Source: Anaerolineaceae bacterium
GTDB taxonomy: Bacteria; Chloroflexota; Anaerolineae; Aggregatilineales; Phototrophicaceae
NCBI GenBank assembly: GCA_002699585.1
Contig: PABP01000027.1
Location: forward strand, 1 to 64,000
Reading direction: 5' to 3'
Length of the DNA: 64,000 nucleotides
A program made the translations under genes and the position numbers. Below the pieces are notes generated by a model. That model searched no databases. It was not told the DNA's origin and worked only from the letters and a program-made list of their open reading frames with translations. This document shows positions 1 to 64,000 of the stretch, in pieces (the first letter of the stretch is position 1; every line of letters begins with the position of its first letter).

Positions 1-94
1 CGCCGCCCACAAGGTGATCCCATTCGTCGCTGGAGTTTATTTCGCGAGGGCTGGCTTGCTTTCTTACGCTTGCACAGCCCTTAGTGTCGCCCCC

Positions 95-619
95 TCAGCC
101 CATGAAAGACAAGGGTATCGCTTTGAATAAGAATGAGCTGCGAGTGGTCATAACACCACCGGGGCACAACAAAACCAGTTGGCTAACACGCTCTGGCTGA
201 TACGTCGCAAACTTGAGAGCCGTCCAGCCCCCTTGCGAGATGCCAAGCAGTACGGCTTGATCGATCTGCAACGTATCGAACACATCAGCAAGCCATTCCG
301 CATATGCTGGTGAGTGCCAGTCTGGACGATTTTGTGCGCTACGACCCGCTTCGCCCAGTAGGTCAATGGCATAGACATGAAAATGCTGGCTATAAACGGC
401 AACATCTCCACTCCAGATGGCTGAGTTGGTTCCCGCACCGTGCAGCAACACCATTGCAGGGGCATCAGGTTCACCACTGCTGATAACGTAGGTATCGCCA
501 TGCCGGGTGGGGATGGTATGTTCCTCATAGGGGACGGGCCACCGAGCCAGAGCTTGATCGTAGAGATCCATAACAACACGCTCTCCGGCGGGTGATTTAT
601 AGATCGATTGTGTGACCAC
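95..619 (-). CDS. C-terminally truncated alpha/beta-hydrolase
   Basis: The 174-residue product has the N-terminal half of an alpha/beta-hydrolase: the oxyanion-hole strand LLHGAG (about residues 58-63) and the nucleophile elbow GISQGG (about 127-132). Family members usually run to 260-290 residues and end with the catalytic His. Here a TGA stops the frame just after FKAIPLSFMG, before the lid and the His. The three frames downstream to the window edge give no recognisable continuation. The start is a GTG with GGAGG seven bases upstream. It follows the PadR gene by about 36 bp on the same strand, so the two are probably cotranscribed. It is probably a decayed gene without hydrolase activity. 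Confidence 0.6.
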   Translation of the reverse strand: MVTQSIYKSPAGERVVMDLYDQALARWPVPYEEHTIPTRHGDTYVISSGEPDAPAMVLLHGAGTNSAIWSGDVAVYSQHFHVYAIDLLGEAGRSAQNRPDWHSPAYAEWLADVFDTLQIDQAVLLGISQGGWTALKFATYQPERVSQLVLLCPGGVMTTRSSFLFKAIPLSFMG

Positions 620-655
620 TGTGTAACCTCCGTTTTGATCGGCTATTGTACGTTT

Positions 656-1192
656 CTAAAGTATTTCCTGGCGCAAATCCTGGACCCAGGCTAGTTCGTG
701 TGCGTAATAATCTAGCCATCGCTCTGTGATGCGGGATTCCAGTAATCGAGATCGACTGTTTCCGAGGTTTTCTGCCAGACCCTTATCCCGTTGGAGTTGC
801 TCACGGATCATCATCTGTTTGACGCGCAGTTCCTCTTCATAAAGAGTTAGTAACTTTTCAAGATCGGCATCGTTTAACTGACTAGCCCAGGTGAGTTGCA
901 ACATAAAGTGGTTGCGCACTTGTGGCAGTTCAGGAGGCGTTTGTAGCCATGTAAGCAAGGCTTCTTTCCCCGCCTGAGTGATCGTGTAAACCTTGCGGGC
1001 CGGGGCGTCTTCTTGTTGGTGAACTTCCTGTGTTACGAAGTTGTCTTTGTGCAGTTTGACAAGCATCCGGTAGATTTGGTTGCTGTTTCCCGACCAGTAG
1101 AGCGTCTCCGCTTCGGCGAATAACTTTTTCAGATCGTAGCCCGCTAGGGGTTGTCTGCTCAACAGACCAAGGATGGCGTATTGGATAACCAT
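656..1192 (-). CDS. PadR-family transcriptional regulator
   Basis: This 178-residue protein has the PadR N-terminal winged helix: it starts with YAILGLLSRQPLAGYDLKK, with wing and recognition-helix residues up to about 85. A C-terminal helical dimerisation region similar to the Vir_act_alpha_C type follows. Such proteins repress nearby genes in response to small aromatic or antimicrobial ligands. The ATG is preceded only by a weak AGG. The truncated hydrolase lies directly downstream on the same strand and may once have been the target. The effector cannot be told from sequence. Confidence 0.85.
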   Translation of the reverse strand: MVIQYAILGLLSRQPLAGYDLKKLFAEAETLYWSGNSNQIYRMLVKLHKDNFVTQEVHQQEDAPARKVYTITQAGKEALLTWLQTPPELPQVRNHFMLQLTWASQLNDADLEKLLTLYEEELRVKQMMIREQLQRDKGLAENLGNSRSRLLESRITERWLDYYAHELAWVQDLRQEIL

Positions 1193-1426
1193 ACCTATTG
1201 TTTCCCGATACTATTATCATTTTAACCTATGTTATCAGTACACTAATACCCTGTCAAGAAGCCAGGATTACTTTGATTCGAGGTAACTGAGCGACCAGGA
1301 TTGTAAATGTCTTTTTTTGGTACTGCTGATTAGGTCATGTTGGAGAGTTGCACACATTTAGGGTTGCAGAACAGTATTGTGAGTGGACGCTTTTCTATCT
1401 TATCCGAGCAAGGCATCGTGCTTAAA

Positions 1427-1453
1427 CAAAAAAGCGGACCCAGTGGCCCGCTT
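1427..1453 (-). terminator. Rho-independent terminator after the Gfo/Idh/MocA gene
   Basis: AAGCGG pairs with CCGCTT, with one internal A/C mismatch and a further CC/GG pair. On the minus strand the stem is followed by TTTTTTG. It lies about 20 bp beyond the dehydrogenase stop codon and closes the minus-strand catabolic operon. Confidence 0.75.
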
Positions 1454-1473
1454 CAATAGTTGGATCTGTAGGC

Positions 1474-2667
1474 TTACTCGACGACCTTTTGCACAATTTT
1501 GCCGCCTGCTTTTTCCTTTAGGATGAGCTTGGTACGGCCATCGGGCATGAGTTCTTCCTTGATGAGGAAGTGCTCGGCGTCGTAATCACGGACCTGCACG
1601 CCGGATTCAGCATCGTCGCTGCCGCGCCAATCTTCCAGTTCGACAGGCTCCCACTTTTTGCTTTCGATGGACTTGTAGGCGGCATCCATGATGGCGTTGA
1701 CTACGTAGCCATCGTAGAAATTTTCCATCGGCTGGTTGCCGTGCTCGATGCTGTCGAGCATGTCCGTGAACATGGGCGTGTAACCCAGTGCGCCGACCTC
1801 ATCACCAACGGGGAAGAGCCAGCCCGTTTCGCCCTCGGATTTTTCCGCGACGTAGCCGCCCTGGCCAACAGACGTAAACATCTCGAAGCCAGTCCGCATC
1901 CAGTGGTTCAGCCAGATGGTGCCTTCCGTGCCGCTGACCTCGTCGCGCAGGTCCATGCCGCCGCGGAATGTCCAACTGACTTCAAACTGGCCGAGCGCCC
2001 CGTTGGCATAGCGCACCATGCCGACCGCACTGTCTTCGGCCTCGATAGGGTGGACCTGGGTATCGGCCCAGCACATAACTTCCACCGGGCGCACATCCTT
2101 GCCGATAAAGCTGCGCGTGATTTCGATGCAGTGGCAGCCCATGTCGATGATGGCCCCACCGCCGGAAATTTCCTTGTTCCAGAACCAATCGCTGTGCGGG
2201 CCGGGGTGCGTCTCGCGGCTGCGTGCCCACAGCACCTTGCCCAGCGCCCCATTCTGGACGCTTTCCAGGGCTTTGAGTGTCTTGGGCGTGTACACCAGAT
2301 CCTCCAGGTATCCGTGGAAAACGCCTGCTTTTTCCACCATGTCGAGCATACGCTTGGCTTCAGCGGCGTTGCGACCGAGCGGCTTGGTACACAGAATGGC
2401 TTTGCCGGCCTCTGATGCCAGCCGGACGGCTTCCTCATGCTGGTTGTTGGGCAGGCCGATGACGACCACGCTGGTTTCCGGGTCGTTGATGGCGTCAGCG
2501 AGGTCGGTGGTGTGGCGCGGAATGTCCCAATCCTTAGCGAACTGTTCGGCGCGTTCCGCTGTGCGCGAATAAACAACGGTCACGCGGTCGGCGCTGCGGC
2601 CACTGTGCAGGGTCATGGTGTAGAACATCCCGATCAGGCCGGTTCCGAGCATGGTTACTTTTTGCAT
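1474..2667 (-). CDS. Gfo/Idh/MocA-family NAD(P)-dependent oxidoreductase
   Basis: The 397-residue product opens with the Rossmann motif GTGLIG ([12 protein letters not shown]) and carries the family signature [16 protein letters not shown] around residue 95, which holds the catalytic Lys in a C-x-K-P context. A C-terminal alpha/beta substrate domain follows, with HWMRTGFE and a conserved GCHCIE. These enzymes oxidise or reduce sugars, inositols and sugar acids. The start is the ATG at 2667: AGGAG lies eight bases upstream, inside the eight extra in-frame codons that precede it. The gene is last in the minus-strand cluster with lactonase, phosphotriesterase-like and FAD enzymes, which fits carbohydrate or lactone catabolism. 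The substrate is unknown. Confidence 0.85.
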
Positions 2668-2721
2668 TTTTGAAAATCTCCTTGTTTTCATTTAATAAAC
2701 GGATGTTTTTTGCTGAAAAGA

Positions 2722-2758
2722 AACCCCACCCCTGTGTCCCCTCCCCGAAGGAGAGGAG
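2722..2758. repeat. GC-rich dispersed intergenic repeat, copy 1
   Basis: The core CCCCTCCCCGAAGGAGAGG is preceded by an ACCCCACCCC block. The same arrangement appears in reverse orientation at about 51149-51190, and related forms lie at 34104 and 51075. It occupies the 100-bp gap between the nucleotidyltransferase and the dehydrogenase. Confidence 0.6.
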
Positions 2759-2766
2759 AATTTTTG

Positions 2767-3567
2767 CTAGGGAGCTTTTTCCTTGATTTTGCCGAAAGCA
2801 TAGCTGGCGAAGTCGTGCAGGGATTGGCACGGAATCGGTTTCGCTGACCCGGTTATGTTGTATTCGTCCAGGGCGGCTTGAATGACCGGGTGGAGGGCAT
2901 CGGGCAGGTGGGCGAGGCCCCATTCGCCACCCTCACGCTTGGAAATAGCGATGCCTTCCTCTATGAATGCCAGTACACGGCAGAAGTTAAGGACGGCATA
3001 TTTGGGCACATCACAATCGCCCGTCGATGGCCCCTGCATGATGTTGTTGTAGCACCATTCGGCATCACTGGCGATGGAATCCAGGTAGTCGGCGTCAGGC
3101 ACCTGGGGGAAGGCATCCTGCGCGGGTGGCCCGAATAGCGTAAGGCCGTAGTGCTTTGTGATGACAAAATGGGCGGCCAGATCAGGATCAACACGCGGCG
3201 TCTCCAGGTCGATGGTCCCGGCGGCGAACGCTTCGATATGGTCATCGCCATAGTGGAACTCGAAGGGCGTCGGATAGACGAAAGCGTCTAGGTACTGCTG
3301 CAACACCACGCTGATTTCAATCGACTTGCCACACTGTTTGGCGAGCTGCAAATGCAGTTGACCAAGCTGCTGCTTGATCGCTAACGATAGCGAGTGCTCC
3401 GTGATGACCAGCACGTCAATGTCGCTGCTGACTGGGTTGAAGCAGTCCATCGCTATCGAGCCATGCACATAAAAGCCGCGCATGTTATCCGCTAGCAGGG
3501 ATTGATAGCCAGCAAACAGGCTGTCGATGCAGGTGGCAACGCTCGGTGGGAGGGTGACTGTCGGCAT
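2767..3567 (-). CDS. Nucleotidyltransferase-domain protein, aminoglycoside adenylyltransferase-like
   Basis: The 266-residue product has the nucleotidyltransferase signature VHGSIAMDCF followed by SDIDVLV at about residues 35-55 (G-S then D-x-D), the metal and NTP site. An alpha-helical C-terminal domain follows, with a cysteine-containing CRVLAFIEEG segment like the AadA/DUF4111 helical domain. AadA enzymes adenylate aminoglycosides, but many homologues have no known substrate. The ATG at 3567 lies seven bases after the stop of the upstream MBL gene, which argues against the longer reading that overlaps it. Sitting inside a catabolic operon is unusual; it could instead modify a small hydroxylated metabolite. 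Resistance activity is not shown. Confidence 0.7.
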   Translation of the reverse strand: MPTVTLPPSVATCIDSLFAGYQSLLADNMRGFYVHGSIAMDCFNPVSSDIDVLVITEHSLSLAIKQQLGQLHLQLAKQCGKSIEISVVLQQYLDAFVYPTPFEFHYGDDHIEAFAAGTIDLETPRVDPDLAAHFVITKHYGLTLFGPPAQDAFPQVPDADYLDSIASDAEWCYNNIMQGPSTGDCDVPKYAVLNFCRVLAFIEEGIAISKREGGEWGLAHLPDALHPVIQAALDEYNITGSAKPIPCQSLHDFASYAFGKIKEKAP

Positions 3568-3574
3568 ATTTAGC

Positions 3575-4462
3575 CTAGCCCGCTGTGAAAATGAATTTTT
3601 CGCCACATTGCAGCACGCGATAGGGTGCGTCGGCGGCATCAGCGGCCTGGATGAACTGTTGCACATCGACCGTGTTAAACGTGAACATGTCGTAGTGGTG
3701 CGGCACGATTAATGGCTGGCCGATGTCGGCGGCCAAATTGAGTGCGTCGTCGATGTCCATGTTGGGTGGGACATGCAGCTCGTGGCGGCGTGAATCGGAG
3801 CCGTTGATCGGTAGGAAAGCCAGATCGACATCAAAGGCACGTAGGCGCTCGGCAAGGCCGTCGTAAATGATGGTGTCGCCGCTGTGATAGAGCGTCACGC
3901 CATCGACCTCGAACACGAAGCCGATAAAGGTGTAGCCGCTGTCCTCGTCGTACTCAAAAGTAGGGTGGGCCGAGGGCAGCACATGTACTTTGATCGGGCC
4001 AATTTGCAGCGTTTCGTCGCCCGTGGTGGTGATGAGGTTATCCACCGGGATGCCCAATAACTGGGCGTGTTTGGCATTGACCTGCGGCAGGATGAGCTTG
4101 GCTTCGGGGTTCTGGGCGAACAGGTCGGGCAGCGTGCCGGGGTCCATGTGGTCGCTGTGTTTGTGGCTGCTGAAAACGTACTTCACATCCGGTACATCGG
4201 TGCCGCGCAGCGGGGCGTGGGTGATGCGTACATGAGGTTTGGCGGTGGTCGCGTACTTGTTGGTCAGGTGCTCCGATAGGTACAGATCGACGTAGAACAA
4301 GGTCGATGCGGTCTTGATGGCATAACCGCTCTGGCCCAGCCACCAGATAGCGACCTGCCCCGGTGCCACCTGGGTCTGGCGAATATCGGCTGTCAGTGCC
4401 GCGCCGGATTGCATGGGCGTAATCATGTCGGCTTCGTTGATCGAATAATCGATTGGATCCAT
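3575..4462 (-). CDS. UlaG-like metallo-beta-lactamase-fold hydrolase
   Basis: The 295-residue product carries the metal motif SSHKHSDHMDP (HxHxDH) near residue 100, an SAHPTFEY segment near 165, and YHSGDTII near 193, which supplies the bridging Asp. This layout matches L-ascorbate-6-phosphate lactonase UlaG and its relatives, cytoplasmic metal-dependent hydrolases that open sugar-acid lactones. It lies 15 bp from the phosphotriesterase-like gene upstream and 7 bp from the nucleotidyltransferase downstream, so these are one operon. Lactonase activity is inferred from the family and the neighbours; the lactone itself is unknown. Confidence 0.8.
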   Translation of the reverse strand: MDPIDYSINEADMITPMQSGAALTADIRQTQVAPGQVAIWWLGQSGYAIKTASTLFYVDLYLSEHLTNKYATTAKPHVRITHAPLRGTDVPDVKYVFSSHKHSDHMDPGTLPDLFAQNPEAKLILPQVNAKHAQLLGIPVDNLITTTGDETLQIGPIKVHVLPSAHPTFEYDEDSGYTFIGFVFEVDGVTLYHSGDTIIYDGLAERLRAFDVDLAFLPINGSDSRRHELHVPPNMDIDDALNLAADIGQPLIVPHHYDMFTFNTVDVQQFIQAADAADAPYRVLQCGEKFIFTAG

Positions 4463-4477
4463 ATAAATAACTCTTTT

Positions 4478-5401
4478 CTACGTGGCGATGGTCAACGCAC
4501 GTCGCGGATTTTCAATGAGCATAACATTGATCGTGTCGGTCGTCATCCCGGTGGACCGCAGCAGCGGCACGAACTGTTTGAGCAGATACGGAAAGCCGGG
4601 TTGGCCGCCATAGGCTGGGAAGCCACTTTTGCGGGCGGTGTCCATCGACAGCATGATTTGCTGCTGATGGCCGCGTTCGATGAGCATCTGGATCATGGCG
4701 ATGCGCGCTTCTTCGCTGGCGTACTTTGGCTTGCCGATCTGGTCGAAACCCATGTAGACGCCCGTATCGGCCACGGCGCGGTGATAGTCGGCATCGAGAT
4801 TACGGTCCATGTGGCCGATCAGAATGCGATCTGCTGCAACGCCGAGGCCAGTTAAAAGGGCGATTTGCTCCAGGCCCATTGTTCCGGCTTCGGTATGGGT
4901 GCTGATGAGCGCCCCGGTCGCCAGTTGGGCCTGGGCAGCGGCTTTAAAGACTTTGTGCTCGGCGGGTGTGATCTCATTCAGGCTGGAAGCGGCCTTGATC
5001 GCGCCAGCACGGATGTCGGTATCGTCCATGCCGTGCTTGATTTCCGTGATGAAGCGATGTGCCAACTGTTCAACCGATTGGTGCTCGACATGCGGGCGGC
5101 AGAATTTATCTTTCAGGTAGCCGGTGATGGCGATGATGTGCAGCCCGCTCGCCTTGCTGATACGGCGCAGGGCTGCCGGGTTGCGGCTGTAATCAATGGG
5201 CGTCATTTCCAGCAGGGATTTTCCGCCCGCCAGTTTTAAGGCCTGTGCTGAAATGATGGCGGCGGTTTCATCGTTCAGTACTAGGTCAGGGTCTTTGCTG
5301 TCGAAGGGTGGTGGCGGCTGGCCGATGAGGTGCTCATGCGGGTAGCAGATGCCCAAGTTTTCGGGGGCGATGTCCCCGGTGACGGTTCGTATGAATGACA
5401 T
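4478..5401 (-). CDS. Phosphotriesterase-family (Php-like) hydrolase
   Basis: The 307-residue TIM-barrel protein of the amidohydrolase superfamily shows the expected metal ligands: HEHLIG (HxH) near the N-terminus, a Lys in GAIKAASS, His in ISTHTEAG, His in IGHMDRN, and Asp in LSMDTARKSG. The length matches E. coli Php (YhfV), a phosphotriesterase homology protein, and related enzymes that are often lactonases, not true phosphotriesterases. It is cotranscribed with a UlaG-like lactonase and lies near a YhfZ-like regulator. E. coli also carries php and yhfZ in one operon, so the link looks real. The physiological substrate is unknown. Confidence 0.82.
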   Translation of the reverse strand: MSFIRTVTGDIAPENLGICYPHEHLIGQPPPPFDSKDPDLVLNDETAAIISAQALKLAGGKSLLEMTPIDYSRNPAALRRISKASGLHIIAITGYLKDKFCRPHVEHQSVEQLAHRFITEIKHGMDDTDIRAGAIKAASSLNEITPAEHKVFKAAAQAQLATGALISTHTEAGTMGLEQIALLTGLGVAADRILIGHMDRNLDADYHRAVADTGVYMGFDQIGKPKYASEEARIAMIQMLIERGHQQQIMLSMDTARKSGFPAYGGQPGFPYLLKQFVPLLRSTGMTTDTINVMLIENPRRALTIAT

Positions 5402-5410
5402 GGTTGTTTC

Positions 5411-6700
5411 CTAATCCAATACAGCGCCCAGATCGCGCAGGCGTGTTTGTAGTTCGCCAATGTGGACCTCGCGCGGGAGGGCGTTTTTCTCTAGTCCAAG
5501 TGCGGCGGCGGTCCCGGCGGCTTGTCCCATCGCCATGCACTGGCCCATACTGCGCACCGATGCGTGCGCATCGTGGTCAGCAGACAGGCAGCGCCCAACC
5601 ACCAGCAGCCCGTCTACTTTTTGGGGTAGCAGGGTGCGGTAGGGAATATCATAGGTTGCGCCATCGGGTAGGTACTGCCATTTGGTATCGCTGCCCGCAT
5701 GATGATCCTCAATGGGTGCGCCACACTGGGCGATGGCATCCTCGAATTTGCGTCCGACCAGCACATCGGCTTTGGACAGACGATAATCGCCATAGATTCG
5801 GCGGCTTTCGCGCACACCAATCTGGTGACTGAGTGCGCCCATGTCGGCTTTTTCATAGCCGGGGACGTAATCCACTAAGAAACGGGCGTATTCCTGGGCC
5901 TGCCGCCGCCCTTCGATTTCCGCCTGGGTGAGCTGGAACGGGTCGGTGGCGTCCACATTGCCGACGCGCGTCATGTTGGTCACCATCACACCGGGCAGCG
6001 GGTTGATATGCACGCTGCCTTCGCGGCGCGGTAGGTTGTAGCGTCCGCTGGCGATGGCCTCGGCCATAAGGTTGTGCAGCTCATCTTTTTTGACCTGCAC
6101 GGCGCGCTCGACATCGACGTTGATGAGGTTGAAGGTGGTCGTCAACGACTGCACTTGCTCTCCGGCGAACTCGAAAGGTACGCCAGAAGCAACGGCCACG
6201 TCGGCATCCCCAGAGGCATCAATGACGATCTGCGCGTTAATTTGCAGCAATCCGGCTTTGGTGGCAACGATCACGCCCGTGATGCGCTCATTTTCAGTCA
6301 GCACATCCATGACGAAGCTATGATACAGCAGCCGCACTCCAGCTTGCTCTGCTAGCCGTTCCCAGACAATTTTGAGCGTCTGAGGGTCATAGGTGATGCC
6401 CTGGCCTGCGCCGTAGGTATTGGGCCGATAGATGACTTTGCCCTGGTCAGCCAGGGCGCTGACGATGTCATCGGGTACGCCGCCGACGACCTTGCGCGCC
6501 TCGCTGCCGGGGGTATAAAAGCCGTAGAATGTGTCTAAAACCTGGGTACTGATGCCCCCTAAAAAACCGTAACGCTCCACCAGCAGCGTGTCCGCACCCT
6601 GACGGGCGGCGGCGATGGCAGCAGTCGCGCCAGAGGACCCGCCACCGACGACCAGAACGTCAGTTTCGACTGTTTGTTTGATGCTCGCCTGATAGGGCAT
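5411..6700 (-). CDS. FAD-dependent oxidoreductase
   Basis: The 429-residue protein starts with the dinucleotide-binding motif VVGGGSSGATAAIAAARQG and the following RYGFLGG, typical of the FAD_oxidored group (flavoproteins related to fumarate reductase). IDASGDADVAVASG near residue 155 is the second FAD contact, and the C-terminal GQCMAMGQAAGTAAAL closes the cofactor site. It is the promoter-proximal gene of the minus-strand operon, with GCGGAAG before the ATG. It ends 9 bp before the Php-like gene. It probably performs a dehydrogenation in the same pathway; the substrate cannot be read from sequence. Confidence 0.82.
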   Translation of the reverse strand: MPYQASIKQTVETDVLVVGGGSSGATAAIAAARQGADTLLVERYGFLGGISTQVLDTFYGFYTPGSEARKVVGGVPDDIVSALADQGKVIYRPNTYGAGQGITYDPQTLKIVWERLAEQAGVRLLYHSFVMDVLTENERITGVIVATKAGLLQINAQIVIDASGDADVAVASGVPFEFAGEQVQSLTTTFNLINVDVERAVQVKKDELHNLMAEAIASGRYNLPRREGSVHINPLPGVMVTNMTRVGNVDATDPFQLTQAEIEGRRQAQEYARFLVDYVPGYEKADMGALSHQIGVRESRRIYGDYRLSKADVLVGRKFEDAIAQCGAPIEDHHAGSDTKWQYLPDGATYDIPYRTLLPQKVDGLLVVGRCLSADHDAHASVRSMGQCMAMGQAAGTAAALGLEKNALPREVHIGELQTRLRDLGAVLD

Positions 6701-6772
6701 ATCTTCCGCTATCGATAAATGTTCATTATTTTGAATATTAAATGATATGTGCGTGGATTGTCAAATCGTGTT

Positions 6773-6795
6773 ACCCTATTTGTGGAAATTAGGGT
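6773..6795. promoter_or_regulatory. Dyad in the divergent FAD/yhfZ-like promoter region
   Basis: ACCCTA and TAGGGT form an inverted repeat, extended inward by ATTT/AAAT around a GTGG centre. It sits in the only gap between the divergent FAD oxidoreductase and YhfZ-like regulator genes, so it is a good candidate operator for that regulator. Confidence 0.45.
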
Positions 6796-6861
6796 CGATT
6801 ACCACCCGCTTTATTCATCCAATTGAACCAATCTCCTAGAATAGTCTGCCTGACCAAGCCT

Positions 6862-7785
6862 ATGGACGATCTGCTATCCAAACAGGGAAAAACAATACGC
6901 TATCTGGCGTCTATTTTGCTGAACGCTGAGCCGGGGCATCGGTTGGTGGCCATGCAGCAAATCGCCGATGAGCAGGATGTCAGTGTCGGCACCGTGCAAG
7001 CCGCCATGCAGTATTTGCAAAATGAACATATCGTCCAGGTGGCCAATCGCGGTCGGCTGGGGGCTTTTGCGCAGGCATTGGATTACCCGCATTTGTGGGC
7101 TTTAGCGCGTCAGCGGCCCATGAGTGCAATCTTGCCGATGCCGTATTCACTGCGGGTAGAAGGGCTGGCGACAGCACTGCGGCAGGCATTCGATGCCCAT
7201 GCGTTGGACATCCAGCTACGTTATATGCGTGGCTCCACAGCGCGCATTGAACGGCTTACCAGCGGCCAATGCGATTGGGTCATTACGTCGCGCTATGCCG
7301 CCGAAGCAGCGGCGGTCAGTGGCTTTGAAGTCGAGCCGATTTTAGCCCTGGGACCGGGCAGCTATACCATCGAGCATGTGCTGTTGATTAAGGGCGCGGA
7401 CCAGTTGCAGCCGGGGATGCGCGTCGGCATCGATACCCAGTCGGCGGACCATGCTTATGTGGTGCGTTTGCTCAGCCGGGGGACGCCTGTGAGCTTTGTC
7501 GAAATTGATTACAGCACGACTATCGAGCAACTGCTCAGCGGGCAAATTGACGCCACTGTCTGGACCGAGCCGGACGTCCCGACGCTGCCGGAGCCGTTCC
7601 GGGCGCTGCCGGTTGGGGCGACATTCGCTGAAGATGATAAGCTGGGCCAACTTGGCGAAGCGGTCATTATCGGGCTACCTGCCTATGAAGGTGTGGCCCA
7701 TGTGGTGCAGGCGGTGCTGGCTGTCGATAGTGTGCGCGAAGTGCAGCAAGCAGTTGTTGAGCGCCAGGTGCGGCCAACATACTGA
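6862..7785 (+). CDS. YhfZ-like GntR-type regulator with periplasmic-binding-like domain
   Basis: The 307-residue product has an N-terminal winged helix of GntR type (LASILLNAEPGHRLVAMQQI, then a helix with VSVGTVQAAMQYLQ), followed by a two-lobed ligand-binding domain with LPMPYSLRVEGLATAL and a long solute-binding-like C-terminal part. This matches YhfZ, the regulator in the E. coli yhf operon. The ATG at 6862 aligns best with that family; an upstream TTG at 6823 would add 13 residues but has no ribosome site. It is transcribed divergently from the FAD/Php-like operon and followed by a ROK kinase. It probably senses a pathway intermediate. Confidence 0.65.
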   Translation: MDDLLSKQGKTIRYLASILLNAEPGHRLVAMQQIADEQDVSVGTVQAAMQYLQNEHIVQVANRGRLGAFAQALDYPHLWALARQRPMSAILPMPYSLRVEGLATALRQAFDAHALDIQLRYMRGSTARIERLTSGQCDWVITSRYAAEAAAVSGFEVEPILALGPGSYTIEHVLLIKGADQLQPGMRVGIDTQSADHAYVVRLLSRGTPVSFVEIDYSTTIEQLLSGQIDATVWTEPDVPTLPEPFRALPVGATFAEDDKLGQLGEAVIIGLPAYEGVAHVVQAVLAVDSVREVQQAVVERQVRPTY

Positions 7786-7828
7786 GCCAAATTATTGACT
7801 TTTACGTTTTACGAGGAGCTAAGACACG

Positions 7829-8809
7829 ATGAGTCATTTCATCGGCATTGACCTGGGCGGCACGAAGATTGCGGCTATCGCCTATGACGCCGATTCACAA
7901 AAGATTGTTTTTAAGCACACCATTCCGACCGACCGCCAGCAAGGGTCGGATGCGGTCGTCGCGCAGATGATTGAGCTATCGCAGGCGATTGCTGATGGCG
8001 CGGGCTGGCCGCGTGAGCAGATCAGCGGGGTCGGGGTTGGCGTCCCGGCGACGGTCGATTACGACATCGGTACCACCATTTTGCTGCCGAACATCCCCGG
8101 CGATTGGGTTGATAAACCCGTTGGACCGACCATGCAAGCGGTCCTCGGCTGCCCGGTGGCGCTGATTAACGACGCACGCGCCTTCACACTGGCGGAAGCG
8201 ACTCTGGGCGCGGGTCGAGATTACCCGGTGGTGGCAGGCGTCACCTTGGGGACAGGCATCGGTGGCGGCGTTGCCATTGATGGCAAGTTGTTTTTGGGCA
8301 TGGAAGGGTCGGCGGGTGAGTTTGGCCACATGTCGATTGACTATAACGATTTGCCGGATGGCAGCGGCACACCGGGCGGACTGGAGCGCTATAGCAGCGG
8401 TCCGGCGATTGCGGCGGCAGCTATCAAGGCTCTCATTCAGGGCGCTGATACGAGCATCGGCGCGCTGGTGGATTATGACCTCAACAAGATTACGCCGCAT
8501 GTGGTTGCCCAGGCCGCCGATGAGGGCGATGAAGTCGCGCAGGGTATTTTGGAGCATGCGGGGCGGTGCCTGGGTGCGGGGCTGTCGGTGGTGCTGGGTG
8601 TACTGAACCCGCACGCGCTGGTGATCGGCGGCGGCATGGCGGCGCTTGGTGAGCGCATCCTGGGGCCGATGCGTGAAGGTCTGAAAATTTACAATCGCAC
8701 GACCTCGGTTGACAAGCTGGCGATTGTCCCGGCGGAACTGGAAGACGCGGGGTCAGTCGGCGCAGCCCTATGGGCGCAGCAGCACGTTCGGGGGCTGGGG
8801 GCGGATTAG
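7829..8809 (+). CDS. ROK-family sugar kinase-like protein lacking the zinc motif
   Basis: The 326-residue product has the ATP phosphate motif GIDLGGTKIAA at the N-terminus, the catalytic Asp in LINDARAFTLAE, GTGIGGG, and GEFGHMSID with the zinc-site His. The usual CxCGxxGC zinc motif is replaced by PDGSGTPGGLE, so all three cysteines are gone. ROK proteins phosphorylate glucose, allose, N-acyl sugars and others. AGGAG lies well placed before the ATG. It follows the YhfZ-like regulator by 43 bp on the same strand and may phosphorylate the sugar handled by the divergent operon. It may also have become a sensor without kinase activity. Confidence 0.82.
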   Translation: MSHFIGIDLGGTKIAAIAYDADSQKIVFKHTIPTDRQQGSDAVVAQMIELSQAIADGAGWPREQISGVGVGVPATVDYDIGTTILLPNIPGDWVDKPVGPTMQAVLGCPVALINDARAFTLAEATLGAGRDYPVVAGVTLGTGIGGGVAIDGKLFLGMEGSAGEFGHMSIDYNDLPDGSGTPGGLERYSSGPAIAAAAIKALIQGADTSIGALVDYDLNKITPHVVAQAADEGDEVAQGILEHAGRCLGAGLSVVLGVLNPHALVIGGGMAALGERILGPMREGLKIYNRTTSVDKLAIVPAELEDAGSVGAALWAQQHVRGLGAD

Positions 8810-8888
8810 ATGGAGTTGGGTTAGGCTTAGTTATTCTCAAAGAGTAGATTCTAGGATTACGTATAAGAGATTTACAACCTTCGTCGAC

Positions 8889-9965
8889 CTATTTACGTAG
8901 TTCTTTTGATTTAGACTCTGCTGGTTTGATAACTTCTTCTGCAAGTAACTCGACTAGTTCCTGTTTGTTATTGTATTCGTAAATAGATAGTACCCAGGGA
9001 TAGTTTCTGAAGTCATTAAACATACTATACACACGCTTTTTGTGTGCTTCACCATCAATAACCTCATATCCCACTTCGAATATGGGCTTTATTGCTACTG
9101 TAGAAAGGGTCGGGACAATGAAAGCCAATTCATGAAGAACACTGCTTGGATCGGTGAGATCAGCGATAATGAAATTGGACATTCGAGCTAGCATTGTCAC
9201 CGTATCTGTGAAGTTTTGATTCTCGGCTGGTTCAAAGTCAAACAAGATAGGGACTTTATCTTGTTTGCGAATCTCATCAAAAATAGCATCTAGTACGGCT
9301 TTTCTTTTTGGAGTAAAGCGTCCTAAGATAAGCACAGATTTGCTGGTTACGGTATCAATTAAATCCCTTATCTTTTTGTTGTTGATTAACAGATAAATAA
9401 ACTGGGCTATCTCAAGATTGTCTACTGTGATAACAGGTTCACCACGTTTTGCTATACGAAGCTTATCTTGGATTGCTCCATCTAAATTGACCTCCCACGC
9501 GGAAAGCCCGTAGACGTCACAATCAGTAAGGTTAGCATTGGCGAACGATGTTTGGAAAGCTCTCGAACAAAACAAACTTGCGCTCGTTAGGTCCGCTTCA
9601 TCAAATTGACAAAAAGACACATCAGCTATCAATAGCTTTGCATTCTTTAGGTTTGCTTTTGTACAGTTGGCTTGAAATAGGTGAGCATATGTTAGTGATG
9701 CATGCTCCAGATTTGCTGAAGTTAAGTCAGCTTTGAATAAGTCGGCCTTAGTCAGTTCGGCATGACTTAGATCGACATTTCGGAGACTTGTCTCACGTAG
9801 TTTAGCGCAGAATAGATTGCTATTACTCAAATTGAAGTTGTCTAAATCAGCACCAGAAAGATCTAAATCAAATAGATCTGGTTTTTCATCCGTATTGTGA
9901 CGGCGCCATTCATTCCATGTGTCAACACCTTGCTTAAGAATGTCGACGTGTTTTTGTAGTGCCAT
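8889..9965 (-). CDS. Pentapeptide-repeat protein with C-terminal Rossmann-like domain
   Basis: Residues about 30-150 of this 358-residue protein are an A(D/N)Lxx right-handed beta-helix (GADLDNFNLSNSNL, then AELTKADLFKADLTSANLEH). After a linker, from about residue 208, a separate domain begins with VLILGRFTPKRKAVLDAI and includes PILFDFEP, MSNFIIADLTDPSS and a helical end. That part looks like the TIR-like or nucleoside-deoxyribosyltransferase-like fold that often occurs in bacterial effectors. The gene is clearly AT-richer than the ROK gene beside it, which suggests transfer. AAGG precedes the ATG. A role in defence is a guess; the domain boundaries are firmer than the function. Confidence 0.7.
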   Translation of the reverse strand: MALQKHVDILKQGVDTWNEWRRHNTDEKPDLFDLDLSGADLDNFNLSNSNLFCAKLRETSLRNVDLSHAELTKADLFKADLTSANLEHASLTYAHLFQANCTKANLKNAKLLIADVSFCQFDEADLTSASLFCSRAFQTSFANANLTDCDVYGLSAWEVNLDGAIQDKLRIAKRGEPVITVDNLEIAQFIYLLINNKKIRDLIDTVTSKSVLILGRFTPKRKAVLDAIFDEIRKQDKVPILFDFEPAENQNFTDTVTMLARMSNFIIADLTDPSSVLHELAFIVPTLSTVAIKPIFEVGYEVIDGEAHKKRVYSMFNDFRNYPWVLSIYEYNNKQELVELLAEEVIKPAESKSKELRK

Positions 9966-10003
9966 TTTCGCTACCTTGATTTACTAGATCAATCTGATTC
10001 GTA

Positions 10004-10573
10004 TTATGACAGTTCCACGCCGCGATAGACCTCACTGAGGGGTAGGGTGCAGTCGATGGCGGTTAGCGGAAGGGTCGCATCCAGGCCGCTGAAATCTTGC
10101 AAGAGCCAGCCATCCTCACGCCGGGACCAGAGCTGTGCGAAGGGCTTATCCTGCTCCAGAATCAGGTAGATTTGCAACGAGGGCAGGCTGCGATAGTACT
10201 CTGATTTTTGCAGTCGGTCATAGCTTGCTGACGAAGGCGAAATGACTTCAACGACCATAATGGGGTTTAGCAGGATACTGTTATTATCGTCAGCGTATTG
10301 CGTTTCGCCACAGACGACGCTGAGGTCAGGATAAACATAACGATTGTTACTGATCTTGATTTTTAGATCGCTTGAATAGGCCTTGCAATTGCTCCCGCGA
10401 ATTTGAGAACCGATTTCGATGCCGCAATTCATGGTAATGAGTGCGTGATCGCCAGAACCACCCGACATGGCGAAAATATCGCCGTCGAGGTACTCGTGCT
10501 TGACGCCCGTTTCTTCTTCGTAAGCCAGGTATTCTTCGACTGTCCAGTGACGCTTAACCGGGTCGCTCGCCAT
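10004..10573 (-). CDS. Uma2-family putative endonuclease, copy 1
   Basis: The 189-residue product matches the Uma2 (DUF820) family of the PD-(D/E)XK nuclease fold: WTVEEYLAYEEETGVKHEYL at the start, YVYPDLSVVC supplying the Asp, and VVEVISPSSASYDR supplying the Glu region. Uma2 proteins are abundant in cyanobacteria and Chloroflexota and mostly uncharacterised. The start at 10573 (MASDPVKR) was chosen because the paralogue at 13434 begins the same way. It shares roughly two thirds of residues by eye with that paralogue, and both share a promoter sequence. Its biological role is unknown. Confidence 0.82.
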   Translation of the reverse strand: MASDPVKRHWTVEEYLAYEEETGVKHEYLDGDIFAMSGGSGDHALITMNCGIEIGSQIRGSNCKAYSSDLKIKISNNRYVYPDLSVVCGETQYADDNNSILLNPIMVVEVISPSSASYDRLQKSEYYRSLPSLQIYLILEQDKPFAQLWSRREDGWLLQDFSGLDATLPLTAIDCTLPLSEVYRGVELS

Positions 10574-10603
10574 GTGACCAATCCTCATGCAATGAATACC
10601 CTC

Positions 10604-10612
10604 ATTTTAGCA
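10604..10612 (-). promoter_or_regulatory. Extended -10 promoter shared with the second Uma2 gene
   Basis: On the minus strand the sequence reads TGCTAAAAT, followed by GAG, about 30 bp before the start codon. The same TGCTAAAATGAG string precedes the Uma2 gene at 13434 at nearly the same distance, so promoter and gene were duplicated together. Confidence 0.5.
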
Positions 10613-10642
10613 TAACTACGACTCGTAGAGTCTGAATTCTGC

Positions 10643-11365
10643 CTACTCCTTATTGTAGATGACGGGCATCTGGCCTTTCCATCTGGCCCAGGTATCCGGG
10701 TCGGTGATGAGGTCCGCCATGAAGTGGCCGACATTGATGCGGCTGGTTTTGCCGGGATTGAGAATGGCGCTCCTGATGGGCGAGGCATGGATCTCGTACT
10801 CGGTGACGTTGCCTTCATCAATCAAATTGTCCGGGCGAACGGCGGCCCACTCAATGACCGGGTCATCCTGGCCGATTTCGACGCGCAGATAATCGGCAGC
10901 GTGTTCGTTATCTGCATGAGGCGGCAGCAGCAGGCGCATCAGCGACGTGATGGCTTTTTCCCCAAATGAAATGGGTTCAGACAGATCGCGGTTGCGGTTG
11001 CCAGTCGTGTTCATGAGCACGAACTTGACAGGGTGGTCGGGCGCGTTGGCTTTGGCCGCGTCACATAATCTGCTGACGGCATCGGTCACCAGGCGGCGCG
11101 GCTGACCGAATAGGCCCTGGAAAGTCATGTTATGGCCGAGGCAGGAGGCGATGGCATCACAACCTGCGACATGCTGGGCCATGTCCTGGTCGGTGAGGTC
11201 GAGCAGGCTGGCCTGGATGACTGTGAGTTTGCTGTTGTCCCTGATGCTGTCGGGTAGCTTTTCTGGTGAGCGAACGATGACCTTGACGGCCTCATCGCGC
11301 GCTAGCAATTGCTGGACCAGTAAGCGTCCGGTTGCGCCAGTTGCACCGACTACGAGTGTTGTCAT
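10643..11365 (-). CDS. NAD(P)-binding atypical short-chain dehydrogenase (NmrA-like)
   Basis: The 240-residue product begins with the glycine-rich motif VVGATGATGRLLVQQLL and has IASCLGHN and FVLMNTTGNRNRD in the expected strands. No clear YxxxK active site is visible, which fits the atypical SDR group (SDR_a5-like) that binds NAD(P) for quinone or flavin chemistry, or only for sensing. AAGGAG precedes the ATG. It stands alone between an Uma2 gene and a divergent exported LysM protein. A related protein lies at 40261. Substrate not deducible. Confidence 0.78.
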   Translation of the reverse strand: MTTLVVGATGATGRLLVQQLLARDEAVKVIVRSPEKLPDSIRDNSKLTVIQASLLDLTDQDMAQHVAGCDAIASCLGHNMTFQGLFGQPRRLVTDAVSRLCDAAKANAPDHPVKFVLMNTTGNRNRDLSEPISFGEKAITSLMRLLLPPHADNEHAADYLRVEIGQDDPVIEWAAVRPDNLIDEGNVTEYEIHASPIRSAILNPGKTSRINVGHFMADLITDPDTWARWKGQMPVIYNKE

Positions 11366-11530
11366 GTCTGCTCCTTATTGAATGGGGTATATATGCTGTA
11401 CGCGCTGCATGCGCGCGAGTAGCAAGTGCGAAATTGCTACAAAGCGGTTCCCTGTTGGCATGGGATAGACGCTCATTGTATAAATAAGTGACGAACTAAC
11501 CAAAAAAGAACCCATCGAAGTTGTAACCCT

Positions 11531-13264
11531 GTGGCAATCCTGCGGCGTCTGATGCGACATCCCGATATACGGCTCATCCTGGCAATTGTTGGCCTGGGTG
11601 CGGTCGCGTTGGTGCTGCTGGCACAGTTGTTCATCAGCCAGGGATTGCTGGACGCGCCGCCACCTGCTGTCAGTGCCAATCTGGCGACACAAACCACGCC
11701 GATGTCGGTGACCGATGCTGCTGGGCTGACTGCTACGGCCATCGTACAGGGTACAGCAACGCCGCTCCCGACTGAGACGCCTACAGCCACTTCCACGTCG
11801 ACATCAACCGCAACTGATTTACCAGCCACTGCGCTGCCTGCAAATCTGCGGACGCATATTGTACAGCGTGGCGATTCCTTCTATCGCATTGGGCAGGCGT
11901 ATGGCGTCACCGCGGAGGCGGTCGCTGAGATCAATGGCATGACGGTAACGGATACCATCTATGTGGGGCAGGAACTTTTCATTCCAGAGGGTGCGATTTT
12001 CGCGGATAGCACGGCATCGCCACCGCCGACTTTCTTACCGACGCTAACGCCTGTGACCGTCGCAGATAATGGCGGCGTGGCTCCGGTTGGGGTCGATAAC
12101 AGCGGTCCCGCACCGACCAACAGCATGGGCTATGTCATCGCGTCACCGCGCCCGACCAATCAGCCTTTACTCGGTGGTGGACCGCGCCCGACCTTCACGC
12201 TGGCGATGCTACCGACCAGCACGTCGTTTCCTTCTGCTACGCCGATGCCTACGAGCACGCCAACGCTCATGCCGCCCACACTGGCACCACCAACCGTCGC
12301 GCCCGCGCAGCCGATTGCGACGGCCATTGTCGCTACTGAAATAATCAGTGAACCAACTGTTACGCCTTTAATCGTTACTGACATCGTGCCGGCGGACGAG
12401 CCAGTTGTTACGAGCGTACCTCCCTCAGCCGTGCCGACTGAACAATTCGTCGCCGCCGCCGAGATGGGCATCGTGCCTGTGACGGCGCTAGTCACACCCA
12501 CACTGCCGCCGCCTTCGCAGGTGAATGGTATTGCCATGTCGGAATTGGTGTACATGCCGCCGGAGGTGATCGCCAACATGCGCGCATTGTATGTGTATGG
12601 GCAAGCTCTTGGGCGCGATCCGCATGCATTTTCTAAAGTGGGTGATAGCACCATTGAGCCGCCACACTTCCTGGTGCGCTTCGACCAGGGGCCCTACAAT
12701 CTGGGCGATTACGCCTATTTGCAGTCCGTGATTGACTACTATCCGGGGTCATTTGAACGCAGTAGCCTGGCTGTTCGGCGCGGGATGCACACCTGGTCGG
12801 CGCTGGACCCGATGTGGGCCGGGGCAGGATGTAATGCCGGAGAAAATCCGGTCGAGTGCGAAATTCGGCTGAACAACCCCAGCGTGATTATCCTGCGGTT
12901 GGGGTCGAATGATCGTGGTGTGCCGGATATGACCGAGGACAATATCCGCGATATCGTGGAAATTTGCTTGGAGAGCGGTGTCGTGCCGATTATCGCCACC
13001 AAGGCGGATCGCTTCGAAGGTAGTGACAGCACCAATGCGGCTATCCGTCAGATCGCTGCTGACTATCGCATCCCCCTATGGGACCTCGACCTGATCGCAG
13101 GCACGATTCCGGGGCACGGACTGGGGCCAGATGGGGTGCATTTTTCGACGTTTTATGCCCATGATTGGACGCTGCAAGCGGCCTGGACGCAGGGTACCGC
13201 GGTGCAAAATCTGACGGGGCTGATGGCCCTTTATCAAGTACGCCGAGTATTAGCGGATTTATGA
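11531..13264 (+). CDS. Membrane-anchored LysM and SGNH-hydrolase-like protein
   Basis: The 577-residue protein starts at a GTG and has a basic N-terminus with one membrane helix (about residues 13-35). A Thr/Pro-rich linker follows, then one LysM domain (about 108-154, HIVQRGDSFYRIGQAYGV) and a second long low-complexity linker to about 330. The C-terminal domain shows KVGDS, LRLGSNDRG and DGVHFS, the Ser, Asn and Asp/His blocks of an SGNH hydrolase. LysM binds peptidoglycan or chitin-like glycans, so the enzyme is probably held at the cell wall to cut esters. CNAGENPVECE is conserved in the paralogues at 24790 and 51395. A small membrane gene overlaps its stop codon. Confidence 0.75.
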   Translation: MAILRRLMRHPDIRLILAIVGLGAVALVLLAQLFISQGLLDAPPPAVSANLATQTTPMSVTDAAGLTATAIVQGTATPLPTETPTATSTSTSTATDLPATALPANLRTHIVQRGDSFYRIGQAYGVTAEAVAEINGMTVTDTIYVGQELFIPEGAIFADSTASPPPTFLPTLTPVTVADNGGVAPVGVDNSGPAPTNSMGYVIASPRPTNQPLLGGGPRPTFTLAMLPTSTSFPSATPMPTSTPTLMPPTLAPPTVAPAQPIATAIVATEIISEPTVTPLIVTDIVPADEPVVTSVPPSAVPTEQFVAAAEMGIVPVTALVTPTLPPPSQVNGIAMSELVYMPPEVIANMRALYVYGQALGRDPHAFSKVGDSTIEPPHFLVRFDQGPYNLGDYAYLQSVIDYYPGSFERSSLAVRRGMHTWSALDPMWAGAGCNAGENPVECEIRLNNPSVIILRLGSNDRGVPDMTEDNIRDIVEICLESGVVPIIATKADRFEGSDSTNAAIRQIAADYRIPLWDLDLIAGTIPGHGLGPDGVHFSTFYAHDWTLQAAWTQGTAVQNLTGLMALYQVRRVLADL

Positions 13265-13383
13265 TGATGAGACGCTACCTGACCCGTGAAAATGTGTTTG
13301 CGTTAGCGCTGTGCCTGCTGGTGATTCTTCTGCTGATCGTCACCACCGATAGCAGCCCCCAGTGGATCTACCAGGGATTTTAG
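13261..13383 (+). CDS. Small single-pass membrane protein (40 aa)
   Basis: The start overlaps the stop of the LysM-SGNH gene as ATGATGATGA, so the two are translationally coupled. The peptide has a basic MMMRRYLTREN head, one membrane helix (about residues 13-28), and a short outside tail ending SPQWIYQGF. Its 3' end is repeated after the next gene at 14001-14054 with mostly synonymous changes, which supports real coding. No known family is recognised; it may assist or anchor the LysM-SGNH protein. Confidence 0.55.
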   Translation: MMMRRYLTRENVFALALCLLVILLLIVTTDSSPQWIYQGF

Positions 13384-13395
13384 GGCTAGTTTCTG

Positions 13396-13404
13396 TGCTA
13401 AAAT
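13396..13404 (+). promoter_or_regulatory. Extended -10 promoter of the second Uma2 gene
   Basis: TGCTAAAAT followed by GAG, about 30 bp upstream of the Uma2 start. It is the same string as before the paralogue (complement of 10604-10612). No convincing -35 is needed for the TGn type. Confidence 0.5.
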
Positions 13405-13433
13405 GAGACTGTCTATAGTGAAGGAATCGTCAC

Positions 13434-14000
13434 ATGGCGAGTGATCCGGTTAAGCGCCGCTGGACAGTTGAAGAGTACCTGGCTTACGAAGTCGAAACAG
13501 GTATCAAGCACGAGTACATCGATGGCGAAATTTATGCGATGTCGGGTGGCTCTGGCGATCATGCCCTCATCATGATGAACTGCGGCGCTGAGTTGAACTT
13601 GCAGTTGCGTGGCAGTCAATGCAGGGTCTATTCGAGCGATCTTAAAGTGAAGATCAGCGCCACGAAATACGTCTATCCCGATTTGAGTGTTGTTTGTGGT
13701 GATGCCGAGTATACCGATGAACAACGCAGTATATTGCTAAATCCCACTCTCGTTGTGGAAGTTGTCTCGCCGAGTTCGGCTAGCTATGATCGCGGCAGTA
13801 AGCTCGATTTTTACCAGAGCATGGCCTCAATCCAAGGCTATTGGATCCTGGAGCAGGAAACAGCCAAAGCCCATCTGTATTCTCGTGAGGGTGAGAAATG
13901 GCTGTTTCAGTCATTCAGTGGCGTGGATGCAGTCGTTCCTTTACCCATTATTAGCTGCCAGCTCGCTATGGATGAAGTCTATCGTGGCGTGGACATCTAG
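13434..14000 (+). CDS. Uma2-family putative endonuclease, copy 2
   Basis: The 188-residue protein is paralogous to the one at 10004: it begins MASDPVKRRWTVEEYLAYE and keeps YVYPDLSVVCGD and VVEVVSPSSASYDR, the PD-(D/E)XK core. The upstream promoter region is also shared. Both sides carry copies of the same 54-bp sequence, the 3' end of the small membrane gene (13330-13383 and 14001-14054). The gene therefore sits like a cassette dropped beside or into a tandem copy of that small gene. A terminator follows at 14059. Function beyond the nuclease fold is unknown. Confidence 0.82.
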   Translation: MASDPVKRRWTVEEYLAYEVETGIKHEYIDGEIYAMSGGSGDHALIMMNCGAELNLQLRGSQCRVYSSDLKVKISATKYVYPDLSVVCGDAEYTDEQRSILLNPTLVVEVVSPSSASYDRGSKLDFYQSMASIQGYWILEQETAKAHLYSREGEKWLFQSFSGVDAVVPLPIISCQLAMDEVYRGVDI

Positions 14001-14054
14001 CTGTTGATCGTCACCACCGATAGCAACCCTCAATGGATTTACCAGGGATTTTGA
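14001..14054 (+). repeat. Degenerate copy of the 3' end of the small membrane gene
   Basis: It matches 13330-13383 with only five differences in the first 52 bases, most at third codon positions, and one replacement Ser to Asn. The frame still reads to VTTDSNPQWIYQGF and a stop. It lacks a start and the membrane helix, because the Uma2 gene ends immediately before it. This looks like the remnant of a second copy whose 5' part was replaced. Confidence 0.7.
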
Positions 14055-14058
14055 ACAA

Positions 14059-14098
14059 AAAAGGACCTCTAATAATGTAAGTTACGAGAGGCCCTTTT
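14059..14098 (+). terminator. Rho-independent terminator after Uma2 copy 2
   Basis: AAAAGGACCTCT pairs with AGAGGCCCTTTT with one A/C mismatch, a 16-base loop and a T-run. It ends the plus-strand unit that starts at the LysM gene or at the Uma2 promoter. Confidence 0.75.
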
Positions 14099-14126
14099 GC
14101 TTGTTATTGATTTGGCAAGGTTGTTG

Positions 14127-14198
14127 TTATTTCTTGGATTTCTTCTTGGGTTTTGAAGAAGATTTCTTATCTGCCGATTTATCGGATTTCTTAGCCAT
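14127..14198 (-). CDS. Possible 23-aa lysine-rich peptide
   Basis: The frame runs from ATG (MAKKSDKSADKK) to TAA with almost only Lys, Ser, Asp and Ala and a C-terminal KPKKKSKK. GAGAG lies about nine bases upstream. Short, strongly basic peptides can bind nucleic acid, but chance A-rich sequence can also give this. Not recognised as a known family. Confidence 0.35.
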   Translation of the reverse strand: MAKKSDKSADKKSSSKPKKKSKK

Positions 14199-14303
14199 TT
14201 TCGTCTCTCAGTTTATGAAGAAAAACAGGTCGAAAACGCCTTGCCCCTGTGATCGTCATCAACAGGGATGGGGGTAAAGAAGACTGCCTATTACTATCAA
14301 ACT

Positions 14304-14399
14304 TGGCATCGTCGACAATGCCATAGCTACCTTTTTTCAGAAGGTAACTATTATGATACGTCGATAATTAAGCTATGTAAATTCCCCAAAATTTGGGGA
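14304..14399. other. Three adjacent hairpins in a gene-poor gap
   Basis: Three inverted repeats follow each other: TGGCAT/ATGCCA (14304-14323), TAGCTACCTT/AAGGTAACTA with one mismatch (14324-14350), and TCCCCAAA/TTTGGGGA (14383-14399, one-base centre). No reading frame of note covers them. They may be a structured RNA or operator sites. Confidence 0.4.
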
Positions 14400-14490
14400 G
14401 TATCTTGCAGTGTCAATAGGTGTTTTTGAACTTCGTTGGCTGTTGTTGCCCCTTTAGGTGGACAGATTAGGGCATAAGCAAGAATTTAAC

Positions 14491-14527
14491 CAAGGGCGCA
14501 TGCGATCAGGGTGATCGGTGCGCCCTT
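14491..14527 (-). terminator. Terminator hairpin after the DUF6326-like gene
   Basis: A perfect 10-bp stem, CAAGGGCGCA with TGCGCCCTTG, lies 15 bp past the stop of the minus-strand gene. The downstream tail on the minus strand is only moderately T-rich (GGTTAAATTC), so efficiency is uncertain. Confidence 0.55.
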
Positions 14528-14541
14528 GTTGTTTGTAGTCA

Positions 14542-14907
14542 TCAGGCCCAGTGCCAAGCGGTCCAGATGGTCATCAGGTTGAAGACCAAGCCGACGCCGA
14601 TGAGGAACTTGTCATACAGGCCGGGGTAGGTCGGCAGGCCGACCAGGTTGAACAGGAACAAGGCGGCTGCCAGAATGATGTTGGTCCAGCGGTTGATGGG
14701 CTGATCGGCTGTCAGCGATACCCAGATCATGACAATCGGTATCAGCATGAAGACGGCCATGAAAATCAGCATGGGCTGTGTTATTGCTTGTCCCTCAATT
14801 TCGCCTGGCACAAAATCCCCAGCGAAGATGCGCAGGACATCGCCTAACAGATAGACCAGCATCAGCATGATCCACAACGCGACGAGCTTGATATGAATGG
14901 CGTCCAT
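14542..14907 (-). CDS. Four-helix membrane protein, DUF6326-like
   Basis: The 121-residue product has four hydrophobic segments (about residues 8-27, 45-66, 76-92 and 100-117) with a short soluble loop GDFVPGEIEGQAITQP after the first. The pattern, including LMLVYLLGDVLRIF, resembles the DUF6326 family of small membrane proteins of unknown function. CGGAG lies before the ATG. It follows the zinc-less alcohol dehydrogenase by 16 bp on the same strand and is probably cotranscribed with it. Confidence 0.6.
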   Translation of the reverse strand: MDAIHIKLVALWIMLMLVYLLGDVLRIFAGDFVPGEIEGQAITQPMLIFMAVFMLIPIVMIWVSLTADQPINRWTNIILAAALFLFNLVGLPTYPGLYDKFLIGVGLVFNLMTIWTAWHWA

Positions 14908-14922
14908 TGCTTTTTCTCCGTA

Positions 14923-15906
14923 TTATGCGGGCACAATGTTGATGACAACATTGCCGCGTTTGCGTCCGGTATCTACATAACGATGGGCCTCGGCCATATC
15001 AGCCATCGCGTAGCTGCGGTCGATGACGGGCTGGATGTGCCCCTGTTCGACCAGCTCCTTGATGAAGGTCAGGTCTGCCTGACTTTCCGATGACATGCCG
15101 GAGATAATCTTTTTGCTGCCAAACAGGGCTGTGCGTGCCATTTGTAAGAAGGCCAGCGGCCCGCCAGCGCCCACCAAAAAGCGACCGCCTCTGTTCATGA
15201 CACTTTTGCATTTGGCAAAGCGCGTGTTGTTGACTGTATCGAAGATGACATCGTATTTTTCGTTCCCCTGGGTGAAGTCCGTCTGGGTATAGTCAATGAC
15301 ATGATCGGCCCCCAGAGTCTTCACGAGGTCCACATTGCGGCCACTGCATACGCCCGTGACTTCTGCGCCCAGGTATTTAGCGATTTGAACGCCAGCGCTC
15401 CCCACACTGCCGGATGCCCCCACAACCAGCACTTTTTCCCCAGGCTGGACCTTGCCCAATTTGTGCAGGAAGGTGAAGGCCGTCAGGGTACCGTTGGGGA
15501 TGCCCACCGCCTCCTGGTAGGTCAGGTTGATGGGTTTGTGTGCCACCCCCTTGTTTTCCGAGATGGCTTTGTATTCGGCGTAGGCGCCCATTCCGAAGCC
15601 ATCAATGCCGAAAACAGCATCACCGACTTTGAACTTCTTGACGTCGTCGCCGATGCCTACTACTTCGCCCGCGAACTCCACGCCGAGCACATGCTTCTTA
15701 GGCTTGTTATAGCCAAACATCAGCCGTGAGATGGTCTTGAAACCGTTGGCCACGAAGACAAAGTTGCGCACGTTGACGTCACCCGTGGTGACGCTGGTCG
15801 CGTGGACTTTGACCAGAACCTGGTCATCGTTCAGGCTGGGCTGCTCGATTTCAGACAGCGTTAAGACATCAGGTGATCCGTACTGTGTGTAGACCACTGC
15901 TTTCAT
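14923..15906 (-). CDS. Zinc-independent medium-chain dehydrogenase (quinone oxidoreductase-like)
   Basis: The 327-residue product has the MDR layout: an N-terminal GroES-like domain with GVEFAGEVVGIGDDVKKF, and the cofactor motif VLVVGASGSVGSAGVQIAK near residue 150 (AxGxxG type, for NADPH). The cysteine and histidine ligands of zinc alcohol dehydrogenases are absent, placing it with quinone oxidoreductases and enoyl reductases. CGGAG precedes the ATG. It probably reduces quinones or reactive enones. Confidence 0.83.
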   Translation of the reverse strand: MKAVVYTQYGSPDVLTLSEIEQPSLNDDQVLVKVHATSVTTGDVNVRNFVFVANGFKTISRLMFGYNKPKKHVLGVEFAGEVVGIGDDVKKFKVGDAVFGIDGFGMGAYAEYKAISENKGVAHKPINLTYQEAVGIPNGTLTAFTFLHKLGKVQPGEKVLVVGASGSVGSAGVQIAKYLGAEVTGVCSGRNVDLVKTLGADHVIDYTQTDFTQGNEKYDVIFDTVNNTRFAKCKSVMNRGGRFLVGAGGPLAFLQMARTALFGSKKIISGMSSESQADLTFIKELVEQGHIQPVIDRSYAMADMAEAHRYVDTGRKRGNVVINIVPA

Positions 15907-16009
15907 AGGAGTTTCTCCGTTTTTTAGTTGTGTTTGCTGGAAAAGTGTTGCTTGAGAACGACCGAATAGGCTGTATTCGATGGTAGCCAGGTCTCTGGTG
16001 TGCTGACAG

Positions 16010-16948
16010 CTAGTTGGTTGCTGGGCTGCGCTGCGCCAGAGCTGCTCCCCGACTGAATAGCGTAGGAATGGCCGACGTCAGTGCGATGATCAGTGCCAGT
16101 GGCACATTAGCAATGGCGGAGTCGGCAGGAACAACATGTTCGAAAAACGGTTCTAGCACGGCGAAGTACAGGCAAATCGCGCCAAATACCTCCAGAAAAA
16201 CCTGGAAAATCCATAAGCTGATGGGCCAGCGTTTGCGTGCGAGCATCAGGCTGTGGATGCCGAGTTGGGCGATGGCGACCACAATAAGCAGTGCCATCCA
16301 GTTGGTGGGGATGGGTATGACCTCACCCGGATCGCTCAGGTTGAAGTTGAGCGTCAGGCCGCCGACTTGCAGATAGTAGATCATGATGAGCGTAAAAATG
16401 ATGCCGAGCGCCACGCCCCAGGCGATGTCCGTGCGAACAACGGCCAGCGGGTCATTGACCTGGGGCAGCGCCGCCGGGTTGAAGGGTGGCTCCTGCACAT
16501 CATAACGGGCCGCCACACGCTCGATGATGGCAAAGAGCAACACCACCAGGGCGGAAAAAACGAACGTTACCTGGACCATCGCCCACAACGGGTCAAGCAG
16601 CAGGTTGGTCGGCGTGACGGGCTGACCGGAGATCAACAGGCCGAAGACACCCAGGAAGATGACCACACTGGGAATAATCAGCCAGCCGTGCCGCAGGACC
16701 ATCATCATGTACGGGTAGAGTTCCGGGCCGATGAGCACCTGCTGCTCGCCATAGGAAGCCGCCATCTGGCGCGGATCGCCTAATTCCGCCAGCACCACGC
16801 TGACTTCGGCATCGGTTGGCTCAGGGCCAAAGCGATCTTCAAGCTGGTCATAGATCACAGAGCGCAGCTCGGCAACGACGTCGGCGCGTTCGCTGCGGGG
16901 CAGGTAGCGCCCGACTTGATGCACATAGCGTTCGACCAAATCAGTCAT
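16010..16948 (-). CDS. HAAS-domain membrane protein paired with PadR
   Basis: The first 70 residues of this 312-residue protein form the HAAS helical domain (ERYVHQVGRYLPRSERADVV, VVLAELGDPRQMA), found in membrane proteins controlled by PadR regulators. About six hydrophobic segments follow from residue 85 to the end. The start overlaps the PadR stop by 8 bp, so the two are coupled. HAAS proteins are often linked with ABC or stress-envelope functions, but no direct activity is known. Confidence 0.75.
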   Translation of the reverse strand: MTDLVERYVHQVGRYLPRSERADVVAELRSVIYDQLEDRFGPEPTDAEVSVVLAELGDPRQMAASYGEQQVLIGPELYPYMMMVLRHGWLIIPSVVIFLGVFGLLISGQPVTPTNLLLDPLWAMVQVTFVFSALVVLLFAIIERVAARYDVQEPPFNPAALPQVNDPLAVVRTDIAWGVALGIIFTLIMIYYLQVGGLTLNFNLSDPGEVIPIPTNWMALLIVVAIAQLGIHSLMLARKRWPISLWIFQVFLEVFGAICLYFAVLEPFFEHVVPADSAIANVPLALIIALTSAIPTLFSRGAALAQRSPATN

Positions 16949-17288
16949 TTTGTTCCCCTAAGAGCAGGCGGTTCATCACCGCTACTGTGTCATTCCAATC
17001 AGCGATGAGCGTCTTGAGGACATCGTTGCCCATGTCACTGATGCGATAGTATTTGCGTGGGCGGCTCTCGCCGGTGTCCCACTCGCTGATGAGCAAACCC
17101 TGTTTTTCCAGCCGACGCAGCAGCGGGTAAAGCGTGCCTTCTTCGATCTCCAACCCCTCCTCGGCAAGGCTCTGGATGAGGCTGTAGCCATATTGGGCGG
17201 TTTCCATCTGGCTGAGTACGGCCAGCACCACGATCCCGCGTCGGAGTTCTAATCGCAGCTTTTCAATTTGCTCATGGGCATCGGACAT
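16941..17288 (-). CDS. PadR-family transcriptional regulator (short form)
   Basis: The 115-residue protein is a compact PadR without the long C-terminal domain: LRRGIVVLAVLSQMETAQYG, EEGTLYPLLRRLEKQGL and the wing ESRPRKYYRISDMG. This subfamily-2 type typically autoregulates an operon with a HAAS membrane partner, exactly the gene downstream here. Two palindromic sites with ACTGTGTG and ATACTGTAT arms lie 20-63 bp upstream of its start and are very likely its operators. Confidence 0.88.
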   Translation of the reverse strand: MSDAHEQIEKLRLELRRGIVVLAVLSQMETAQYGYSLIQSLAEEGLEIEEGTLYPLLRRLEKQGLLISEWDTGESRPRKYYRISDMGNDVLKTLIADWNDTVAVMNRLLLGEQND

Positions 17289-17307
17289 ATGCTGTGCTTT
17301 CTACAGT

Positions 17308-17351
17308 ACTGTGTGTCACACAGTAAAAAGATACTGTATACCACACAGTAT
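17308..17351. promoter_or_regulatory. Two PadR operators
   Basis: Site one (17308-17324) is the perfect palindrome ACTGTGTG-T-CACACAGT. Site two (17331-17351) is ATACTGTAT-ACC-ACACAGTAT with one mismatch. Both fit the ATACT/AGTAT pattern known for PadR proteins and lie just upstream of the PadR/HAAS operon. Confidence 0.75.
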
Positions 17352-17454
17352 TGTCAAGACCACAGTATGATTGATTTATGAGATCATAGTCCGGCCTCGT
17401 TGAACACCTGATAGGATGGTTAAATAGGGCAGGTCCTAACGATAGGAATTCACC

Positions 17455-18594
17455 ATGCGCCGACTGATCCTCATATCCTTATGCCTGATTGTGGCTGCCT
17501 GCACGCCCATCGAATTTGATGCGGATATTTCGCCAACCGCGACCGAAGTTCCCATAGCTCCGCAAGTGATGCCTGCCCCGGATGGCGGCTATTTCGTGGA
17601 TTCGGACATCATGCTGGATTGGGCTTGGCGTGACCTGGCAGCGGATGAACGTTACGTGGTGCGCGTCTGGTACGGGGATGATGCTGAAGATTACCGCGAG
17701 GTATGGACGGAAGCGGCGGGCATCAGTGCTGAGGAACAGATCGACAGCTATGGCCGTGATATGGGCGCGTTCTACTGGCAGGTGGCGGCGTTGAAGACCG
17801 ACGAAAACGGCGGCTTCGCGGAGATGGCGTCCGATTGGAGCGAGGAACAGGCCTTGCAGCGTGTGCGGCGCATGCCCATCGACCCGCTGGCCGAAAGCGA
17901 CATGTCCGATATGGCGCGGCATATGCATGAACAGGGCTTTGGCATGGTCGGTGAACTGCTGCACTATGCGCGTAATTTCGTGCATGAGAATACGAACATC
18001 GGCGAGGACAACGCGGCGACAGCCAGCGAGCGTTTTTTGCCGGATTACAGTGACGCCGCCCAGTTGATGATCGACTATGCCGAAGGGAACATCGACGCGG
18101 GGCCGGGCCTGTGGTGTGACGGCATGACGACCGCCATGCATACTGTGCTAGCTGAATTGGGCATCGAGAGCCGCCTGATTTTCTTCTACGGGCAGGTGCC
18201 GGGGTACATCGTGCAGCATACGATGATCGAAATTTTCAACGCCGATAGCCAGCACTGGGAGTTACACGACCCGACGTTTAATTTGTACTTCGTCGATGGG
18301 GCAGGGGAAATCGCCAGCGTGGAACGGGTGGTTTTCGGCAGCTTGGATGACATCACCGCCTGCGATGGGTCCGGTGACTGCACTGAAGACAATCTGGCGA
18401 CTGTGCAGGATTACTTTGGTGCGTTCCGCTATGGCTATACAAACGCGTTCTGGGTGAACCCCGACCGTTTTGATGTGTCCGTGCGCGTGGAAGCTTTTGA
18501 CAATCGCAACCTGCCGGAATTCCTAACAGGCAACAGTCGTGACTTCATTTTTCACTTTGATAGCTGGGAGATGCCAAATCAGTCTGAGGATTGA
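17455..18594 (+). CDS. Lipoprotein with transglutaminase-like domain
   Basis: The 379-residue protein has a signal peptide ending in the lipobox IVAAC (Cys at residue 16), then a fibronectin-like region (about 35-135, with DWAWRDLAADERYVVRVWYG). The C-terminal half carries GLWCDGMTTAMH, VQHTMIEIFN and WELHDPTFN, spaced like the Cys, His and Asp of transglutaminase-like papain-fold proteins. It is probably an outer-surface peptidase-like or structural protein. It stands alone and ends 1 bp before the convergent HepT gene. Confidence 0.65.
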   Translation: MRRLILISLCLIVAACTPIEFDADISPTATEVPIAPQVMPAPDGGYFVDSDIMLDWAWRDLAADERYVVRVWYGDDAEDYREVWTEAAGISAEEQIDSYGRDMGAFYWQVAALKTDENGGFAEMASDWSEEQALQRVRRMPIDPLAESDMSDMARHMHEQGFGMVGELLHYARNFVHENTNIGEDNAATASERFLPDYSDAAQLMIDYAEGNIDAGPGLWCDGMTTAMHTVLAELGIESRLIFFYGQVPGYIVQHTMIEIFNADSQHWELHDPTFNLYFVDGAGEIASVERVVFGSLDDITACDGSGDCTEDNLATVQDYFGAFRYGYTNAFWVNPDRFDVSVRVEAFDNRNLPEFLTGNSRDFIFHFDSWEMPNQSED

Positions 18595-18595
18595 G

Positions 18596-18946
18596 TTACT
18601 CGCTGTGACTATCATCCTTATGGACAGCTAGAAGGGCCGATACCGCTTTTTTCAGTATGTCCAACTTTTCAATAGCTTCCCAGACACGTTCTGGCAGGAT
18701 CGCATCGTAGCGATGGATGAGCACATCTCGAAAGCCCTTGATAGCGCGCCATTCAACTTCAGGATGCGCATTGAGCCATTCGTCAGGTAAACGCTTTGCA
18801 ATTTCACCAATGCGCATATAAGCCATCATGACTGCATATTGTGTGCGTTCATCTTTGAGAAAAGCGGCTTTGCCCTCTCTGGTAAATACCTTCAGGTGGT
18901 CGACTTCTGCGGCGAGGTCACGCAGATAATCGCTGTTTGATTTCAT
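18596..18946 (-). CDS. hepT: HepT-like toxin (DUF86)
   Basis: The 116-residue all-helical product carries the HEPN RNase signature RDVLIHRYD (R-x4-H-x-Y) near residue 73 and a typical LRDLAAEVDHL N-terminus. HepT is the RNase toxin of the MntA-HepT system; its partner inactivates it by adding AMP to the Tyr after the His. The start overlaps the MntA stop by 4 bp (ATGA). The active-site residues are intact. Confidence 0.85.
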   Translation of the reverse strand: MKSNSDYLRDLAAEVDHLKVFTREGKAAFLKDERTQYAVMMAYMRIGEIAKRLPDEWLNAHPEVEWRAIKGFRDVLIHRYDAILPERVWEAIEKLDILKKAVSALLAVHKDDSHSE

Positions 18947-19254
18947 ATCAGAATGGCCTCTTTTGCCACACGCTGCAAGAAAGCTGTATCGCGGGTTTGG
19001 TCGTCAGCCACATCAACCTCACAGCCAAGCAGGTCTTGTAGTTCGACCACAATGCCGGATAGCTCGTACAGGCTGGCTCCATCTTCGAACGTCACCAGGA
19101 AATCAATATCGCTGCCGTCTGACGCACTGCCACGCGCTACGCTGCCGAATACCCGCACATGTTTGGCCTTGTTCCGTGCTGCGATTTGCAGGATTTCCTC
19201 ACGCTTTTGGCGAAGGTCATCTAGTGTAGGTGGTGTTTTGGTTGCTTGGTTCAT
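18943..19254 (-). CDS. mntA: MntA-like nucleotidyltransferase antitoxin
   Basis: The 103-residue protein is a minimal nucleotidyltransferase with VFGSVARGSASDGSDIDFLV, the G-S-x10-D-x-D site. In MntA-HepT pairs it blocks the toxin by AMPylation. The start at 19254 (MNQATK) gives a protein of ordinary family length; upstream ATGs at 19284 and 19308 are also open, and none has a strong ribosome site. It overlaps HepT by 4 bp, the normal module order. Confidence 0.82.
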   Translation of the reverse strand: MNQATKTPPTLDDLRQKREEILQIAARNKAKHVRVFGSVARGSASDGSDIDFLVTFEDGASLYELSGIVVELQDLLGCEVDVADDQTRDTAFLQRVAKEAILI

Positions 19255-19380
19255 AACTTGAGTGACTTCTATTCTTAACTTCATTTCTATTCTACAGTAT
19301 AAGTACACATTTCAATTATCGGTTATGCAATTAAGATTGTTAGAATCTATTACTTGCTAACAACACAGGAGTTTGATCTG

Positions 19381-19410
19381 ATGCGTAAAGTTCATGGCGA
19401 GGTGATATGA
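19381..19410 (+). CDS. Possible nine-codon leader ORF
   Basis: ATG to TGA encodes MRKVHGEVI, with AGGAG nine bases upstream, a better ribosome site than many genes here. Its TGA overlaps the next gene's ATG as ATGA, so translation of the leader could feed the downstream gene. GAGGTGAT inside the leader is the ribosome site of that next gene. Confidence 0.35.
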   Translation: MRKVHGEVI

Positions 19411-20012
19411 ATACTATCATCGACTTTTTTGTTAGCATAGAATTCTTGACCAATTTTCTGGCGAATGTCTCTGCTGGGATTCTTGTTGGCATGGTTTTCT
19501 ATATAATTATCGATGCACGCTTAGCCAAGAAACGAAGAAAAAGAGCAAATTATGTCGTTTTTGTACTATTGAAAGATTGCCTTCATGAGTTGGATAAAGC
19601 TAAAAAGTGGGTAGAAGAGCTACCAATTGACGAAATCGTTCATGGTAAACCAACTCTACCTAGCCTTCGCAAAGAGGTGTGGGAAAACAAGAGAAGGGAC
19701 ATAGGTTCTGACATCGAAATAGATTATTTACTCCATCTGGATACGCATTTTCAATCACTCAGTTCAGTACACAGAATCTTTGAAGTAATTGCTAAAGTTC
19801 AACCGCCATTGAGACCAGATAATGATTTTAAAAAGCAAATCGTTTTTAACGTGGGTGCTGTATATGAGCGAAACTCAATAACTTTGCAAAAACATATAGA
19901 AAGGATGAAACTAAAAGTTACTATTGCTCAACTAATAGAGGACAGACTAAACGCAGAACAAGAAACATTGAAATTAGTGAAATCAATGCGACAAAGATAT
20001 GGCATAGAATAA
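19407..20012 (+). CDS. Membrane-anchored hypothetical protein
   Basis: The 201-residue product has one membrane helix (about residues 18-35, ANVSAGILVGMVFYIII), a basic stop-transfer ARLAKKRRKR, and then a helical cytoplasmic part, probably coiled coil at the end. No family is recognised. The gene is AT-richer than the MBOAT gene downstream and the lipoprotein gene upstream. It lies beside MntA-HepT, which suggests an accessory insertion. Confidence 0.55.
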   Translation: MNTIIDFFVSIEFLTNFLANVSAGILVGMVFYIIIDARLAKKRRKRANYVVFVLLKDCLHELDKAKKWVEELPIDEIVHGKPTLPSLRKEVWENKRRDIGSDIEIDYLLHLDTHFQSLSSVHRIFEVIAKVQPPLRPDNDFKKQIVFNVGAVYERNSITLQKHIERMKLKVTIAQLIEDRLNAEQETLKLVKSMRQRYGIE

Positions 20013-20077
20013 GTTTCTCAAACTAGAATCCCTCTCTACCTCGCTCAAAAGCACTGAAACTGGTTTAATAGGGGATC

Positions 20078-21541
20078 TTGTTCACACTCCCTGATGACCA
20101 ATTTATGGGCCTGACTGAAATCACCATCCTCCTCATAGCGGCGTTCGCCTACATCCTGATTGTGCCAGGGCGCTGGCGCGGCTGGGTGCTGCTCGTCGGC
20201 AGCATCGTCGGCATGTACTGGCTGTTCCCGGTGCAGAATATCCGCTGGCTGGAATACGGCCTCGCGACGGCGACGTTGGTCATCACGATAGTAAGCTGGT
20301 TCATCACGCGGCCCACAGGCAAACGGGCACGCAAATTCACCAATGAAGACCGCCTTGTCGTGGTGATCGTGGTCCTGATGGTGCTTGCCTTCACCTTTGC
20401 GCGTGAGGTCGATTTCCTCGATAGCCTGATTTCTCGTCCGCCGCCGCTGCCCTCGGTTGCGATGGCGCTGCTGGTTGTCGGCATGTTGCTGGTGCTGATG
20501 CTGCGCCTGCCGCCACGTCTGCAAATGACCTTCGGCCTGCTGGCGATTATCGGCGTGTTTATCGTGATTCGGCTGCCATTTTTGACGACCGCCGCCGCCG
20601 CTTTTTTACGCCAGAATGCAGGTCAGGATGCGTCCTTGGCGGCACCCATCGACATCGGCTGGCTGGGCTTTTCCTATGTGGCCTTCCGGCTGATCCATAC
20701 GATTCGGGATCGGCAGTCGGGGCTGCTGCCTGCGCTATCGCTGCGTGAGTATCTGACCTATGTGCTGTTCCTCCCGGCGTACGTCAGCGGCCCGATTGAC
20801 CGCGCCGAGCGCTTCCTGGAAGATGACCGCGCCCTGGCCGATACCCGCCTGCAAGACCCGCATCGCATCACGGTCGGCCTGTCACGCATTGGTGTGGGCC
20901 TGTTCAAAAAATTCATCATCGCGGATAGCTTGGCCGTTATCAGTCTGAGCGCGACCCTGGTCGATCAAGCAGGGGGGGCGGGTTCGCTGTGGCTGATGCT
21001 GTATGCCTATGCTTTCCGGCTGTACTTCGATTTCAGTGGCTATACGGACATCGCCATTGGGCTGGGGGTGCTTTTCGGCATTGAATTACCAGAGAATTTC
21101 AATCGGCCGTACCTCAAGCAGAGCATCGCCGCGTTCTGGCAGAGCTGGCATATGACGCTCAGCAATTGGGCCAAATCGTATGTGTATTCGCCACTGTCAC
21201 GCAGCCTGATTAAGCAGCGAAAGCTGTCTAATGGCCAGATTGTGATGGTCGCTAATTTGGCGACGATGGTGGTTATCGGGCTGTGGCACGGCATGACGCT
21301 GCCGTTTTTAGCATGGGGGCTATGGCATGGTGCAGGGTTGACGGTGCATAAGCTGTGGTCGGACCGCACGCGCAAGTGGTATCGGGGCCTGAGAGACACA
21401 CCCAATAAGCAGCTTGCATGGGAAATCACGGGCGTGTTGCTGACCTTCCATTTTGTGCTGTTGGGGTGGGTGTGGTTCGCGCTGCCGGATCTGCAATCGG
21501 CGTTGAGTACGTTTAGTCGCTTGCTAGGGGGTGGCGCATGA
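20078..21541 (+). CDS. MBOAT-family O-acyltransferase (DltB/AlgI-like)
   Basis: The 487-residue polytopic protein shows the MBOAT core: YVSGPIDRAERFLEDDRA, YAFRLYFDFSGYTDIAIGLG, ENFNRPYLKQSIAAFWQSWH, and VVIGLWHGMTLPFLAWGLWH with the catalytic His. Such proteins move acyl groups across the membrane onto exported polysaccharide or teichoic acid. A TTG at 20078 with AGGGGAT upstream is the likely start; an ATG at 20105 lacks a ribosome site. Its stop overlaps the SGNH gene by 4 bp. Carrier protein and ligase genes follow in the same direction, giving the parts list of a dlt operon. Confidence 0.85.
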   Translation: MFTLPDDQFMGLTEITILLIAAFAYILIVPGRWRGWVLLVGSIVGMYWLFPVQNIRWLEYGLATATLVITIVSWFITRPTGKRARKFTNEDRLVVVIVVLMVLAFTFAREVDFLDSLISRPPPLPSVAMALLVVGMLLVLMLRLPPRLQMTFGLLAIIGVFIVIRLPFLTTAAAAFLRQNAGQDASLAAPIDIGWLGFSYVAFRLIHTIRDRQSGLLPALSLREYLTYVLFLPAYVSGPIDRAERFLEDDRALADTRLQDPHRITVGLSRIGVGLFKKFIIADSLAVISLSATLVDQAGGAGSLWLMLYAYAFRLYFDFSGYTDIAIGLGVLFGIELPENFNRPYLKQSIAAFWQSWHMTLSNWAKSYVYSPLSRSLIKQRKLSNGQIVMVANLATMVVIGLWHGMTLPFLAWGLWHGAGLTVHKLWSDRTRKWYRGLRDTPNKQLAWEITGVLLTFHFVLLGWVWFALPDLQSALSTFSRLLGGGA

Positions 21542-22683
21542 TCGGCTGGGATTGGCTGACCGACTATGACTACGATTGGCGATTCATACTGCGGGTGATT
21601 GCCAAAGCGGCGCTCGCTTTTATCGTGATTAATTTGCTGTTTGCTGTCTGTAACCTGACCTGGTGGGTCAATCAGATCAGCATCTATAACGGGCTGGTTC
21701 CGGGGCGGGAGCGCTTGCCCTATGGTGAACAGGCGGAAGCTTACAACCTTACGCTCGACAGCCTGGATGCCATGTTCTCTACACATGTCATCAACCGACC
21801 GAAGGCCGAAAACGAGTTCCGTGTAGTCGTGATTGGCGACAGCTCGGTGTGGGGTGTGCTGCTCGATCCGGGTCAAACGTTGGCGGGGCAGATGAACGCG
21901 CTCGACCTGCAAATGGCGGATTATCATTACGAATTTTACAACCTGGGCTATCCGACGCTGTCTGTGCTCAAGGACCTGCTAATTCTGGAACGGGCTGTGC
22001 AGTATCAGCCGGATCTGGTGTTGTGGCTGATTACGCCGGAAAGCCTGCATCGACCGAGCTTACTGGATGCCCCCCTGGTCCAGCGCAATGCGGACGCCAC
22101 CCGTACGCTCATTGAGCGCTACGGTCTGGCCATCGACCCCAATGACACGCGATTTGTGCCGGAACTGGACTTTTTCGGCAGGACGATGGTTGGTCAGCGG
22201 CGAGAACTGGCTGATTGGTGGCGCTTGCAGTTGTATGGCTTCGACTGGGGCATGACGGGCATTGACCATGTGAACGCGCCTTATGACCCACTAACCAATG
22301 ATTTCAGTGAAGATGTGAGCTGGCACGGACTCAGCCCAGGGGATGACTTACAATCGCAGTTGGCGCTGGATGTGCTGGATGCAGGCCGAGCCATAACCGA
22401 GCAGGCAGGTGTTCCGCTGTATGTGGTCAACGAGCCGATCTACATCGCGGACGGCGAAAACAGTGACCTGCACTATAACATCTGGTATCCGAATTGGGCC
22501 TACGATACCTATCAGGGCATCATGAGCGAAAACGCTACCCGTTTTTCTGATGCCTACAGTTCGCCCTGGGATATGATCCTGCCGGAGCACTTCACAGATA
22601 GTCCGGTGCATATGGACCCAGAAGGCACGGCCCAATTCGCAGGCGCGCTCAGTGGTGCAATGATGGGTGTTTTGTTCCCGTGA
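21538..22683 (+). CDS. Membrane-anchored SGNH-type protein, MBOAT partner
   Basis: The 381-residue product has an N-terminal membrane helix (about residues 20-40), then an exported SGNH-like domain with VVIGDSSVWGVLL (GDS block), VLWLITPES and a C-terminal HMDPEGT with a candidate catalytic His. Its position overlapping an MBOAT gene matches AlgX/AlgJ and DltD, which complete acyl transfer outside the cell. Sequence similarity to DltD itself is not obvious. The acceptor is unknown. Confidence 0.75.
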   Translation: MIGWDWLTDYDYDWRFILRVIAKAALAFIVINLLFAVCNLTWWVNQISIYNGLVPGRERLPYGEQAEAYNLTLDSLDAMFSTHVINRPKAENEFRVVVIGDSSVWGVLLDPGQTLAGQMNALDLQMADYHYEFYNLGYPTLSVLKDLLILERAVQYQPDLVLWLITPESLHRPSLLDAPLVQRNADATRTLIERYGLAIDPNDTRFVPELDFFGRTMVGQRRELADWWRLQLYGFDWGMTGIDHVNAPYDPLTNDFSEDVSWHGLSPGDDLQSQLALDVLDAGRAITEQAGVPLYVVNEPIYIADGENSDLHYNIWYPNWAYDTYQGIMSENATRFSDAYSSPWDMILPEHFTDSPVHMDPEGTAQFAGALSGAMMGVLFP

Positions 22684-22693
22684 TGCCATTTTG

Positions 22694-22720
22694 AACCACA
22701 AAGGCACGAAGATCACAAAG
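22694..22720. repeat. Short dispersed repeat (ACCACAAAGGCACGAAG type)
   Basis: AACCACAAAGGCACGAAG followed by ATCACAAAG resembles a purine-rich repeat that is common between genes in several environmental phyla. It starts about ten bases after the SGNH stop. Confidence 0.45.
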
Positions 22721-22811
22721 CAGAATAGGGCATCAAGCAGATAGTGACATCGGCTTCATGATCGTTTATCCTGTCGATCTATACGATTGATATGTTTCGG
22801 TACAGCGTAAA

Positions 22812-22844
22812 AACTCAGCACTCAGTACTCGGAACTCAGCACTG
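22812..22844. repeat. Short tandem repeat of ACTCAGCACT type
   Basis: Variants of ACTCAG(C/T)ACT and ACTCGG follow each other four times within 33 bases, ending 16 bases before the acyl carrier protein start. It may affect the mRNA leader or be a simple replication-slippage tract. Confidence 0.5.
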
Positions 22845-22860
22845 ATTACGGAGTAATCCT

Positions 22861-23112
22861 TTGGACGAAAGCACTGTTCGCCAGCAACTACGCGACTTTA
22901 TCTTAGAAGACCTCATCCGCGACCCGGATTATGATCTGGAAGATGACGAAGGCATCGTCAGCAGTGGCCTGATCGACAGCTTTTCCTTGGCACAGATCGG
23001 CGTGTTTGCCGAAGAAACCTTCGGCGTCTACATCCCCGACCCCGATTTGACCGTCGCCAAGATGGACACGCTCGACTTGATGGTGGCCCGTATTCTGCGC
23101 GATAAAAAATAA
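22861..23112 (+). CDS. Acyl carrier protein (DltC-like role)
   Basis: The 83-residue acidic protein has the phosphopantetheine site GLIDSFSLAQIG, with Ser40 as the attachment residue, on the usual four-helix carrier pattern. The TTG start has GGAG upstream. Its stop shares one base with the ligase start, so the two are coupled. In a cluster with MBOAT and SGNH proteins it probably carries the acyl group from the ligase to the membrane enzyme, as DltC does. Confidence 0.85.
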   Translation: MDESTVRQQLRDFILEDLIRDPDYDLEDDEGIVSSGLIDSFSLAQIGVFAEETFGVYIPDPDLTVAKMDTLDLMVARILRDKK

Positions 23113-24782
23113 TGCTCTCTCGTCAAACACGCCAAACCTATACCACGCTGCTGGATGCAGCCTGCTTGCAATCAGGCGATGCGCCTGTCGTGACCTTCGT
23201 CGCGACGGATGCTGAACCGATCCAATGGACTCGGCGCGACTTCGCTGGGCGCGTGCGTCACGCAGCAGGGCAGTTAGCCCAATTTGGCATCCAACCACGC
23301 GATCTGGTCATCATTGCCCACACGCAGCACCTGGAAAGCATGGTTTTGTTCTGGGCGGCGCTGTACCTGGGCGCGATTCCCTCCATGTTCCCGACCCTGA
23401 CTGAAAAACTCGACCCGGATATTTACGCGCGGAATTTATCCGAATTGGTGCGCCTGAGCGAGGTGAAGGCCGTTTTCGCGGCATCGGAATATGCTGATTT
23501 CCTGCGGGGTATGCTGGCCTGCTCGGTCTACAGTGACAGCGATTTGCTAGCTGCACCTTCGGTCGATGTGCAGCCGTATCAGGCGCAGCCGGAAGATGTG
23601 GCTTTTTTGCAACACAGCAGTGGCACGACTGGCTTGCAGAAAGGCGTGGCGCTGTCGCATGGGGCGGTACTCAATCAGTTGGCCAGTTACAGCGATGCCA
23701 TCCAGCTCAATGATCGTGATGTGATCGTGAGTTGGCTGCCGCTGTACCACGATATGGGCCTTATCGCCGGGTTTTTGCTGCCGCTGGTGCAGGGCGTTCC
23801 GCTGGTGCTGATGTCGCCCTTCGACTGGGTACGGCATCCTGCGCTGCTATTAAAAGCCTTCGCAGAGCATCGCGGTACGCTGTGTTGGTTGCCGAACTTC
23901 GCCTACAATCATCTGGCGAATCGGGTGCGCGAACGCGACAGCCTGGGTCTGGATTTGTCGAACATTCGCGCTATTATTAATTGCTCTGAACCCGTGCGTG
24001 ATGATAGTCATCAGCGGCTTGTGGAGCGTTTCGCTGATAACAGTCTGCGACCCGATATGTTGGCAGTCAGTTATGCGATGGCGGAGAATACATTTGCCGT
24101 CACGCAGACAGTTCCTGGCCATCAGCCGACTATAGATCGTGTGGATTTGGCGGCGTTGCAGCAACAAAAGCGGGCGATTCCCGTAGAAGCAGGTGTGCCA
24201 CAAGTGAGCTGTGGTCGGGTGATCGCTGGCTCGCAGGTGCGCGTCGTTGATGACGATATGCAGCCCTTGTCGGAGCGGCACGTCGGCCATATTCAGGTGC
24301 GCAGTGATTGCATGCTGACGGCCTACTACAAGCGCCCGGACTTGCAGCCTTTCAGTGTCGATGGCTGGTATCAGACGGGCGACCGCGGCTATCTGGCCGA
24401 AGGCGAATTGTACGTGATTGGTCGCACAAAAGACCTGATTATCAACGCGGGCAAGAACGTCTATCCGCAAGATGTGGAAGCGGTCATCAACGAGATTGAG
24501 GGCGTGCATGCGGGTCGAGCGGTGGCCTTTGGTGTGCCTGACGAGCGTGAAGGCACCGAGTTAATCGCTGTAGTAGCCGAAGTCGATAGCGATGATGCCG
24601 CCGAGCACAAGCGCATCAAGCGAGAGGTTCGCTCACAGGTGGGCCGTGCGACCGATGTGACCATCAGCTATGTGACGCTGGTCGAGCGCGGCTGGCTGAT
24701 TAAGACCAGCAGCGGCAAAATCGCTCGTGCTGCCAATCGTGATAAGTGGTTATCCCAGCAAACAGTACGTTCCGAGGGATAG
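23112..24782 (+). CDS. Fatty acyl-AMP ligase-like enzyme (DltA-like role)
   Basis: The 556-residue adenylate-forming enzyme has the ATP motif HSSGTTGLQKGVALSH near residue 168, SWLPLYHDMGLI near 207, YQTGDRGYLAEGEL, and the C-terminal GRTKDLIINAGKNVYPQDVE with the catalytic Lys region. SWLPLYHDMG and YPQD are typical of FAALs, which load acyl groups onto carrier proteins rather than CoA. The adjacent carrier gene (one-base overlap) supports that. It may activate a fatty or short-chain acid for the MBOAT; amino-acid specificity like DltA cannot be excluded. Confidence 0.8.
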   Translation: MLSRQTRQTYTTLLDAACLQSGDAPVVTFVATDAEPIQWTRRDFAGRVRHAAGQLAQFGIQPRDLVIIAHTQHLESMVLFWAALYLGAIPSMFPTLTEKLDPDIYARNLSELVRLSEVKAVFAASEYADFLRGMLACSVYSDSDLLAAPSVDVQPYQAQPEDVAFLQHSSGTTGLQKGVALSHGAVLNQLASYSDAIQLNDRDVIVSWLPLYHDMGLIAGFLLPLVQGVPLVLMSPFDWVRHPALLLKAFAEHRGTLCWLPNFAYNHLANRVRERDSLGLDLSNIRAIINCSEPVRDDSHQRLVERFADNSLRPDMLAVSYAMAENTFAVTQTVPGHQPTIDRVDLAALQQQKRAIPVEAGVPQVSCGRVIAGSQVRVVDDDMQPLSERHVGHIQVRSDCMLTAYYKRPDLQPFSVDGWYQTGDRGYLAEGELYVIGRTKDLIINAGKNVYPQDVEAVINEIEGVHAGRAVAFGVPDEREGTELIAVVAEVDSDDAAEHKRIKREVRSQVGRATDVTISYVTLVERGWLIKTSSGKIARAANRDKWLSQQTVRSEG

Positions 24783-24789
24783 TATTATC

Positions 24790-25719
24790 ATGCGCGTTTT
24801 CTCACTCATTTTTATCATGCTGATGCTAGCAGGCTGCAACCTGGGCGATTCGCCAAGTGTTGCCGCCAGCGCATCAACCCTGCCGACGCCTGTGTTCATC
24901 CGCGTGGACTATTCATTGACTGCTGTTGCTCAGGCCGCAACAGATGGGCCACCAGACAACCCGACCGATCTGCCACAAGACATGGTTGACCGGCTGCGAG
25001 CGATCTATGCTGATGGGCAATCCAAGGGCAAACGCGCCGGGGTATTTTCAAAAGTGGGGGATAGCATCACCGTTTCGCTCAATTTCCTGGCGCCGATTGG
25101 TTTCGGAGAGGTGAGCCTGGGGCAGTTTGCGTATTTGCAGCCGACCATCGACTATTTCAGTCAGGCGATGGCCCGTGAGGGTAACGCCTTCGCTAATCCG
25201 TCGCTGGCTGCTGGGAGCGGGTGGGCCGCCTGGGGCGTGCTGGATCCGCAGATGGCTGATGCCACCTGGTGCGCCGCGGGAGAATCGCCTTTAGCTTGTG
25301 AATATCGCGTGGTTAAGCCGACCATCGCGCTGATTATGTTCGGGACCAATGACAGCGGCTACCGGACTACGGGACAGTTCCGCAGCGATATGGAACGCAT
25401 TGTGCAGTACAGCATCGACGAGGGCATCATCCCCATTTTGAGCACGATCCCCAACCGCCCGGAGATGCCAGCGACGATTGATCGGTTCAATCAGGTGATT
25501 GGCGAGATTGCCGCCAGCCAGAATTTGCCCGTATGGGATTATCACGCCGCGCTCCGTGATCTGCCTAACAGCGGCCTGACCTTCGACAACCTACACCCAT
25601 CATCACCGCCGAATGCGCCCGATACGTCCGCAGACTTCGAACGGTTAACATTTGGCTACAACGTCCGCAACCTGACGGCCCTGCAAATGCTCGATGTGAT
25701 TCTGCGGGTGGTGGAGTAG
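24790..25719 (+). CDS. SGNH-hydrolase-like lipoprotein
   Basis: The 309-residue protein has a signal peptide with lipobox MLAGC. The SGNH blocks are KVGDS (about residue 88), IALIMFGTNDSG and FDNLHPS. WCAAGESPLACEYR is a conserved pair of cysteines shared with the paralogues at 11531 and 51395. The ATG at 24790 was chosen because the signal peptide begins there, seven bases after the ligase stop. It is the last gene of the acylation cluster and may remove or transfer the acyl group outside the cell. Confidence 0.75.
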   Translation: MRVFSLIFIMLMLAGCNLGDSPSVAASASTLPTPVFIRVDYSLTAVAQAATDGPPDNPTDLPQDMVDRLRAIYADGQSKGKRAGVFSKVGDSITVSLNFLAPIGFGEVSLGQFAYLQPTIDYFSQAMAREGNAFANPSLAAGSGWAAWGVLDPQMADATWCAAGESPLACEYRVVKPTIALIMFGTNDSGYRTTGQFRSDMERIVQYSIDEGIIPILSTIPNRPEMPATIDRFNQVIGEIAASQNLPVWDYHAALRDLPNSGLTFDNLHPSSPPNAPDTSADFERLTFGYNVRNLTALQMLDVILRVVE

Positions 25720-25739
25720 GCAGAGATTGGTAGAAGGAA

Positions 25740-26105
25740 ATGCCTTATTTCGTCATGCTCAAAGATGGGGCAGACTATGAAATCAATCTAGTCGAATTTG
25801 CGGTCCAATTAAAACAACGCTGGCCAATGATTGAATTTAGACAGTCATTGCCTGGTGAAACAGTCATTTTGGAGTGGACCATCCGAAACGAGGTAGTCTG
25901 TCTTGATGGTCAGTTACAGGACAGACACGGAACACTGGTTCTCGATGAATACCCGGCTGCTATTGCTGAGTTCGCTGTGTGGTATAGAAACTTTATTCCA
26001 GATCAATATAGGCTGTTTGTCTACCATGATAGTGATGCAGAGCTTGAAGTCGAAATCAGAAATGATTCCAGACCAGAAGAAATCATAAGAGGATTGTCAG
26101 GCTAA
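25740..26105 (+). CDS. Hypothetical protein
   Basis: The 121-residue acidic soluble protein (FRQSLPGETVILEWTIRN, YDSDAELEVEIRN-like end) has mixed alpha/beta composition and no recognisable motif. AAGGA lies immediately before the ATG, which is tight; an in-frame ATG at 25755 would have better spacing. It is 20 bp downstream of the SGNH lipoprotein, and its stop overlaps the convergent XisI gene by 4 bp. AT content is above that of its upstream neighbour. Confidence 0.5.
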   Translation: MPYFVMLKDGADYEINLVEFAVQLKQRWPMIEFRQSLPGETVILEWTIRNEVVCLDGQLQDRHGTLVLDEYPAAIAEFAVWYRNFIPDQYRLFVYHDSDAELEVEIRNDSRPEEIIRGLSG

Positions 26106-26404
26106 ATGGGTACAGCCTCACCTTGATATGCTCGAATGATCTGATTCTCTGTGACGCCACGCGCAATAAGGGCATCGGCCAGTTCTTTATTATTGTGGTC
26201 CAACTCAATGACGATCTGGTTGCCGACGATCCGTGTAATTAGGACCGTGCTGACCATCCGCTTGCCTTTGATATTGGCAATGTCCACCACAGTATAGAGT
26301 TGCTCAGCTTCGTTCTCTGTTAGGTAGCTGAATGCATTCAGACCCTCGCCCGTGTAGGCTTGTAGTTCTTGTAGCAGAATTTGTTTTAAGGTTGTGGCAT
26401 CCAT
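26102..26404 (-). CDS. xisI: XisI-family protein
   Basis: The 100-residue protein matches XisI (fdxN element excision controlling factor): VSTVLITRIVGNQIVIELD followed by ADALIARGVTENQIIRAY. It was described in Anabaena heterocysts with XisH and XisF, but pairs without the fdxN element are widespread in cyanobacteria and Chloroflexota. The start overlaps the XisH end by 19 bp, the usual coupled arrangement. No recombinase partner is nearby. Confidence 0.85.
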   Translation of the reverse strand: MDATTLKQILLQELQAYTGEGLNAFSYLTENEAEQLYTVVDIANIKGKRMVSTVLITRIVGNQIVIELDHNNKELADALIARGVTENQIIRAYQGEAVPI

Positions 26405-26805
26405 TGCAGAATTGCCTCCTGAACGGGATCGTAAATCATTAGCGGGAGTGCATGTTGCTGCATGATTTGCTGTCCCAAAATGTGCGAAAAAATGCCCTGA
26501 TAGGCTGTAACAGGCACGGCTACATAAAGTGGAACGTCTATTTCAAGATAATCTAATGCGGCTCGATAGACAAGATATTGCCCCAATAGTTCCATCAACT
26601 GGTGGACGGGTGAGCGATCCAGCGCTTTAACCTCAATTAACACGATCTTGCCATTGTGCGACTGTGCCTGAATATCAATATAGAGACGTCGATGGGATTC
26701 AGATGAGTCGCCAATGGATATGTAATTCTGTTCAGCGAGTATGGTCCATCCTGACTGTTTTAGGCAGTGGACAACAATATCATGGTCTATGTCTTTAGCT
26801 GGCAT
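26386..26805 (-). CDS. xisH: XisH-family protein with PD-(D/E)XK-like core
   Basis: The 139-residue protein starts MPAKDIDHDIVVHCLKQSGW, which fits the XisH pattern and is why the ATG at 26805 was chosen over a longer reading. The segment YIDIQAQ then GKIVLIEVKALDR has the D...E-x-K of the PD-(D/E)XK nuclease fold. XisH is needed for a site-specific excision in heterocysts, but its use outside that setting is unknown. Confidence 0.82.
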   Translation of the reverse strand: MPAKDIDHDIVVHCLKQSGWTILAEQNYISIGDSSESHRRLYIDIQAQSHNGKIVLIEVKALDRSPVHQLMELLGQYLVYRAALDYLEIDVPLYVAVPVTAYQGIFSHILGQQIMQQHALPLMIYDPVQEAILQWMPQP

Positions 26806-26977
26806 TGATTCAACACGTTCTTTGTTGTGTCTAATCATCCTATTATATTATATTTTGCTGACAGCAACTTCGTAATGCATTCCTCAATAGACGCTGCAAC
26901 GGAAACCCTGTAATCTCGTAAAGGCACATGAACCCAAACAAGCCAATTGTCTAAGCAAGCGAATAGAGGGAATAGCG

Positions 26978-28411
26978 ATGCGTTTCATTCGGTACGCGCT
27001 CTTGACGGCGCTCATCTTACTCACCAGCAGCCTGCTGATTTTTGCGCATGGTGATGAACCCCATGATGAACCCGAACCAGCGGCCTCGGTGACGGTGGAT
27101 TTTGTGCCGACGTACTATGGCGACGTCAAGCCGATCCTTAGCGAGAACTGCATCGGCTGTCATACACCGGGGCAGATCGCGGGTGACATAGACCTGACGG
27201 ATGACTTTGTGGTGCAGAGCAGCGCCGATGATTTAGCTTACCTGACCAGCATTCGCTATATGCCGCCCTGGATGCCTTCGCAGGATTCCCTGCCGATGCA
27301 GCATGATCGCAGCCTGAGCGAGTACGACATCGCAGTCATCGCGGCCTGGATGGAAGCAGGCGCACCTTCTGGCGAAGCAGGCGACTATGTGGAGCCGGAA
27401 GCCCACTACAATTTGGCAGAGGTCCGCGCCGACCAGATTTTGCAGCTCGATGAAGGCTATATGCCAGAAGAAGGCGTCGATGATGATTATCGCTGCTTCG
27501 CCTTTACGCCAGATGTCGATGTGCCGGTTTTCCTGACCGGGTATGACTTCCTGCCGGATGTGGCCGCCCAGGTGCATCATGGCATCGTCTATCTGGTTGA
27601 TGACTCTGCGTTGGCCGATATTACGCGCAACGATGGGGCCGATGGTCGCCCAGGTTGGTCGTGCTATACGGGTACGGGCGTCAATAGCAGCCGCGAGGAG
27701 TTCGTTGGCACCTGGGCACCGGGCACGCTGCCGACACTGTTCCCGGCAGGCACGGGCTACAAAGTCCTGCCGGATGACATCTTCATCGTGCAGATTCACT
27801 ATAATTTGCTGCAAGGCCGCCAAGCAGACCGCACGGCGGTTCATATGCAGTATGAAGCGGGCGACAGCGACCTGCTCAAATTAGCAACCTTCGAGCTGCA
27901 AGGCCCGGTTGAGATTCCGTGCCCGACGGGCGTCGAGGGGGAGCAGTGCGAACGCGAGTGGGCCATCCAGCGGGCAACCGAGCTGTACGGCGAAAATTGG
28001 ATCAACTTCCGCCCAGATCATTTACTCAACGAGTGTGGCCAGACCATTACAGACTATGCTGATAACGTCGGTGAAGACGCCACTACCCACTGCGATTATG
28101 ATATTCCCTTGCCACTGACCGTGCTGGGCGCGTTTGGGCATCTGCATGAACTGGGCAAGAGCTTCCAACTGGAACTCAACCCGGATACGGATGACGCGCT
28201 CATGGTGCTGGATATTCCCGCCTGGGACTTCCACTGGCAGGATCGTTACCAATTCCAGGAGCCGCTGCAAGTGACCTTCGGTGATGTCCTGCGTATGACC
28301 TGTAATTGGGACAATACCCTCTCGGACGATCCGCGCTATGTGGTGTGGGGCGAGGGCACCCGTGACGAGATGTGTTTCGCCACGCTGATGGTCATCGACC
28401 CGCGTCCTTAA
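26978..28411 (+). CDS. Exported c-type haem and copper monooxygenase-fold protein
   Basis: The 477-residue protein has a signal peptide (residues 1-24), then a CIGCH haem-c motif at 58-62 with MPPWMPSQDS as a likely distal Met region. The rest resembles copper type II ascorbate-dependent monooxygenases: VHHGIVYL (about 197), QIHYNL, FGHLHELGKSF and the Met in RDEMCFATLMV, which are the two copper sites. Such fusions occur in environmental bacteria; the substrate is unknown. A terminator follows. Confidence 0.75.
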   Translation: MRFIRYALLTALILLTSSLLIFAHGDEPHDEPEPAASVTVDFVPTYYGDVKPILSENCIGCHTPGQIAGDIDLTDDFVVQSSADDLAYLTSIRYMPPWMPSQDSLPMQHDRSLSEYDIAVIAAWMEAGAPSGEAGDYVEPEAHYNLAEVRADQILQLDEGYMPEEGVDDDYRCFAFTPDVDVPVFLTGYDFLPDVAAQVHHGIVYLVDDSALADITRNDGADGRPGWSCYTGTGVNSSREEFVGTWAPGTLPTLFPAGTGYKVLPDDIFIVQIHYNLLQGRQADRTAVHMQYEAGDSDLLKLATFELQGPVEIPCPTGVEGEQCEREWAIQRATELYGENWINFRPDHLLNECGQTITDYADNVGEDATTHCDYDIPLPLTVLGAFGHLHELGKSFQLELNPDTDDALMVLDIPAWDFHWQDRYQFQEPLQVTFGDVLRMTCNWDNTLSDDPRYVVWGEGTRDEMCFATLMVIDPRP

Positions 28412-28434
28412 AATGGATTCGCAAAGCAAAAATG

Positions 28435-28459
28435 GCCCCATCGCTGCGTGGGGCTTTTT
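28435..28459 (+). terminator. Rho-independent terminator
   Basis: GCCCCA and TGGGGC form a stem around an eight-base loop, followed by TTTTTG. It lies 24 bp after the monooxygenase-like gene. Confidence 0.8.
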
Positions 28460-28588
28460 GATTGGGGCAGCATTCATAGCGCATTGTTACCAGTGGAACT
28501 AGGCATTTTTATGGGCAGGTGGCTATAATCCCCAGCTAGATTGGCCTCTTCACGCGGCAGCCTGCGCCGCATCCCAAATGGAGTTTCC

Positions 28589-29776
28589 ATGTTCAGTCGT
28601 TTACTCCAACGCAAGCATCTGCCGCTGCTGGGTTTGCTGCTTGCACAGCTTTTGATGGGCATCATGCTCGCGCCCAGGAATAATTTCTTCCAGATTTACT
28701 TAAACGAGGTTATCAACTTTCCCATTCGGGAAGTATCGCAGGTATTAGCGCTGGGGCAGGTGATTACCATGTTCTCGGCGATTGTGGCTGGCAGCTTGGG
28801 TGACCGCTGGGGCCATAAATGGGTGTTATTCCTGGGAATGATCGCTCTGGGCCTCAGCAACTTCATCTTTGAAGCCGAGATTCCCTGGATAGTGATTGCG
28901 CTGTGGGGTGTCGGCAGCTTTGGTATGGGGTTAATCGCTGTCGGTGGCCAGGGCTACCTGACGATGGCGGCGGGTGCAGGCGTGCTGGGGGTTGCCTCGG
29001 CGCTGTATAACTGGGGCTTTACCGCCGGGGGCGCGGTCGGCACGCCGACTTCGACGCTGGTATTGGGTGAAGATAATTATGGGCTGTTGGGGCTGGTGCT
29101 AGCTGGGTTTACGCTGCTGCCTATCGTGGTGGCCAGCGTGCTGCCGCAATTGCAACCCAAGGATGATCGCAAGCGCAAAAGGGGAGAACCATCTACTGGC
29201 TATGGCGTTTTCCTGCGCAAGCGCATTTTCATCCTGGCTATGCTGCGCTTTTTGCCGACTTGCTATTATGGCATCACCTCACTGTTCCCGATCTTAATCA
29301 AGCAGCAAAGTGGTGACAATAACGCGGTTGCCTGGTTCGTGACGGTGTATTCCATCAGTGCTTCGCTGGCGCAATTGGTCGCTGGACGGGCATCGGACCG
29401 CTATGGGGTGCGCCTGCCGACGCAAATTGCTTTTGGCATCATTCTGGTCGCGATTGTGGGCACGATCTTGACTGTGCCCTCAATCTGGGGCCTATACATA
29501 TTCGGTACGCTCGGTATCAGTGCGGCCTGGGCCTTATCGACCTTGCTTCCCGGTATGGTCACGACGGCTGCTGAGCCGGAGATTCATGGGCGCGTATTCG
29601 GCGGACTGCATGTCATGTGGACCATCGCCATGATGCTGGGCACGCTGCTGGCTGGCGAACTCCTGGGCCTGGATATGCGGCTGCCATTCATAGTGGTCGG
29701 CGTACTGAACGTTGTCGCCTTTGGCCTAACTTTCCCCTTCTTTCGCTCCACTAACCCCGAGGTCGCTCCGGCTTGA
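28589..29776 (+). CDS. Major facilitator superfamily transporter
   Basis: The 395-residue product has about twelve membrane helices and MFS hallmarks: GSLGDRWGHKWVLFLG between helices 2 and 3, and AGRASDRYGVRLPTQ in the second half. The ATG at 28589 has GGAG upstream; a TTG 48 bases earlier is less likely. Substrate class is not clear from sequence. Its last 51 bp overlap the convergent membrane-protein gene. Confidence 0.83.
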   Translation: MFSRLLQRKHLPLLGLLLAQLLMGIMLAPRNNFFQIYLNEVINFPIREVSQVLALGQVITMFSAIVAGSLGDRWGHKWVLFLGMIALGLSNFIFEAEIPWIVIALWGVGSFGMGLIAVGGQGYLTMAAGAGVLGVASALYNWGFTAGGAVGTPTSTLVLGEDNYGLLGLVLAGFTLLPIVVASVLPQLQPKDDRKRKRGEPSTGYGVFLRKRIFILAMLRFLPTCYYGITSLFPILIKQQSGDNNAVAWFVTVYSISASLAQLVAGRASDRYGVRLPTQIAFGIILVAIVGTILTVPSIWGLYIFGTLGISAAWALSTLLPGMVTTAAEPEIHGRVFGGLHVMWTIAMMLGTLLAGELLGLDMRLPFIVVGVLNVVAFGLTFPFFRSTNPEVAPA

Positions 29777-30772
29777 TGACATCCACAAGGCGGAGAGGAT
29801 GTAGAGTATGATCCAGAAGGACGTGATGGGAATAAACGTTTGTAGAACGCCCGTTAGTATGGTCAGGATATAGTGGACGAAGGTAATCGACCAGGACGGC
29901 ACAAAGGCGAGCGCTGCAATGACGCTCTGAGTACTGGTATAGGGCGAAATCAGCATACTGGATGAGAGCAGTAGCGCATAACTTTGATCGCGTTTCCAGG
30001 GTTTGTTTAGCCGCCGCATGAGCAAATAAAACCCACCCATAACGAGGGCCACAGCGGGTAAGGCGACCAGCATCCCAAACTGGCCTGACATAGAAACGTT
30101 GTTCATTCCCCAGAACTTCTGGTTTTGGAGGGACGGATGCAGGATGTTATCCAGCCATTGCAGCAGCAGGGGGGGCGACCCTATGAGCGCAGCAGGCAGG
30201 ATAATAACCGCGCACACGGCGATAGCCCGAAGAAGTGTTTTCCAGTTTGTGCGGTCCTGCCAGAGCAGATACAGGATGACCAGCCATGTACCCTGGGGCT
30301 TGATCATCATGATAGCCAGGGCGATCCCCATACCGACCCATGACCATCTTTTACTCTTTTGAGAAACTTCCCACAGCAGGATGGGGAAGGTGATCACCAG
30401 CAAGTCGAGATTGCTGAACAGCAAGGTATAGATGAAAAGAGGGTTGGCCACGATGGACAAAAATCTACCGAGATTCCACCCGCGTAAGTAAGACATCCAC
30501 GCGATCACCACCACGGCCATCATACGGGCGCCTTCTGCCGTCATTAGGCTGTAGGGCCATAACAACACCAGCGACCAGGGCGGGTACACGTAATCTTCAT
30601 TCTCGTAGATGCTCAGACCATCGGTGAGGTTGGTTGTATTCAGCTCCCAATCATTCGGATTCACAATATCGGGCGTGAATATGACGCCGAAGGCAATGAC
30701 AATAACAAGACCCCAGGCGCGTACGTCGGACATGGATCGGGAGAATAGCTCAGAGAAGGCGGTCCATTTCAT
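29726..30772 (-). CDS. Polytopic membrane protein, GT87/DUF2029-like
   Basis: The 348-residue protein has nine or ten hydrophobic helices with a conserved early YENEDYVYPPWSLVLLWPY loop and LLFSNLDLLVITFPILLWE. That YPP(W) loop is typical of DUF2029/GT87 glycosyltransferases, which use polyprenyl-phosphate sugars to build envelope glycans. The ATG at 30772 has AAGGA 11 bases upstream; a TTG at 30805 would add 11 residues. It ends inside the convergent MFS gene. The donor and acceptor are unknown. Confidence 0.65.
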   Translation of the reverse strand: MKWTAFSELFSRSMSDVRAWGLVIVIAFGVIFTPDIVNPNDWELNTTNLTDGLSIYENEDYVYPPWSLVLLWPYSLMTAEGARMMAVVVIAWMSYLRGWNLGRFLSIVANPLFIYTLLFSNLDLLVITFPILLWEVSQKSKRWSWVGMGIALAIMMIKPQGTWLVILYLLWQDRTNWKTLLRAIAVCAVIILPAALIGSPPLLLQWLDNILHPSLQNQKFWGMNNVSMSGQFGMLVALPAVALVMGGFYLLMRRLNKPWKRDQSYALLLSSSMLISPYTSTQSVIAALAFVPSWSITFVHYILTILTGVLQTFIPITSFWIILYILSALWMSSSRSDLGVSGAKEGES

Positions 30773-30972
30773 GCAGGTGAATGTCCTTCGAATGGTTTTT
30801 AGCAATAAGTAAATTATATTTCTGTTTGGGTTTGTGTGTGTTAAGTTATGCCGATATAGTAAATTTGTGGTATAGGGTCGTTATAGACCTTAGCATCCCC
30901 CTAAAATCTACCGAGAAATCACCAATCCCTGGTATGCTGAATAGATAAATGACCATATAGAAAGTTAGCAGT

Positions 30973-32085
30973 ATGTCCTCAGTGCCGGGATGGATCCGAC
31001 GAGCGGCCTATAAACTCGATAATACGTTTGACCGCATTACGGATCAGCTACATCGGCTGAGTGGCGACAATTCGCGTATTCATATCACGCCGTATATGGG
31101 CTATGGCACGCGTGAAAAGGTCCACCTGCGCGGGCGGGCGTTCCGACGCTACAACGTACCCTTTGCTACGGAAACAGACAGTCGTTGGATGAACCTGCGT
31201 AACCTGGTGCGGCGCTTCGTCACGCATGAATTTAGCTATGCCCCGGTACGGATCGACTTCGCTGGCGAGAGCTACGAGACGATGACCAATGATGATGGTT
31301 ACTTCAACCTGATAATTGAGCCGCCTGAAACCAGCGACACCTTTATAGAGGCAACCTATACGCTGCAAGTAGCCGCGGCGGATAATCGGCATACGGCACC
31401 GGTGCTGATCGTGCCGGATAAGGCCAGATTCGCGGTCATCAGCGATATTGACGACACCGTGCTGCAAACCGATGTCATCAAACTGTGGCGAATGATTCGA
31501 AATACGCTGTTCCACAATGCCCTGACGCGCATGCCGCTACCAGGGGTGGCAGCCTTCTATCGGGCGCTGCAACGTGGCACGGCTGAGGATGGCTTCAACC
31601 CAGTCTATTACGTCAGCAATGGTGTGTGGAATATGCAAGACCTGCTGACGCATTTCTTCCAGATACGCGGCATTCCACGGGGACCGTTGTTCCTGCGCGA
31701 TGCTGGCATTACCGAAGATATTTTTGGGGTGGATGAAGAACACAAGATTAACTCTATTCGTCACTTGATGGCGTTGCATCCCCATCTGCCTTTCATATTG
31801 ATTGGCGACAGCGGCGAAAAAGACGCCATGATCTATGCAGAAGCCGTGCGTGAGTTCCCAGGTCGCATTCCGGTGGTGTATATTCGCGATGTCGACCCGG
31901 AGGGGCAGGGCAGCAAGCGCGATTTCAGAGTGTTGGCGCTGGTTGATGAATTCAAGCAGTACGGCACAGATTTGCTGCTGATTTCCGATACGGTCGTCGC
32001 GGCTGAGGATGCCATCGCGCGTGGTTATTTACCCCCAGAAGCGCTGCCCGGTATCATCAAAGATACCCAACGCGATATGTCCTGA
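30973..32085 (+). CDS. App1-like HAD phosphatase (DUF2183)
   Basis: The 370-residue protein has an N-terminal beta-rich domain (about residues 30-140) and a HAD-type catalytic domain with VISDIDDTVLQTDVIK (DxDxT, about 159), VYYVSNGVWNMQ, and FILIGDSGEKDAMIY (about 275). This matches the APP1/DUF2183 family, whose yeast member is a phosphatidate phosphatase. It is probably cytoplasmic or membrane-associated and acts on lipid phosphate. It is a single gene. Confidence 0.8.
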   Translation: MSSVPGWIRRAAYKLDNTFDRITDQLHRLSGDNSRIHITPYMGYGTREKVHLRGRAFRRYNVPFATETDSRWMNLRNLVRRFVTHEFSYAPVRIDFAGESYETMTNDDGYFNLIIEPPETSDTFIEATYTLQVAAADNRHTAPVLIVPDKARFAVISDIDDTVLQTDVIKLWRMIRNTLFHNALTRMPLPGVAAFYRALQRGTAEDGFNPVYYVSNGVWNMQDLLTHFFQIRGIPRGPLFLRDAGITEDIFGVDEEHKINSIRHLMALHPHLPFILIGDSGEKDAMIYAEAVREFPGRIPVVYIRDVDPEGQGSKRDFRVLALVDEFKQYGTDLLLISDTVVAAEDAIARGYLPPEALPGIIKDTQRDMS

Positions 32086-32158
32086 TTCTATGTTCTGAAC
32101 CCTTTTGACCTCTATCTGGTTTTTCTGAAGTGCTTATGGCACAATTGAACTCCCTGCT

Positions 32159-32183
32159 GCCGATATACGTAGTGTATATCGGC
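32159..32183. promoter_or_regulatory. 25-bp palindrome upstream of the ABC exporter
   Basis: GCCGATATAC and GTATATCGGC form perfect 10-bp arms around GTAGT. It lies about 100 bp before the ABC gene, upstream of a TATAAT hexamer (32235-32240). It has no T-run, so an operator is likelier than a terminator for the preceding gene. Confidence 0.5.
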
Positions 32184-32234
32184 TAGAGGCGTTGGTGTGG
32201 TCAATCGGTGGTTTACGCATGGCCGCAATTGGCA

Positions 32235-32240
32235 TATAAT
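32235..32240 (+). promoter_or_regulatory. Candidate -10 box for the ABC exporter operon
   Basis: A consensus TATAAT lies about 45 bases before the start of the first ABC gene. The -35 region (GGTTTACG, around 32210) is only a partial match. Confidence 0.4.
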
Positions 32241-32282
32241 AGCATCGAACAAACATTCTAATCAATCTATCGTGGAGTGGCT

Positions 32283-34085
32283 ATGACGGCTATACAGGGC
32301 GAGTTTACGGTCGAGAATGCCTATCGTTACAATCGTCGTAGTGCCATACGCTGGATATGGTCGCATGTCTGGCGCTATAAGGGGTTGCTCGTGCTGACCA
32401 TGTGCATGTATCTGGTCGCGTGGAGCATGTTCGCAACAGGACGGGTGCTAACAGGGGCCGCCGCTGAAGAGATCACCAACCCGACTGGCCCGGATGGGTT
32501 GAAGATGATCGCGTTGGCGGTGTTGACCGTGCTGGTATTGGACGGTGTATCGTCATTGATCGGCAGCCTATCGGTGGAGACTATCGCACAGCGGCTCTCG
32601 CGGGACTCGCGCGAGGAGCTATACGTCAGCCTTTTGGGCAAGAGCCAGACGTTCCATGACCAGCAGCGCGTGGGCGACATCATGGCGCGGGCGACGGAAG
32701 ACGTCAACCAGCTCAATGTGATGATCAATCCGGGTGTGCTGTTCATCTCGGAGATCGTATTTGGTCTGGCCGTACCGATGATTTACATCAGCATGATTAA
32801 CTGGCAACTGCTGCTGGTGCCGGCGTTGTTTGTGGTGTTGTATATCGTTACGGTGCGCTTTTATGCGCGCACGCTGGACCCGGTCATTCGCAGTCAGCGC
32901 GAGGCTTTCGGCCAGATGAATGCCACGCTGGAAGAGTCGATTAGCGGTATTGAAATCGTCAAGGCCAGTGCGCGCGAAGCCTTCGAGCGGCGTAAGTTCT
33001 ATAAAGTGGCACGGCGTTACCGTGATACCTTCGCCCAGCAGGGGCGTGTCGAGGCGCGCTACCTGCCGATGATGTATTATGCCTTCGCGCTTGGCCTGAC
33101 CTTTTTGCACTGTATGTTGCTCTATAACCAGGGCAACCTGCTGTTGGGCGACATCATCGCCGTGATGGGCCTGATTGCGGCCATGCGCTTTCCCATCTTT
33201 GTGTCAATCTTTGCTTTTTCGCTAGTGAACCTGGGCATTGCTGGCGCAGATCGTATCCTGCGGCTGATGAATGCGCGCGCGGATATGGACGAGAATCTCG
33301 ATGGCCATACTGCCCAGGTCCAGGGTCATATCCGTTTTGAGAATGTGTCCTTTGGCTATGAAGCCGATCCCGTACTCAAGAACATTGGGTTGGATGTCCA
33401 GCCAGGGCAGACGGTGGCGATTGTTGGCCAGACCGGGTCCGGCAAGACGACGTTGACGGAACTCATCAACCGCACCTATGACGCGACCCAGGGCCGCATC
33501 CTGATCGATGAGGTCGATGTCCGCGAATGGAACCTGACCTCGCTGCGTTCGCAGATTTCGCGCATTGAGCAGGACGTGTTCTTGTTCTCGCGGACGCTGG
33601 CGGAGAATATCGCCTTCGGTCAACAGGATGCCAGCCAGGAGCAGATCGAGCAGGCGGCTAAAGAGGCGCAGGCACACGACTTCATCAGCGGATTCGCTGA
33701 GGGTTATCAGACGGATGTCGGTGAACGCGGCGTGACGCTCAGCGGTGGGCAGCGCCAGCGTATTGCATTGGCACGCGCTTTTTTGAGTGATCCGCGCATT
33801 CTCATTCTGGATGACAGCACTAGCGCCATCGACAGCGCCACCGAAGACGAAATTCAGAAGGCAATCCAGCGGGCACAGCAGGGGCGCACGACCATCTTGA
33901 TTACGCACCGTCTGTCACAGATCCGCTGGGCCGACCATATCGTCGTGCTCGATCATGGCGAAATTGTCGCGGCGGGTAATCATGAGACACTGCTGCGGAC
34001 GTCTGATCTGTATCGGCGTATCTTCGCACGCTACGATGCAGCCCTGCCACCCTTGGAGACAGAACCCCAGGCGGCGGGTGACTAG
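32283..34085 (+). CDS. ABC exporter half-transporter with degenerate Walker B
   Basis: The 600-residue protein has six N-terminal membrane helices and a nucleotide-binding domain with GQTGSGKTT (about residue 380), LSGGQRQRIALARA, and ILILDDSTSAID, where the catalytic Glu of Walker B is Asp. ITHRLS supplies the H-loop. This Asp is the mark of the degenerate half of heterodimeric exporters such as TM287/288 and BmrCD. The ATG at 32283 has GGAG upstream. It is followed by a partner half-transporter 130 bp later, and together they probably export drugs or lipids. Confidence 0.88.
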   Translation: MTAIQGEFTVENAYRYNRRSAIRWIWSHVWRYKGLLVLTMCMYLVAWSMFATGRVLTGAAAEEITNPTGPDGLKMIALAVLTVLVLDGVSSLIGSLSVETIAQRLSRDSREELYVSLLGKSQTFHDQQRVGDIMARATEDVNQLNVMINPGVLFISEIVFGLAVPMIYISMINWQLLLVPALFVVLYIVTVRFYARTLDPVIRSQREAFGQMNATLEESISGIEIVKASAREAFERRKFYKVARRYRDTFAQQGRVEARYLPMMYYAFALGLTFLHCMLLYNQGNLLLGDIIAVMGLIAAMRFPIFVSIFAFSLVNLGIAGADRILRLMNARADMDENLDGHTAQVQGHIRFENVSFGYEADPVLKNIGLDVQPGQTVAIVGQTGSGKTTLTELINRTYDATQGRILIDEVDVREWNLTSLRSQISRIEQDVFLFSRTLAENIAFGQQDASQEQIEQAAKEAQAHDFISGFAEGYQTDVGERGVTLSGGQRQRIALARAFLSDPRILILDDSTSAIDSATEDEIQKAIQRAQQGRTTILITHRLSQIRWADHIVVLDHGEIVAAGNHETLLRTSDLYRRIFARYDAALPPLETEPQAAGD

Positions 34086-34103
34086 CATTCATCCATTCCA
34101 CAT

Positions 34104-34170
34104 GGACCCCTATCCTCGGTCCTTCCCCCGAAGGAGGAAGGAAGCCTCTCTGGGCCATGAGGTGGGGGTT
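34104..34170. repeat. GC-rich dispersed intergenic repeat, copy 2
   Basis: ATCCTCGGTCCTTCCCCC-type sequence followed by GAAGGAGGAAGGA also occurs at 51089-51118. It ends with GAGGTGGGGGTTT. It lies between the two ABC half-transporter genes. Confidence 0.6.
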
Positions 34171-34215
34171 TGGCGATAGCTTTACAAGTGACTAGAGAGA
34201 CCTACAGGAGCAAAT

Positions 34216-36102
34216 ATGGGCTTCATTATGGATGGCCTCGATGCCGAGGACTACGATCGTCAATACAGTGATGGTGAGCTGGTTCGGCGGATTGTTGGCT
34301 ACTTCAAGCCGCAGGCCCCACGCATGGCAGCAGTGGCGGCGGCGATTTTGTTTACTTCGTTTCTCAATACAGGCATCCCGATCTTCATCTCCGATAGCCT
34401 GGATGCGCTGGTTGGGCGCTCTCAGGGTTGGCTGATGTCCGGGCTGGGCATCACCGTTTCTAGCGCATTCAAGCCCTTCGGGCAGGCCAACTCCGCTGAC
34501 CAGTTGGCGCGTATCACGATCATTCTGGTCATATTGGGTGTGCTGGGTTGGTTCTTCAACGCGGTACGCCAATGGGTGAGCGCGGCAGCGGTCGGCAATG
34601 TGACGCTCAAGCTGCGCGAAGACACCTTTGACGCGGTGCTCAAGCGCGACCTATCGTTTTATGACCAGTACTCATCGGGCAAGATCGTCAGCCGTGTGAC
34701 ATCGGACACGCAGGCCTTCTCGGCGGTGGTCAACCTGACCTCCGAGTTGATGAGCCAGATCTTGCTGGTGATTATCCTGGTGGGTTACCTGTTCAGCATC
34801 AACCTGCAACTGACGCTGTTGCTACTGGGGTTAGCACCGTTCATTGTGGCGGTGGCGCTGGCTTTCCGTAAGATCGCGCGAGATACCGTGACGCAGTCAC
34901 GGCGTGTCAATGCGGAGGTCAACTCGCACATTCAAGAGTCGATCAGCGGCATTCGCATCGCCAAGGCGTTCCGTCAGGAGCACGCCATCTACGGTGAATT
35001 TGTGGATGTTAACAAAAAGTCGTATGGCATCAACCTGCGAACAGGCTATACGTTCAGCAGCATCTTCCCGATATTGAACACGCTGGCGGGTGTGGGGACA
35101 GCGGCGCTGGTGTACTTCGGCGGTCTATCGGTGCGCGGCGGCGATGTCACACCGGGCGAGTGGTACCTGTTCATTCAGGGCATTGCCATGTTCTGGTTCC
35201 CGCTGACGAGCATCGCCTCGTTTTGGAGCCAGTTCCAATTGGGCTTGGCAGCAGGGGAGCGCATGTTCGCCCTGATCGATGCCGAGAGCGAGCTGGACCA
35301 GACCGACGATAACGTCACTATCCCGCACATTCGAGGCGACATCCGCTTTGATGAGCTGGACTTTCACTATGTAGAGGACGAGCCGGTCTTGCAGAACTTC
35401 TCGCTGCACATCGAGCCGGGTGAGACGCTGGCCCTGGTGGGGCACACAGGTTCCGGTAAGTCGAGCATCGGCAAGCTCATCTCGCGCTTTTACGAGTTCC
35501 AGGGTGGCAAGCTGACCATCGACGATGTAGACATCCGCACATTAGACCTGAGCGACTATCATCGCCAGTTGGGCATCGTCACCCAATCGCCGTTCCTGTT
35601 CGATGGTACCGTCGCGGAGAATATTCGCTATGGCAACCCGGATGCCAGCGACGATGAGGTCGTGCGCGTGGCGAATCTGGTGGCACATGGCGACTGGCTC
35701 AAGGGCCTGCCGGAAGGTTTGCAGACGCAGGTCGGTGAGCGCGGCAGCAACCTGTCGATGGGCCAGCGGCAGTTGGTGGTGTTGGCGCGGGTGCTCATGC
35801 AGAACCCGTCGATCTTCATCCTAGACGAAGCCACTGCCAGCGTAGACCCACTCACCGAGGCACTCATTCAGGAAGGGCTGGATGTCGTGCTGCAAGATCG
35901 CACCAGCATCGTGATTGCCCATCGTCTGTCCACCATCAAGAACGCTGACCGCATCATCGTCTTGCAGAAAGGTGAAATTCTGGAAGAGGGCACCCACGAC
36001 GAACTGTTGGCGCGCGGTCAACACTATGCCGACCTATACAACACCTACTTCCGCCACCAATCACTGGAGTACATCGAGCAGGCGCAAAAGCTCGGCGCGT
36101 AG
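34216..36102 (+). CDS. ABC exporter half-transporter with canonical Walker B
   Basis: The 628-residue protein has an extended N-terminus, six membrane helices and a nucleotide-binding domain with GHTGSGKSS, ILDEATASVD (intact catalytic Glu) and IAHRLS. Its signature motif is altered to LSMGQRQ instead of LSGGQ. In heterodimeric exporters the partner with the intact Walker B often carries the altered signature, so the two genes make one pump with one strong ATP site. AGGAG lies before the ATG. A terminator follows the gene. Confidence 0.88.
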   Translation: MGFIMDGLDAEDYDRQYSDGELVRRIVGYFKPQAPRMAAVAAAILFTSFLNTGIPIFISDSLDALVGRSQGWLMSGLGITVSSAFKPFGQANSADQLARITIILVILGVLGWFFNAVRQWVSAAAVGNVTLKLREDTFDAVLKRDLSFYDQYSSGKIVSRVTSDTQAFSAVVNLTSELMSQILLVIILVGYLFSINLQLTLLLLGLAPFIVAVALAFRKIARDTVTQSRRVNAEVNSHIQESISGIRIAKAFRQEHAIYGEFVDVNKKSYGINLRTGYTFSSIFPILNTLAGVGTAALVYFGGLSVRGGDVTPGEWYLFIQGIAMFWFPLTSIASFWSQFQLGLAAGERMFALIDAESELDQTDDNVTIPHIRGDIRFDELDFHYVEDEPVLQNFSLHIEPGETLALVGHTGSGKSSIGKLISRFYEFQGGKLTIDDVDIRTLDLSDYHRQLGIVTQSPFLFDGTVAENIRYGNPDASDDEVVRVANLVAHGDWLKGLPEGLQTQVGERGSNLSMGQRQLVVLARVLMQNPSIFILDEATASVDPLTEALIQEGLDVVLQDRTSIVIAHRLSTIKNADRIIVLQKGEILEEGTHDELLARGQHYADLYNTYFRHQSLEYIEQAQKLGA

Positions 36103-36132
36103 AAACCCGTAATTCAGAGTCACAATGCTCAG

Positions 36133-36160
36133 AGACGCCCCATTCCAGGGCGTCTTTTTT
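36133..36160 (+). terminator. Rho-independent terminator after the ABC exporter
   Basis: AGACGCCC pairs with GGGCGTCT around a seven-base loop, followed by six T residues. It also ends just before the convergent GNAT gene. Confidence 0.85.
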
Positions 36161-36162
36161 GG

Positions 36163-36726
36163 TCAGGATTGTAGTAACACCTGGGTATTTTGCCAGCCAT
36201 ACACATATTCTGGAGTGATAAAGCCATCCCAATCATACGGATGCTGAGACACGTAAACTGCGCCTAACCGCTTGTAAAATACGCGATTGGGATTGACCTC
36301 CAAGACGTGCACGCTCAGGCTATGTATACCTTGCGTGGCCAGCCTCCTGGCGACTTCTTGCACCAATGCCCGTCCAATCCCCTGGCGATGGTAGTCTGGT
36401 AATACAGAAATCTGCTTGAGTTCGCCGGCATAGCCTGGATCATTTTCTGTAGAGCAGCCCCAAGCGTAGCCGACAGGTATCCCTGAAGGTATTCTGGCTA
36501 TGAATATGCTGTGGCTGTTATGCAGCCCACCTGACAGGAATTTGCGCCAGTTTGCTGCACTTTCTTCTTCTGTGAAGGACAGACACTGATCCGGGACGCG
36601 GCCGCGGAAGCTCTCGTTGCTGGTGACAAGGAGATGTGCCAGGATACTGGCATCAGATGGTGTGACATCATGGAATGATAGGCGCATTCGGTAAACTTTG
36701 GGGTACATCTTATTAGTATATGCCAT
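36163..36726 (-). CDS. GNAT-family N-acetyltransferase
   Basis: The 187-residue product has the GNAT acetyl-CoA motif in ISVLPDYHRQGIGRALVQEV (V-x-x-x-x-R-x-G-x-G/A), with YAWGCSTEND upstream and VNPNRVFYKRLGAVY after it. The substrate is unknown. The start is uncertain: the ATG at 36726 keeps the usual N-terminal length, but ATGs at 36708 and 36687 are also possible, and none has a good ribosome site. It is framed by two terminators with the same AGACGCCC stem. Confidence 0.78.
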   Translation of the reverse strand: MAYTNKMYPKVYRMRLSFHDVTPSDASILAHLLVTSNESFRGRVPDQCLSFTEEESAANWRKFLSGGLHNSHSIFIARIPSGIPVGYAWGCSTENDPGYAGELKQISVLPDYHRQGIGRALVQEVARRLATQGIHSLSVHVLEVNPNRVFYKRLGAVYVSQHPYDWDGFITPEYVYGWQNTQVLLQS

Positions 36727-36743
36727 GTTTATGGATGTCAAAG

Positions 36744-36777
36744 AAAGACGCCCTGTTCATCCGAGCAGGGCGTCTTT
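36744..36777 (-). terminator. Bidirectional terminator after the subtilase gene
   Basis: AAAGACGCCCTG pairs perfectly with CAGGGCGTCTTT over a 10-base loop. On the minus strand, T-rich sequence follows, so it serves the subtilase at 36811. It lies just upstream of the GNAT start. Confidence 0.8.
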
Positions 36778-36810
36778 TCTGTAACAACTAGTTGGCTATG
36801 GAGGATTGGC

Positions 36811-39780
36811 TTAGTTGCCGTCCCAGTCGCCTGAGACGGGTGTTTCATTGGAAAGGCCGTAGCCGTATGCCAGATCGGCAATACCTGTCGAGTTATTATT
36901 GCGCACGAACCAGGTGGCACCTGTGCGCCGATACAATCCAATCGTATCGATACAATCTCCGTTCCAGTCGCCTACGATGGGCGTGTCGCTGGCCGGGTTG
37001 CCAAACAAGATGCTCATATCGGCGTAACCAGCAGAGTTGCTATTGCGCAGATACCATGTGCTGTCGCTAAAACGGAAAATCCCAATGGTATCAACACCGT
37101 CGCCATCCCAATCGCCGACTACCGGGGTTTCGTTGAGTAGACCGAAGCTGAAAACAAGGTCCGGTGCCCCTGACGTATTGCTATTACGCAGCATCCAGGT
37201 CCCGGTGCTGGGTCGGTATAGTCCGACTGTGTCTGTACCGTCCCCGTTCCAGTCACCTGCGACCGGAATATCTGTGGCTGCACCGAAGGTTACTACGATG
37301 TCGGCATAACCCGTTTCGTTGCTGTTTTTGAGGTAAAAATTGCCGTTACGGAAGATACCAATGCTGTCGTCCCCGTCTCCATCCCAGTCACCAGAGATAC
37401 CAATATCCGCGGGCGTACCATAGGCGAATACAGCATCCGCAAAACCGGAACTGTGGGAGTTCCTGAGATACCAGCTATTGTCAGAATCACGGAAGATGCC
37501 GACCGTATCGACATCACAAGTGTGTGCCGGGGCCGAACCCAACCATAAGTAGCCATTGCCAAAGCGGGTATCAGGGCCACTGGCACCCGGATCATAGCCG
37601 AAGGGGGATGACAGCGCGCGGTTTGAGAGAAACGCCTCCGCATTGGTATGTGTATAGTACGGATATGCACCGCGTACCAGGGCCATTGCACCTGCTATAT
37701 GGGGCGCTGCTGACGATGTGCCGTTGAACTGGCCGCCATAAACGCTGTCGATGCTGGTATCGACATTTGCATAACCGGAAAGAAGCGGATGGAGATAACC
37801 ACCACTGCCACTGAATGGATTTAGACCCCCATCTGCCGAGTAGACATTAGCCGGGCCAGAGCTGCTATAGGATTCTATGTTGCCGCTATTAACGTCGACG
37901 GCAGCAGCGCTGTAGACGTACCTGCCGGTTGATGGTGCCGAGTTGCTGCTATAGGCGTAGTCATGTTGCAGGCCCATCCAACCATTGGCTCGGTTGAACA
38001 TCTGTAACCAGAGCGTGTGATCTGATGGCGTCCATTCTTCGATTACATAATAGTAATAGTCGGTTACTGGAGCGTTGGCACACACACTTTCATACGGATT
38101 ACCACTGCTGGTGTTGATTCCTGTAGAATAGTCAACAATAACCGGGGATCCACCATTGTATCGATAGAGGTACAGATCCAGATCGGTCGTATAGGGCGAT
38201 GCCCAATCGTTCCAGACGAGACCCTGGCAAATCACGTAGCCAGCAGGCACCTGACCGATTTCGATGTCGTTGGTCCAGTCAGAAGCGCCGTTAAAGGCAT
38301 GCAGTTTATCCTCACCTACGGTGATGGGCGTTAGGGTACCTTCGTAGTGTGAAAGATAATAATTACCTGCGGAGATGACAAAAACAACGTCATCGTCTGT
38401 GACGGCTGAGTTGGCTACCGTGGAAACAAAATCAGCACCATCGCCACGATGGAAGATCCAGCCAATCGAAGCATTGATGACCTTGACACCCACTGTTTTA
38501 GCCAGGTAATTAACCGCATCAGCGAAGTCATCTTCGTACATGACGGCATAGCCATATACATCGGCATTGGGGGCCATATCGCAGATGATTTCCGAAACGG
38601 CTGTGCCATGAACGTCCGTGCCGTTGGTGGTACCATCATACGGATTGCCATTGAAATCGCGCATTTCAACGACACAACCGATCAGGTTGGAGTTCCGCCA
38701 ACGGTCGAAACCGCCGTCGACAACACCAACTTTAACGCCGACACCTGTGTGTCCTGCAAGATGCCAGTAATTCGCATTGCTGGCATTGACACCAGAGCTA
38801 GTGATCGGCCCATATTGTGGCTCTAACTCAGGATCGAGGATAGTCCCCGCGCGCGGCGCGCGAATGTTGTCGATGGCTGTGTCTGCACCCAGGCTGGCCA
38901 ATTGGCCAATCGGGACAGTGGCAACGATGTAGGGTGCATAAACGTGACGCACCGTACCGCCCGAGTTTTCTATCATCAAAGCAGCCATATCGGCATCACC
39001 CTGAGCGGTGATAATGACGTCAATCAGATCGCCATCAACTTGCGACAGGGCATCGGCGAGTTCCAAATCGGTGCGTGGTTCATAATCAATATCGACGCCC
39101 TCCAACACAATACGGTTCAATTCCGGTGAAAGCCCGGTCAAGTTAACGGCATTGAGGCTTTCTTCTTTGGCAGCGCGTCGGGCATCGGCCATGCTCTGCA
39201 AGGCTTCTGCGCCGACTTCGATAGTGATGTCAAAGGTCTGGATTTCGCCATCGACAAGTGCTTGATAGCTGAAGGTGTCGGTACCCATGAAAAAGGTATC
39301 CGGTGTGTAAACCAGATTGGGAACCTGACCACTGAGCGAACCGTGCTGCGGTTCGGTAAGGATTTCAAAACTGTTGCTCTGGGCGAGTGTCACGTTGACA
39401 TCGGTCTCTGCTTGGGTTGAAAACGTTGCTTCCGGCAGGACGATATCCTGTTCTTCTGTCGCTTCTACTGTGATCGTCACTGTAGCTGACGTCACGCTGC
39501 CACTGGCATCGATGATGCTGTATGCAATGGTGTCGGTGCCTGTAAAGTCCTGATTGGGGATATAGAACAGATTGGGTGCTTCGCCTGTTAAGCGCCCGGA
39601 TTGAGGGGCGGCATCAACCACGAAGTTGAGTGGCGCGGCCAGTCCTTCCGGTGCGGTCAGAACGATACTGGTGGGTGTATTGGCTGTCGTCGTAACAACC
39701 GACGATGTCTGCGCCAGTAAAGGAACTGAGACAGACAGCACCAATAACACGAAGAAAAACGAGCGCAATCTTTTTATCAT
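36811..39780 (-). CDS. Exported S8 subtilase with Ig-like and GDWDGDG repeats
   Basis: The 989-residue protein has a signal peptide (residues 1-24, ends LLAQ). Two Ig/cadherin-like tandem domains follow (about 33-110 and 111-190, with PN(L)xYxP and GTDTFSY). The subtilase domain has VKVGVVDGGFDRW (Asp), DVHGTAVSEI (His) and FNGTSSAAPHIAGA (Ser), all intact. From about residue 755, five repeats of 45-50 residues each carry GIFR, W-YLRNSN, FG and GDWDGDG; the last is cut short. These may be calcium-binding beta-propeller or surface-adhesion repeats. It is probably secreted and degrades protein outside the cell. Confidence 0.85.
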   Translation of the reverse strand: MIKRLRSFFFVLLVLSVSVPLLAQTSSVVTTTANTPTSIVLTAPEGLAAPLNFVVDAAPQSGRLTGEAPNLFYIPNQDFTGTDTIAYSIIDASGSVTSATVTITVEATEEQDIVLPEATFSTQAETDVNVTLAQSNSFEILTEPQHGSLSGQVPNLVYTPDTFFMGTDTFSYQALVDGEIQTFDITIEVGAEALQSMADARRAAKEESLNAVNLTGLSPELNRIVLEGVDIDYEPRTDLELADALSQVDGDLIDVIITAQGDADMAALMIENSGGTVRHVYAPYIVATVPIGQLASLGADTAIDNIRAPRAGTILDPELEPQYGPITSSGVNASNANYWHLAGHTGVGVKVGVVDGGFDRWRNSNLIGCVVEMRDFNGNPYDGTTNGTDVHGTAVSEIICDMAPNADVYGYAVMYEDDFADAVNYLAKTVGVKVINASIGWIFHRGDGADFVSTVANSAVTDDDVVFVISAGNYYLSHYEGTLTPITVGEDKLHAFNGASDWTNDIEIGQVPAGYVICQGLVWNDWASPYTTDLDLYLYRYNGGSPVIVDYSTGINTSSGNPYESVCANAPVTDYYYYVIEEWTPSDHTLWLQMFNRANGWMGLQHDYAYSSNSAPSTGRYVYSAAAVDVNSGNIESYSSSGPANVYSADGGLNPFSGSGGYLHPLLSGYANVDTSIDSVYGGQFNGTSSAAPHIAGAMALVRGAYPYYTHTNAEAFLSNRALSSPFGYDPGASGPDTRFGNGYLWLGSAPAHTCDVDTVGIFRDSDNSWYLRNSHSSGFADAVFAYGTPADIGISGDWDGDGDDSIGIFRNGNFYLKNSNETGYADIVVTFGAATDIPVAGDWNGDGTDTVGLYRPSTGTWMLRNSNTSGAPDLVFSFGLLNETPVVGDWDGDGVDTIGIFRFSDSTWYLRNSNSAGYADMSILFGNPASDTPIVGDWNGDCIDTIGLYRRTGATWFVRNNNSTGIADLAYGYGLSNETPVSGDWDGN

Positions 39781-40260
39781 TGTTCCAAGTATCCATAGAA
39801 TAGGTTATCTCTCAAAGTATAACATAATATAAAGCGTGACTTAACGTTAGGATTCTAAAAATAAGACCAGTCATGATGATTTGCAGGTTGTAACCATGAC
39901 GGGAATACAATCTACTATGAATTCATATAACATTTATCTATGTGTAGGCGATTTTTTCGATGTAGGATGCCGCAAAATGGGCTGAAAATTGGGAAATGAC
40001 CGCAGAGGGTAGCTGATGGTGATGTTGGGGATGCGTCGTGATGCGAATCAGCCGCCCTCGTTGGCAACGGGGGAGTGCTTTGCCAAGCCATATGGAGTGA
40101 TCTGCAGACCAGAATAGCACAAAAGTTCTGGCAAAAGCGTTCCATATGGTTCGTTTTTTGAGAATAGATATGCCGCCAGATAACGTCAAGCTGTTCAATA
40201 TGTAACAAGCTCACCAGGGTCCCGCACTCCGATAAATCTGGATCAGCATCGTATTGTTTG
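39781..40260. other. Gene-free gap with no recognised element
   Basis: Two overlapping frames on the minus strand (39915-40214 and 39938-40198) encode His/Pro/Ser-rich sequence that matches no known family and has no ribosome sites. Two CCATATGG palindromes lie near 40090 and 40143. It may hold a decayed mobile fragment, but no direct evidence is visible. Confidence 0.4.
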
Positions 40261-40893
40261 TTAGTTGCTTATGACGGGAGACTTACGTATATAGGTTTCG
40301 TCGGTTAGCTGATTGAGAATGAATGCGGCTGCGTCTGCCCGTGTGAGACGTGAACCAGTATTGACCCCTACCATGCCCACACGCAACTTGCCAGTGTAGG
40401 AGGCATCAGTCAGCATAGGAACGCGCACGACTGTCCATCTTCTGTCGCTGTTGCGTACAGTTTCAACGGCTTGTTCCGACTGCTTTAGAACCTCGCCTGA
40501 GAGCGCCTTAAGGGCAAACTTTATGATGTGATTGATTAGTTTGGGTTGGTCGCCTGGAGTGCTGACACCAGCCCCGGTCATGAAAATCAGACGCTTAACA
40601 TCCTTCTCCCGCATCGCATTGAGGATATTGTCAGCTGCTACAGCCATGAGATTGGCTGAGGAGTTCCTCGTCGGCCCCAGCACGCTGATAACAGCATCTA
40701 CATCCGGTGTGATGACTTTTGTGACATCTTCTTTGTGGATGACATTTCCTTGAACTAAACTAAGGCTTATGTGTTCAATCGGCATCTTTTCTGGTGATCT
40801 AACAAAAGCAACGACTTCATGGCCTGCTGCCAGTGCTTGTTCGACCAACAGGATGCCCGTTCTTCCAGTGGCTCCAAATATCGTGATTTTCAT
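40261..40893 (-). CDS. NAD(P)-binding atypical short-chain dehydrogenase
   Basis: The 210-residue product begins MKITIFGATGRTGILLVEQA and has VDAVISVLGPTRNSS and KRLIFMTGAGVSTPGD. It lacks a clear YxxxK site, as do other SDR_a5-like proteins. The ATG at 40893 follows AGGAG by 12 bases; a longer reading has no site. It lies directly downstream of the TetR gene, with a TAGACCAGTCTA box in its upstream region, so it is a probable regulon member. Confidence 0.78.
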   Translation of the reverse strand: MKITIFGATGRTGILLVEQALAAGHEVVAFVRSPEKMPIEHISLSLVQGNVIHKEDVTKVITPDVDAVISVLGPTRNSSANLMAVAADNILNAMREKDVKRLIFMTGAGVSTPGDQPKLINHIIKFALKALSGEVLKQSEQAVETVRNSDRRWTVVRVPMLTDASYTGKLRVGMVGVNTGSRLTRADAAAFILNQLTDETYIRKSPVISN

Positions 40894-40958
40894 GTCAGTA
40901 GTATCTCCTAAGTTCATCGGCTTACTTGACTCATGCATTAACGAGGGCCTATAGTAAG

Positions 40959-40970
40959 TAGACCAGTCTA
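40959..40970. promoter_or_regulatory. LmrA/YxaF-type operator, site 1
   Basis: TAGACCAGTCTA, followed by TATAATT, is a near-palindrome. It lies about 65 bp upstream of the SDR gene start. The same core occurs in reverse at 42501, and the TetR gene between them is of the family known to use such boxes. Confidence 0.65.
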
Positions 40971-40992
40971 TATAATTCAGACAAATAAAGGG

Positions 40993-41550
40993 CTAGCTAC
41001 CTACAAGAAAATAGATCTCCTCAGCAATACGTTCTAGCGGGTTACGGCTTTTGCTGGTGCGGCAAAGGATCACACCGCCTTCTATCGCGGCGATGATGAG
41101 GGTAGACATACTTGCTGCTCGCTCAGGTAAATGTACGGTCTGCAATTTTTCCGAAAACGCCTTTTGCCAATCCTGGTAGATTTGATCGCAAACCGCCCTG
41201 AGCTGCTCACTGCTAGAGGCTGTTTCCAGAGCAATGGTTGTTATGGGTCCACCCTTAGCATAACCGGACCGTTCGACGTTAATCGCGATATTCATGATAA
41301 ATTCTCGAATTGCTATAGCAGGATCGTCAACGAGCGAAAGATTATGACGGATGCGCTTGAGCACCATTGTGCCAGCCTGTTGAATGGCTTCGACTGCCAA
41401 TTCCTCTTTGCCTCCTGGAAAATAGTAGTACAGCGAACCTTTTGGACTGCCGCTCTCCTTGACGATCTGGTTGAGGCCCGTGCCGTGATAACCTTGTATC
41501 TCCAACAGCTCACAAGTCTTTTCGATGATTTGCTCTCTTGAGGTCGTCAC
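40993..41550 (-). CDS. TetR-family repressor, LmrA/YxaF-like
   Basis: The 185-residue product has the LmrA/YxaF-like helix-turn-helix: GYHGTGLNQIVKESGSPKGS then LYYYFPGGKEELAVEAI. B. subtilis members of this group repress quinone- or flavonoid-related genes through boxes like the two found here. The GTG at 41550 has GGAG eight bases upstream; a TTG at 41568 is less likely. It sits between two NAD(P)-binding oxidoreductase genes that both have a box, and it probably controls them and itself. Confidence 0.82.
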   Translation of the reverse strand: MTTSREQIIEKTCELLEIQGYHGTGLNQIVKESGSPKGSLYYYFPGGKEELAVEAIQQAGTMVLKRIRHNLSLVDDPAIAIREFIMNIAINVERSGYAKGGPITTIALETASSSEQLRAVCDQIYQDWQKAFSEKLQTVHLPERAASMSTLIIAAIEGGVILCRTSKSRNPLERIAEEIYFLVGS

Positions 41551-41588
41551 GATTTGTGCTCCATTCAACCAATCTAGGGAGGATAAGC

Positions 41589-42461
41589 CTAGATTGACTC
41601 ATTAGCCATCCAGCATGCTTTGTAATCTAAGGCAAAATCATCAAATGAGATTGCGGTACGACCCAGGATGTGCTCGACATCGTTGCTGACATGCTTGGCA
41701 TTGCCAATGCGTGTTAAGGTATAGAGCCCGCTGACTACAACAGCGTAAATTAAGGATTTGCCTTGTCGGATCTGCTGCCATGCAAAGCCAATCAAAGACG
41801 GATTGGTATATTGGATGGGACGGCCCAATACTTTACTTAGTTTATCGGCGATAGCAAAGTAATCCAGTGCTTCAGGTCCCGTCAGTGTATATGCTTTATT
41901 GAAGTGTTCGGTCGTTGTCAATGCGACTGCTGCTACATCAGCTATGTCTCGCACATCAATAAAGCTCGTTTTGGCTTTGCCAACGGGCAGGGCAATCTTG
42001 TTGTCATCACGGATTTCCTGACAGTTGGTTGTCGACAGATTCTGCATGAAGAAACCAGCACGTAGGAACGTATAGTCTACGTTCAATTCCAGTATAGCTT
42101 GTTCAATCTTGTAGTGAGGTACGAATCGGTTGTTTTCAACACCTTGAATTGAAAGAAACACAAAGTGCTCCACGCCGGCATTGACGGCTGCTGACAGAGC
42201 GGGTTGAATATCACGTTCGACATTGGCCAAAGCGGGCGGGCGGACAAGAAATAGGCGCTTAACGTCTGCAAAGGCAGCTTCAAAAGTCGCGCTTTGCAGG
42301 AAGTCAAAATGGACGATGTCGGTGACATCTTGAAACTGTTGTCTCGCCTTACCAATGTTGTGTGCGCCAATTCGTACCGCCGCCCCTTGTTCAAGCAGGG
42401 TATGCGCGAGTTGCGATCCTACATTGCCCGTTGCGCCCGTAATCAGTATTCGATCCGACAT
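41589..42461 (-). CDS. NmrA-family NAD(P)-binding protein
   Basis: The 290-residue product begins MSDRILITGATGNVGSQLAH and carries KRLFLVRPPALANVERD, FVFLSIQGVENN and FLRAGFFMQNL, typical of NmrA/HSCARG-like atypical SDRs and quinone oxidoreductase relatives such as QorB. The ATG at 42461 follows AGGAG; 41 codons further upstream are open but unlikely. A GACTGGTCTATA box lies 40 bp upstream. TetR follows 21 bp after its stop, so the two may be one transcript. Confidence 0.82.
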   Translation of the reverse strand: MSDRILITGATGNVGSQLAHTLLEQGAAVRIGAHNIGKARQQFQDVTDIVHFDFLQSATFEAAFADVKRLFLVRPPALANVERDIQPALSAAVNAGVEHFVFLSIQGVENNRFVPHYKIEQAILELNVDYTFLRAGFFMQNLSTTNCQEIRDDNKIALPVGKAKTSFIDVRDIADVAAVALTTTEHFNKAYTLTGPEALDYFAIADKLSKVLGRPIQYTNPSLIGFAWQQIRQGKSLIYAVVVSGLYTLTRIGNAKHVSNDVEHILGRTAISFDDFALDYKACWMANESI

Positions 42462-42500
42462 TAGATTGGCTCCTACAAAAGCGTATAGAGATATTATAAC

Positions 42501-42512
42501 GACTGGTCTATA
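42501..42512. promoter_or_regulatory. LmrA/YxaF-type operator, site 2
   Basis: GACTGGTCTATA followed by TAAT is the counterpart of the site at 40959 (TAGACCAGTC on the other strand). It lies between the NmrA gene and the divergent CoA-transferase gene, so it could affect either. Confidence 0.65.
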
Positions 42513-42610
42513 TAATAGAAGTGCTATTTGTCGCAACTTGGCAGCACAATGTGAACGTAAGTATGAGATATAATCGCGGCACATTCATACAACGCATAGG
42601 CAAGTTCCCC

Positions 42611-43810
42611 ATGCAAGAAGCGCCCCTCAGTGGCATTAAGGTGATCGATCAGACGCAGGCGTTGGCCGGACCGTATGCGGCGATGGTGCTCGGTGATATG
42701 GGCGCGGACGTCATCAAGGTAGAGCGTCCGGGGGTGGGTGACAACAGCCGCCAGTGGGGGCCGCCGTTCATCAAGGGTGAAAGTGGCTATTATCTGTCGT
42801 GCAATCGCAATAAGCGTGGCATTGCGGTCGATGTGGCTAGCACAGCAGGGCAGGGCATCATGCGCGATTTGCTGGCAGATGCCGATGTCTTCCTCACGAA
42901 TCTGGCGACGAATGCGGCCCTCGAGCGCTACGGCTTGGATTACGATACCCTGCACAAACTCAACCCGCGCCTGATATATGCTTCGATCAGTGGCTATGGG
43001 CGCGTCGGGCAGCGGGCAGATCAGCCCGGTTACGATTTGGTGGCTCAGGCGGAAAGCGGCACGATGGCCCTGACAGGCGAGGTCGACGGGGCACCCATGC
43101 GCTTCCCGACGGCGATGGCTGACATCACCTGCGGCCTGTTTACCGTGATCGGTATCCTGGGGGCGTTGTATGCTCGTGAACGCAGTGGCAGCGGGCAGAT
43201 GTTGGACATGTCGCTTCAAGAGGGGCAGATGGTGTGGTTGGCCAATTATGCCGCCGAGTACTTCCTCACCGGGGATGATCCTGCGCGGCGCGGCAATCGG
43301 CATCCACAAGTGGTGCCCTACGAAGCCGTTCAGGGCAGTGAAGGCGACTGGTTCATTCTGGGGGTGGGGTCGGACAATGTGTGGCAGGCTTTTTGTCGGC
43401 AGGTGGGCCGCGATGACCTGGCATCCGACACGCGCTTTTTGCGCAATGCCGACCGCATCGCCAATTACGATGATTTGCTGCCCATTGTGCGCGGCATTAT
43501 TCGGCAGCGACCGACAGCGAACTGGCTTGATGACCTGCGGGCGGCGAAGGTCCCCTGTGGGCGCATCAACACGGTACAGCAGGCCCTGAGCGACCCGCAT
43601 GTGCTAGAACGCGGCATGATCGTTGAATTGGAGCACCCGGCGCTGGGGATGGTCAAATCGCTGGCGACACCTGTTCCGTTGAGCGACACGCCCATCAGCT
43701 ACCGACTGCATCCACCCCAATTGGGCGAGCACACCGACATCGTCCTGCGCGAATTGGGCTATGCTGCTGATGACATTGCGGCATTTCGTCAGCAGGGTGT
43801 GATAGGGTAG
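42611..43810 (+). CDS. CaiB/BaiF family III CoA-transferase
   Basis: The 399-residue product has the family opening LSGIKVIDQTQALAGPYAAM then DMGADVIKVERPGVGD, and the active-site Asp region PGYDLVAQAESG near residue 142. Family III enzymes move CoA between carboxylic acids, e.g. formyl-CoA/oxalate or carnitine. The ATG at 42611 was chosen because homology starts there. It is followed by a small unknown gene 5 bp later. The substrate is not clear. Confidence 0.85.
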   Translation: MQEAPLSGIKVIDQTQALAGPYAAMVLGDMGADVIKVERPGVGDNSRQWGPPFIKGESGYYLSCNRNKRGIAVDVASTAGQGIMRDLLADADVFLTNLATNAALERYGLDYDTLHKLNPRLIYASISGYGRVGQRADQPGYDLVAQAESGTMALTGEVDGAPMRFPTAMADITCGLFTVIGILGALYARERSGSGQMLDMSLQEGQMVWLANYAAEYFLTGDDPARRGNRHPQVVPYEAVQGSEGDWFILGVGSDNVWQAFCRQVGRDDLASDTRFLRNADRIANYDDLLPIVRGIIRQRPTANWLDDLRAAKVPCGRINTVQQALSDPHVLERGMIVELEHPALGMVKSLATPVPLSDTPISYRLHPPQLGEHTDIVLRELGYAADDIAAFRQQGVIG

Positions 43811-43815
43811 GACGT

Positions 43816-44100
43816 ATGGCGAAAAAGAATACCAGCGGCGTGGCTGAGTTTGAGGCCTATCTCAATGCTATGGATCATGGCCTGGTAGCGATGGGCGTCA
43901 AAAAAGATGCGTGCAGCTTCTACACGCTGAATCCAGGGCTGGTCACGTCGATGAAAGACGCGCTGGCAGATGTGCCGTATTCAGGGTCGACGTTGCATTT
44001 TGTTGCTGGTGAACCTCCTCCAGAGGCCCTTATCCGCCAGATTGTGCGCGCGCGGATGGTTGAAAATGAAGTGCGCGCTGCAAAAAAGCGGAAGTCGTAA
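43816..44100 (+). CDS. Small protein with DUF1801-like end
   Basis: The 94-residue product ends with TLHFVAGEPPPEALIRQIV then RARMVENE, similar to the C-terminal strand and helix of DUF1801/YdhG-like proteins. The N-terminal half is shorter than in that family. AGGA lies just before the ATG, and the gene follows the CoA-transferase by 5 bp. Function unknown. Confidence 0.5.
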   Translation: MAKKNTSGVAEFEAYLNAMDHGLVAMGVKKDACSFYTLNPGLVTSMKDALADVPYSGSTLHFVAGEPPPEALIRQIVRARMVENEVRAAKKRKS

Positions 44101-44105
44101 GCCCG

Positions 44106-44507
44106 TCAGGTGTGATAGACGGCTGCGCGTCGTTGTCGTTGCAAATTGAACACGATTTGACGCGCCTGACGCAGATCATGGGCCATATGGAAGTCGGTCG
44201 TTCGCATCGCCTTTTGCGTGATGCGGATGAACTTAAGCAAGTCTTCGCTCGGCTGGATGACCACTATGGATCCGCGACAGGCGGGACGCATGGGGCAGTT
44301 CATCGCCTGGATGACTTGCGAGATGGCTTCCTGCGGTAGATTGCCCGCTCTTGAAAAATCGAAGATTCTATCAATCGGTGTCGTTGCGGTTTTAATGATG
44401 TCGCCTGCGCCGCTTAGAGCAGTCCTGAACTGCGCAGGTTCCCATTGGTCCTCGAACTTAAAATACAGAATTTGGTCACATTTATACCAATTCCATGTGA
44501 CAGACAT
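44106..44507 (-). CDS. Hypothetical protein, possible STAS-like fold
   Basis: The 133-residue protein starts MSVTWNWYKCDQILYFKFED and alternates predicted strands and helices in a way similar to SpoIIAA/STAS-like proteins of Chloroflexota; this is a weak fold guess. AGG lies 10 bases before the ATG. It converges with the DUF1801-like gene at a 5-bp gap. Confidence 0.5.
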   Translation of the reverse strand: MSVTWNWYKCDQILYFKFEDQWEPAQFRTALSGAGDIIKTATTPIDRIFDFSRAGNLPQEAISQVIQAMNCPMRPACRGSIVVIQPSEDLLKFIRITQKAMRTTDFHMAHDLRQARQIVFNLQRQRRAAVYHT

Positions 44508-44683
44508 GGTCGTCTACCTAGAGTGCATAAAAACCCTTATTTGTTAATGAATTGTAAATATTTAGCGAGGCGTAATAAATACGGGAAGTCCGTAGATTTG
44601 CGTGAAATCACTATGTAATTTTACGTAATTTATGCGTTGTGAATAATACCTTTCATATGGATATCTGCTCTACATATATGGGG

Positions 44684-45190
44684 TTACTTGCCGAATATGA
44701 CTTTTTCCACAGTGACCAGCGACATGGTCCCCTGGGTACCCACGGATTTCTCGTAGACGGTGAAATACATGTCTGTGGAGAAGGCGTTCTGTTGCCATAT
44801 TTTGAGGACTTCCAGAGTGGTGGGGATGATGGGCAGCGTGAGCAAATCCTTTGTTGTGACCCACTCCAAAGTGCCTTCTGTGCAGGCGGGTAGGGCAGGC
44901 TGTGGTGCGATGCCCCAATAGTAATGCAGCGATTTTTCGCCATCGAGCAGGCAGTGAGCAAACTCGTTGAGTGTGACATCTGCCAGCCCCGTTTCTTCTT
45001 CCAGCTCACGCAGGGCGCAGGCGAGCGGACCTTCGTTATGCTCTTCTTTGCCGCCGATGCCCGTATACATATCGGGCGCGAAGCTTTTCCAGGCGGCGCG
45101 TTTGAGCAATACAAGCCGCTGCGGCGGCACGGCATCCAGCAAGAAAATCACGGTCCAGGTTTGCAAGAGGCGTTCCCTAGTTGCGATCAA
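44684..45190 (-). CDS. Nudix hydrolase
   Basis: The 168-residue product has a full Nudix box, GKEEHNE then RELEEETGL (G-x5-E-x7-REL-x-EE-x-G-L), around residues 47-69. The sequence resembles 8-oxo-dGTP and related nucleotide pyrophosphatases. The start is a TTG without a strong ribosome site; no ATG lies close enough to include the first strand. It is cytoplasmic and probably cleans nucleotide pools. Confidence 0.8.
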   Translation of the reverse strand: MIATRERLLQTWTVIFLLDAVPPQRLVLLKRAAWKSFAPDMYTGIGGKEEHNEGPLACALRELEEETGLADVTLNEFAHCLLDGEKSLHYYWGIAPQPALPACTEGTLEWVTTKDLLTLPIIPTTLEVLKIWQQNAFSTDMYFTVYEKSVGTQGTMSLVTVEKVIFGK

Positions 45191-45221
45191 CAGTCATCAG
45201 CCTGGGATTGTAGCACAGGAG

Positions 45222-45602
45222 TCAGCGGGCCTGTTGGTCCGATTCCCCTTGTTGCAAGTAGTATTCGAGCAAGTCGTCGTCGATGTCATCCTGAGACAGC
45301 CGTTTTTTGAGCGCCAGCAGCTCCGCGTTGCTCAGGTTGCGTAACACCTGGTCGATGCGTTCGCGTTTGGCTTTCTCGGAAAATGTTTCGTCCAAATCCT
45401 GGGACTGCTTGTTGAGTACGCCACCCCACTGCCAGATCATCCCGGTTGCCAGGAAAGGCGCTACAACCAGTAGAATAGCCGTAATCATATGGAATACCGT
45501 GAAAGCCTGGGCAGCAGCGGCACTGATGAACAGCGCGGCCAGGGCGATACCCATTGCGCCCCAGATAACCATCGTCAGTTCAGTTATGTTCTTGTTGGTC
45601 AT
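45222..45602 (-). CDS. Small two-helix membrane protein
   Basis: The 126-residue product has two membrane helices (about residues 10-33 and 38-60), then a charged helical cytoplasmic tail with DETFSEKAKRERIDQVL and an acidic end. No family is recognised. It is 31 bp from the Nudix start on the same strand. Confidence 0.55.
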   Translation of the reverse strand: MTNKNITELTMVIWGAMGIALAALFISAAAAQAFTVFHMITAILLVVAPFLATGMIWQWGGVLNKQSQDLDETFSEKAKRERIDQVLRNLSNAELLALKKRLSQDDIDDDLLEYYLQQGESDQQAR

Positions 45603-45778
45603 CGGTGAAAATTACCTAATTGATTGTGTTGTCACTCACTTTACGCGCTGGCTACAGGTAAGTTGCGCGTGCGCATCTGATCGTTACACGTTTTATACAA
45701 GAATCTTCCGTCTTGGCTGCTAAAATCTCCTTTAATATAGAAAGACCCAATTTACTTAACGGAAAAGGATTTTTTGCG

Positions 45779-46987
45779 ATGACGGATGATTCCCAGGCGA
45801 AGTTAGCCGAGTTAAAGACGGCTCTTGTCGAGCTACAGGGCAGCGTTGGATTAAGCGAGTCGACTGATAAGCGCGATGATCTGGTCGCACGGTTGGCGCG
45901 GTTGGATGAGAAGATTAGCAAGCTGGCCGAGTCCGGTTATGCCCATCTGGAACCCATTAAGTCCCGTTTACAGGCCGTTCGTGATGGCTGGAATACAGCC
46001 CAGGCCCAGTTTGAAGCCCAGGTCGCCTACTATCGTAAGAAGCTGGATGGTGACATCCAAAGGGCCAGCCGGATGCTGGTCGGCGGGAAAGCTGGCGAGG
46101 GCAATGACCCTGTAGCTACCGTAGAGGAAAAAATCAGCGCGGTCGGCGATGCCATCGAGACGGCAAAGGAACAATTCAGCGACTGGCTAGAGCCGTTTAG
46201 TGGGGCGCTGTATGCTATCGACGGTGAGTTGAACCGCATCGCCTGGGGTGTGGAAGAATGGTCGGAAACGGCGGCTCAGCCCGCAGCCGGGGAATCCTTG
46301 CTGATGGCGGCCAAAGCCGAGTGGGTTGTCAGTGGGCGCGATAAAGATGACCCCGATGGTGTGCTGTATTTGACGAATCAGAACCTGATATTCGAGCAGA
46401 AAGAGAAGAAGGGTGGCTTCCTGGGCATGGGCAGCAAGGAAGTCCAGGAATTGGAATGGGTCGTTCCGTTGAGCAGCATCAACCAAATCCGCTCTGAGAA
46501 CAAGGGCATGCTGGGCGGCAAGGATATGGTCTACTTGAACTGCGGGGCGGGTTCACCACAGGCGGAAATCACGCTGGAAGTCAAAGGCGGGGTCGATTGC
46601 AAAGTGTGGCAGGACTACATCACTCAGGCCAAAGCGGGCCAACCGTTGTTCTCGGATGAACTGGAAAAAGTGCTGCCAGAAATTCCGGCGGTGAGTGCAG
46701 AAGCCCTGGCCGAGCTGGAAAAGGCCGAGGCACAGCCTGTCGATCATGCGGCGGCGCTGGGTGGCCTACGCTCCAACAAATCCAAGTCGATGATGGATGC
46801 GCTCGGTGAGAGCAGCAAGGACAAGGCACAGCCCTCCAAGAAAGCCATGAAAGAAGCGCCGAAGAAGCCAGCCGCAGGCGGTAAAGCGGCCATGTCATCC
46901 AAGGTCGCCGACGATGATGAACCTGTCGAGCATAATCCCTTCAAGAATGACAAAGGTGGCAGTCCCTTCCAGAATAAGAAGGACTAG
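45779..46987 (+). CDS. Coiled-coil protein with PH/GRAM-like domain
   Basis: The 402-residue product has helical coiled coil in residues 1-140, then a beta-rich domain (about 185-290) with GVLYLTNQNLIFEQKE and VVPLSSINQIRSENKG, the pattern of bacterial PH/GRAM-like domains. The C-terminus is Lys/Pro/Ala-rich. AAAGGA precedes the ATG at 45779. There is no signal peptide, so it acts in the cytoplasm, perhaps at membranes. Function unknown. Confidence 0.6.
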   Translation: MTDDSQAKLAELKTALVELQGSVGLSESTDKRDDLVARLARLDEKISKLAESGYAHLEPIKSRLQAVRDGWNTAQAQFEAQVAYYRKKLDGDIQRASRMLVGGKAGEGNDPVATVEEKISAVGDAIETAKEQFSDWLEPFSGALYAIDGELNRIAWGVEEWSETAAQPAAGESLLMAAKAEWVVSGRDKDDPDGVLYLTNQNLIFEQKEKKGGFLGMGSKEVQELEWVVPLSSINQIRSENKGMLGGKDMVYLNCGAGSPQAEITLEVKGGVDCKVWQDYITQAKAGQPLFSDELEKVLPEIPAVSAEALAELEKAEAQPVDHAAALGGLRSNKSKSMMDALGESSKDKAQPSKKAMKEAPKKPAAGGKAAMSSKVADDDEPVEHNPFKNDKGGSPFQNKKD

Positions 46988-47003
46988 CTTTCTTCGTTAT
47001 GCT

Positions 47004-48443
47004 TTATATAGAGACTGCCCCCAATGGGGCAGTTTTTTTGTTGCCCCAGGCGATATTGGCTAGCTGCCAACCAAGGTGTGCTGCTTCTAATGCAGAAGCA
47101 GCGGCCAGGGCTACTTCGTCATTGCCAGGGGCCGCAGCGATTTGGACAGCGATAGGAAGGCCGTGTTTGTCTGTGCTTATCGGGACAACGACCACGGGGA
47201 AGCCCAGGGCATTGAATGCCGGTGTATAGGCAACATGGTTGAATATACGGTAAGTCCAGCCATGACGCGGGACCAGCGAAGTGATGAGGGGGCTAATGAT
47301 GACACCCCCATCGCCCATACGTTTGATGACTGCAGCCCGGTAACGATCCAGGTCTGCGTGTGTGTGCCCAGCGATTCGGCGGCCCACGGTTCCTAGCACG
47401 TCGATGATAGCCGCGAATGTCAGTACGCCTGGTGAAATTTCCCGGCGAATGAAGGCGCTTAGTGGTCGATAAGGTTGACCCTTGCTGAGGGCGGCTTTGA
47501 AAGCTGGATTGCCATATTTTTTCATCAGGGCGAAGTAGACCCACTGGGCTTTATCAACGGGCAACTTGTCATTGCGTTCGACGACCATGCCGTGTGATGC
47601 TAAAGTCTTTCCGGCAGTTTCTACGGCTTGCTTCACCTGGGGATGAACACGGAACAAGCCATTGTCTATAAAGAGTGTGCAGCGGCGGTCGTGTAGTGAG
47701 ATTGTTTTGTAATCGGTGACAGGGGTACGCGACAGCACTGATAACGCTAGACCGAGGTCTTCGACGCGGCGTGCCATTGGTCCAGCGGTGTTCCAGCCGT
47801 CGAGTTCTGGTGGAAGCGTCGGAAAGTGATCCTCAGCCGGGATACGTTTGTCGCTGGGCTTGAGGCTGACACAGCCGTTCATTCCCGCAGGTAAACGGAC
47901 GCTCCCGGCGACATCACTACCCAGTCCCAGCGGAGAACCCCCAGCGGCTATGATTGCGCCCTCACCACCGCTGCTGCCTCCTGCGGAAAATCGGCCATCG
48001 TGCGGGTTGTTGGTACGGCCAAACACCGGATTGTTCGTTTCACCGTTCCAGCACATATCGGGCAGGTTGGTCTTGCCCAGGATGATGGCCCCGGCCCCAC
48101 GCAGGCGTTGGACGGCTTCGGCATCGTGCGTGGCGATGTCGTCGCGATGATGTAACGAGCCGCCAGTAAAACGTGCCCCAGCGACGGCCCAGCAATCCTT
48201 GATCGTGACTGGAACGCCAAACAGGGGCGGCAAATCGTTTGTGCTCTGGCTTGCGATTTGCTCCGTATAAGCTTGTGCGGTCTGTCGGGCGTCATCGAAC
48301 AAGGTCGTAATCACGGCGTTGATCGATGGGTTGACTTGTTCGATACGGCGAATATGGGTTTCTACGACATCGGTTGGGCTGACGGTGCGATTGCGAATTA
48401 ACCGGGCCAGTTCAGTAGCACTACAGCGGAGCAGATCGGGCAT
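47004..48443 (-). CDS. Amidase-signature family hydrolase
   Basis: The 479-residue product has the Ser-cisSer-Lys catalytic set: Lys in VPVTIKDCWAVAG (about 81), the Ser cluster in SAGGSSGGEGAI, and GLGSDVAGSVRLPA. The family includes GatA and many amide hydrolases; GatA identity is not supported because no gatB or gatC lies near. Its last codons run through the terminator of the opposite gene. It is a single gene. Confidence 0.83.
   Translation of the reverse strand: MPDLLRCSATELARLIRNRTVSPTDVVETHIRRIEQVNPSINAVITTLFDDARQTAQAYTEQIASQSTNDLPPLFGVPVTIKDCWAVAGARFTGGSLHHRDDIATHDAEAVQRLRGAGAIILGKTNLPDMCWNGETNNPVFGRTNNPHDGRFSAGGSSGGEGAIIAAGGSPLGLGSDVAGSVRLPAGMNGCVSLKPSDKRIPAEDHFPTLPPELDGWNTAGPMARRVEDLGLALSVLSRTPVTDYKTISLHDRRCTLFIDNGLFRVHPQVKQAVETAGKTLASHGMVVERNDKLPVDKAQWVYFALMKKYGNPAFKAALSKGQPYRPLSAFIRREISPGVLTFAAIIDVLGTVGRRIAGHTHADLDRYRAAVIKRMGDGGVIISPLITSLVPRHGWTYRIFNHVAYTPAFNALGFPVVVVPISTDKHGLPIAVQIAAAPGNDEVALAAASALEAAHLGWQLANIAWGNKKTAPLGAVSI
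47014..47039 (+). terminator. Rho-independent terminator inside the amidase 3' end
   Basis: ACTGCCCC and GGGGCAGT form an eight-base stem with a four-base loop, followed by seven T residues. It serves the PH-like gene; on the other strand it encodes the final amidase residues (KTAPLGAV). Confidence 0.8.
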
Positions 48444-48518
48444 GATATTGGGTTGCCTTCTGACGCATCAATGACCTGATGCCCTCAGTATATAGCCATA
48501 CGACAAAACCTACAGCAA

Positions 48519-48547
48519 AAAAGGCACTCCACCAAGGAGTGCCTTTT
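48519..48547 (-). terminator. Bidirectional terminator after the rubredoxin-MBL gene
   Basis: AAAAGGCACTCC and GGAGTGCCTTTT form a perfect 12-bp stem around five bases (ACCAA), with T-runs on both strands. It separates the rubredoxin-MBL gene from the amidase. Confidence 0.85.
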
Positions 48548-48597
48548 GCGTTGTACTGTCGCTGCCGGAACCCGTATCTGTTATCAGGCTCAAATGA

Positions 48598-49404
48598 TTA
48601 GTCTGTGATGGCGGCGATGTAGCGGTCAGCGGAACGGCGCACGGCGTTTTTGGCATCCGCCAGAATGTTGCCACCGTCGAAGGCATTGTATAGCTGCTCG
48701 AAGGGGTAAGGCTCGATGGCATCGACGATGTGGCGTACTTTGCTGGCTGGCAGCGGGATCAGGTTGGGGTAGCTGTACATGAAGCTGACGTAACGGCGAT
48801 CCGGCACAACCTGAATGATGTCCCCTGTCAGCAGGACGCCCGCGCCATCATTCCCAGCCGGCCAATGCAGCACCTGACCGCCTTCATAGTGGCCACCACA
48901 ACGAATGAGCGTCATGTCGTCCCAGAGCGGGTAAGTTTCGCCCTCCCAGAAGGTGATGGCATCATCCATGCGGGCGACGTACTGGCGCTCGGCTTCGTGG
49001 ATGTAGATGGGCACCTCGAAGGTGCGACTCCACTCGGTCATGGTGCTGTAATAGTGCGGGTGAGAGATGGCGATGGCTTTCAGGCCGCCGCGCTGCTGGA
49101 TGAAGTCGATGGTGGCCTCATCCAGCAGGGTAATGCAGTCCCAGAGTAAATTGCCACTGGGGGATTCGATCAAAAAAGCGCGTTGGCCGATGCCAATCTT
49201 CGGCAGGCTGCGGATGGCCGTCATGCCCGGTAGGAAAGTCACATACTCGTTTTTGTGATCCTGCTTGAGGGCATCGAGCGTGGTCCACTGCTGGCCGTTG
49301 AAGCCCACATACTGGCGCTCATCTTCGCAGATGGGGCAGTGTGCGGGCGGTGTTTCGCTGGCCGGGTATTGGGTGCCACAGGTCACGCAGACAAAGTTTG
49401 GCAT
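48598..49404 (-). CDS. Rubredoxin-like fusion to a variant MBL-fold domain
   Basis: The 268-residue product opens with a rubredoxin-like zinc or iron knuckle: CVTCGTQYPASETPPAHCPICE (two CxxC pairs). The MBL-like domain follows from about residue 45, with ISHPHYYSTMTEW in place of HxHxDH and LLTGDIIQV later. The second half of the metal motif is therefore altered, as in a known subgroup with HPHYY. The ATG at 49404 has GGAG upstream. It follows the ThuA gene by 19 bp. Its activity is unclear. Confidence 0.72.
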   Translation of the reverse strand: MPNFVCVTCGTQYPASETPPAHCPICEDERQYVGFNGQQWTTLDALKQDHKNEYVTFLPGMTAIRSLPKIGIGQRAFLIESPSGNLLWDCITLLDEATIDFIQQRGGLKAIAISHPHYYSTMTEWSRTFEVPIYIHEAERQYVARMDDAITFWEGETYPLWDDMTLIRCGGHYEGGQVLHWPAGNDGAGVLLTGDIIQVVPDRRYVSFMYSYPNLIPLPASKVRHIVDAIEPYPFEQLYNAFDGGNILADAKNAVRRSADRYIAAITD

Positions 49405-49423
49405 CGGGTTCGCTCCGCTAAAG

Positions 49424-50143
49424 CTATTCCGGCAAAGGCGTATTGCGTACATCCAGGCTGAAACCACTGTGGCGCTGGGTCGGTGCGGCCCATGTAACGG
49501 CGTTGGTAATGACCTTCTGGACTTCCGGCTGATAGTAGATCGGGTAGGTTTCGTGGCCAGGGCGGAAGTAGAAGATACGGCCCAGGCCGCGTGTGAATGT
49601 CACACCACTGCGGAACACTTCTGTGCCTTTGCTAAAGCGGCTGATGAAGATCACGCTGTCCGGCTCAGGAATATCGAAGAACTCGCCGTACATTTCCGCT
49701 TCTGGTACGCTGAAGCCTTCACCGATGCCTTCGACAATCGGGTGGCCAGGGGCGACGACCCACAGGCTTTCGGTTTCGTCGGCTTCGCGCCATTTGAGGT
49801 TGCAGGTGGTCCCTAGCAGACGCTTGAAGGGCTTTGAGTGATGGCCGGAGTGCAGCACGATCAGGCCCATGCCACTCTGTACGGCGGCTGCGACCCGCTC
49901 AACGATGGCATCTTCAACCTTGCCGTGTGCGCGGTGGCCCCACCAGATGAGCACATCAGTATTGTCGAGTACTTCTTGCGTCAGACCGTGTTCGGGCTGC
50001 TCAAGTGTTGCCGTACCGACTTCAAAATGCTCCTTTAAGAAACTGGCAATCGCCATGTGGATGCCATCGGGGTAGATGGCACGGACGGTTTCGTTGCTCT
50101 TTTCGTGTTCAAATTCATTCCAAACAGTGACGCGAACGGTCAT
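49424..50143 (-). CDS. ThuA-domain protein
   Basis: The 239-residue product matches the ThuA (trehalose utilisation) class of the glutamine-amidotransferase-like fold: [50 protein letters not shown] and [14 protein letters not shown]. The HSGHHS stretch is typical. The ATG at 50143 follows GAGGAG. These proteins are linked with sugar use but have no proven reaction. It shares an operon with the rubredoxin-MBL gene. Confidence 0.83.
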
Positions 50144-50233
50144 GCTGATTGCTCCTCGTAAGAAAAAATAGACAAGGAGCATTATCACGCGAAAAGGCGT
50201 TTTGTGCATCCACCTTTAGACCAATTTGTGCAA

Positions 50234-51019
50234 TTAGCCCTGTAACAGAATCCGTAGGAAGCTGTCGCCTATCAGCAGTTGGAAAGCGGTCAGGATGAGC
50301 AGGATATAGACCAGTCGATTGAACCAGACTGGGCTAAAGCGCTTGTTCAACCAGATGCCGAGCACGACGCCCAGGTAAGCCAAGGGGGCCAATACCAGGA
50401 CGATCTTGAGGTTGCCAATGGTCAGCAGGCCGAGCAGGGCATAGGGGACCAACTTGGCCAGGTTGACGACGAAGAAAAATACGACGCTCGTCCCGACGAA
50501 AATCTTTTGCGGCAGGCCCTGCGGCAGCAGGTAAATCAAGAAGGGCGGGCCACCCACGTGGGCCAGCGTACTGCTGAACCCGGCCAATGCCCCCAGGGGC
50601 CAGCCCGTCCAACGCGGAATGCCATTCTGAGGCAGTTTGAAAATCGCATTTTTGCCCAATTGCCAGACGACAAAGCCAATCGCGATGAGGCCAATCGCGA
50701 CCTTGAGGGCGCGTTCCTGGTCGGCCAGGGCGCTGAAAAACAGGCCACCAATCACAATGCCGATGATCGCGCCGGGTAGGGTGGCGCTGACAGTGGGGCG
50801 GTCCCAGTCGTTGCGGTAATGCCACAAGGAAAACATATCAATAATCAGCAGCAGGGGTAACAGAATGGCGGCGGCATCGGCCACGGGGATGGTCAGGGCC
50901 ATGAGCGGGGTGGCGATCACGCCTGCGCCACCGCCAAAGCCCGATTTGGCAATGCCGACTAAGATGACTGCCAAAACAGCCGTCACCCAGAAAATGAGCG
51001 GGTAGCCTAAGAATTCCAT
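50234..51019 (-). CDS. TauE/SafE-family sulfite exporter-like permease
   Basis: The 261-residue protein has seven or eight membrane helices and the family repeats KSGFGGGAGVIATPLMALT near the N-terminus and GFSSTLAHVGGPPFLIYLL in the middle. TauE/SafE proteins export sulfite, sulfoacetate or related anions. The ATG at 51019 starts the first helix; a TTG at 51049 is also possible. It lies 90 bp upstream of ThuA on the same strand. Confidence 0.82.
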   Translation of the reverse strand: MEFLGYPLIFWVTAVLAVILVGIAKSGFGGGAGVIATPLMALTIPVADAAAILLPLLLIIDMFSLWHYRNDWDRPTVSATLPGAIIGIVIGGLFFSALADQERALKVAIGLIAIGFVVWQLGKNAIFKLPQNGIPRWTGWPLGALAGFSSTLAHVGGPPFLIYLLPQGLPQKIFVGTSVVFFFVVNLAKLVPYALLGLLTIGNLKIVLVLAPLAYLGVVLGIWLNKRFSPVWFNRLVYILLILTAFQLLIGDSFLRILLQG

Positions 51020-51074
51020 GTTGGTTCCATTGATAAAGTCATATTTCAAAAAGGTGCTGACTAAATAGACTTGC

Positions 51075-51190
51075 TCCCCCGACCCCCATCCTCGGTCCTT
51101 CCCCCGAAGGAGGAAGGATGCCTTACTGATGACCTAGTTCGCACCATGTCGTCCCCTCTCCTTCGGGGAGGGGATTGAGGGGTGGGGTCC
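51075..51190. repeat. Two dispersed repeats in opposite orientation
   Basis: Copy 3 (51075-51125) repeats the CCTCGGTCCTTCCCCCG core of the 34104 copy. Copy 4 (51149-51190), CCCCTCTCCTTCGGGGAGG with a GGGGTGGGGT tail, is the reverse complement of the 2722 copy. Together they fill most of the 345-bp gap before the SH3-SGNH gene; nothing else is visible there. Confidence 0.65.
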
Positions 51191-51394
51191 GATTTTGATG
51201 TTTCTATATAGTCAACCAGTGGACAATAGGTCATGCGGCGCATTCTGTCAATCAATTTGGACCAGAGTGGTCTAAGAAATGGGTCTGACACTTGGCGCTG
51301 TTGTTGGCATACGCTATCGTATCCGGCGGTTGGGGCGCGGTCTCCACATGACGTATGAAACATAAATCTTGAAATAGTCTATAAAAGGCGCACG

Positions 51395-52534
51395 ATGCGA
51401 AGATTTTCGCTATTCCTTATTGTCATGCTGCTACTCGCAAGCGGGGCTGTTTTCGCCCAGGAGGATGACCCTACGGTGACGACATCATTCCGGCAGGCAT
51501 TGGTGTTCGCTGGGCCGGGAGCGACTTATCGTGACATCGGTGTGCTGAACCCTGGCGTGCCGATCAAGATCATTGAGCGCAACAAGGTCGGCAACTGGGT
51601 ACACGTCCAGATGTACGACACCGATGGCACGGTTACGCTCGATGGCTGGATCATCACCGGCTTTTTGAACTACCCGGACGAACTGCGTTTTAGCGATGTG
51701 CCCGTCAATCCATTTTTGCCGGATGCCGAAACGGGGTCAGTCGAGAGCGGCGTGCTGGTCGAATTGTATGGCGAGCCGCTGGTAGGCGGCATCAGCCCGA
51801 CCATGCGCAGCGTCCTGGAACAGGGCATCGAGGCCGGACGTGACCCGTATCTGGTGACCAAAATCGGTGATAGCCTGATTGTGTCCGATTTGTTCCTTAA
51901 CCTGATGAACCAGACCGACGAAATCCTCGGTCCATATGACACGATTGCCGCTGCCATTGACGCTTTTACAGTAGTCGATGACAGCATCGCTAACGAAATT
52001 GGCATGGCCTCGTTCAGTGTGCTGGACCCCATGTGGGCGCAGGATGAGCGCTGCGAAGCGGGCGAAACCCCGCTCGACTGTGAACTGCGCGTGCATCAGG
52101 CAGGCATTGCCTTCGTCATGTTCGGCCCCAACGATGTGCGCAGCATGAACGAGGAACGCTATGGGGAAGAAATCACGATCATTGTGGAAACCGCATTAGC
52201 GGCGCATGTCGTCCCGGTGCTGACAACCTTCAGCGTGCATCCCGATGATGAACTCTACTGGCAGGGTATCAATCTCAACCGGGAGCTGGTACGCATCGCC
52301 AATGAATACGACTTGCCGCTCATCAACCTGTGGTCTGCCGCGCAGATTCTGCCGGAGTATGGACTGGATGAGGACAAAGTCCATCTGCAAAACAGCGGTT
52401 TTACGTTTTTGAAGTACGATAGCGGTCACGAGGCATGGTACGGGATGAGCCTGTACAACCTGCTGGCGCTGGTTACACTGGACGACCTACGAACCATGAT
52501 TGATGACATTGAAACCAACGAGGGGGCATCCTGA
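51395..52534 (+). CDS. Exported SH3-like and SGNH-hydrolase-like protein
   Basis: The 379-residue protein has a signal peptide (residues 1-21, ends VFAQ) and an SH3b-like domain (about 25-95, with AGPGATYRDIGVLNPG and NWVHVQMYD). The SGNH domain follows, with KIGDS, IAFVMFGPNDVRS and DKVHLQN. RCEAGETPLDCELR is the cysteine pair shared with the paralogues at 11531 and 24790. SH3b domains often bind peptidoglycan, so it is probably a wall-bound esterase-like protein. It overlaps the lipoprotein gene by one base. Confidence 0.75.
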   Translation: MRRFSLFLIVMLLLASGAVFAQEDDPTVTTSFRQALVFAGPGATYRDIGVLNPGVPIKIIERNKVGNWVHVQMYDTDGTVTLDGWIITGFLNYPDELRFSDVPVNPFLPDAETGSVESGVLVELYGEPLVGGISPTMRSVLEQGIEAGRDPYLVTKIGDSLIVSDLFLNLMNQTDEILGPYDTIAAAIDAFTVVDDSIANEIGMASFSVLDPMWAQDERCEAGETPLDCELRVHQAGIAFVMFGPNDVRSMNEERYGEEITIIVETALAAHVVPVLTTFSVHPDDELYWQGINLNRELVRIANEYDLPLINLWSAAQILPEYGLDEDKVHLQNSGFTFLKYDSGHEAWYGMSLYNLLALVTLDDLRTMIDDIETNEGAS

Positions 52535-52926
52535 TGGTGCGTGTATTCATTTTACTATTGATGGCGATCTTAATCGCAAGTTGTGACAGCGGCGCATCCA
52601 CCAATGGCGATGCCAGCGCAACCGACGATGCGGCGGCGGCAGTCGAAGGCTACCTGACAGCCAAGGTCAGCAACGACGCCGATGGCATCCGGCGCTATTT
52701 GTGCAGCGCGATGGAAGCCGACTTCGACCGAGAAGTGCAGTCTTTCAGTGGCGTGGAAGCCGAAATCGAAGGCATGGCCTGTGCCAGCGACGAAGGCGGC
52801 GCAACGGTCACCTGCGAGGGCACGATTGTGGCGGTCTATGGCGGCGAGAACCGTGATTTCCCGTTGGGGACATACAGCGTCGTCGAGGAGGACGGCGAGT
52901 GGAAATGGTGCGGCGAAGCCGGATAG
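52534..52926 (+). CDS. Small lipoprotein, DUF4878-like
   Basis: The 130-residue product has a signal peptide with lipobox LIASC (Cys about 17), a short linker, and an alpha/beta domain (AVEGYLTAKVSNDADGIRRY) like the NTF2-fold DUF4878 family. Its start shares a base with the SGNH stop (TGATG), so they are coupled. It may be a partner of that SGNH protein. Confidence 0.65.
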   Translation: MVRVFILLLMAILIASCDSGASTNGDASATDDAAAAVEGYLTAKVSNDADGIRRYLCSAMEADFDREVQSFSGVEAEIEGMACASDEGGATVTCEGTIVAVYGGENRDFPLGTYSVVEEDGEWKWCGEAG

Positions 52927-52952
52927 GCGTAAAAAACAACTTTGGAACGCTG

Positions 52953-53348
52953 ATGCTATTTGAAAATCTCAGAAGTGACGAGGACTTGCGTCAATTTGCA
53001 CTGGAAGAGTTAAAGCTGCGAAAGTCCACACTTGAAGATGTAAAGGTTTTTCTTCAATCGCATCAACTCTGTCCTGAAACCGATACTCACAATCTAACCG
53101 AGGATGGACTGTGGCTGCTAGAGGAATTCAAGCTAGAAATTCCACTAGCAGTTGATGGATGTAAGTATTTATTGTGTGATCATCGTGTAAATGGCATCGA
53201 CTACGTTAGAAGTCTACCATTCAGGAAGCTCCCTAGAGCTTGGTTACGGCTTTTCTTCTGGCACTCAACAGTATATTCACTATTGTTTCTGATTGAGAAT
53301 GGTGTGTTAGTCGATGTCGGCGGGCGTATTCAAGTCGCAGCCCTATAG
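52953..53348 (+). CDS. Hypothetical AT-rich gene
   Basis: The 131-residue product has no signal peptide or known motif; it has a helical start (SDEDLRQFALEELKLRKS) and an aromatic region LRLFFWHSTVYSLLF. The gene is clearly AT-richer than the lipoprotein gene 26 bp upstream. An upstream ATG at 52899 would overlap that gene. Function unknown. Confidence 0.45.
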   Translation: MLFENLRSDEDLRQFALEELKLRKSTLEDVKVFLQSHQLCPETDTHNLTEDGLWLLEEFKLEIPLAVDGCKYLLCDHRVNGIDYVRSLPFRKLPRAWLRLFFWHSTVYSLLFLIENGVLVDVGGRIQVAAL

Positions 53349-53359
53349 ATCAGTGCTGG

Positions 53360-53701
53360 CTAGTACTCAATCTCGATGTAATCGGTAAAGACCTCGGCCA
53401 TGCCGCTAACCATCGCCATCCACTTGTCACGGAATGCTGCGTATTCCGGTGAGGTGGGCGACTCAAGCGGTTGGCCGTTTTCGTCCATCAGGGCATCGCG
53501 CGTGGTTGCGTCCGGGATTTCGATGAGCACGGTGTACTGGTCTTTTCGCTGGCCGCGAACGCCTTTCAGCACGCGGTAGGTCCAACCTGCGGGCGTCAGC
53601 TTGACGTAATTGGGCACTTCATCGCGCACAAACTGCTCAAAAGCTTCCGGGGTGATGCCCTCATGCAGCGTCAGATAGTGGATGCCAACCAGCCTGGACA
53701 T
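53360..53701 (-). CDS. Small dimeric alpha-beta-barrel-like protein
   Basis: The 113-residue product, with MSRLVGIHYLTLHEGITPEA, VRDEVPNYVKLTPAGWTYRV and YTVLIEIPDATTRD, looks like the ferredoxin-like EthD/ABM/Dabb group. No catalytic residue can be named. AAAGGA precedes the ATG. Confidence 0.5.
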   Translation of the reverse strand: MSRLVGIHYLTLHEGITPEAFEQFVRDEVPNYVKLTPAGWTYRVLKGVRGQRKDQYTVLIEIPDATTRDALMDENGQPLESPTSPEYAAFRDKWMAMVSGMAEVFTDYIEIEY

Positions 53702-53787
53702 ACTGTATCCTTTTGCGTGTACAAGCTAGAATATTGACCTCACTATATCACCTATTTCCTCCTTACTCGCAGCAGAGAAGGCACTTT

Positions 53788-54441
53788 ATGACCGAAAAAT
53801 ACATGACCGTCATCGAACCCGTGCTGGAAGTCAGCGTGCAGATGACGGCACAAGCCGCTCCCTGGTTGGCGCTGCTGCGCGCGAATGATGTCCCGGTGCT
53901 GCCGACGACGGAAACGGTCGAGCTCATGCTCAGTGGGGTCGAGGGCCGCTACTGGGGCATGACGTTCCGCGAGTTGTCCATTTCGGTGATGGTGGGGCAG
54001 GGCACGAGTTATCTGGCGCATGCCTATAATTCGGTGCGGCCCTTCGCCTGGGCGGAACGCCGTTTTTTCAGGACGCCATATTACTATGCTGACATCGACC
54101 TCATCCAAAGGGGCGTCCATGTGCAGCAAGCAGGGAAATCGCTTTTGCAACTCTCGCTTGATGCCAGTGCGCGGGTGAACGATGAAAAGAATGAGCCTGA
54201 TGTGCTCAAGATTTACCTGCCGCGTGACCTGCGTAAGTCGGATGCTGTAGCGCATTATTTTTCTGCCAAGCTAGAAGGGCAGGCTCAATATTATGATACG
54301 GCCTACGCTCAGGTCAGTGTATTTGATGCAACCGGGATTGCGGCCCTCGATTGCCTGAGCCAATCGCAGCCGGAAATTACCGCATGGTACGTTCGGGAAC
54401 GGGCCAAACACAGCAAGTCCGCCACCCAGCAGGATCAGTGA
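53788..54441 (+). CDS. Hypothetical protein
   Basis: The 217-residue product has alternating strands (EPVLEVSVQMTAQA, WGMTFRELSISVMV, TPYYYADIDLI) that might form an acetoacetate-decarboxylase-like barrel, but no catalytic Lys is clear. AGAAGG lies before the ATG at 53788. It overlaps the convergent VOC gene by 7 bp. Confidence 0.5.
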   Translation: MTEKYMTVIEPVLEVSVQMTAQAAPWLALLRANDVPVLPTTETVELMLSGVEGRYWGMTFRELSISVMVGQGTSYLAHAYNSVRPFAWAERRFFRTPYYYADIDLIQRGVHVQQAGKSLLQLSLDASARVNDEKNEPDVLKIYLPRDLRKSDAVAHYFSAKLEGQAQYYDTAYAQVSVFDATGIAALDCLSQSQPEITAWYVRERAKHSKSATQQDQ

Positions 54442-55253
54442 TAGTGCACGATCTGGATCGGGTTGCCGTCCGGGTCAGTGATGTGCATGTCCGTGCCACC
54501 CCAATCATCATGGGAAACGATGCCGCGTAGGATGCGCACATTGTGCTCTGCTAAATGCTCGGAAACAGCCTGCACGTCAGGTGTCATCATGCTGAGGAAA
54601 ACCGGGTAGGCGCGCACCGGGTCATTGGCCCATTTGGACTGACTCGGCTCGAATGGGTCAGGGGTGCCGCCAGTGGTGAGGATAATTTGCGGGTGGTCAT
54701 CGGACTGGGAGAAAATAGCGTAGTCCGCGCCCTCAGCCGATAGATGGAAGCCGAGTGCTTGCCCGTAGAAGCGTTTCATGGCGGGTAGATCGGCGCACTT
54801 GAGAGCCACATGGCCAATGAAGGGTCGTGCCAGATCGTCGCTGGTGGGCCTGCCGGGGATGTGTGCCAGCGCGAAACGAATGCCCTCAGCGGTGGTGAAT
54901 TCAGCGGACTGGCCCCAGGGATGCGACACAGTTTCCTCGACGGCCACGCCGCGTGACTTGAGTGTCGTCACGGCTTGCGTGAGGTTCGCTACCTGGAAAG
55001 CGGGTCGGATGCCTTGATTGTGCCCCCAATGGCGTTTATCGACCGCGCGCCCGCCATCGAACAGTTCAAACACGGCGCTGCGCGTACCCGCATAGTAGCC
55101 ATCCCAGCCACCGCCCAGATTGGCCCAATCCCCATGCTGCGGATTCAGTTCGGCATGCAGGCCCAGCGTCTGCGAAAAGAAGGCGAACGCCTGCGGCCAA
55201 TCGACCACGGTGACGCCGATGAAGTTGAAGGTCAGATCGGGTTGTGCTGGCAT
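54435..55253 (-). CDS. Two-domain VOC (glyoxalase/bleomycin-resistance fold) protein
   Basis: The 272-residue product contains two VOC modules: residues about 5-130 (TFNFIGVTVVDWPQAFAFFS) and about 150-270 (FIGHVALKCADLPAMKRFYG, ending ITDPDGNPIQIVHYH). HVALK and the late Glu/His positions can hold a metal. The ATG at 55253 follows GGGGG. The substrate could be a dioxygenase or lyase target; unknown. Confidence 0.75.
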   Translation of the reverse strand: MPAQPDLTFNFIGVTVVDWPQAFAFFSQTLGLHAELNPQHGDWANLGGGWDGYYAGTRSAVFELFDGGRAVDKRHWGHNQGIRPAFQVANLTQAVTTLKSRGVAVEETVSHPWGQSAEFTTAEGIRFALAHIPGRPTSDDLARPFIGHVALKCADLPAMKRFYGQALGFHLSAEGADYAIFSQSDDHPQIILTTGGTPDPFEPSQSKWANDPVRAYPVFLSMMTPDVQAVSEHLAEHNVRILRGIVSHDDWGGTDMHITDPDGNPIQIVHYH

Positions 55254-55317
55254 GGTCGCCCCCTGATTTTGGGGCCAGTGTAGCACGCGCCTGTGACGAA
55301 CTTATGCAGAATCGCCC

Positions 55318-56274
55318 TCAGCTTGCGGACTGCAAGCGTGAAAAATCCATATCAGATAGCGTGACATCGAGCGCGGACATGCTGGCGGCCAGGTGTTCGA
55401 GCGTTTTGCAGCCAACGATGGGAATGGTGGTCACGGGCTGCTGCATGAGGAACGCCAGCGCGATCTGGTTGATGGTGTAGCTGGTGCGCCGCATGATCTG
55501 CTGGGCGATGGCGTAGCGCTGCCGGGTGACATCGTTGTCGTACTGGGCGCGCAGATCTTCCGGCAGATTTTCCAGGCCGAGTGTGGCCCACTTGCTGTAG
55601 TACCCCTTGGCCTGCGATGAATAGGGCAGCAGGGCCATGCCCGTTTGCTGATGATACGCATACATATCGTCATCGAGCGCGACCAGGGTAGGGTCGGTGA
55701 TGGCATCGGCATTGATCTTTGCCATGCTCCATAGCGGCTGATTGGCGACGAAGCCCGTGTATCCCGCTGATTGGGCGTACTCGTTGGCCGCTTTGATGCG
55801 ATCCACTTTCCAGTTGGAACAGCCATAATAGCGAATGTTGCCCGCTTTGACTTCGGCTTCCAGCGTGTCGATGATAGGTTCGACGGGCTTGCTTTCGTCA
55901 TCGCGGTGCAGGTAGTACAGGTCAATGGTATCGACCTGTAAATTGCTCAGGCTGGTCTGAATATCTTGCTTGAGGTCGACAGGGGCGATGCGCGAAATGT
56001 GCATGCTGTCCACTTCAGGATGGGCGCCTTTGGTAGCGATGACGACGGCATCACGCGCGATGTTGTTGGCCTTCATCCAGCGCCCGATGGTCTTTTCGCT
56101 GCTGTGATGCTCGCCGGGGAGCCAGTTGGCGTACACCCAGGCCGTGTCGATGAAGTTGCCGCCCTGATCGAGATAGGCGTCGAGCAGGTCATAGGGCTGG
56201 TCCATCACGCCGAAGTGTGTCGATCCCAGGCAAATCGCGGAAACAGTCAGGTCTGTGTTGGGTATGGTTTTCAT
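55318..56274 (-). CDS. Aldo/keto reductase
   Basis: The 318-residue product is an AKR with the N-terminal VSAICLGSTHFGVM, DTAWVYANWLPG (Asp and Tyr of the tetrad), VIATKGAHP (Lys) and YYLHRDDESKPVE (His). The late CSNWKVDRIKAAN matches the AKR barrel. It reduces aldehydes or sugars with NADPH. It begins 6 bp after the HerA stop on the same strand, an uncommon neighbour for SIR2-HerA. Confidence 0.85.
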   Translation of the reverse strand: MKTIPNTDLTVSAICLGSTHFGVMDQPYDLLDAYLDQGGNFIDTAWVYANWLPGEHHSSEKTIGRWMKANNIARDAVVIATKGAHPEVDSMHISRIAPVDLKQDIQTSLSNLQVDTIDLYYLHRDDESKPVEPIIDTLEAEVKAGNIRYYGCSNWKVDRIKAANEYAQSAGYTGFVANQPLWSMAKINADAITDPTLVALDDDMYAYHQQTGMALLPYSSQAKGYYSKWATLGLENLPEDLRAQYDNDVTRQRYAIAQQIMRRTSYTINQIALAFLMQQPVTTIPIVGCKTLEHLAASMSALDVTLSDMDFSRLQSAS

Positions 56275-56279
56275 ATATA

Positions 56280-57938
56280 TTATTCTTCTACTTCGTTTGT
56301 TTGTTCTCGCACCACAACGCTTCTATTTTGGCTGCGCCACTGTTGTATTGCCTTTTTTACATGTTCGTCGGTAGATCCATCTGTTTTCCATGAGTCTGCA
56401 AATGGAATATCAGCGCTTCTTGGCATGCGATCTTTAGGGAGATCATCGAATAATAACCTTACCGGAACAGTTGCACCTTCACCAACCACTATAGCTTCTT
56501 TGGTACGGAGGGCTGGTAGCGCATCTACCAAGCTCTTAACGTTCTCTGGCAAAGCGCGTTTTACGTAGTTCTGATCCTGTTCATTACTCATTCTCAAAGC
56601 CACTATGGTATTACATTGCGACAAAACACTCTCAGATAACTCTGATGGACGTTGTGAGATAAGCGCCAGCCCAACACCATATTTTCTACCTTCTTTTGCA
56701 ATACGCGCCAATGCAGCTCTGGAATTCTTGAATGCTACGTCCTCACTCTTAGGAATATATCGATGTGCTTCTTCGCAAATCAACAAAAGTGGCATTTGAT
56801 TTCGATTTGGATTCCATAGCGAGAAGTCAAAGACCATTCTACAGAGAACAGATATTACAACATCAAGAACATCTGACGGTACACCAGACAGATCGATGAT
56901 GTTAAGTGGTTTCTTTTTAACTGGTATACGCAGGAAACTAGATATGATATCTGCTAAGTCATCTTTAGCTTCTGGGACGATCATGAAATCAAAACGTTTA
57001 TCGTCCTGTAGTGTCTTGATTTTCGCTAATATTTTTAGATATGAGTCCTGTTTTGACGCTTGGCTTGGTGTATTCTCTTCAATATGCTTGATGACATCAT
57101 CAATATCATATGGTACAGGCGTATCGACTGTTATGCTGTATTGTTTTAATTTGTTTTCTGGAAAAGATCGACGAGCATATAGGATTGCATTTTTCAATAT
57201 GTTAGTTTGACTTGTAGCTGTGTGTTCTGTAGATCCAACAAACAGTGACACGCTCTCTTCAAAATTTAGAAGCCAATAAGGGAGTTTTAGTTTAGTGGGA
57301 TCAGTAAAGATTGCTTTGCTAGGAAAAGCAGCAGGATATTCATTGTGGGGATCAAGGAGGATAATATGACCATACTCATACTGTGTCAGTATACTCTGAA
57401 GCAATAGGGCGACTGCACACGACTTCCCAGAACCTGTTGTCCCAAGTACCGCAAAATGTCTACCCAAAAGCTCGTCGATTAATAAGTGTACGGGTAGTCC
57501 ACGAGCTTGTGAGACCCGACCCACCTGTATTGTTGGTTTGTCTGGTTTTGCGTATATTCGGTGTAACTCATCAATTGTCGCAAGATATATGGCTTGTCCA
57601 GGTAGCGGATATGTCGATATTCCTCGCTCAAAAATAAATTGAGTTTCACCGAATCCAGTACGAGAGCCTTGACCGAGAATATCGATTTCAAGCCACTTGG
57701 CGGAAGAGATCAACCCAGAAGCACTACCATCTTCTTCTACCATACGCAAGGAGGTTACAACGCCAAAAACTAAAGTGTCACCAGATTCAATTTTGATTAC
57801 CGAACCTACTTGACCAATCGTATATTTCCGACTCTTATGTGTACGGTAAAGATCGTCAACTGTAGCTTCGAGTTCGCCTACAATGCTAGCTCCACGGACT
57901 TCAATTACATGGCCTACTTTTAGTGTTTCTTTACTCAT
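56280..57938 (-). CDS. herA: HerA-like ATPase of a SIR2-HerA system
   Basis: The 552-residue protein has an N-terminal HAS-barrel (about 1-130), Walker A VLGTTGSGKS (about 164-173), Walker B LLLICEEAHRYIP, and ISQRPSELSESVL, the arginine-finger region of HerA/VirB4-type hexamers. In SIR2-HerA defence the ATPase hexamer assembles with SIR2 and controls its NADase activity during phage infection. The ATG at 57938 overlaps the SIR2 stop by 8 bp. The gene is AT-rich against the metabolic genes beside it. Confidence 0.88.
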   Translation of the reverse strand: MSKETLKVGHVIEVRGASIVGELEATVDDLYRTHKSRKYTIGQVGSVIKIESGDTLVFGVVTSLRMVEEDGSASGLISSAKWLEIDILGQGSRTGFGETQFIFERGISTYPLPGQAIYLATIDELHRIYAKPDKPTIQVGRVSQARGLPVHLLIDELLGRHFAVLGTTGSGKSCAVALLLQSILTQYEYGHIILLDPHNEYPAAFPSKAIFTDPTKLKLPYWLLNFEESVSLFVGSTEHTATSQTNILKNAILYARRSFPENKLKQYSITVDTPVPYDIDDVIKHIEENTPSQASKQDSYLKILAKIKTLQDDKRFDFMIVPEAKDDLADIISSFLRIPVKKKPLNIIDLSGVPSDVLDVVISVLCRMVFDFSLWNPNRNQMPLLLICEEAHRYIPKSEDVAFKNSRAALARIAKEGRKYGVGLALISQRPSELSESVLSQCNTIVALRMSNEQDQNYVKRALPENVKSLVDALPALRTKEAIVVGEGATVPVRLLFDDLPKDRMPRSADIPFADSWKTDGSTDEHVKKAIQQWRSQNRSVVVREQTNEVEE

Positions 57939-58995
57939 CCGTGTTCGCAATCATGTCAACTAAGTTTTCGAATTTCCACAAATCGAGGGCTTTTAGTTCA
58001 GCAAGCTCAGCGGCACTGCTTGATTCAAAGCCTTTTCCGATACATTCCTTATTTCCAATTACTACATTCAATCGATCATCACAAGCCGCAATTCGGTTTT
58101 CAAAATCAAGTATTTGCTTGTCAATATTGTTATCATCAGCTCCGACAAAAGCCCACACAGTCAAATTACTATCTCTGGAGAGAATTCCATCTACTATGGC
58201 GTTGTTGATATGCTCATCACCAAAGCTGTATCCGCAGACAATTAACTTGTTGTTGTGTTTAGTAGCTCGAAGACGATCTCTAAACAAAGTCAATAATGTT
58301 TCATAAACGCCATACTGTGTTTGTATGTATTTCTGTTCTGCTGGATAGACCATTACGGGTTCACCTTCGTTGACAACGTTTTTGCGTCTGACATGCCCCT
58401 CAGAGTCTCGATACCAGTTAATTGATCCGTGTAATTTGTAGAGGTTAAAGAATGTGCCATAGGTGGAACTTGATGTATACAAATCCATATCAAAATATGC
58501 ATTGTTTGCGCCCCTAAAACCATCGGTATAGGGTAACCTACATACTTCTAGGGTAGCTTCAATTACATTGTCATAGTTCAATGTAAACACATCTCTTGTT
58601 ATTTTTGTTGAGTGTTTGGCTAGACGCCTGAAAAATCTCATGTGTATATCGCTATGAGTCCAGTCACCACCAATGTGTTTGGCAATTGACTCTTGAATGT
58701 CACGAATCCACTTCTCAACGTCCTGTAATTCGAAGTCAAATACCTTAATGGTACGACGCGCTTTTAGTAATTTCTGCAGTTGAAGCAAATGATTCAACAA
58801 GTCTTCAATTGTGGCGTCACGTTCATTCTCTCCAATTAAATCACTAAGTAATTCCCCTGGTTTGGAGTCAAGATCTTTCTTTACTAGCTGAGTCAACTCT
58901 CCCATCAGCGGTTTGTCTGCGCATCTACTTGCGCCAGCTCCAAGCAAGAAACATGCATTTGAATCAGTGATGTGATTGATCATATCAGTGTACAT
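57931..58995 (-). CDS. SIR2-domain NADase of a SIR2-HerA system
   Basis: The 354-residue product has the SIR2 NAD-binding motif FLLGAGASR (residues 17-24), the Asn in FTLNYDNVIEA (N140), the catalytic His in LYKLHGSINWY (H189), and CGYSFGDEHINNA of defence SIR2 proteins. The catalytic Asn and His are intact. With HerA it forms a known anti-phage system that depletes NAD+. It is AT-rich with a short AT-rich promoter region upstream (58996-59142), so it was probably acquired. Confidence 0.88.
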   Translation of the reverse strand: MYTDMINHITDSNACFLLGAGASRCADKPLMGELTQLVKKDLDSKPGELLSDLIGENERDATIEDLLNHLLQLQKLLKARRTIKVFDFELQDVEKWIRDIQESIAKHIGGDWTHSDIHMRFFRRLAKHSTKITRDVFTLNYDNVIEATLEVCRLPYTDGFRGANNAYFDMDLYTSSSTYGTFFNLYKLHGSINWYRDSEGHVRRKNVVNEGEPVMVYPAEQKYIQTQYGVYETLLTLFRDRLRATKHNNKLIVCGYSFGDEHINNAIVDGILSRDSNLTVWAFVGADDNNIDKQILDFENRIAACDDRLNVVIGNKECIGKGFESSSAAELAELKALDLWKFENLVDMIANTDE

Positions 58996-59142
58996 AATTG
59001 CAAGCGCCTACTAACTAATTTTGTTGGAAACAATACTATTAGTATAAATGATTGCCTTGAAAATGCTCTTAATGTTTATCACAATCTGTGGAAATCAATA
59101 AGCCACTAGACGCGACTCACATCGCGGCGTATCCTTGCGGGC

Positions 59143-60570
59143 ATGTCGTTTATCTCCCCGGAATACGTCCTGTTCTTCAGCCTGGTGGTGCCGCTGTACT
59201 TCGCCATCGGGCATCGCTGGCGCTGGCTGTGGCTGCTGCTGACCAGCTATGTTTTCTATGCCTATGGCAACATCGCCTACCTGCCGATCATCATTTTCAG
59301 CACCCTGGTCGATTTTGTGGCCGGTCGCCAGATCGCCCGAACAGAGCAGGTGGGCATCCGCCGCTTGTGGCTGATCGCCAGCCTGGGCATCAACCTGGGC
59401 GTGCTGTTCTTCTTCAAATATTTCAATTTTTTCAGTGAGAGCGTCAGCACGGTCACAGGCAGCGACCCGATCTGGTTGGATGTGGTGCTGCCGGTCGGCA
59501 TCTCGTTCTATACCTTCCAGTCGATGAGCTACACGATTGATATTTTCCGCAGGCAGCTTCAGCCAGAACCGAGCCTTGGCCGATATGCCGCCTATGTCGC
59601 CATGTTCCCGCAGCTTGTGGCCGGTCCGATTGAGCGTGCCTCCAACTTGCTGCCGCAGATGCACGTCCGCCACCAATTCGATGTGGATCGGGCGGTCAGT
59701 GGGCTGCAAGTGATGCTGTGGGGCTTCTTCAAGAAGGTCGTCATCGCGGATCGGCTGGCAGTGTATGTGAACGCGGTCTACAACGATGTCGGCAGCTATT
59801 CTGGTGCGCCGCTGATATTGGCGACGCTCTTCTTCGCTGTACAGATTTATTGCGATTTCAGTGGCTACAGCGACATCGCCATTGGTACGGCGCGCGTCAT
59901 GGGCTTCGACCTGATGGAGAACTTCCGGCAGCCGTATTTTTCGCGCAGCGTCGGCGAGTTCTGGCGGCGATGGCATATCTCGCTGTCGTCGTGGTTCCGG
60001 GACTACGTGTACATTCCGCTGGGGGGCAACCGCGTATCGCTGAGTCGGCATGTGGTCAATGTGCTGATCGTCTTTTTGCTGAGCGGGCTGTGGCACGGGG
60101 CCGCCTGGACCTTCGTCATATGGGGTGGGCTGCATGGGCTGATGGTCGCTATACAGACGCTTTTCCAAAGGCGGGGATGGTGGATTTTCCCGCGTGGCGC
60201 TGTGGGCAGTATCGTCACATGGCTGCTGACACTGGCCTTCATCTGCGTGACCTGGGTCTTCTTTAGGGCCAATTCTCTGGATGATGCCATCTATGTGCTG
60301 ACGCACGTCGCGCAGCCCTATGCAAAAGATGTCATGGCGCCTTTCGCTGATGGCCTGCTAGGGACCAGCACCGAGTTCTGGCTGTCGTGGGTGCTGATCG
60401 GGCTGCTGTTCGCTGCCGATGGTCTACTCGCCAACAGCAGCTTATCGTTACTAATGAGTCGAATCGCCTGGGTGCCCCGTTGGGTGCTGTATTATGTGCT
60501 GGCCGCTGCGGTCATTTTCAGCGGACTATATGGCACGGGTGCGGCTCAGTTCATTTATTTCCAATTTTAG
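59143..60570 (+). CDS. MBOAT-family O-acyltransferase, second copy
   Basis: The 475-residue polytopic protein has the AlgI/PatA-like core: FYTFQSMSYTIDIFRR, VAGPIERASNLLPQM, IYCDFSGYSDIAIGTA and FLLSGLWHGAAWTFVIWGGL with the catalytic His. It is closer to alginate-type O-acetyltransferases than the copy at 20078. It is GC-rich and lies between two AT-rich accessory blocks. It is followed by its SGNH-like partner nine bases after its stop. Confidence 0.87.
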   Translation: MSFISPEYVLFFSLVVPLYFAIGHRWRWLWLLLTSYVFYAYGNIAYLPIIIFSTLVDFVAGRQIARTEQVGIRRLWLIASLGINLGVLFFFKYFNFFSESVSTVTGSDPIWLDVVLPVGISFYTFQSMSYTIDIFRRQLQPEPSLGRYAAYVAMFPQLVAGPIERASNLLPQMHVRHQFDVDRAVSGLQVMLWGFFKKVVIADRLAVYVNAVYNDVGSYSGAPLILATLFFAVQIYCDFSGYSDIAIGTARVMGFDLMENFRQPYFSRSVGEFWRRWHISLSSWFRDYVYIPLGGNRVSLSRHVVNVLIVFLLSGLWHGAAWTFVIWGGLHGLMVAIQTLFQRRGWWIFPRGAVGSIVTWLLTLAFICVTWVFFRANSLDDAIYVLTHVAQPYAKDVMAPFADGLLGTSTEFWLSWVLIGLLFAADGLLANSSLSLLMSRIAWVPRWVLYYVLAAAVIFSGLYGTGAAQFIYFQF

Positions 60571-60578
60571 GTGCAGCT

Positions 60579-61757
60579 ATGACGACCAACGCCAAATCTC
60601 AGGGCCGCTTCTGGCGCAGAATCGTGATTTTTACGCTGCCGTTCGCCGTGCCGTTCCTACTGCTGACGGGATGCATGATCTACATCGGCGAGTCCATGCC
60701 GCTGGCGTGGGTGGTCGCGCATCAGCAAGCAGGGGAGGTGCTGTATCGTCCGCGTTATGGCAACCGTGATTTGCAATTTAAGACGCTGTCGGTCAACCTG
60801 CGCCAGCCGGAGGTGCTTGCGCTAGGATCATCGCGCATTTTGCAGTTCCGCGCCGGATTCCTGACCGAGCGACCTGACGCCTTCTATAACGCCGCCGCAC
60901 CTGCCTGGACCCTCAACCAGCTTGACGCGCTGGTGGCAGGCATCGAACCCGGAAATGAACCCGACATTCTCATTCTGGCGGTAGATTCTCCCTGGTTCAA
61001 TGAGGCTTACCTGGGCGATGTCTTCCCACCGACCACCAGTGATTTCGCCCACATTTTTCAGGTGAATCGCAGTCTCGCTCAGGATTTTATCGCCGGGGAT
61101 CGCTTTACGCGCGAGGGCTTCGACCCAATGGCTTATCTCACGCGCACGGAACCCGGTTCCGGGGGGTTGGCACTGGGGATGCGCGCGATTCGAGATGGGC
61201 ACGGTTTCCGCAGTGATGGCAGCGAACAGTACGGTGATTTCTTGATTGGGGGCTGGCTGTATCAGCCGACTGAGCGCGAGCGGCATCTGGATTGGCTGCG
61301 CAAGGGCGAGGAGATGTACGTCTACGGTGATGTGCCCAGTGAGGTGCGCTTGGTCCAGTTCGAAGAATTGGTGCAGACTATCACGGAGCGAGGCATCGAC
61401 CTGATACTGTACGCGCCGCCCTATACGACCCAATTGTGGGACGAGATGGTCACGGATGGTCAGCATGATTATGTGCAGGCAGCGCTCGACCGCGTGGCGC
61501 ATATTGCTGCCGACTATGATGTGCCGTTTTACGATTTGTCACGCGCGGCGGACATCGGGGCAGGGGATGAGGAATTTTTCGATGGCTGGCATGGCAGTGA
61601 GCTAGTGACGCTGCGCGTCTGGCTGCGCATCGTGCAGGGGGAGCCGGAGCTGCTGGGTCCGTATGCTGATGCTGATAAGCTGCGAGCGATCATCGCCGCT
61701 GCGGATAATACCTGGGATGTATTCGGGATGGCGGACGAATTTAGGGACCGCCAATAG
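60579..61757 (+). CDS. AlgJ/DltD-like SGNH partner protein
   Basis: The 392-residue protein has one N-terminal membrane helix (about residues 15-35), then an SGNH-like domain with LALGSSRILQFRAG and a late DGWHGSE as a possible His block. ILILAVDSPW is the core strand after the helix bundle. It is placed after the MBOAT like AlgJ after AlgI, and probably completes acetylation outside the cell. Its end overlaps the convergent gene by 17 bp. Confidence 0.7.
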   Translation: MTTNAKSQGRFWRRIVIFTLPFAVPFLLLTGCMIYIGESMPLAWVVAHQQAGEVLYRPRYGNRDLQFKTLSVNLRQPEVLALGSSRILQFRAGFLTERPDAFYNAAAPAWTLNQLDALVAGIEPGNEPDILILAVDSPWFNEAYLGDVFPPTTSDFAHIFQVNRSLAQDFIAGDRFTREGFDPMAYLTRTEPGSGGLALGMRAIRDGHGFRSDGSEQYGDFLIGGWLYQPTERERHLDWLRKGEEMYVYGDVPSEVRLVQFEELVQTITERGIDLILYAPPYTTQLWDEMVTDGQHDYVQAALDRVAHIAADYDVPFYDLSRAADIGAGDEEFFDGWHGSELVTLRVWLRIVQGEPELLGPYADADKLRAIIAAADNTWDVFGMADEFRDRQ

Positions 61758-63480
61758 TCACTGATAATGAACTTGGTGTCACAGATTGGACAAACACTAA
61801 TCCATTAATGTGCAGAACAACTAGAATCACAATAATTACTACAATAAATACAACTATTGATATACAGTACCTCTCTGTAGTTTGCTTGTATTTCTCATTG
61901 AAGAGATTCTTGGGACCGTCCATATAAGTGCTGAAATGGGACTCTATATCATTCTCTCTTAGAAATATTCCAAACGATTCTTTTAGTTGTTTTTGACGCT
62001 CGTCCACACGTAAATCATAAATCTGTTTCTGAACTGGCAGATGCCAGTATCTGACAACCAGAATGTAAACGATTGCCACAAACAAAGATGCTGATAAGGC
62101 CAATAGAGTTACATCGGGCTTCAATAGTGCTGTAGCGAATCCAATCACCAGCACTCCACTGAGTTTGTATATATCATTGGTAAGATTATCTGTGAGTTCC
62201 AGCGTCACTTTTCCTGTTTCTGAAGAAATCTCTTCGAGTTTGTCCTCAATTCTTACTCTCGCGTTGAAATACTCAGCTACTTTGTCAACTAGTTTTCGAT
62301 CATATGTCTTCTTAGACATTTCCTGTATTTCTTTGGCTCGGCTCAATAGAGTCACATTGTCTGACGCAACTATTGAGATAAACTGCTGTACTATTTCAAG
62401 CTTATCTGCAAGCAAATCTTCGTAAGCATACTTGAACAGAGAATACACATCATTTCGATACTCTGATGAAGTTATTAGCTCTATATCAATCTCTAACGGA
62501 AGGCGGCGCAACCCAACAAAGGTCAAAGCATAATAAACTTTATTATTGCGACTGATATTTTCAATTCGGTCAGCAAGGAAGATAAGCGAGAGCAAAGATT
62601 GCAGTATCTGAAGTTGCTCAATTATTGTTTTGCAGAGGTTCGTAAGACCATGAGGAGTTTTATTAGTCACATCAAAGTCGTAAGGAGTCAAACTACTTAC
62701 GGGATTTATCCAAATGGTGTGATCTCGGCTAAATTCCCTTACAGTTTTGTGCAAATCTATCTGATAAGCATTTGAAAGTAGCTCTTGAAAATTCTCTGTA
62801 CTGCTTTTTCCTAGAATTCTGATTTTATCGCCACTTATATCCACATCTTGGTCAAGTACAAAAACAACTATGTCTTTATCATGATCCACCAGCTTGTGCT
62901 CAAATTGCTGCAAATCAGCAGATTTTAGCCAATCAACAAACTTCTGCGCGGAAAAAAACAGCGTCAGTGAGAAGGGTAAATCAGGGTATCGATTAAGGAT
63001 AGAACTCTTGACGTAGTTAATTGTTAATCGGGAAACAAAGGTGTTGTCAGATGCTAATTCACCGATCATTTCCAGTATGTCATCGACTTGTGGTGAAATA
63101 TTCTTCTCTATCCAATCATTGATCCGATTAAGAATCATAACTGTACTATCTTCTAAGGAAGAACTATCAAAAGCTCCTAAATCCATCGGGTCAACAGTTG
63201 CCTTTATTTTATTTTGTTCGGCCACAACAAATCTATCAAACTGAACATACTGTTGGTCATCTAGTCGAATATCAATTGATATATTGTATGAAAACCTAAT
63301 GAGGACTTGAAGCAAATTGATTATTTCAGTGTTTTGGCTACTGTTGGAGATATCTTTGCTAATCGTTATTTCTTCAGCCGACTCCATTGAGTATGAAAAG
63401 ATGTCTTTATCCCACTGGATCAGATGTTGTATGGACTGTACTAAGTGACCTAAATGATTATCTACATTCGTGTCATTCAT
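61741..63480 (-). CDS. Large membrane protein of unknown function
   Basis: The 579-residue product has a soluble alpha-rich N-terminal part (to about 440), two adjacent hydrophobic helices near 445-490 (LSGVLVIGFATALL, LALSASLFVAIVYILVV), a coiled region, and a last helix CISIVVFIVVIIVILVVL near residue 540, then a short tail ending SLSVTIGGP. No motif is recognised. It is strongly AT-rich. Its start overlaps the upstream gene by 8 bp (ATGAATGA), so they form one operon. Confidence 0.6.
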   Translation of the reverse strand: MNDTNVDNHLGHLVQSIQHLIQWDKDIFSYSMESAEEITISKDISNSSQNTEIINLLQVLIRFSYNISIDIRLDDQQYVQFDRFVVAEQNKIKATVDPMDLGAFDSSSLEDSTVMILNRINDWIEKNISPQVDDILEMIGELASDNTFVSRLTINYVKSSILNRYPDLPFSLTLFFSAQKFVDWLKSADLQQFEHKLVDHDKDIVVFVLDQDVDISGDKIRILGKSSTENFQELLSNAYQIDLHKTVREFSRDHTIWINPVSSLTPYDFDVTNKTPHGLTNLCKTIIEQLQILQSLLSLIFLADRIENISRNNKVYYALTFVGLRRLPLEIDIELITSSEYRNDVYSLFKYAYEDLLADKLEIVQQFISIVASDNVTLLSRAKEIQEMSKKTYDRKLVDKVAEYFNARVRIEDKLEEISSETGKVTLELTDNLTNDIYKLSGVLVIGFATALLKPDVTLLALSASLFVAIVYILVVRYWHLPVQKQIYDLRVDERQKQLKESFGIFLRENDIESHFSTYMDGPKNLFNEKYKQTTERYCISIVVFIVVIIVILVVLHINGLVFVQSVTPSSLSVTIGGP

Positions 63481-64000
63481 TTTGTGGTGTTCCTACAATA
63501 CGCACTTCTCCATCCTCTACAGTGACATTTTGAGACATGACAGTCCATGGCCCACTAATTCTGATGCCATTACTTAGCCTAATTGTTCTTCTGTGCGTTC
63601 GCAATGTGTTGCCATTTATTGCCAGTTGGTTTACTCCACGGTGCACTAAAGCATCATTTATTTGTGCTTCATCCACAACAATATCATTTTCTTCCAAAGC
63701 AGTGACAATATCTGGCAAAGTAATCTCCGGCAGTAAACTCACATCCTGTATTACATTTTGGACAATCGCTTGGGTTTGTTGTTCTGAATGATCTTCATCA
63801 AGTATATGCTCAAGTGTTTCTATCACATCTGTAACTTGCCTTTGTGAAGTTGCATTGGCATTTTGGCATCCAAGGAAATTACGAAAATATATTCTTGGAT
63901 CACCGCTCGCACCCAGCTTATCTTTGAACTTTACATCATAAGTATGACGTTCGGGGTCTGGAATTATCGCCCATTTTTCCACATCTGAATTATCGTTAGG
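63473..64000 (-). CDS. Partial gene running off the right edge
   Basis: The frame is open from the window edge through a GTG at 63982 to the stop at 63473; the visible part is about 175 residues. It includes DVKFKDKLGASGDPRIYF then FRNFLGCQ, a helical middle and a strand-rich end with TIRLSNGIRISGPW. FLGC and the context faintly recall NdpA-type (37-kDa nucleoid-associated) proteins, but this is weak. It is AT-rich and coupled to the membrane gene. Confidence 0.5.
   Translation of the reverse strand, partial: PNDNSDVEKWAIIPDPERHTYDVKFKDKLGASGDPRIYFRNFLGCQNANATSQRQVTDVIETLEHILDEDHSEQQTQAIVQNVIQDVSLLPEITLPDIVTALEENDIVVDEAQINDALVHRGVNQLAINGNTLRTHRRTIRLSNGIRISGPWTVMSQNVTVEDGEVRIVGTPQNE

Follow-up and report, generated by a model that had tools for sequence, protein, structure and literature searches.

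The 64,000-nucleotide stretch of DNA analyzed here (the window) probably encodes a complete Dlt-type transmembrane acyl relay, composed of a ligase, a carrier protein, an MBOAT, a shuttle tyrosine, and an SGNH protein, in which a fatty acyl-AMP ligase (FAAL) replaces DltA. Because a type of ligase that loads fatty acids takes the place of an amino-acid-loading enzyme, fatty or similar acids are probably attached outside the cell. No description of a FAAL-driven Dlt system was found among the titles and abstract openings listed in searches of the open-access literature (PMC). Such a system would show the Dlt-type relay of ligase, carrier, MBOAT, shuttle, and SGNH protein to be modular, exporting whichever activated acyl groups the plugged-in ligase supplies. 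It would also bring FAALs, known from the pathways of lipopeptides, polyketides, and mycolates, into the decoration of the envelope, and it provides a testable lead on the envelope of the Anaerolineae.

Organization of the Gene Cluster

The initial annotation described five same-strand genes at 20078-25719 for an MBOAT, an SGNH protein, a carrier, a ligase, and an SGNH lipoprotein, and all of these open reading frames are present on the + strand (Table 1). A sixth part, absent from that annotation, is a DltX-like microprotein encoded outside this block and separated from it by other genes. Two further SGNH2 paralogues and a small lipoprotein, LP3, are likewise encoded elsewhere in the window. 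Promoter- and terminator-like sites are about as numerous as in shuffled sequences (7 versus 6.2 and 4 versus 6.0, respectively).

Table 1. Features of the proposed acyl relay and neighboring genes in the window
Feature	Position	Strand	Evidence
SGNH2 paralogue a: N-terminal hydrophobic segment, LysM, and SGNH domain	11531-13264	+	Pfam LysM 45.5 bits; GDSL_2 21.1 bits (below cut-off); SGNH2 profile 235 bits
DltX-like microprotein of 40 aa with a single hydrophobic segment; acyl-shuttle motif WIYQGF at the C-terminus	13261-13383	+	ORF; coding test in relatives; genome-wide co-occurrence
Uma2 gene	13434-14000		
Truncated second copy of dltX 3' end, directly after Uma2 gene	14001-14054	+	
DltB-like MBOAT	20078-21541	+	Likely start ATG 20105; PF03062 96 bits; TIGR04091 (DltB) 230 bits
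SGNH1: single N-terminal helix and SGNH domain, DltD-like role	21538-22683	+	Structure model
Acyl carrier protein (ACP), TTG start	22861-23112	+	Ser40 phosphopantetheine site in GLIDSF
FAAL, in the place of DltA	23112-24782	+	AMP-binding 185 bits
SGNH2 b, SGNH lipoprotein	24727-25719	+	Likely start ATG 24790; GDSL 47.8 bits; lipobox; GDS, GTND, and DxxH blocks
SGNH2 paralogue c: accessory gene detached from the cluster, has a bacterial SH3 domain	51395-52534	+	SH3_3 27.0 bits (at cut-off); GDSL_2 28.1 bits (below cut-off); SGNH2 profile 165 bits
LP3, small lipoprotein; family found near MBOAT in relatives	52534-52926	+	LP3 profile 148 bits
Second MBOAT, carrying its own shuttle hexapeptide	59143-60570		

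The cluster was compared across 106 orthologous MBOAT loci, in sets of 26 (with that of the window among them) and 80. Not all of these loci are independent, and some apparently represent a single contig entered twice (L034 and L126, for instance, each have 4684 bases). A scan of genome contigs covered the best 80 of 373 relatives; the titles of 79 name Chloroflexota lineages, and one (L071) names Bacteroidetes. SGNH1, ACP, and FAAL all lie near the MBOAT in 41 of the 106 loci and nearly always share its strand (72 of 73 for SGNH1 and 46 of 47 for FAAL), and the cluster is therefore not a chance arrangement. Counting against the relay, 13 of the 58 loci in which 5.5 kb or more flanks the MBOAT on each side are without SGNH1, ACP, and FAAL nearby. 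Plasmid records were the sole source searched beyond the Chloroflexota. An MBOAT match was obtained in 130 of them, and the one match covering at least 80% is from Leptolinea, also a member of the Chloroflexota.

The Ligase and Its Carrier Protein

The ligase was assigned to the FAAL type by the initial annotation, and this assignment is upheld. FAAL or FadD entries make up 15 of its 18 best sequence matches in the PDB, the other 3 being adenylation domains for keto or amino acids, and they likewise lead the fold matches. None of five DltAs has the FAAL insertion of about 22 residues in the N-terminal domain, which 15 of 16 FAALs contain; it is partly deleted in L037. The ligase does not have the FD(L/V)S motif of DltA, and the corresponding position reads YHDMG. 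Among the prolines at the mouth of the 4'-phosphopantetheine pocket named in PMC8460268, P107 and P226 of EcFAAL align with P94 and P210 of the ligase, both invariant in 16 of 16 sequences. The scores of the ligase lie below all of the NCBIfam cut-offs listed, a point against the proposed relay.

The carrier protein scores below the cut-off of every NCBIfam ACP or DltC model matched (best 33 bits; DltC 18.7). An ACP gene is found just upstream of the FAAL gene in 36 of 47 FAAL-bearing loci. Eight FAAL loci remote from an MBOAT were also fetched; an ACP is detected by profile in four (L150 and L166-L168) and in none of the other four (L151-L154). The Dlt-like architecture that had been proposed for the first four genes is supported for the DltB-type MBOAT, its SGNH partner, and the carrier; the ligase is FAAL-like and not DltA-like.

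The DltX-like Microprotein

The predicted 40-residue microprotein ends in PQWIYQGF. A search for a DltX-like frame within 19300-26300 of the window gave none; the frame proved to be at 13261, separated from the MBOAT by 6.7 kb that includes unrelated genes, an arrangement that counts against the relay. An invariant Tyr50-Asn51 pair just past the membrane helix of SGNH1 had been considered as the shuttle tyrosine and was dropped once the WIYQGF frames were found in relatives and at 13261. A dltX frame is found in 87 of the 106 loci, L046, L050, and L143 among them, with no matches on the opposite strand. It mostly lies directly upstream of the MBOAT in relatives, and 70 of the 87 copies are within 200 nt of the MBOAT frame. 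In the 19 loci where dltX was not found, 7 have fewer than 800 bases upstream of the MBOAT frame and 12 have 2.4-9 kb.

The frame evolves as a protein, since pN is 0.23 and pS is 0.70 for 81 dereplicated copies (out of 84). The shuttle tyrosine is kept in all 81. Within the window's class, 34 of the 199 genomes contain the 21-base pattern for WIYQGF followed by a stop, all of them among the 36 that carry the MBOAT (Fisher p = 2.6e-36, with shared ancestry ignored), and the reversed-pattern control occurs in 0 of the 199. The microprotein is thus co-inherited with the MBOAT. No model in the Pfam scan matches dltX. In the one annotated record examined, a dltX-like frame is labeled 'hypothetical protein'.

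The MBOAT and SGNH Proteins

The MBOAT score of 230 bits with TIGR04091 is below the equivalog cut-off of 375 for DltB. His358 and His404 align with the two active-site histidines of DltB, His289 and His336. The MBOAT of the cluster is without the C-terminal shuttle motif of the PatA/AlgI type. Within the last 30 residues, the strict F-x-Y-x-x-F pattern occurs in 0 of the 106 orthologues and a relaxed pattern in 21; FxYxxF is present near the C-terminus of the second MBOAT of the window and of 10 MBOAT paralogues from other loci. In a midpoint-rooted tree, the 15 orthologues sampled group together (clade support 0.955) next to DltB and apart from the shuttle-bearing MBOATs. These sequence comparisons support a DltB-type, and not an AlgI-type, MBOAT.

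No Pfam or NCBIfam model matches SGNH1 at E 0.01, and the DltD family (PF04914) has no match anywhere in the genome. The predicted structure (pLDDT 87) has an SGNH fold with an N-terminal helix. It matches the DltD structure 7dxm at the level of the fold (E 3.5e-4, TM 0.41), so SGNH1 appears to be only analogous to DltD in role. The best matches with VIA-align are TesA-type thioesterases, and DltD is not among the rows listed, an absence that does not speak against kinship. Ser102 and His358 are invariant across 17 sequences. The SGNH1 of the window has Ser in place of Asp three residues before the His. This residue, the missing sequence match to DltD, and the thioesterase matches count against the proposed relay. 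The catalytic serine varies among the SGNH2 proteins. For LP3, no Pfam model passes its cut-off (DUF3568, E 0.23).

Co-occurrence in Related Genomes

Lack of co-conservation of the carrier and MBOAT genes beyond this genome had been named at the outset as grounds for rejecting the cluster; the search of related genomes for co-conserved clusters confirms that they are co-conserved. Among the 199 genomes of the window's class, FAAL is found in 39, MBOAT in 36, and SGNH1 in 36, with FAAL and MBOAT together in 34, FAAL and SGNH1 in 35, and all three in 33; the score thresholds were set after the lists were seen, and the Fisher tests ignore shared ancestry. Co-occurrence of the three genes is near perfect, also where they are not linked. 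Counting against the relay, G055 (L046) and G120 (L048), which belong to the same genus, keep dltX, MBOAT, and SGNH1 and are missing FAAL and ACP from the locus; in G055, no FAAL reaches the threshold used anywhere in the genome.

Proposed Relay and Alternatives

In the proposed pathway, the FAAL would use ATP to adenylate a free carboxylic acid, fatty or of a related non-amino kind, and load it onto the phosphopantetheine of the dedicated ACP. The acyl-ACP would dock on the DltB-like MBOAT from the cytoplasmic side, and the MBOAT would move the acyl group onto the tyrosine of the microprotein's WIYQGF tail at the outer face. The acyl-tyrosine would then pass the acyl group to the serine of the membrane-anchored SGNH1, and SGNH1 would attach it by an ester bond to a hydroxyl on an acceptor outside the cytoplasm. 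This acceptor is most likely a glycopolymer, either associated with the wall or anchored to lipid. The secreted SGNH2 proteins, of which many have an SH3 or LysM domain, may trim or relocate the acyl groups.

The same relay could carry a non-classical acid, with the FAAL-like ligase loading a short-chain, hydroxy, or other small acid (for example butyrate or a 3-hydroxy or aryl acid), a reading that we regard as possible but rather unlikely. The ligase matches include adenylation domains for a keto acid and for phenylalanine (6ulx and 4r0m), and the MBOAT-SGNH relays described in PMC12148441 transfer acetyl or D-alanyl groups. The nearest solved relatives of the ligase by sequence are FAAL or FadD enzymes, several entries of which contain fatty acyl ligands, and argue instead for a fatty acid.

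The class to which the window belongs consists mostly of uncultured, probably single-membrane bacteria. It is conceivable, as a tentative extension, that a repurposed Dlt machine bonds long-chain fatty acids covalently to polymers of the wall or surface, so that the wall becomes lipid-coated by a route unrelated to mycolic acids. If so, a Dlt-type relay would carry a hydrophobic chain across the membrane on the tyrosine of a 40-residue peptide.

The acceptor might be a membrane lipid, a secreted lipoprotein such as LP3, or a small metabolite in place of a wall or surface polymer. LP3 is present in 52 of the 106 loci, and the clusters of L049, L050, and L053 have no SGNH1 gene; in G028 (L053), the one of these genomes searched as a whole, SGNH1 is on another contig. 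Set against these observations are the joint presence of MBOAT and SGNH1 in 34 genomes, in some of them on different contigs, five LytR-CpsA-Psr family matches in the genome, and the domains SH3_3 (16 of 50) and LysM (5 of 50) in SGNH2 proteins, both typical of wall-binding proteins. A non-polymer acceptor is a doubtful though serious candidate, and a wall-associated polymer probably receives the acyl group.

An ordinary acyl-CoA synthetase, with the MBOAT drawing on acyl-CoA and the ACP serving something else, is very unlikely. In its favor, the top NCBIfam model of the ligase (PRK07768) is named a CoA ligase, and 11 of the 47 FAAL loci have no ACP just upstream, 3 of them at a contig end. 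The FAAL insertion, the pocket prolines, the PDB ranking with FAALs first, and the ACP adjoining FAAL in the other loci point the other way. In addition, a carrier and a DltX microprotein are both present here, whereas both are absent in the acyl-CoA relays described in PMC12148441. A diverged canonical D-alanylation operon shares the part list and shuttle logic and is nonetheless scarcely credible, as the ligase is missing the DltA motif, no DltA in the genome passes the cut-off (96 bits at best with TIGR01734, against 559.85), DltD is absent from it, and G028 and G269 carry this system together with canonical dlt genes (DltA 586.6 and 583.5 bits; DltD 170.8 and 146.6; DltB 446.3 in L064; DltC 68.0 in L062).

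Comparison with Known Systems

The FAAL-containing relay has in common with DltXABCD, the teichoic acid D-alanylation system of Firmicutes, an adenylating ligase, a carrier protein, an MBOAT without a C-terminal shuttle, a separate single-pass microprotein with an aromatic-x-Tyr-x-x-Phe tail, a membrane-anchored SGNH protein, and additional secreted esterase-like genes, which may be compared with DltE (PMC10241514) and FmtA (PMC12505958) as described there. It differs in that the ligase is a FAAL, SGNH1 has no sequence match to DltD, the MBOAT and ACP fall short of the DltB and DltC cut-offs, and several SGNH2 paralogues and LP3 lipoproteins are present. The tail is WIYQGF, with Trp for the Phe of FxYxxF, whereas the DltX tail given in PMC11035591 is FLYFGF.

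The acyl-tyrosine shuttle mechanism of DltX and PatA is already published (PMC12148441), and the PatA/PatB and AlgI-type O-acetyltransferases share this logic and the MBOAT-SGNH pair. Those systems use acyl-CoA, carry the shuttle hexapeptide on the MBOAT itself, and have no carrier or ligase. FAAL adjoining ACP is also a feature of the starter modules of lipopeptide, polyketide, and mycolate pathways described in PMC11837247, but here the acyl-ACP is paired with an MBOAT, a shuttle peptide, and SGNH proteins, and PKS or NRPS domains are found in none of the 16 window proteins scanned. DltXABCD is also present in other Chloroflexota loci of this survey.

Gene Cluster and Ligase

The five same-strand genes proposed in the initial annotation were confirmed as real open reading frames, all on the + strand and nearly abutting. 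The MBOAT protein matches PF03062 at 96 bits and scores 230 bits against the DltB model TIGR04091 (cut-off 375). A phmmer search of the PDB returned DltB alone up to E 1 (6bug and 8jem groups). Residues His358 and His404, invariant in 25 aligned MBOATs, align with His289 and His336, the active residues of DltB named in PMC11035591. The second gene product, the membrane-anchored protein SGNH1, gave no match to the Pfam and NCBIfam family models. Its predicted model (pLDDT 87) combines a single N-terminal helix with an SGNH fold. Foldseek matches include esterases, DltD (7dxm, 3bma, and 6o93), and PatB (7tlv), with query TM values of ~0.3-0.4, and VIA-align gave a Z of 17 against TesA-type SGNH enzymes. 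Ser102, Asn298, and His358 of SGNH1 are invariant in 17 sequences; the position three residues before the histidine is in most a serine and not an aspartate (14 Ser, 1 Asp, 1 Thr, and 1 Glu). Ser40 of the carrier (ACP) is likewise invariant (n = 17). PF01648, the phosphopantetheinyl transferase family, has a single match in the window's genome.

In sequence and predicted model, the ligase is FAAL-like and not DltA-like, in agreement with the initial annotation. The 18 best PDB sequence matches comprise 15 FAAL/FadD entries and 3 keto- or amino-acid adenylation domains, and FAALs are the best fold matches of the predicted model (pLDDT 82). When five DltA proteins encoded at canonical loci within the phylum are taken as the reference, a ~22-residue insertion is present in 15 of 16 FAALs and partly deleted in the one from locus L037. 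YHDMG appears in the FAALs at the site where DltA has FD(L/V)S, the aspartate of which has a role in binding the amino group of D-alanine. P94 and P210 of the ligase (invariant, 16 of 16) align with P107 and P226 of EcFAAL, described in PMC8460268 as pocket-mouth prolines of FAALs; positions in the alignment are numbered one lower than in the publication. None of the listed NCBIfam FAAL cut-offs is reached by the ligase, which therefore falls into no FAAL subfamily named in that collection. No DltA above the cut-off (best 96 bits versus 559.85) and no DltD were found in the window's genome.

Comparison with Canonical dlt Operons

A relabelled dlt operon was rejected as an explanation, since two genomes hold both the new system and canonical dlt genes: G269 (at L054 and L062) and G028 (at L053 and L064). 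In G269 and G028, DltA scores 583.5 and 586.6 bits (PRK04813 cut-off 476) and DltD 146.6 and 170.8 bits (cut-off 150), respectively; DltB reaches 446.3 bits in L064 and DltC 68.0 bits in L062. A midpoint-rooted MBOAT tree (31 sequences) places the 15 sampled orthologues in a single clade (0.955), next to that of DltB (1.0) and separate from the shuttle-bearing MBOATs, which are non-monophyletic, with one other paralogue inside the set. At the canonical locus L062, DltB is flanked by two different DltA genes (PRK04813, 583.5 and 571.9 bits).

Putative Shuttle Peptide

According to PMC12148441, DltB passes the acyl group to a tyrosine of the DltX microprotein, located in its C-terminal FxYxxF; PatA/AlgI-type enzymes carry this hexapeptide as part of the MBOAT itself. 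F-x-Y-x-x-F is present in the last 30 residues of none of the 106 orthologues of the cluster MBOAT (a looser pattern matched in 21); ten MBOAT paralogues of other loci end in it. The orthologues should therefore need a separate DltX. A DltX-like ORF (dltX) was found in 87 of the 106 loci, on the MBOAT strand in every case and on the opposite strand in none. It typically has 37-43 codons, one hydrophobic segment, and an end that mostly reads PxWIYQGF. The distance to the start of the MBOAT frame is <200 nt in 70 loci, 200-2400 nt upstream in 16, and 6.7 kb in the window. The mean entropies of the three codon positions are 0.86, 0.44, and 1.41, respectively, pN is 0.23 versus a pS of 0.70 (3240 pairs), and all 81 dereplicated copies share the Pro, Ile, Tyr, and final Phe. 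The dltX ORF evolves as a protein. As a positive control, a microprotein that ends in F[IV]YQG[FY] is present at dlt loci L059, L060, L062, and L064.

The window's second MBOAT ends in FIYFQF, the shuttle hexapeptide, and the gene after it is SGNH-like (GDSL_2 at 18.2 bits, under the cut-off). Neither a ligase nor a carrier was seen next to these two genes, which look like an ordinary AlgI/PatA-type O-acylation pair.

Co-inheritance across Genomes

Co-conservation, raised as a check in the initial annotation, was found for MBOAT, SGNH1, FAAL, and dltX beyond the window's genome, with counts in 199 genomes of the class. A close MBOAT orthologue (at least 209 bits) occurs in 26 of 301 phylum genomes, all within the 38 from the window's class; the best score in the other 263 is 158 bits. 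FAAL, ACP, and SGNH1 lie nearby in 16, 17, and 17 of these 26 loci, respectively, some on short contigs. In a second sample, of 199 class genomes that were each searched with all three profiles, FAAL (at least 420 bits), MBOAT (at least 280), and SGNH1 (at least 300) were obtained in 39, 36, and 36 genomes. Pairwise overlaps are 34, 34, and 35, and 33 genomes hold all three; Fisher p values for the pairs are 1.4e-30 to 1.6e-33, with shared ancestry ignored and thresholds picked after gaps in the score lists were viewed. The WIYQGF-stop coding pattern occurs in 34 of the 199, all among the 36 MBOAT genomes, and a reversed control pattern in 0. The MBOAT genomes lacking it are G240, whose copy reads FIYQGF, and G345, with a stop in the MBOAT frame. 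Close linkage alone does not explain the co-inheritance, because several genomes hold the parts on different contigs.

Among the best 80 of 373 relatives, named-genome loci with the MBOAT profile are titled Anaerolineae, Aggregatilineales, Ardenticatenia, Thermoflexus, and other Chloroflexota. Locus L071, labelled as a Bacteroidetes MAG, carries dltX, SGNH1, and an MBOAT that shares 55% identity with the Chloroflexota query, and is probably a mis-binned Chloroflexota contig. In Leptolinea sp. HRD-7, the annotation of dltX reads hypothetical protein (hrd7_34310, 47 aa); it lies between a lipoprotein of the LP3 family and the MBOAT, and the FAAL (46% identical) is ~34 kb from the MBOAT on the same plasmid. 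The search for ACP, SGNH1, and SGNH2 beside the plasmid's MBOAT found none of them, and none is annotated beside its FAAL.

Several exceptions were observed. G055 keeps dltX, MBOAT, and SGNH1 without FAAL; the loci of G055 and G120, from one genus (L046 and L048), keep dltX, MBOAT, SGNH1, and two SGNH2 genes and contain no FAAL or ACP. A different carrier may supply the acyl groups in this genus. A FAAL-like gene occurs without MBOAT in G308, G431, and G400, and the ~1040-codon FAAL-like frames at L156, L157, and L169 (G431 and G400) are perhaps FAALs fused to another domain. One or two parts are missing from G371, G345, G393, and G424, whose draft assemblies comprise 500 to 1450 contigs. Among the 58 loci flanked by 5.5 kb on either side, 13 carry no SGNH1, ACP, or FAAL gene nearby. 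ACP is directly upstream of FAAL in 36 of 47 loci. Among eight retrieved FAAL loci that lie away from MBOAT, no ACP was found in four (L151-L154), and one is present in four (L150 and L166-L168), in L150 together with SGNH1 and SGNH2. At L050, a 585-aa multi-pass membrane protein (10628-12382) occupies the expected SGNH1 site between MBOAT and ACP.

Proposed Relay and SGNH2 Proteins

Based on the parts present and on the mechanisms published for Dlt and Pat, the acyl group would pass from FAAL to ACP, MBOAT, the tyrosine of DltX, and the serine of SGNH1. The system follows the known Dlt-type logic with a different ligase and a probably different cargo; no description of such a system was found among the open-licence literature matches listed. 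In 50 SGNH2 proteins (47 of 93 fetched and the 3 of the window), SH3_3 is present in 16 and LysM in 5, and the window's genome has five LytR-CpsA-Psr family matches, which hint at a candidate acceptor at the wall. The GD[S/C] motif is kept in the 50 (35 Ser and 15 Cys at the catalytic serine position), as are the Asn of the G-x-N-D-like block in 43 and the Asp and His of D-x-x-H in 45 and 49, respectively. Judged by these motifs, the GDC members of the family may use a cysteine nucleophile. By analogy, SGNH2 proteins may act similarly to DltE, the D-Ala-LTA esterase of a dlt operon (PMC10241514), or to FmtA (PMC12505958).

Layout of the Window

SGNH2 and LP3 are found in 58 and 52 of the 106 loci, respectively, and adjoin the MBOAT in many relatives; the window's genome thus seems to carry the same cluster in dispersed form. 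The dltX region looks as if insertion of the Uma2 gene had led to duplication of, or recombination at, the dltX end. The Uma2-like gene at 10004-10588 belongs to the same family.

Features of the acylation system and neighbouring genes in the window
Feature	Coordinates	Strand	Remarks
Second Uma2-like gene	10004-10588	-	
SGNH2 paralogue with LysM domain	11531-13264		directly before dltX
dltX	13261-13383		separated from MBOAT by Uma2 gene, truncated dltX 3' end, and unrelated genes
Uma2 gene	13434-14000	+	between dltX and truncated dltX 3' end
Second, truncated dltX 3' end	14001-14054	+	54 bases, mostly synonymously diverged from dltX
MBOAT	20078-21541	+	
SGNH1	21538-22683	+	
ACP	22861-23112	+	
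FAAL	23112-24782	+	
SGNH2 lipoprotein	24727-25719	+	
Third SGNH2 paralogue with SH3 domain and LP3 lipoprotein	51395-52926		
Second MBOAT	59143-60570	+	
Second MBOAT and SGNH-like gene	59143-61757	+
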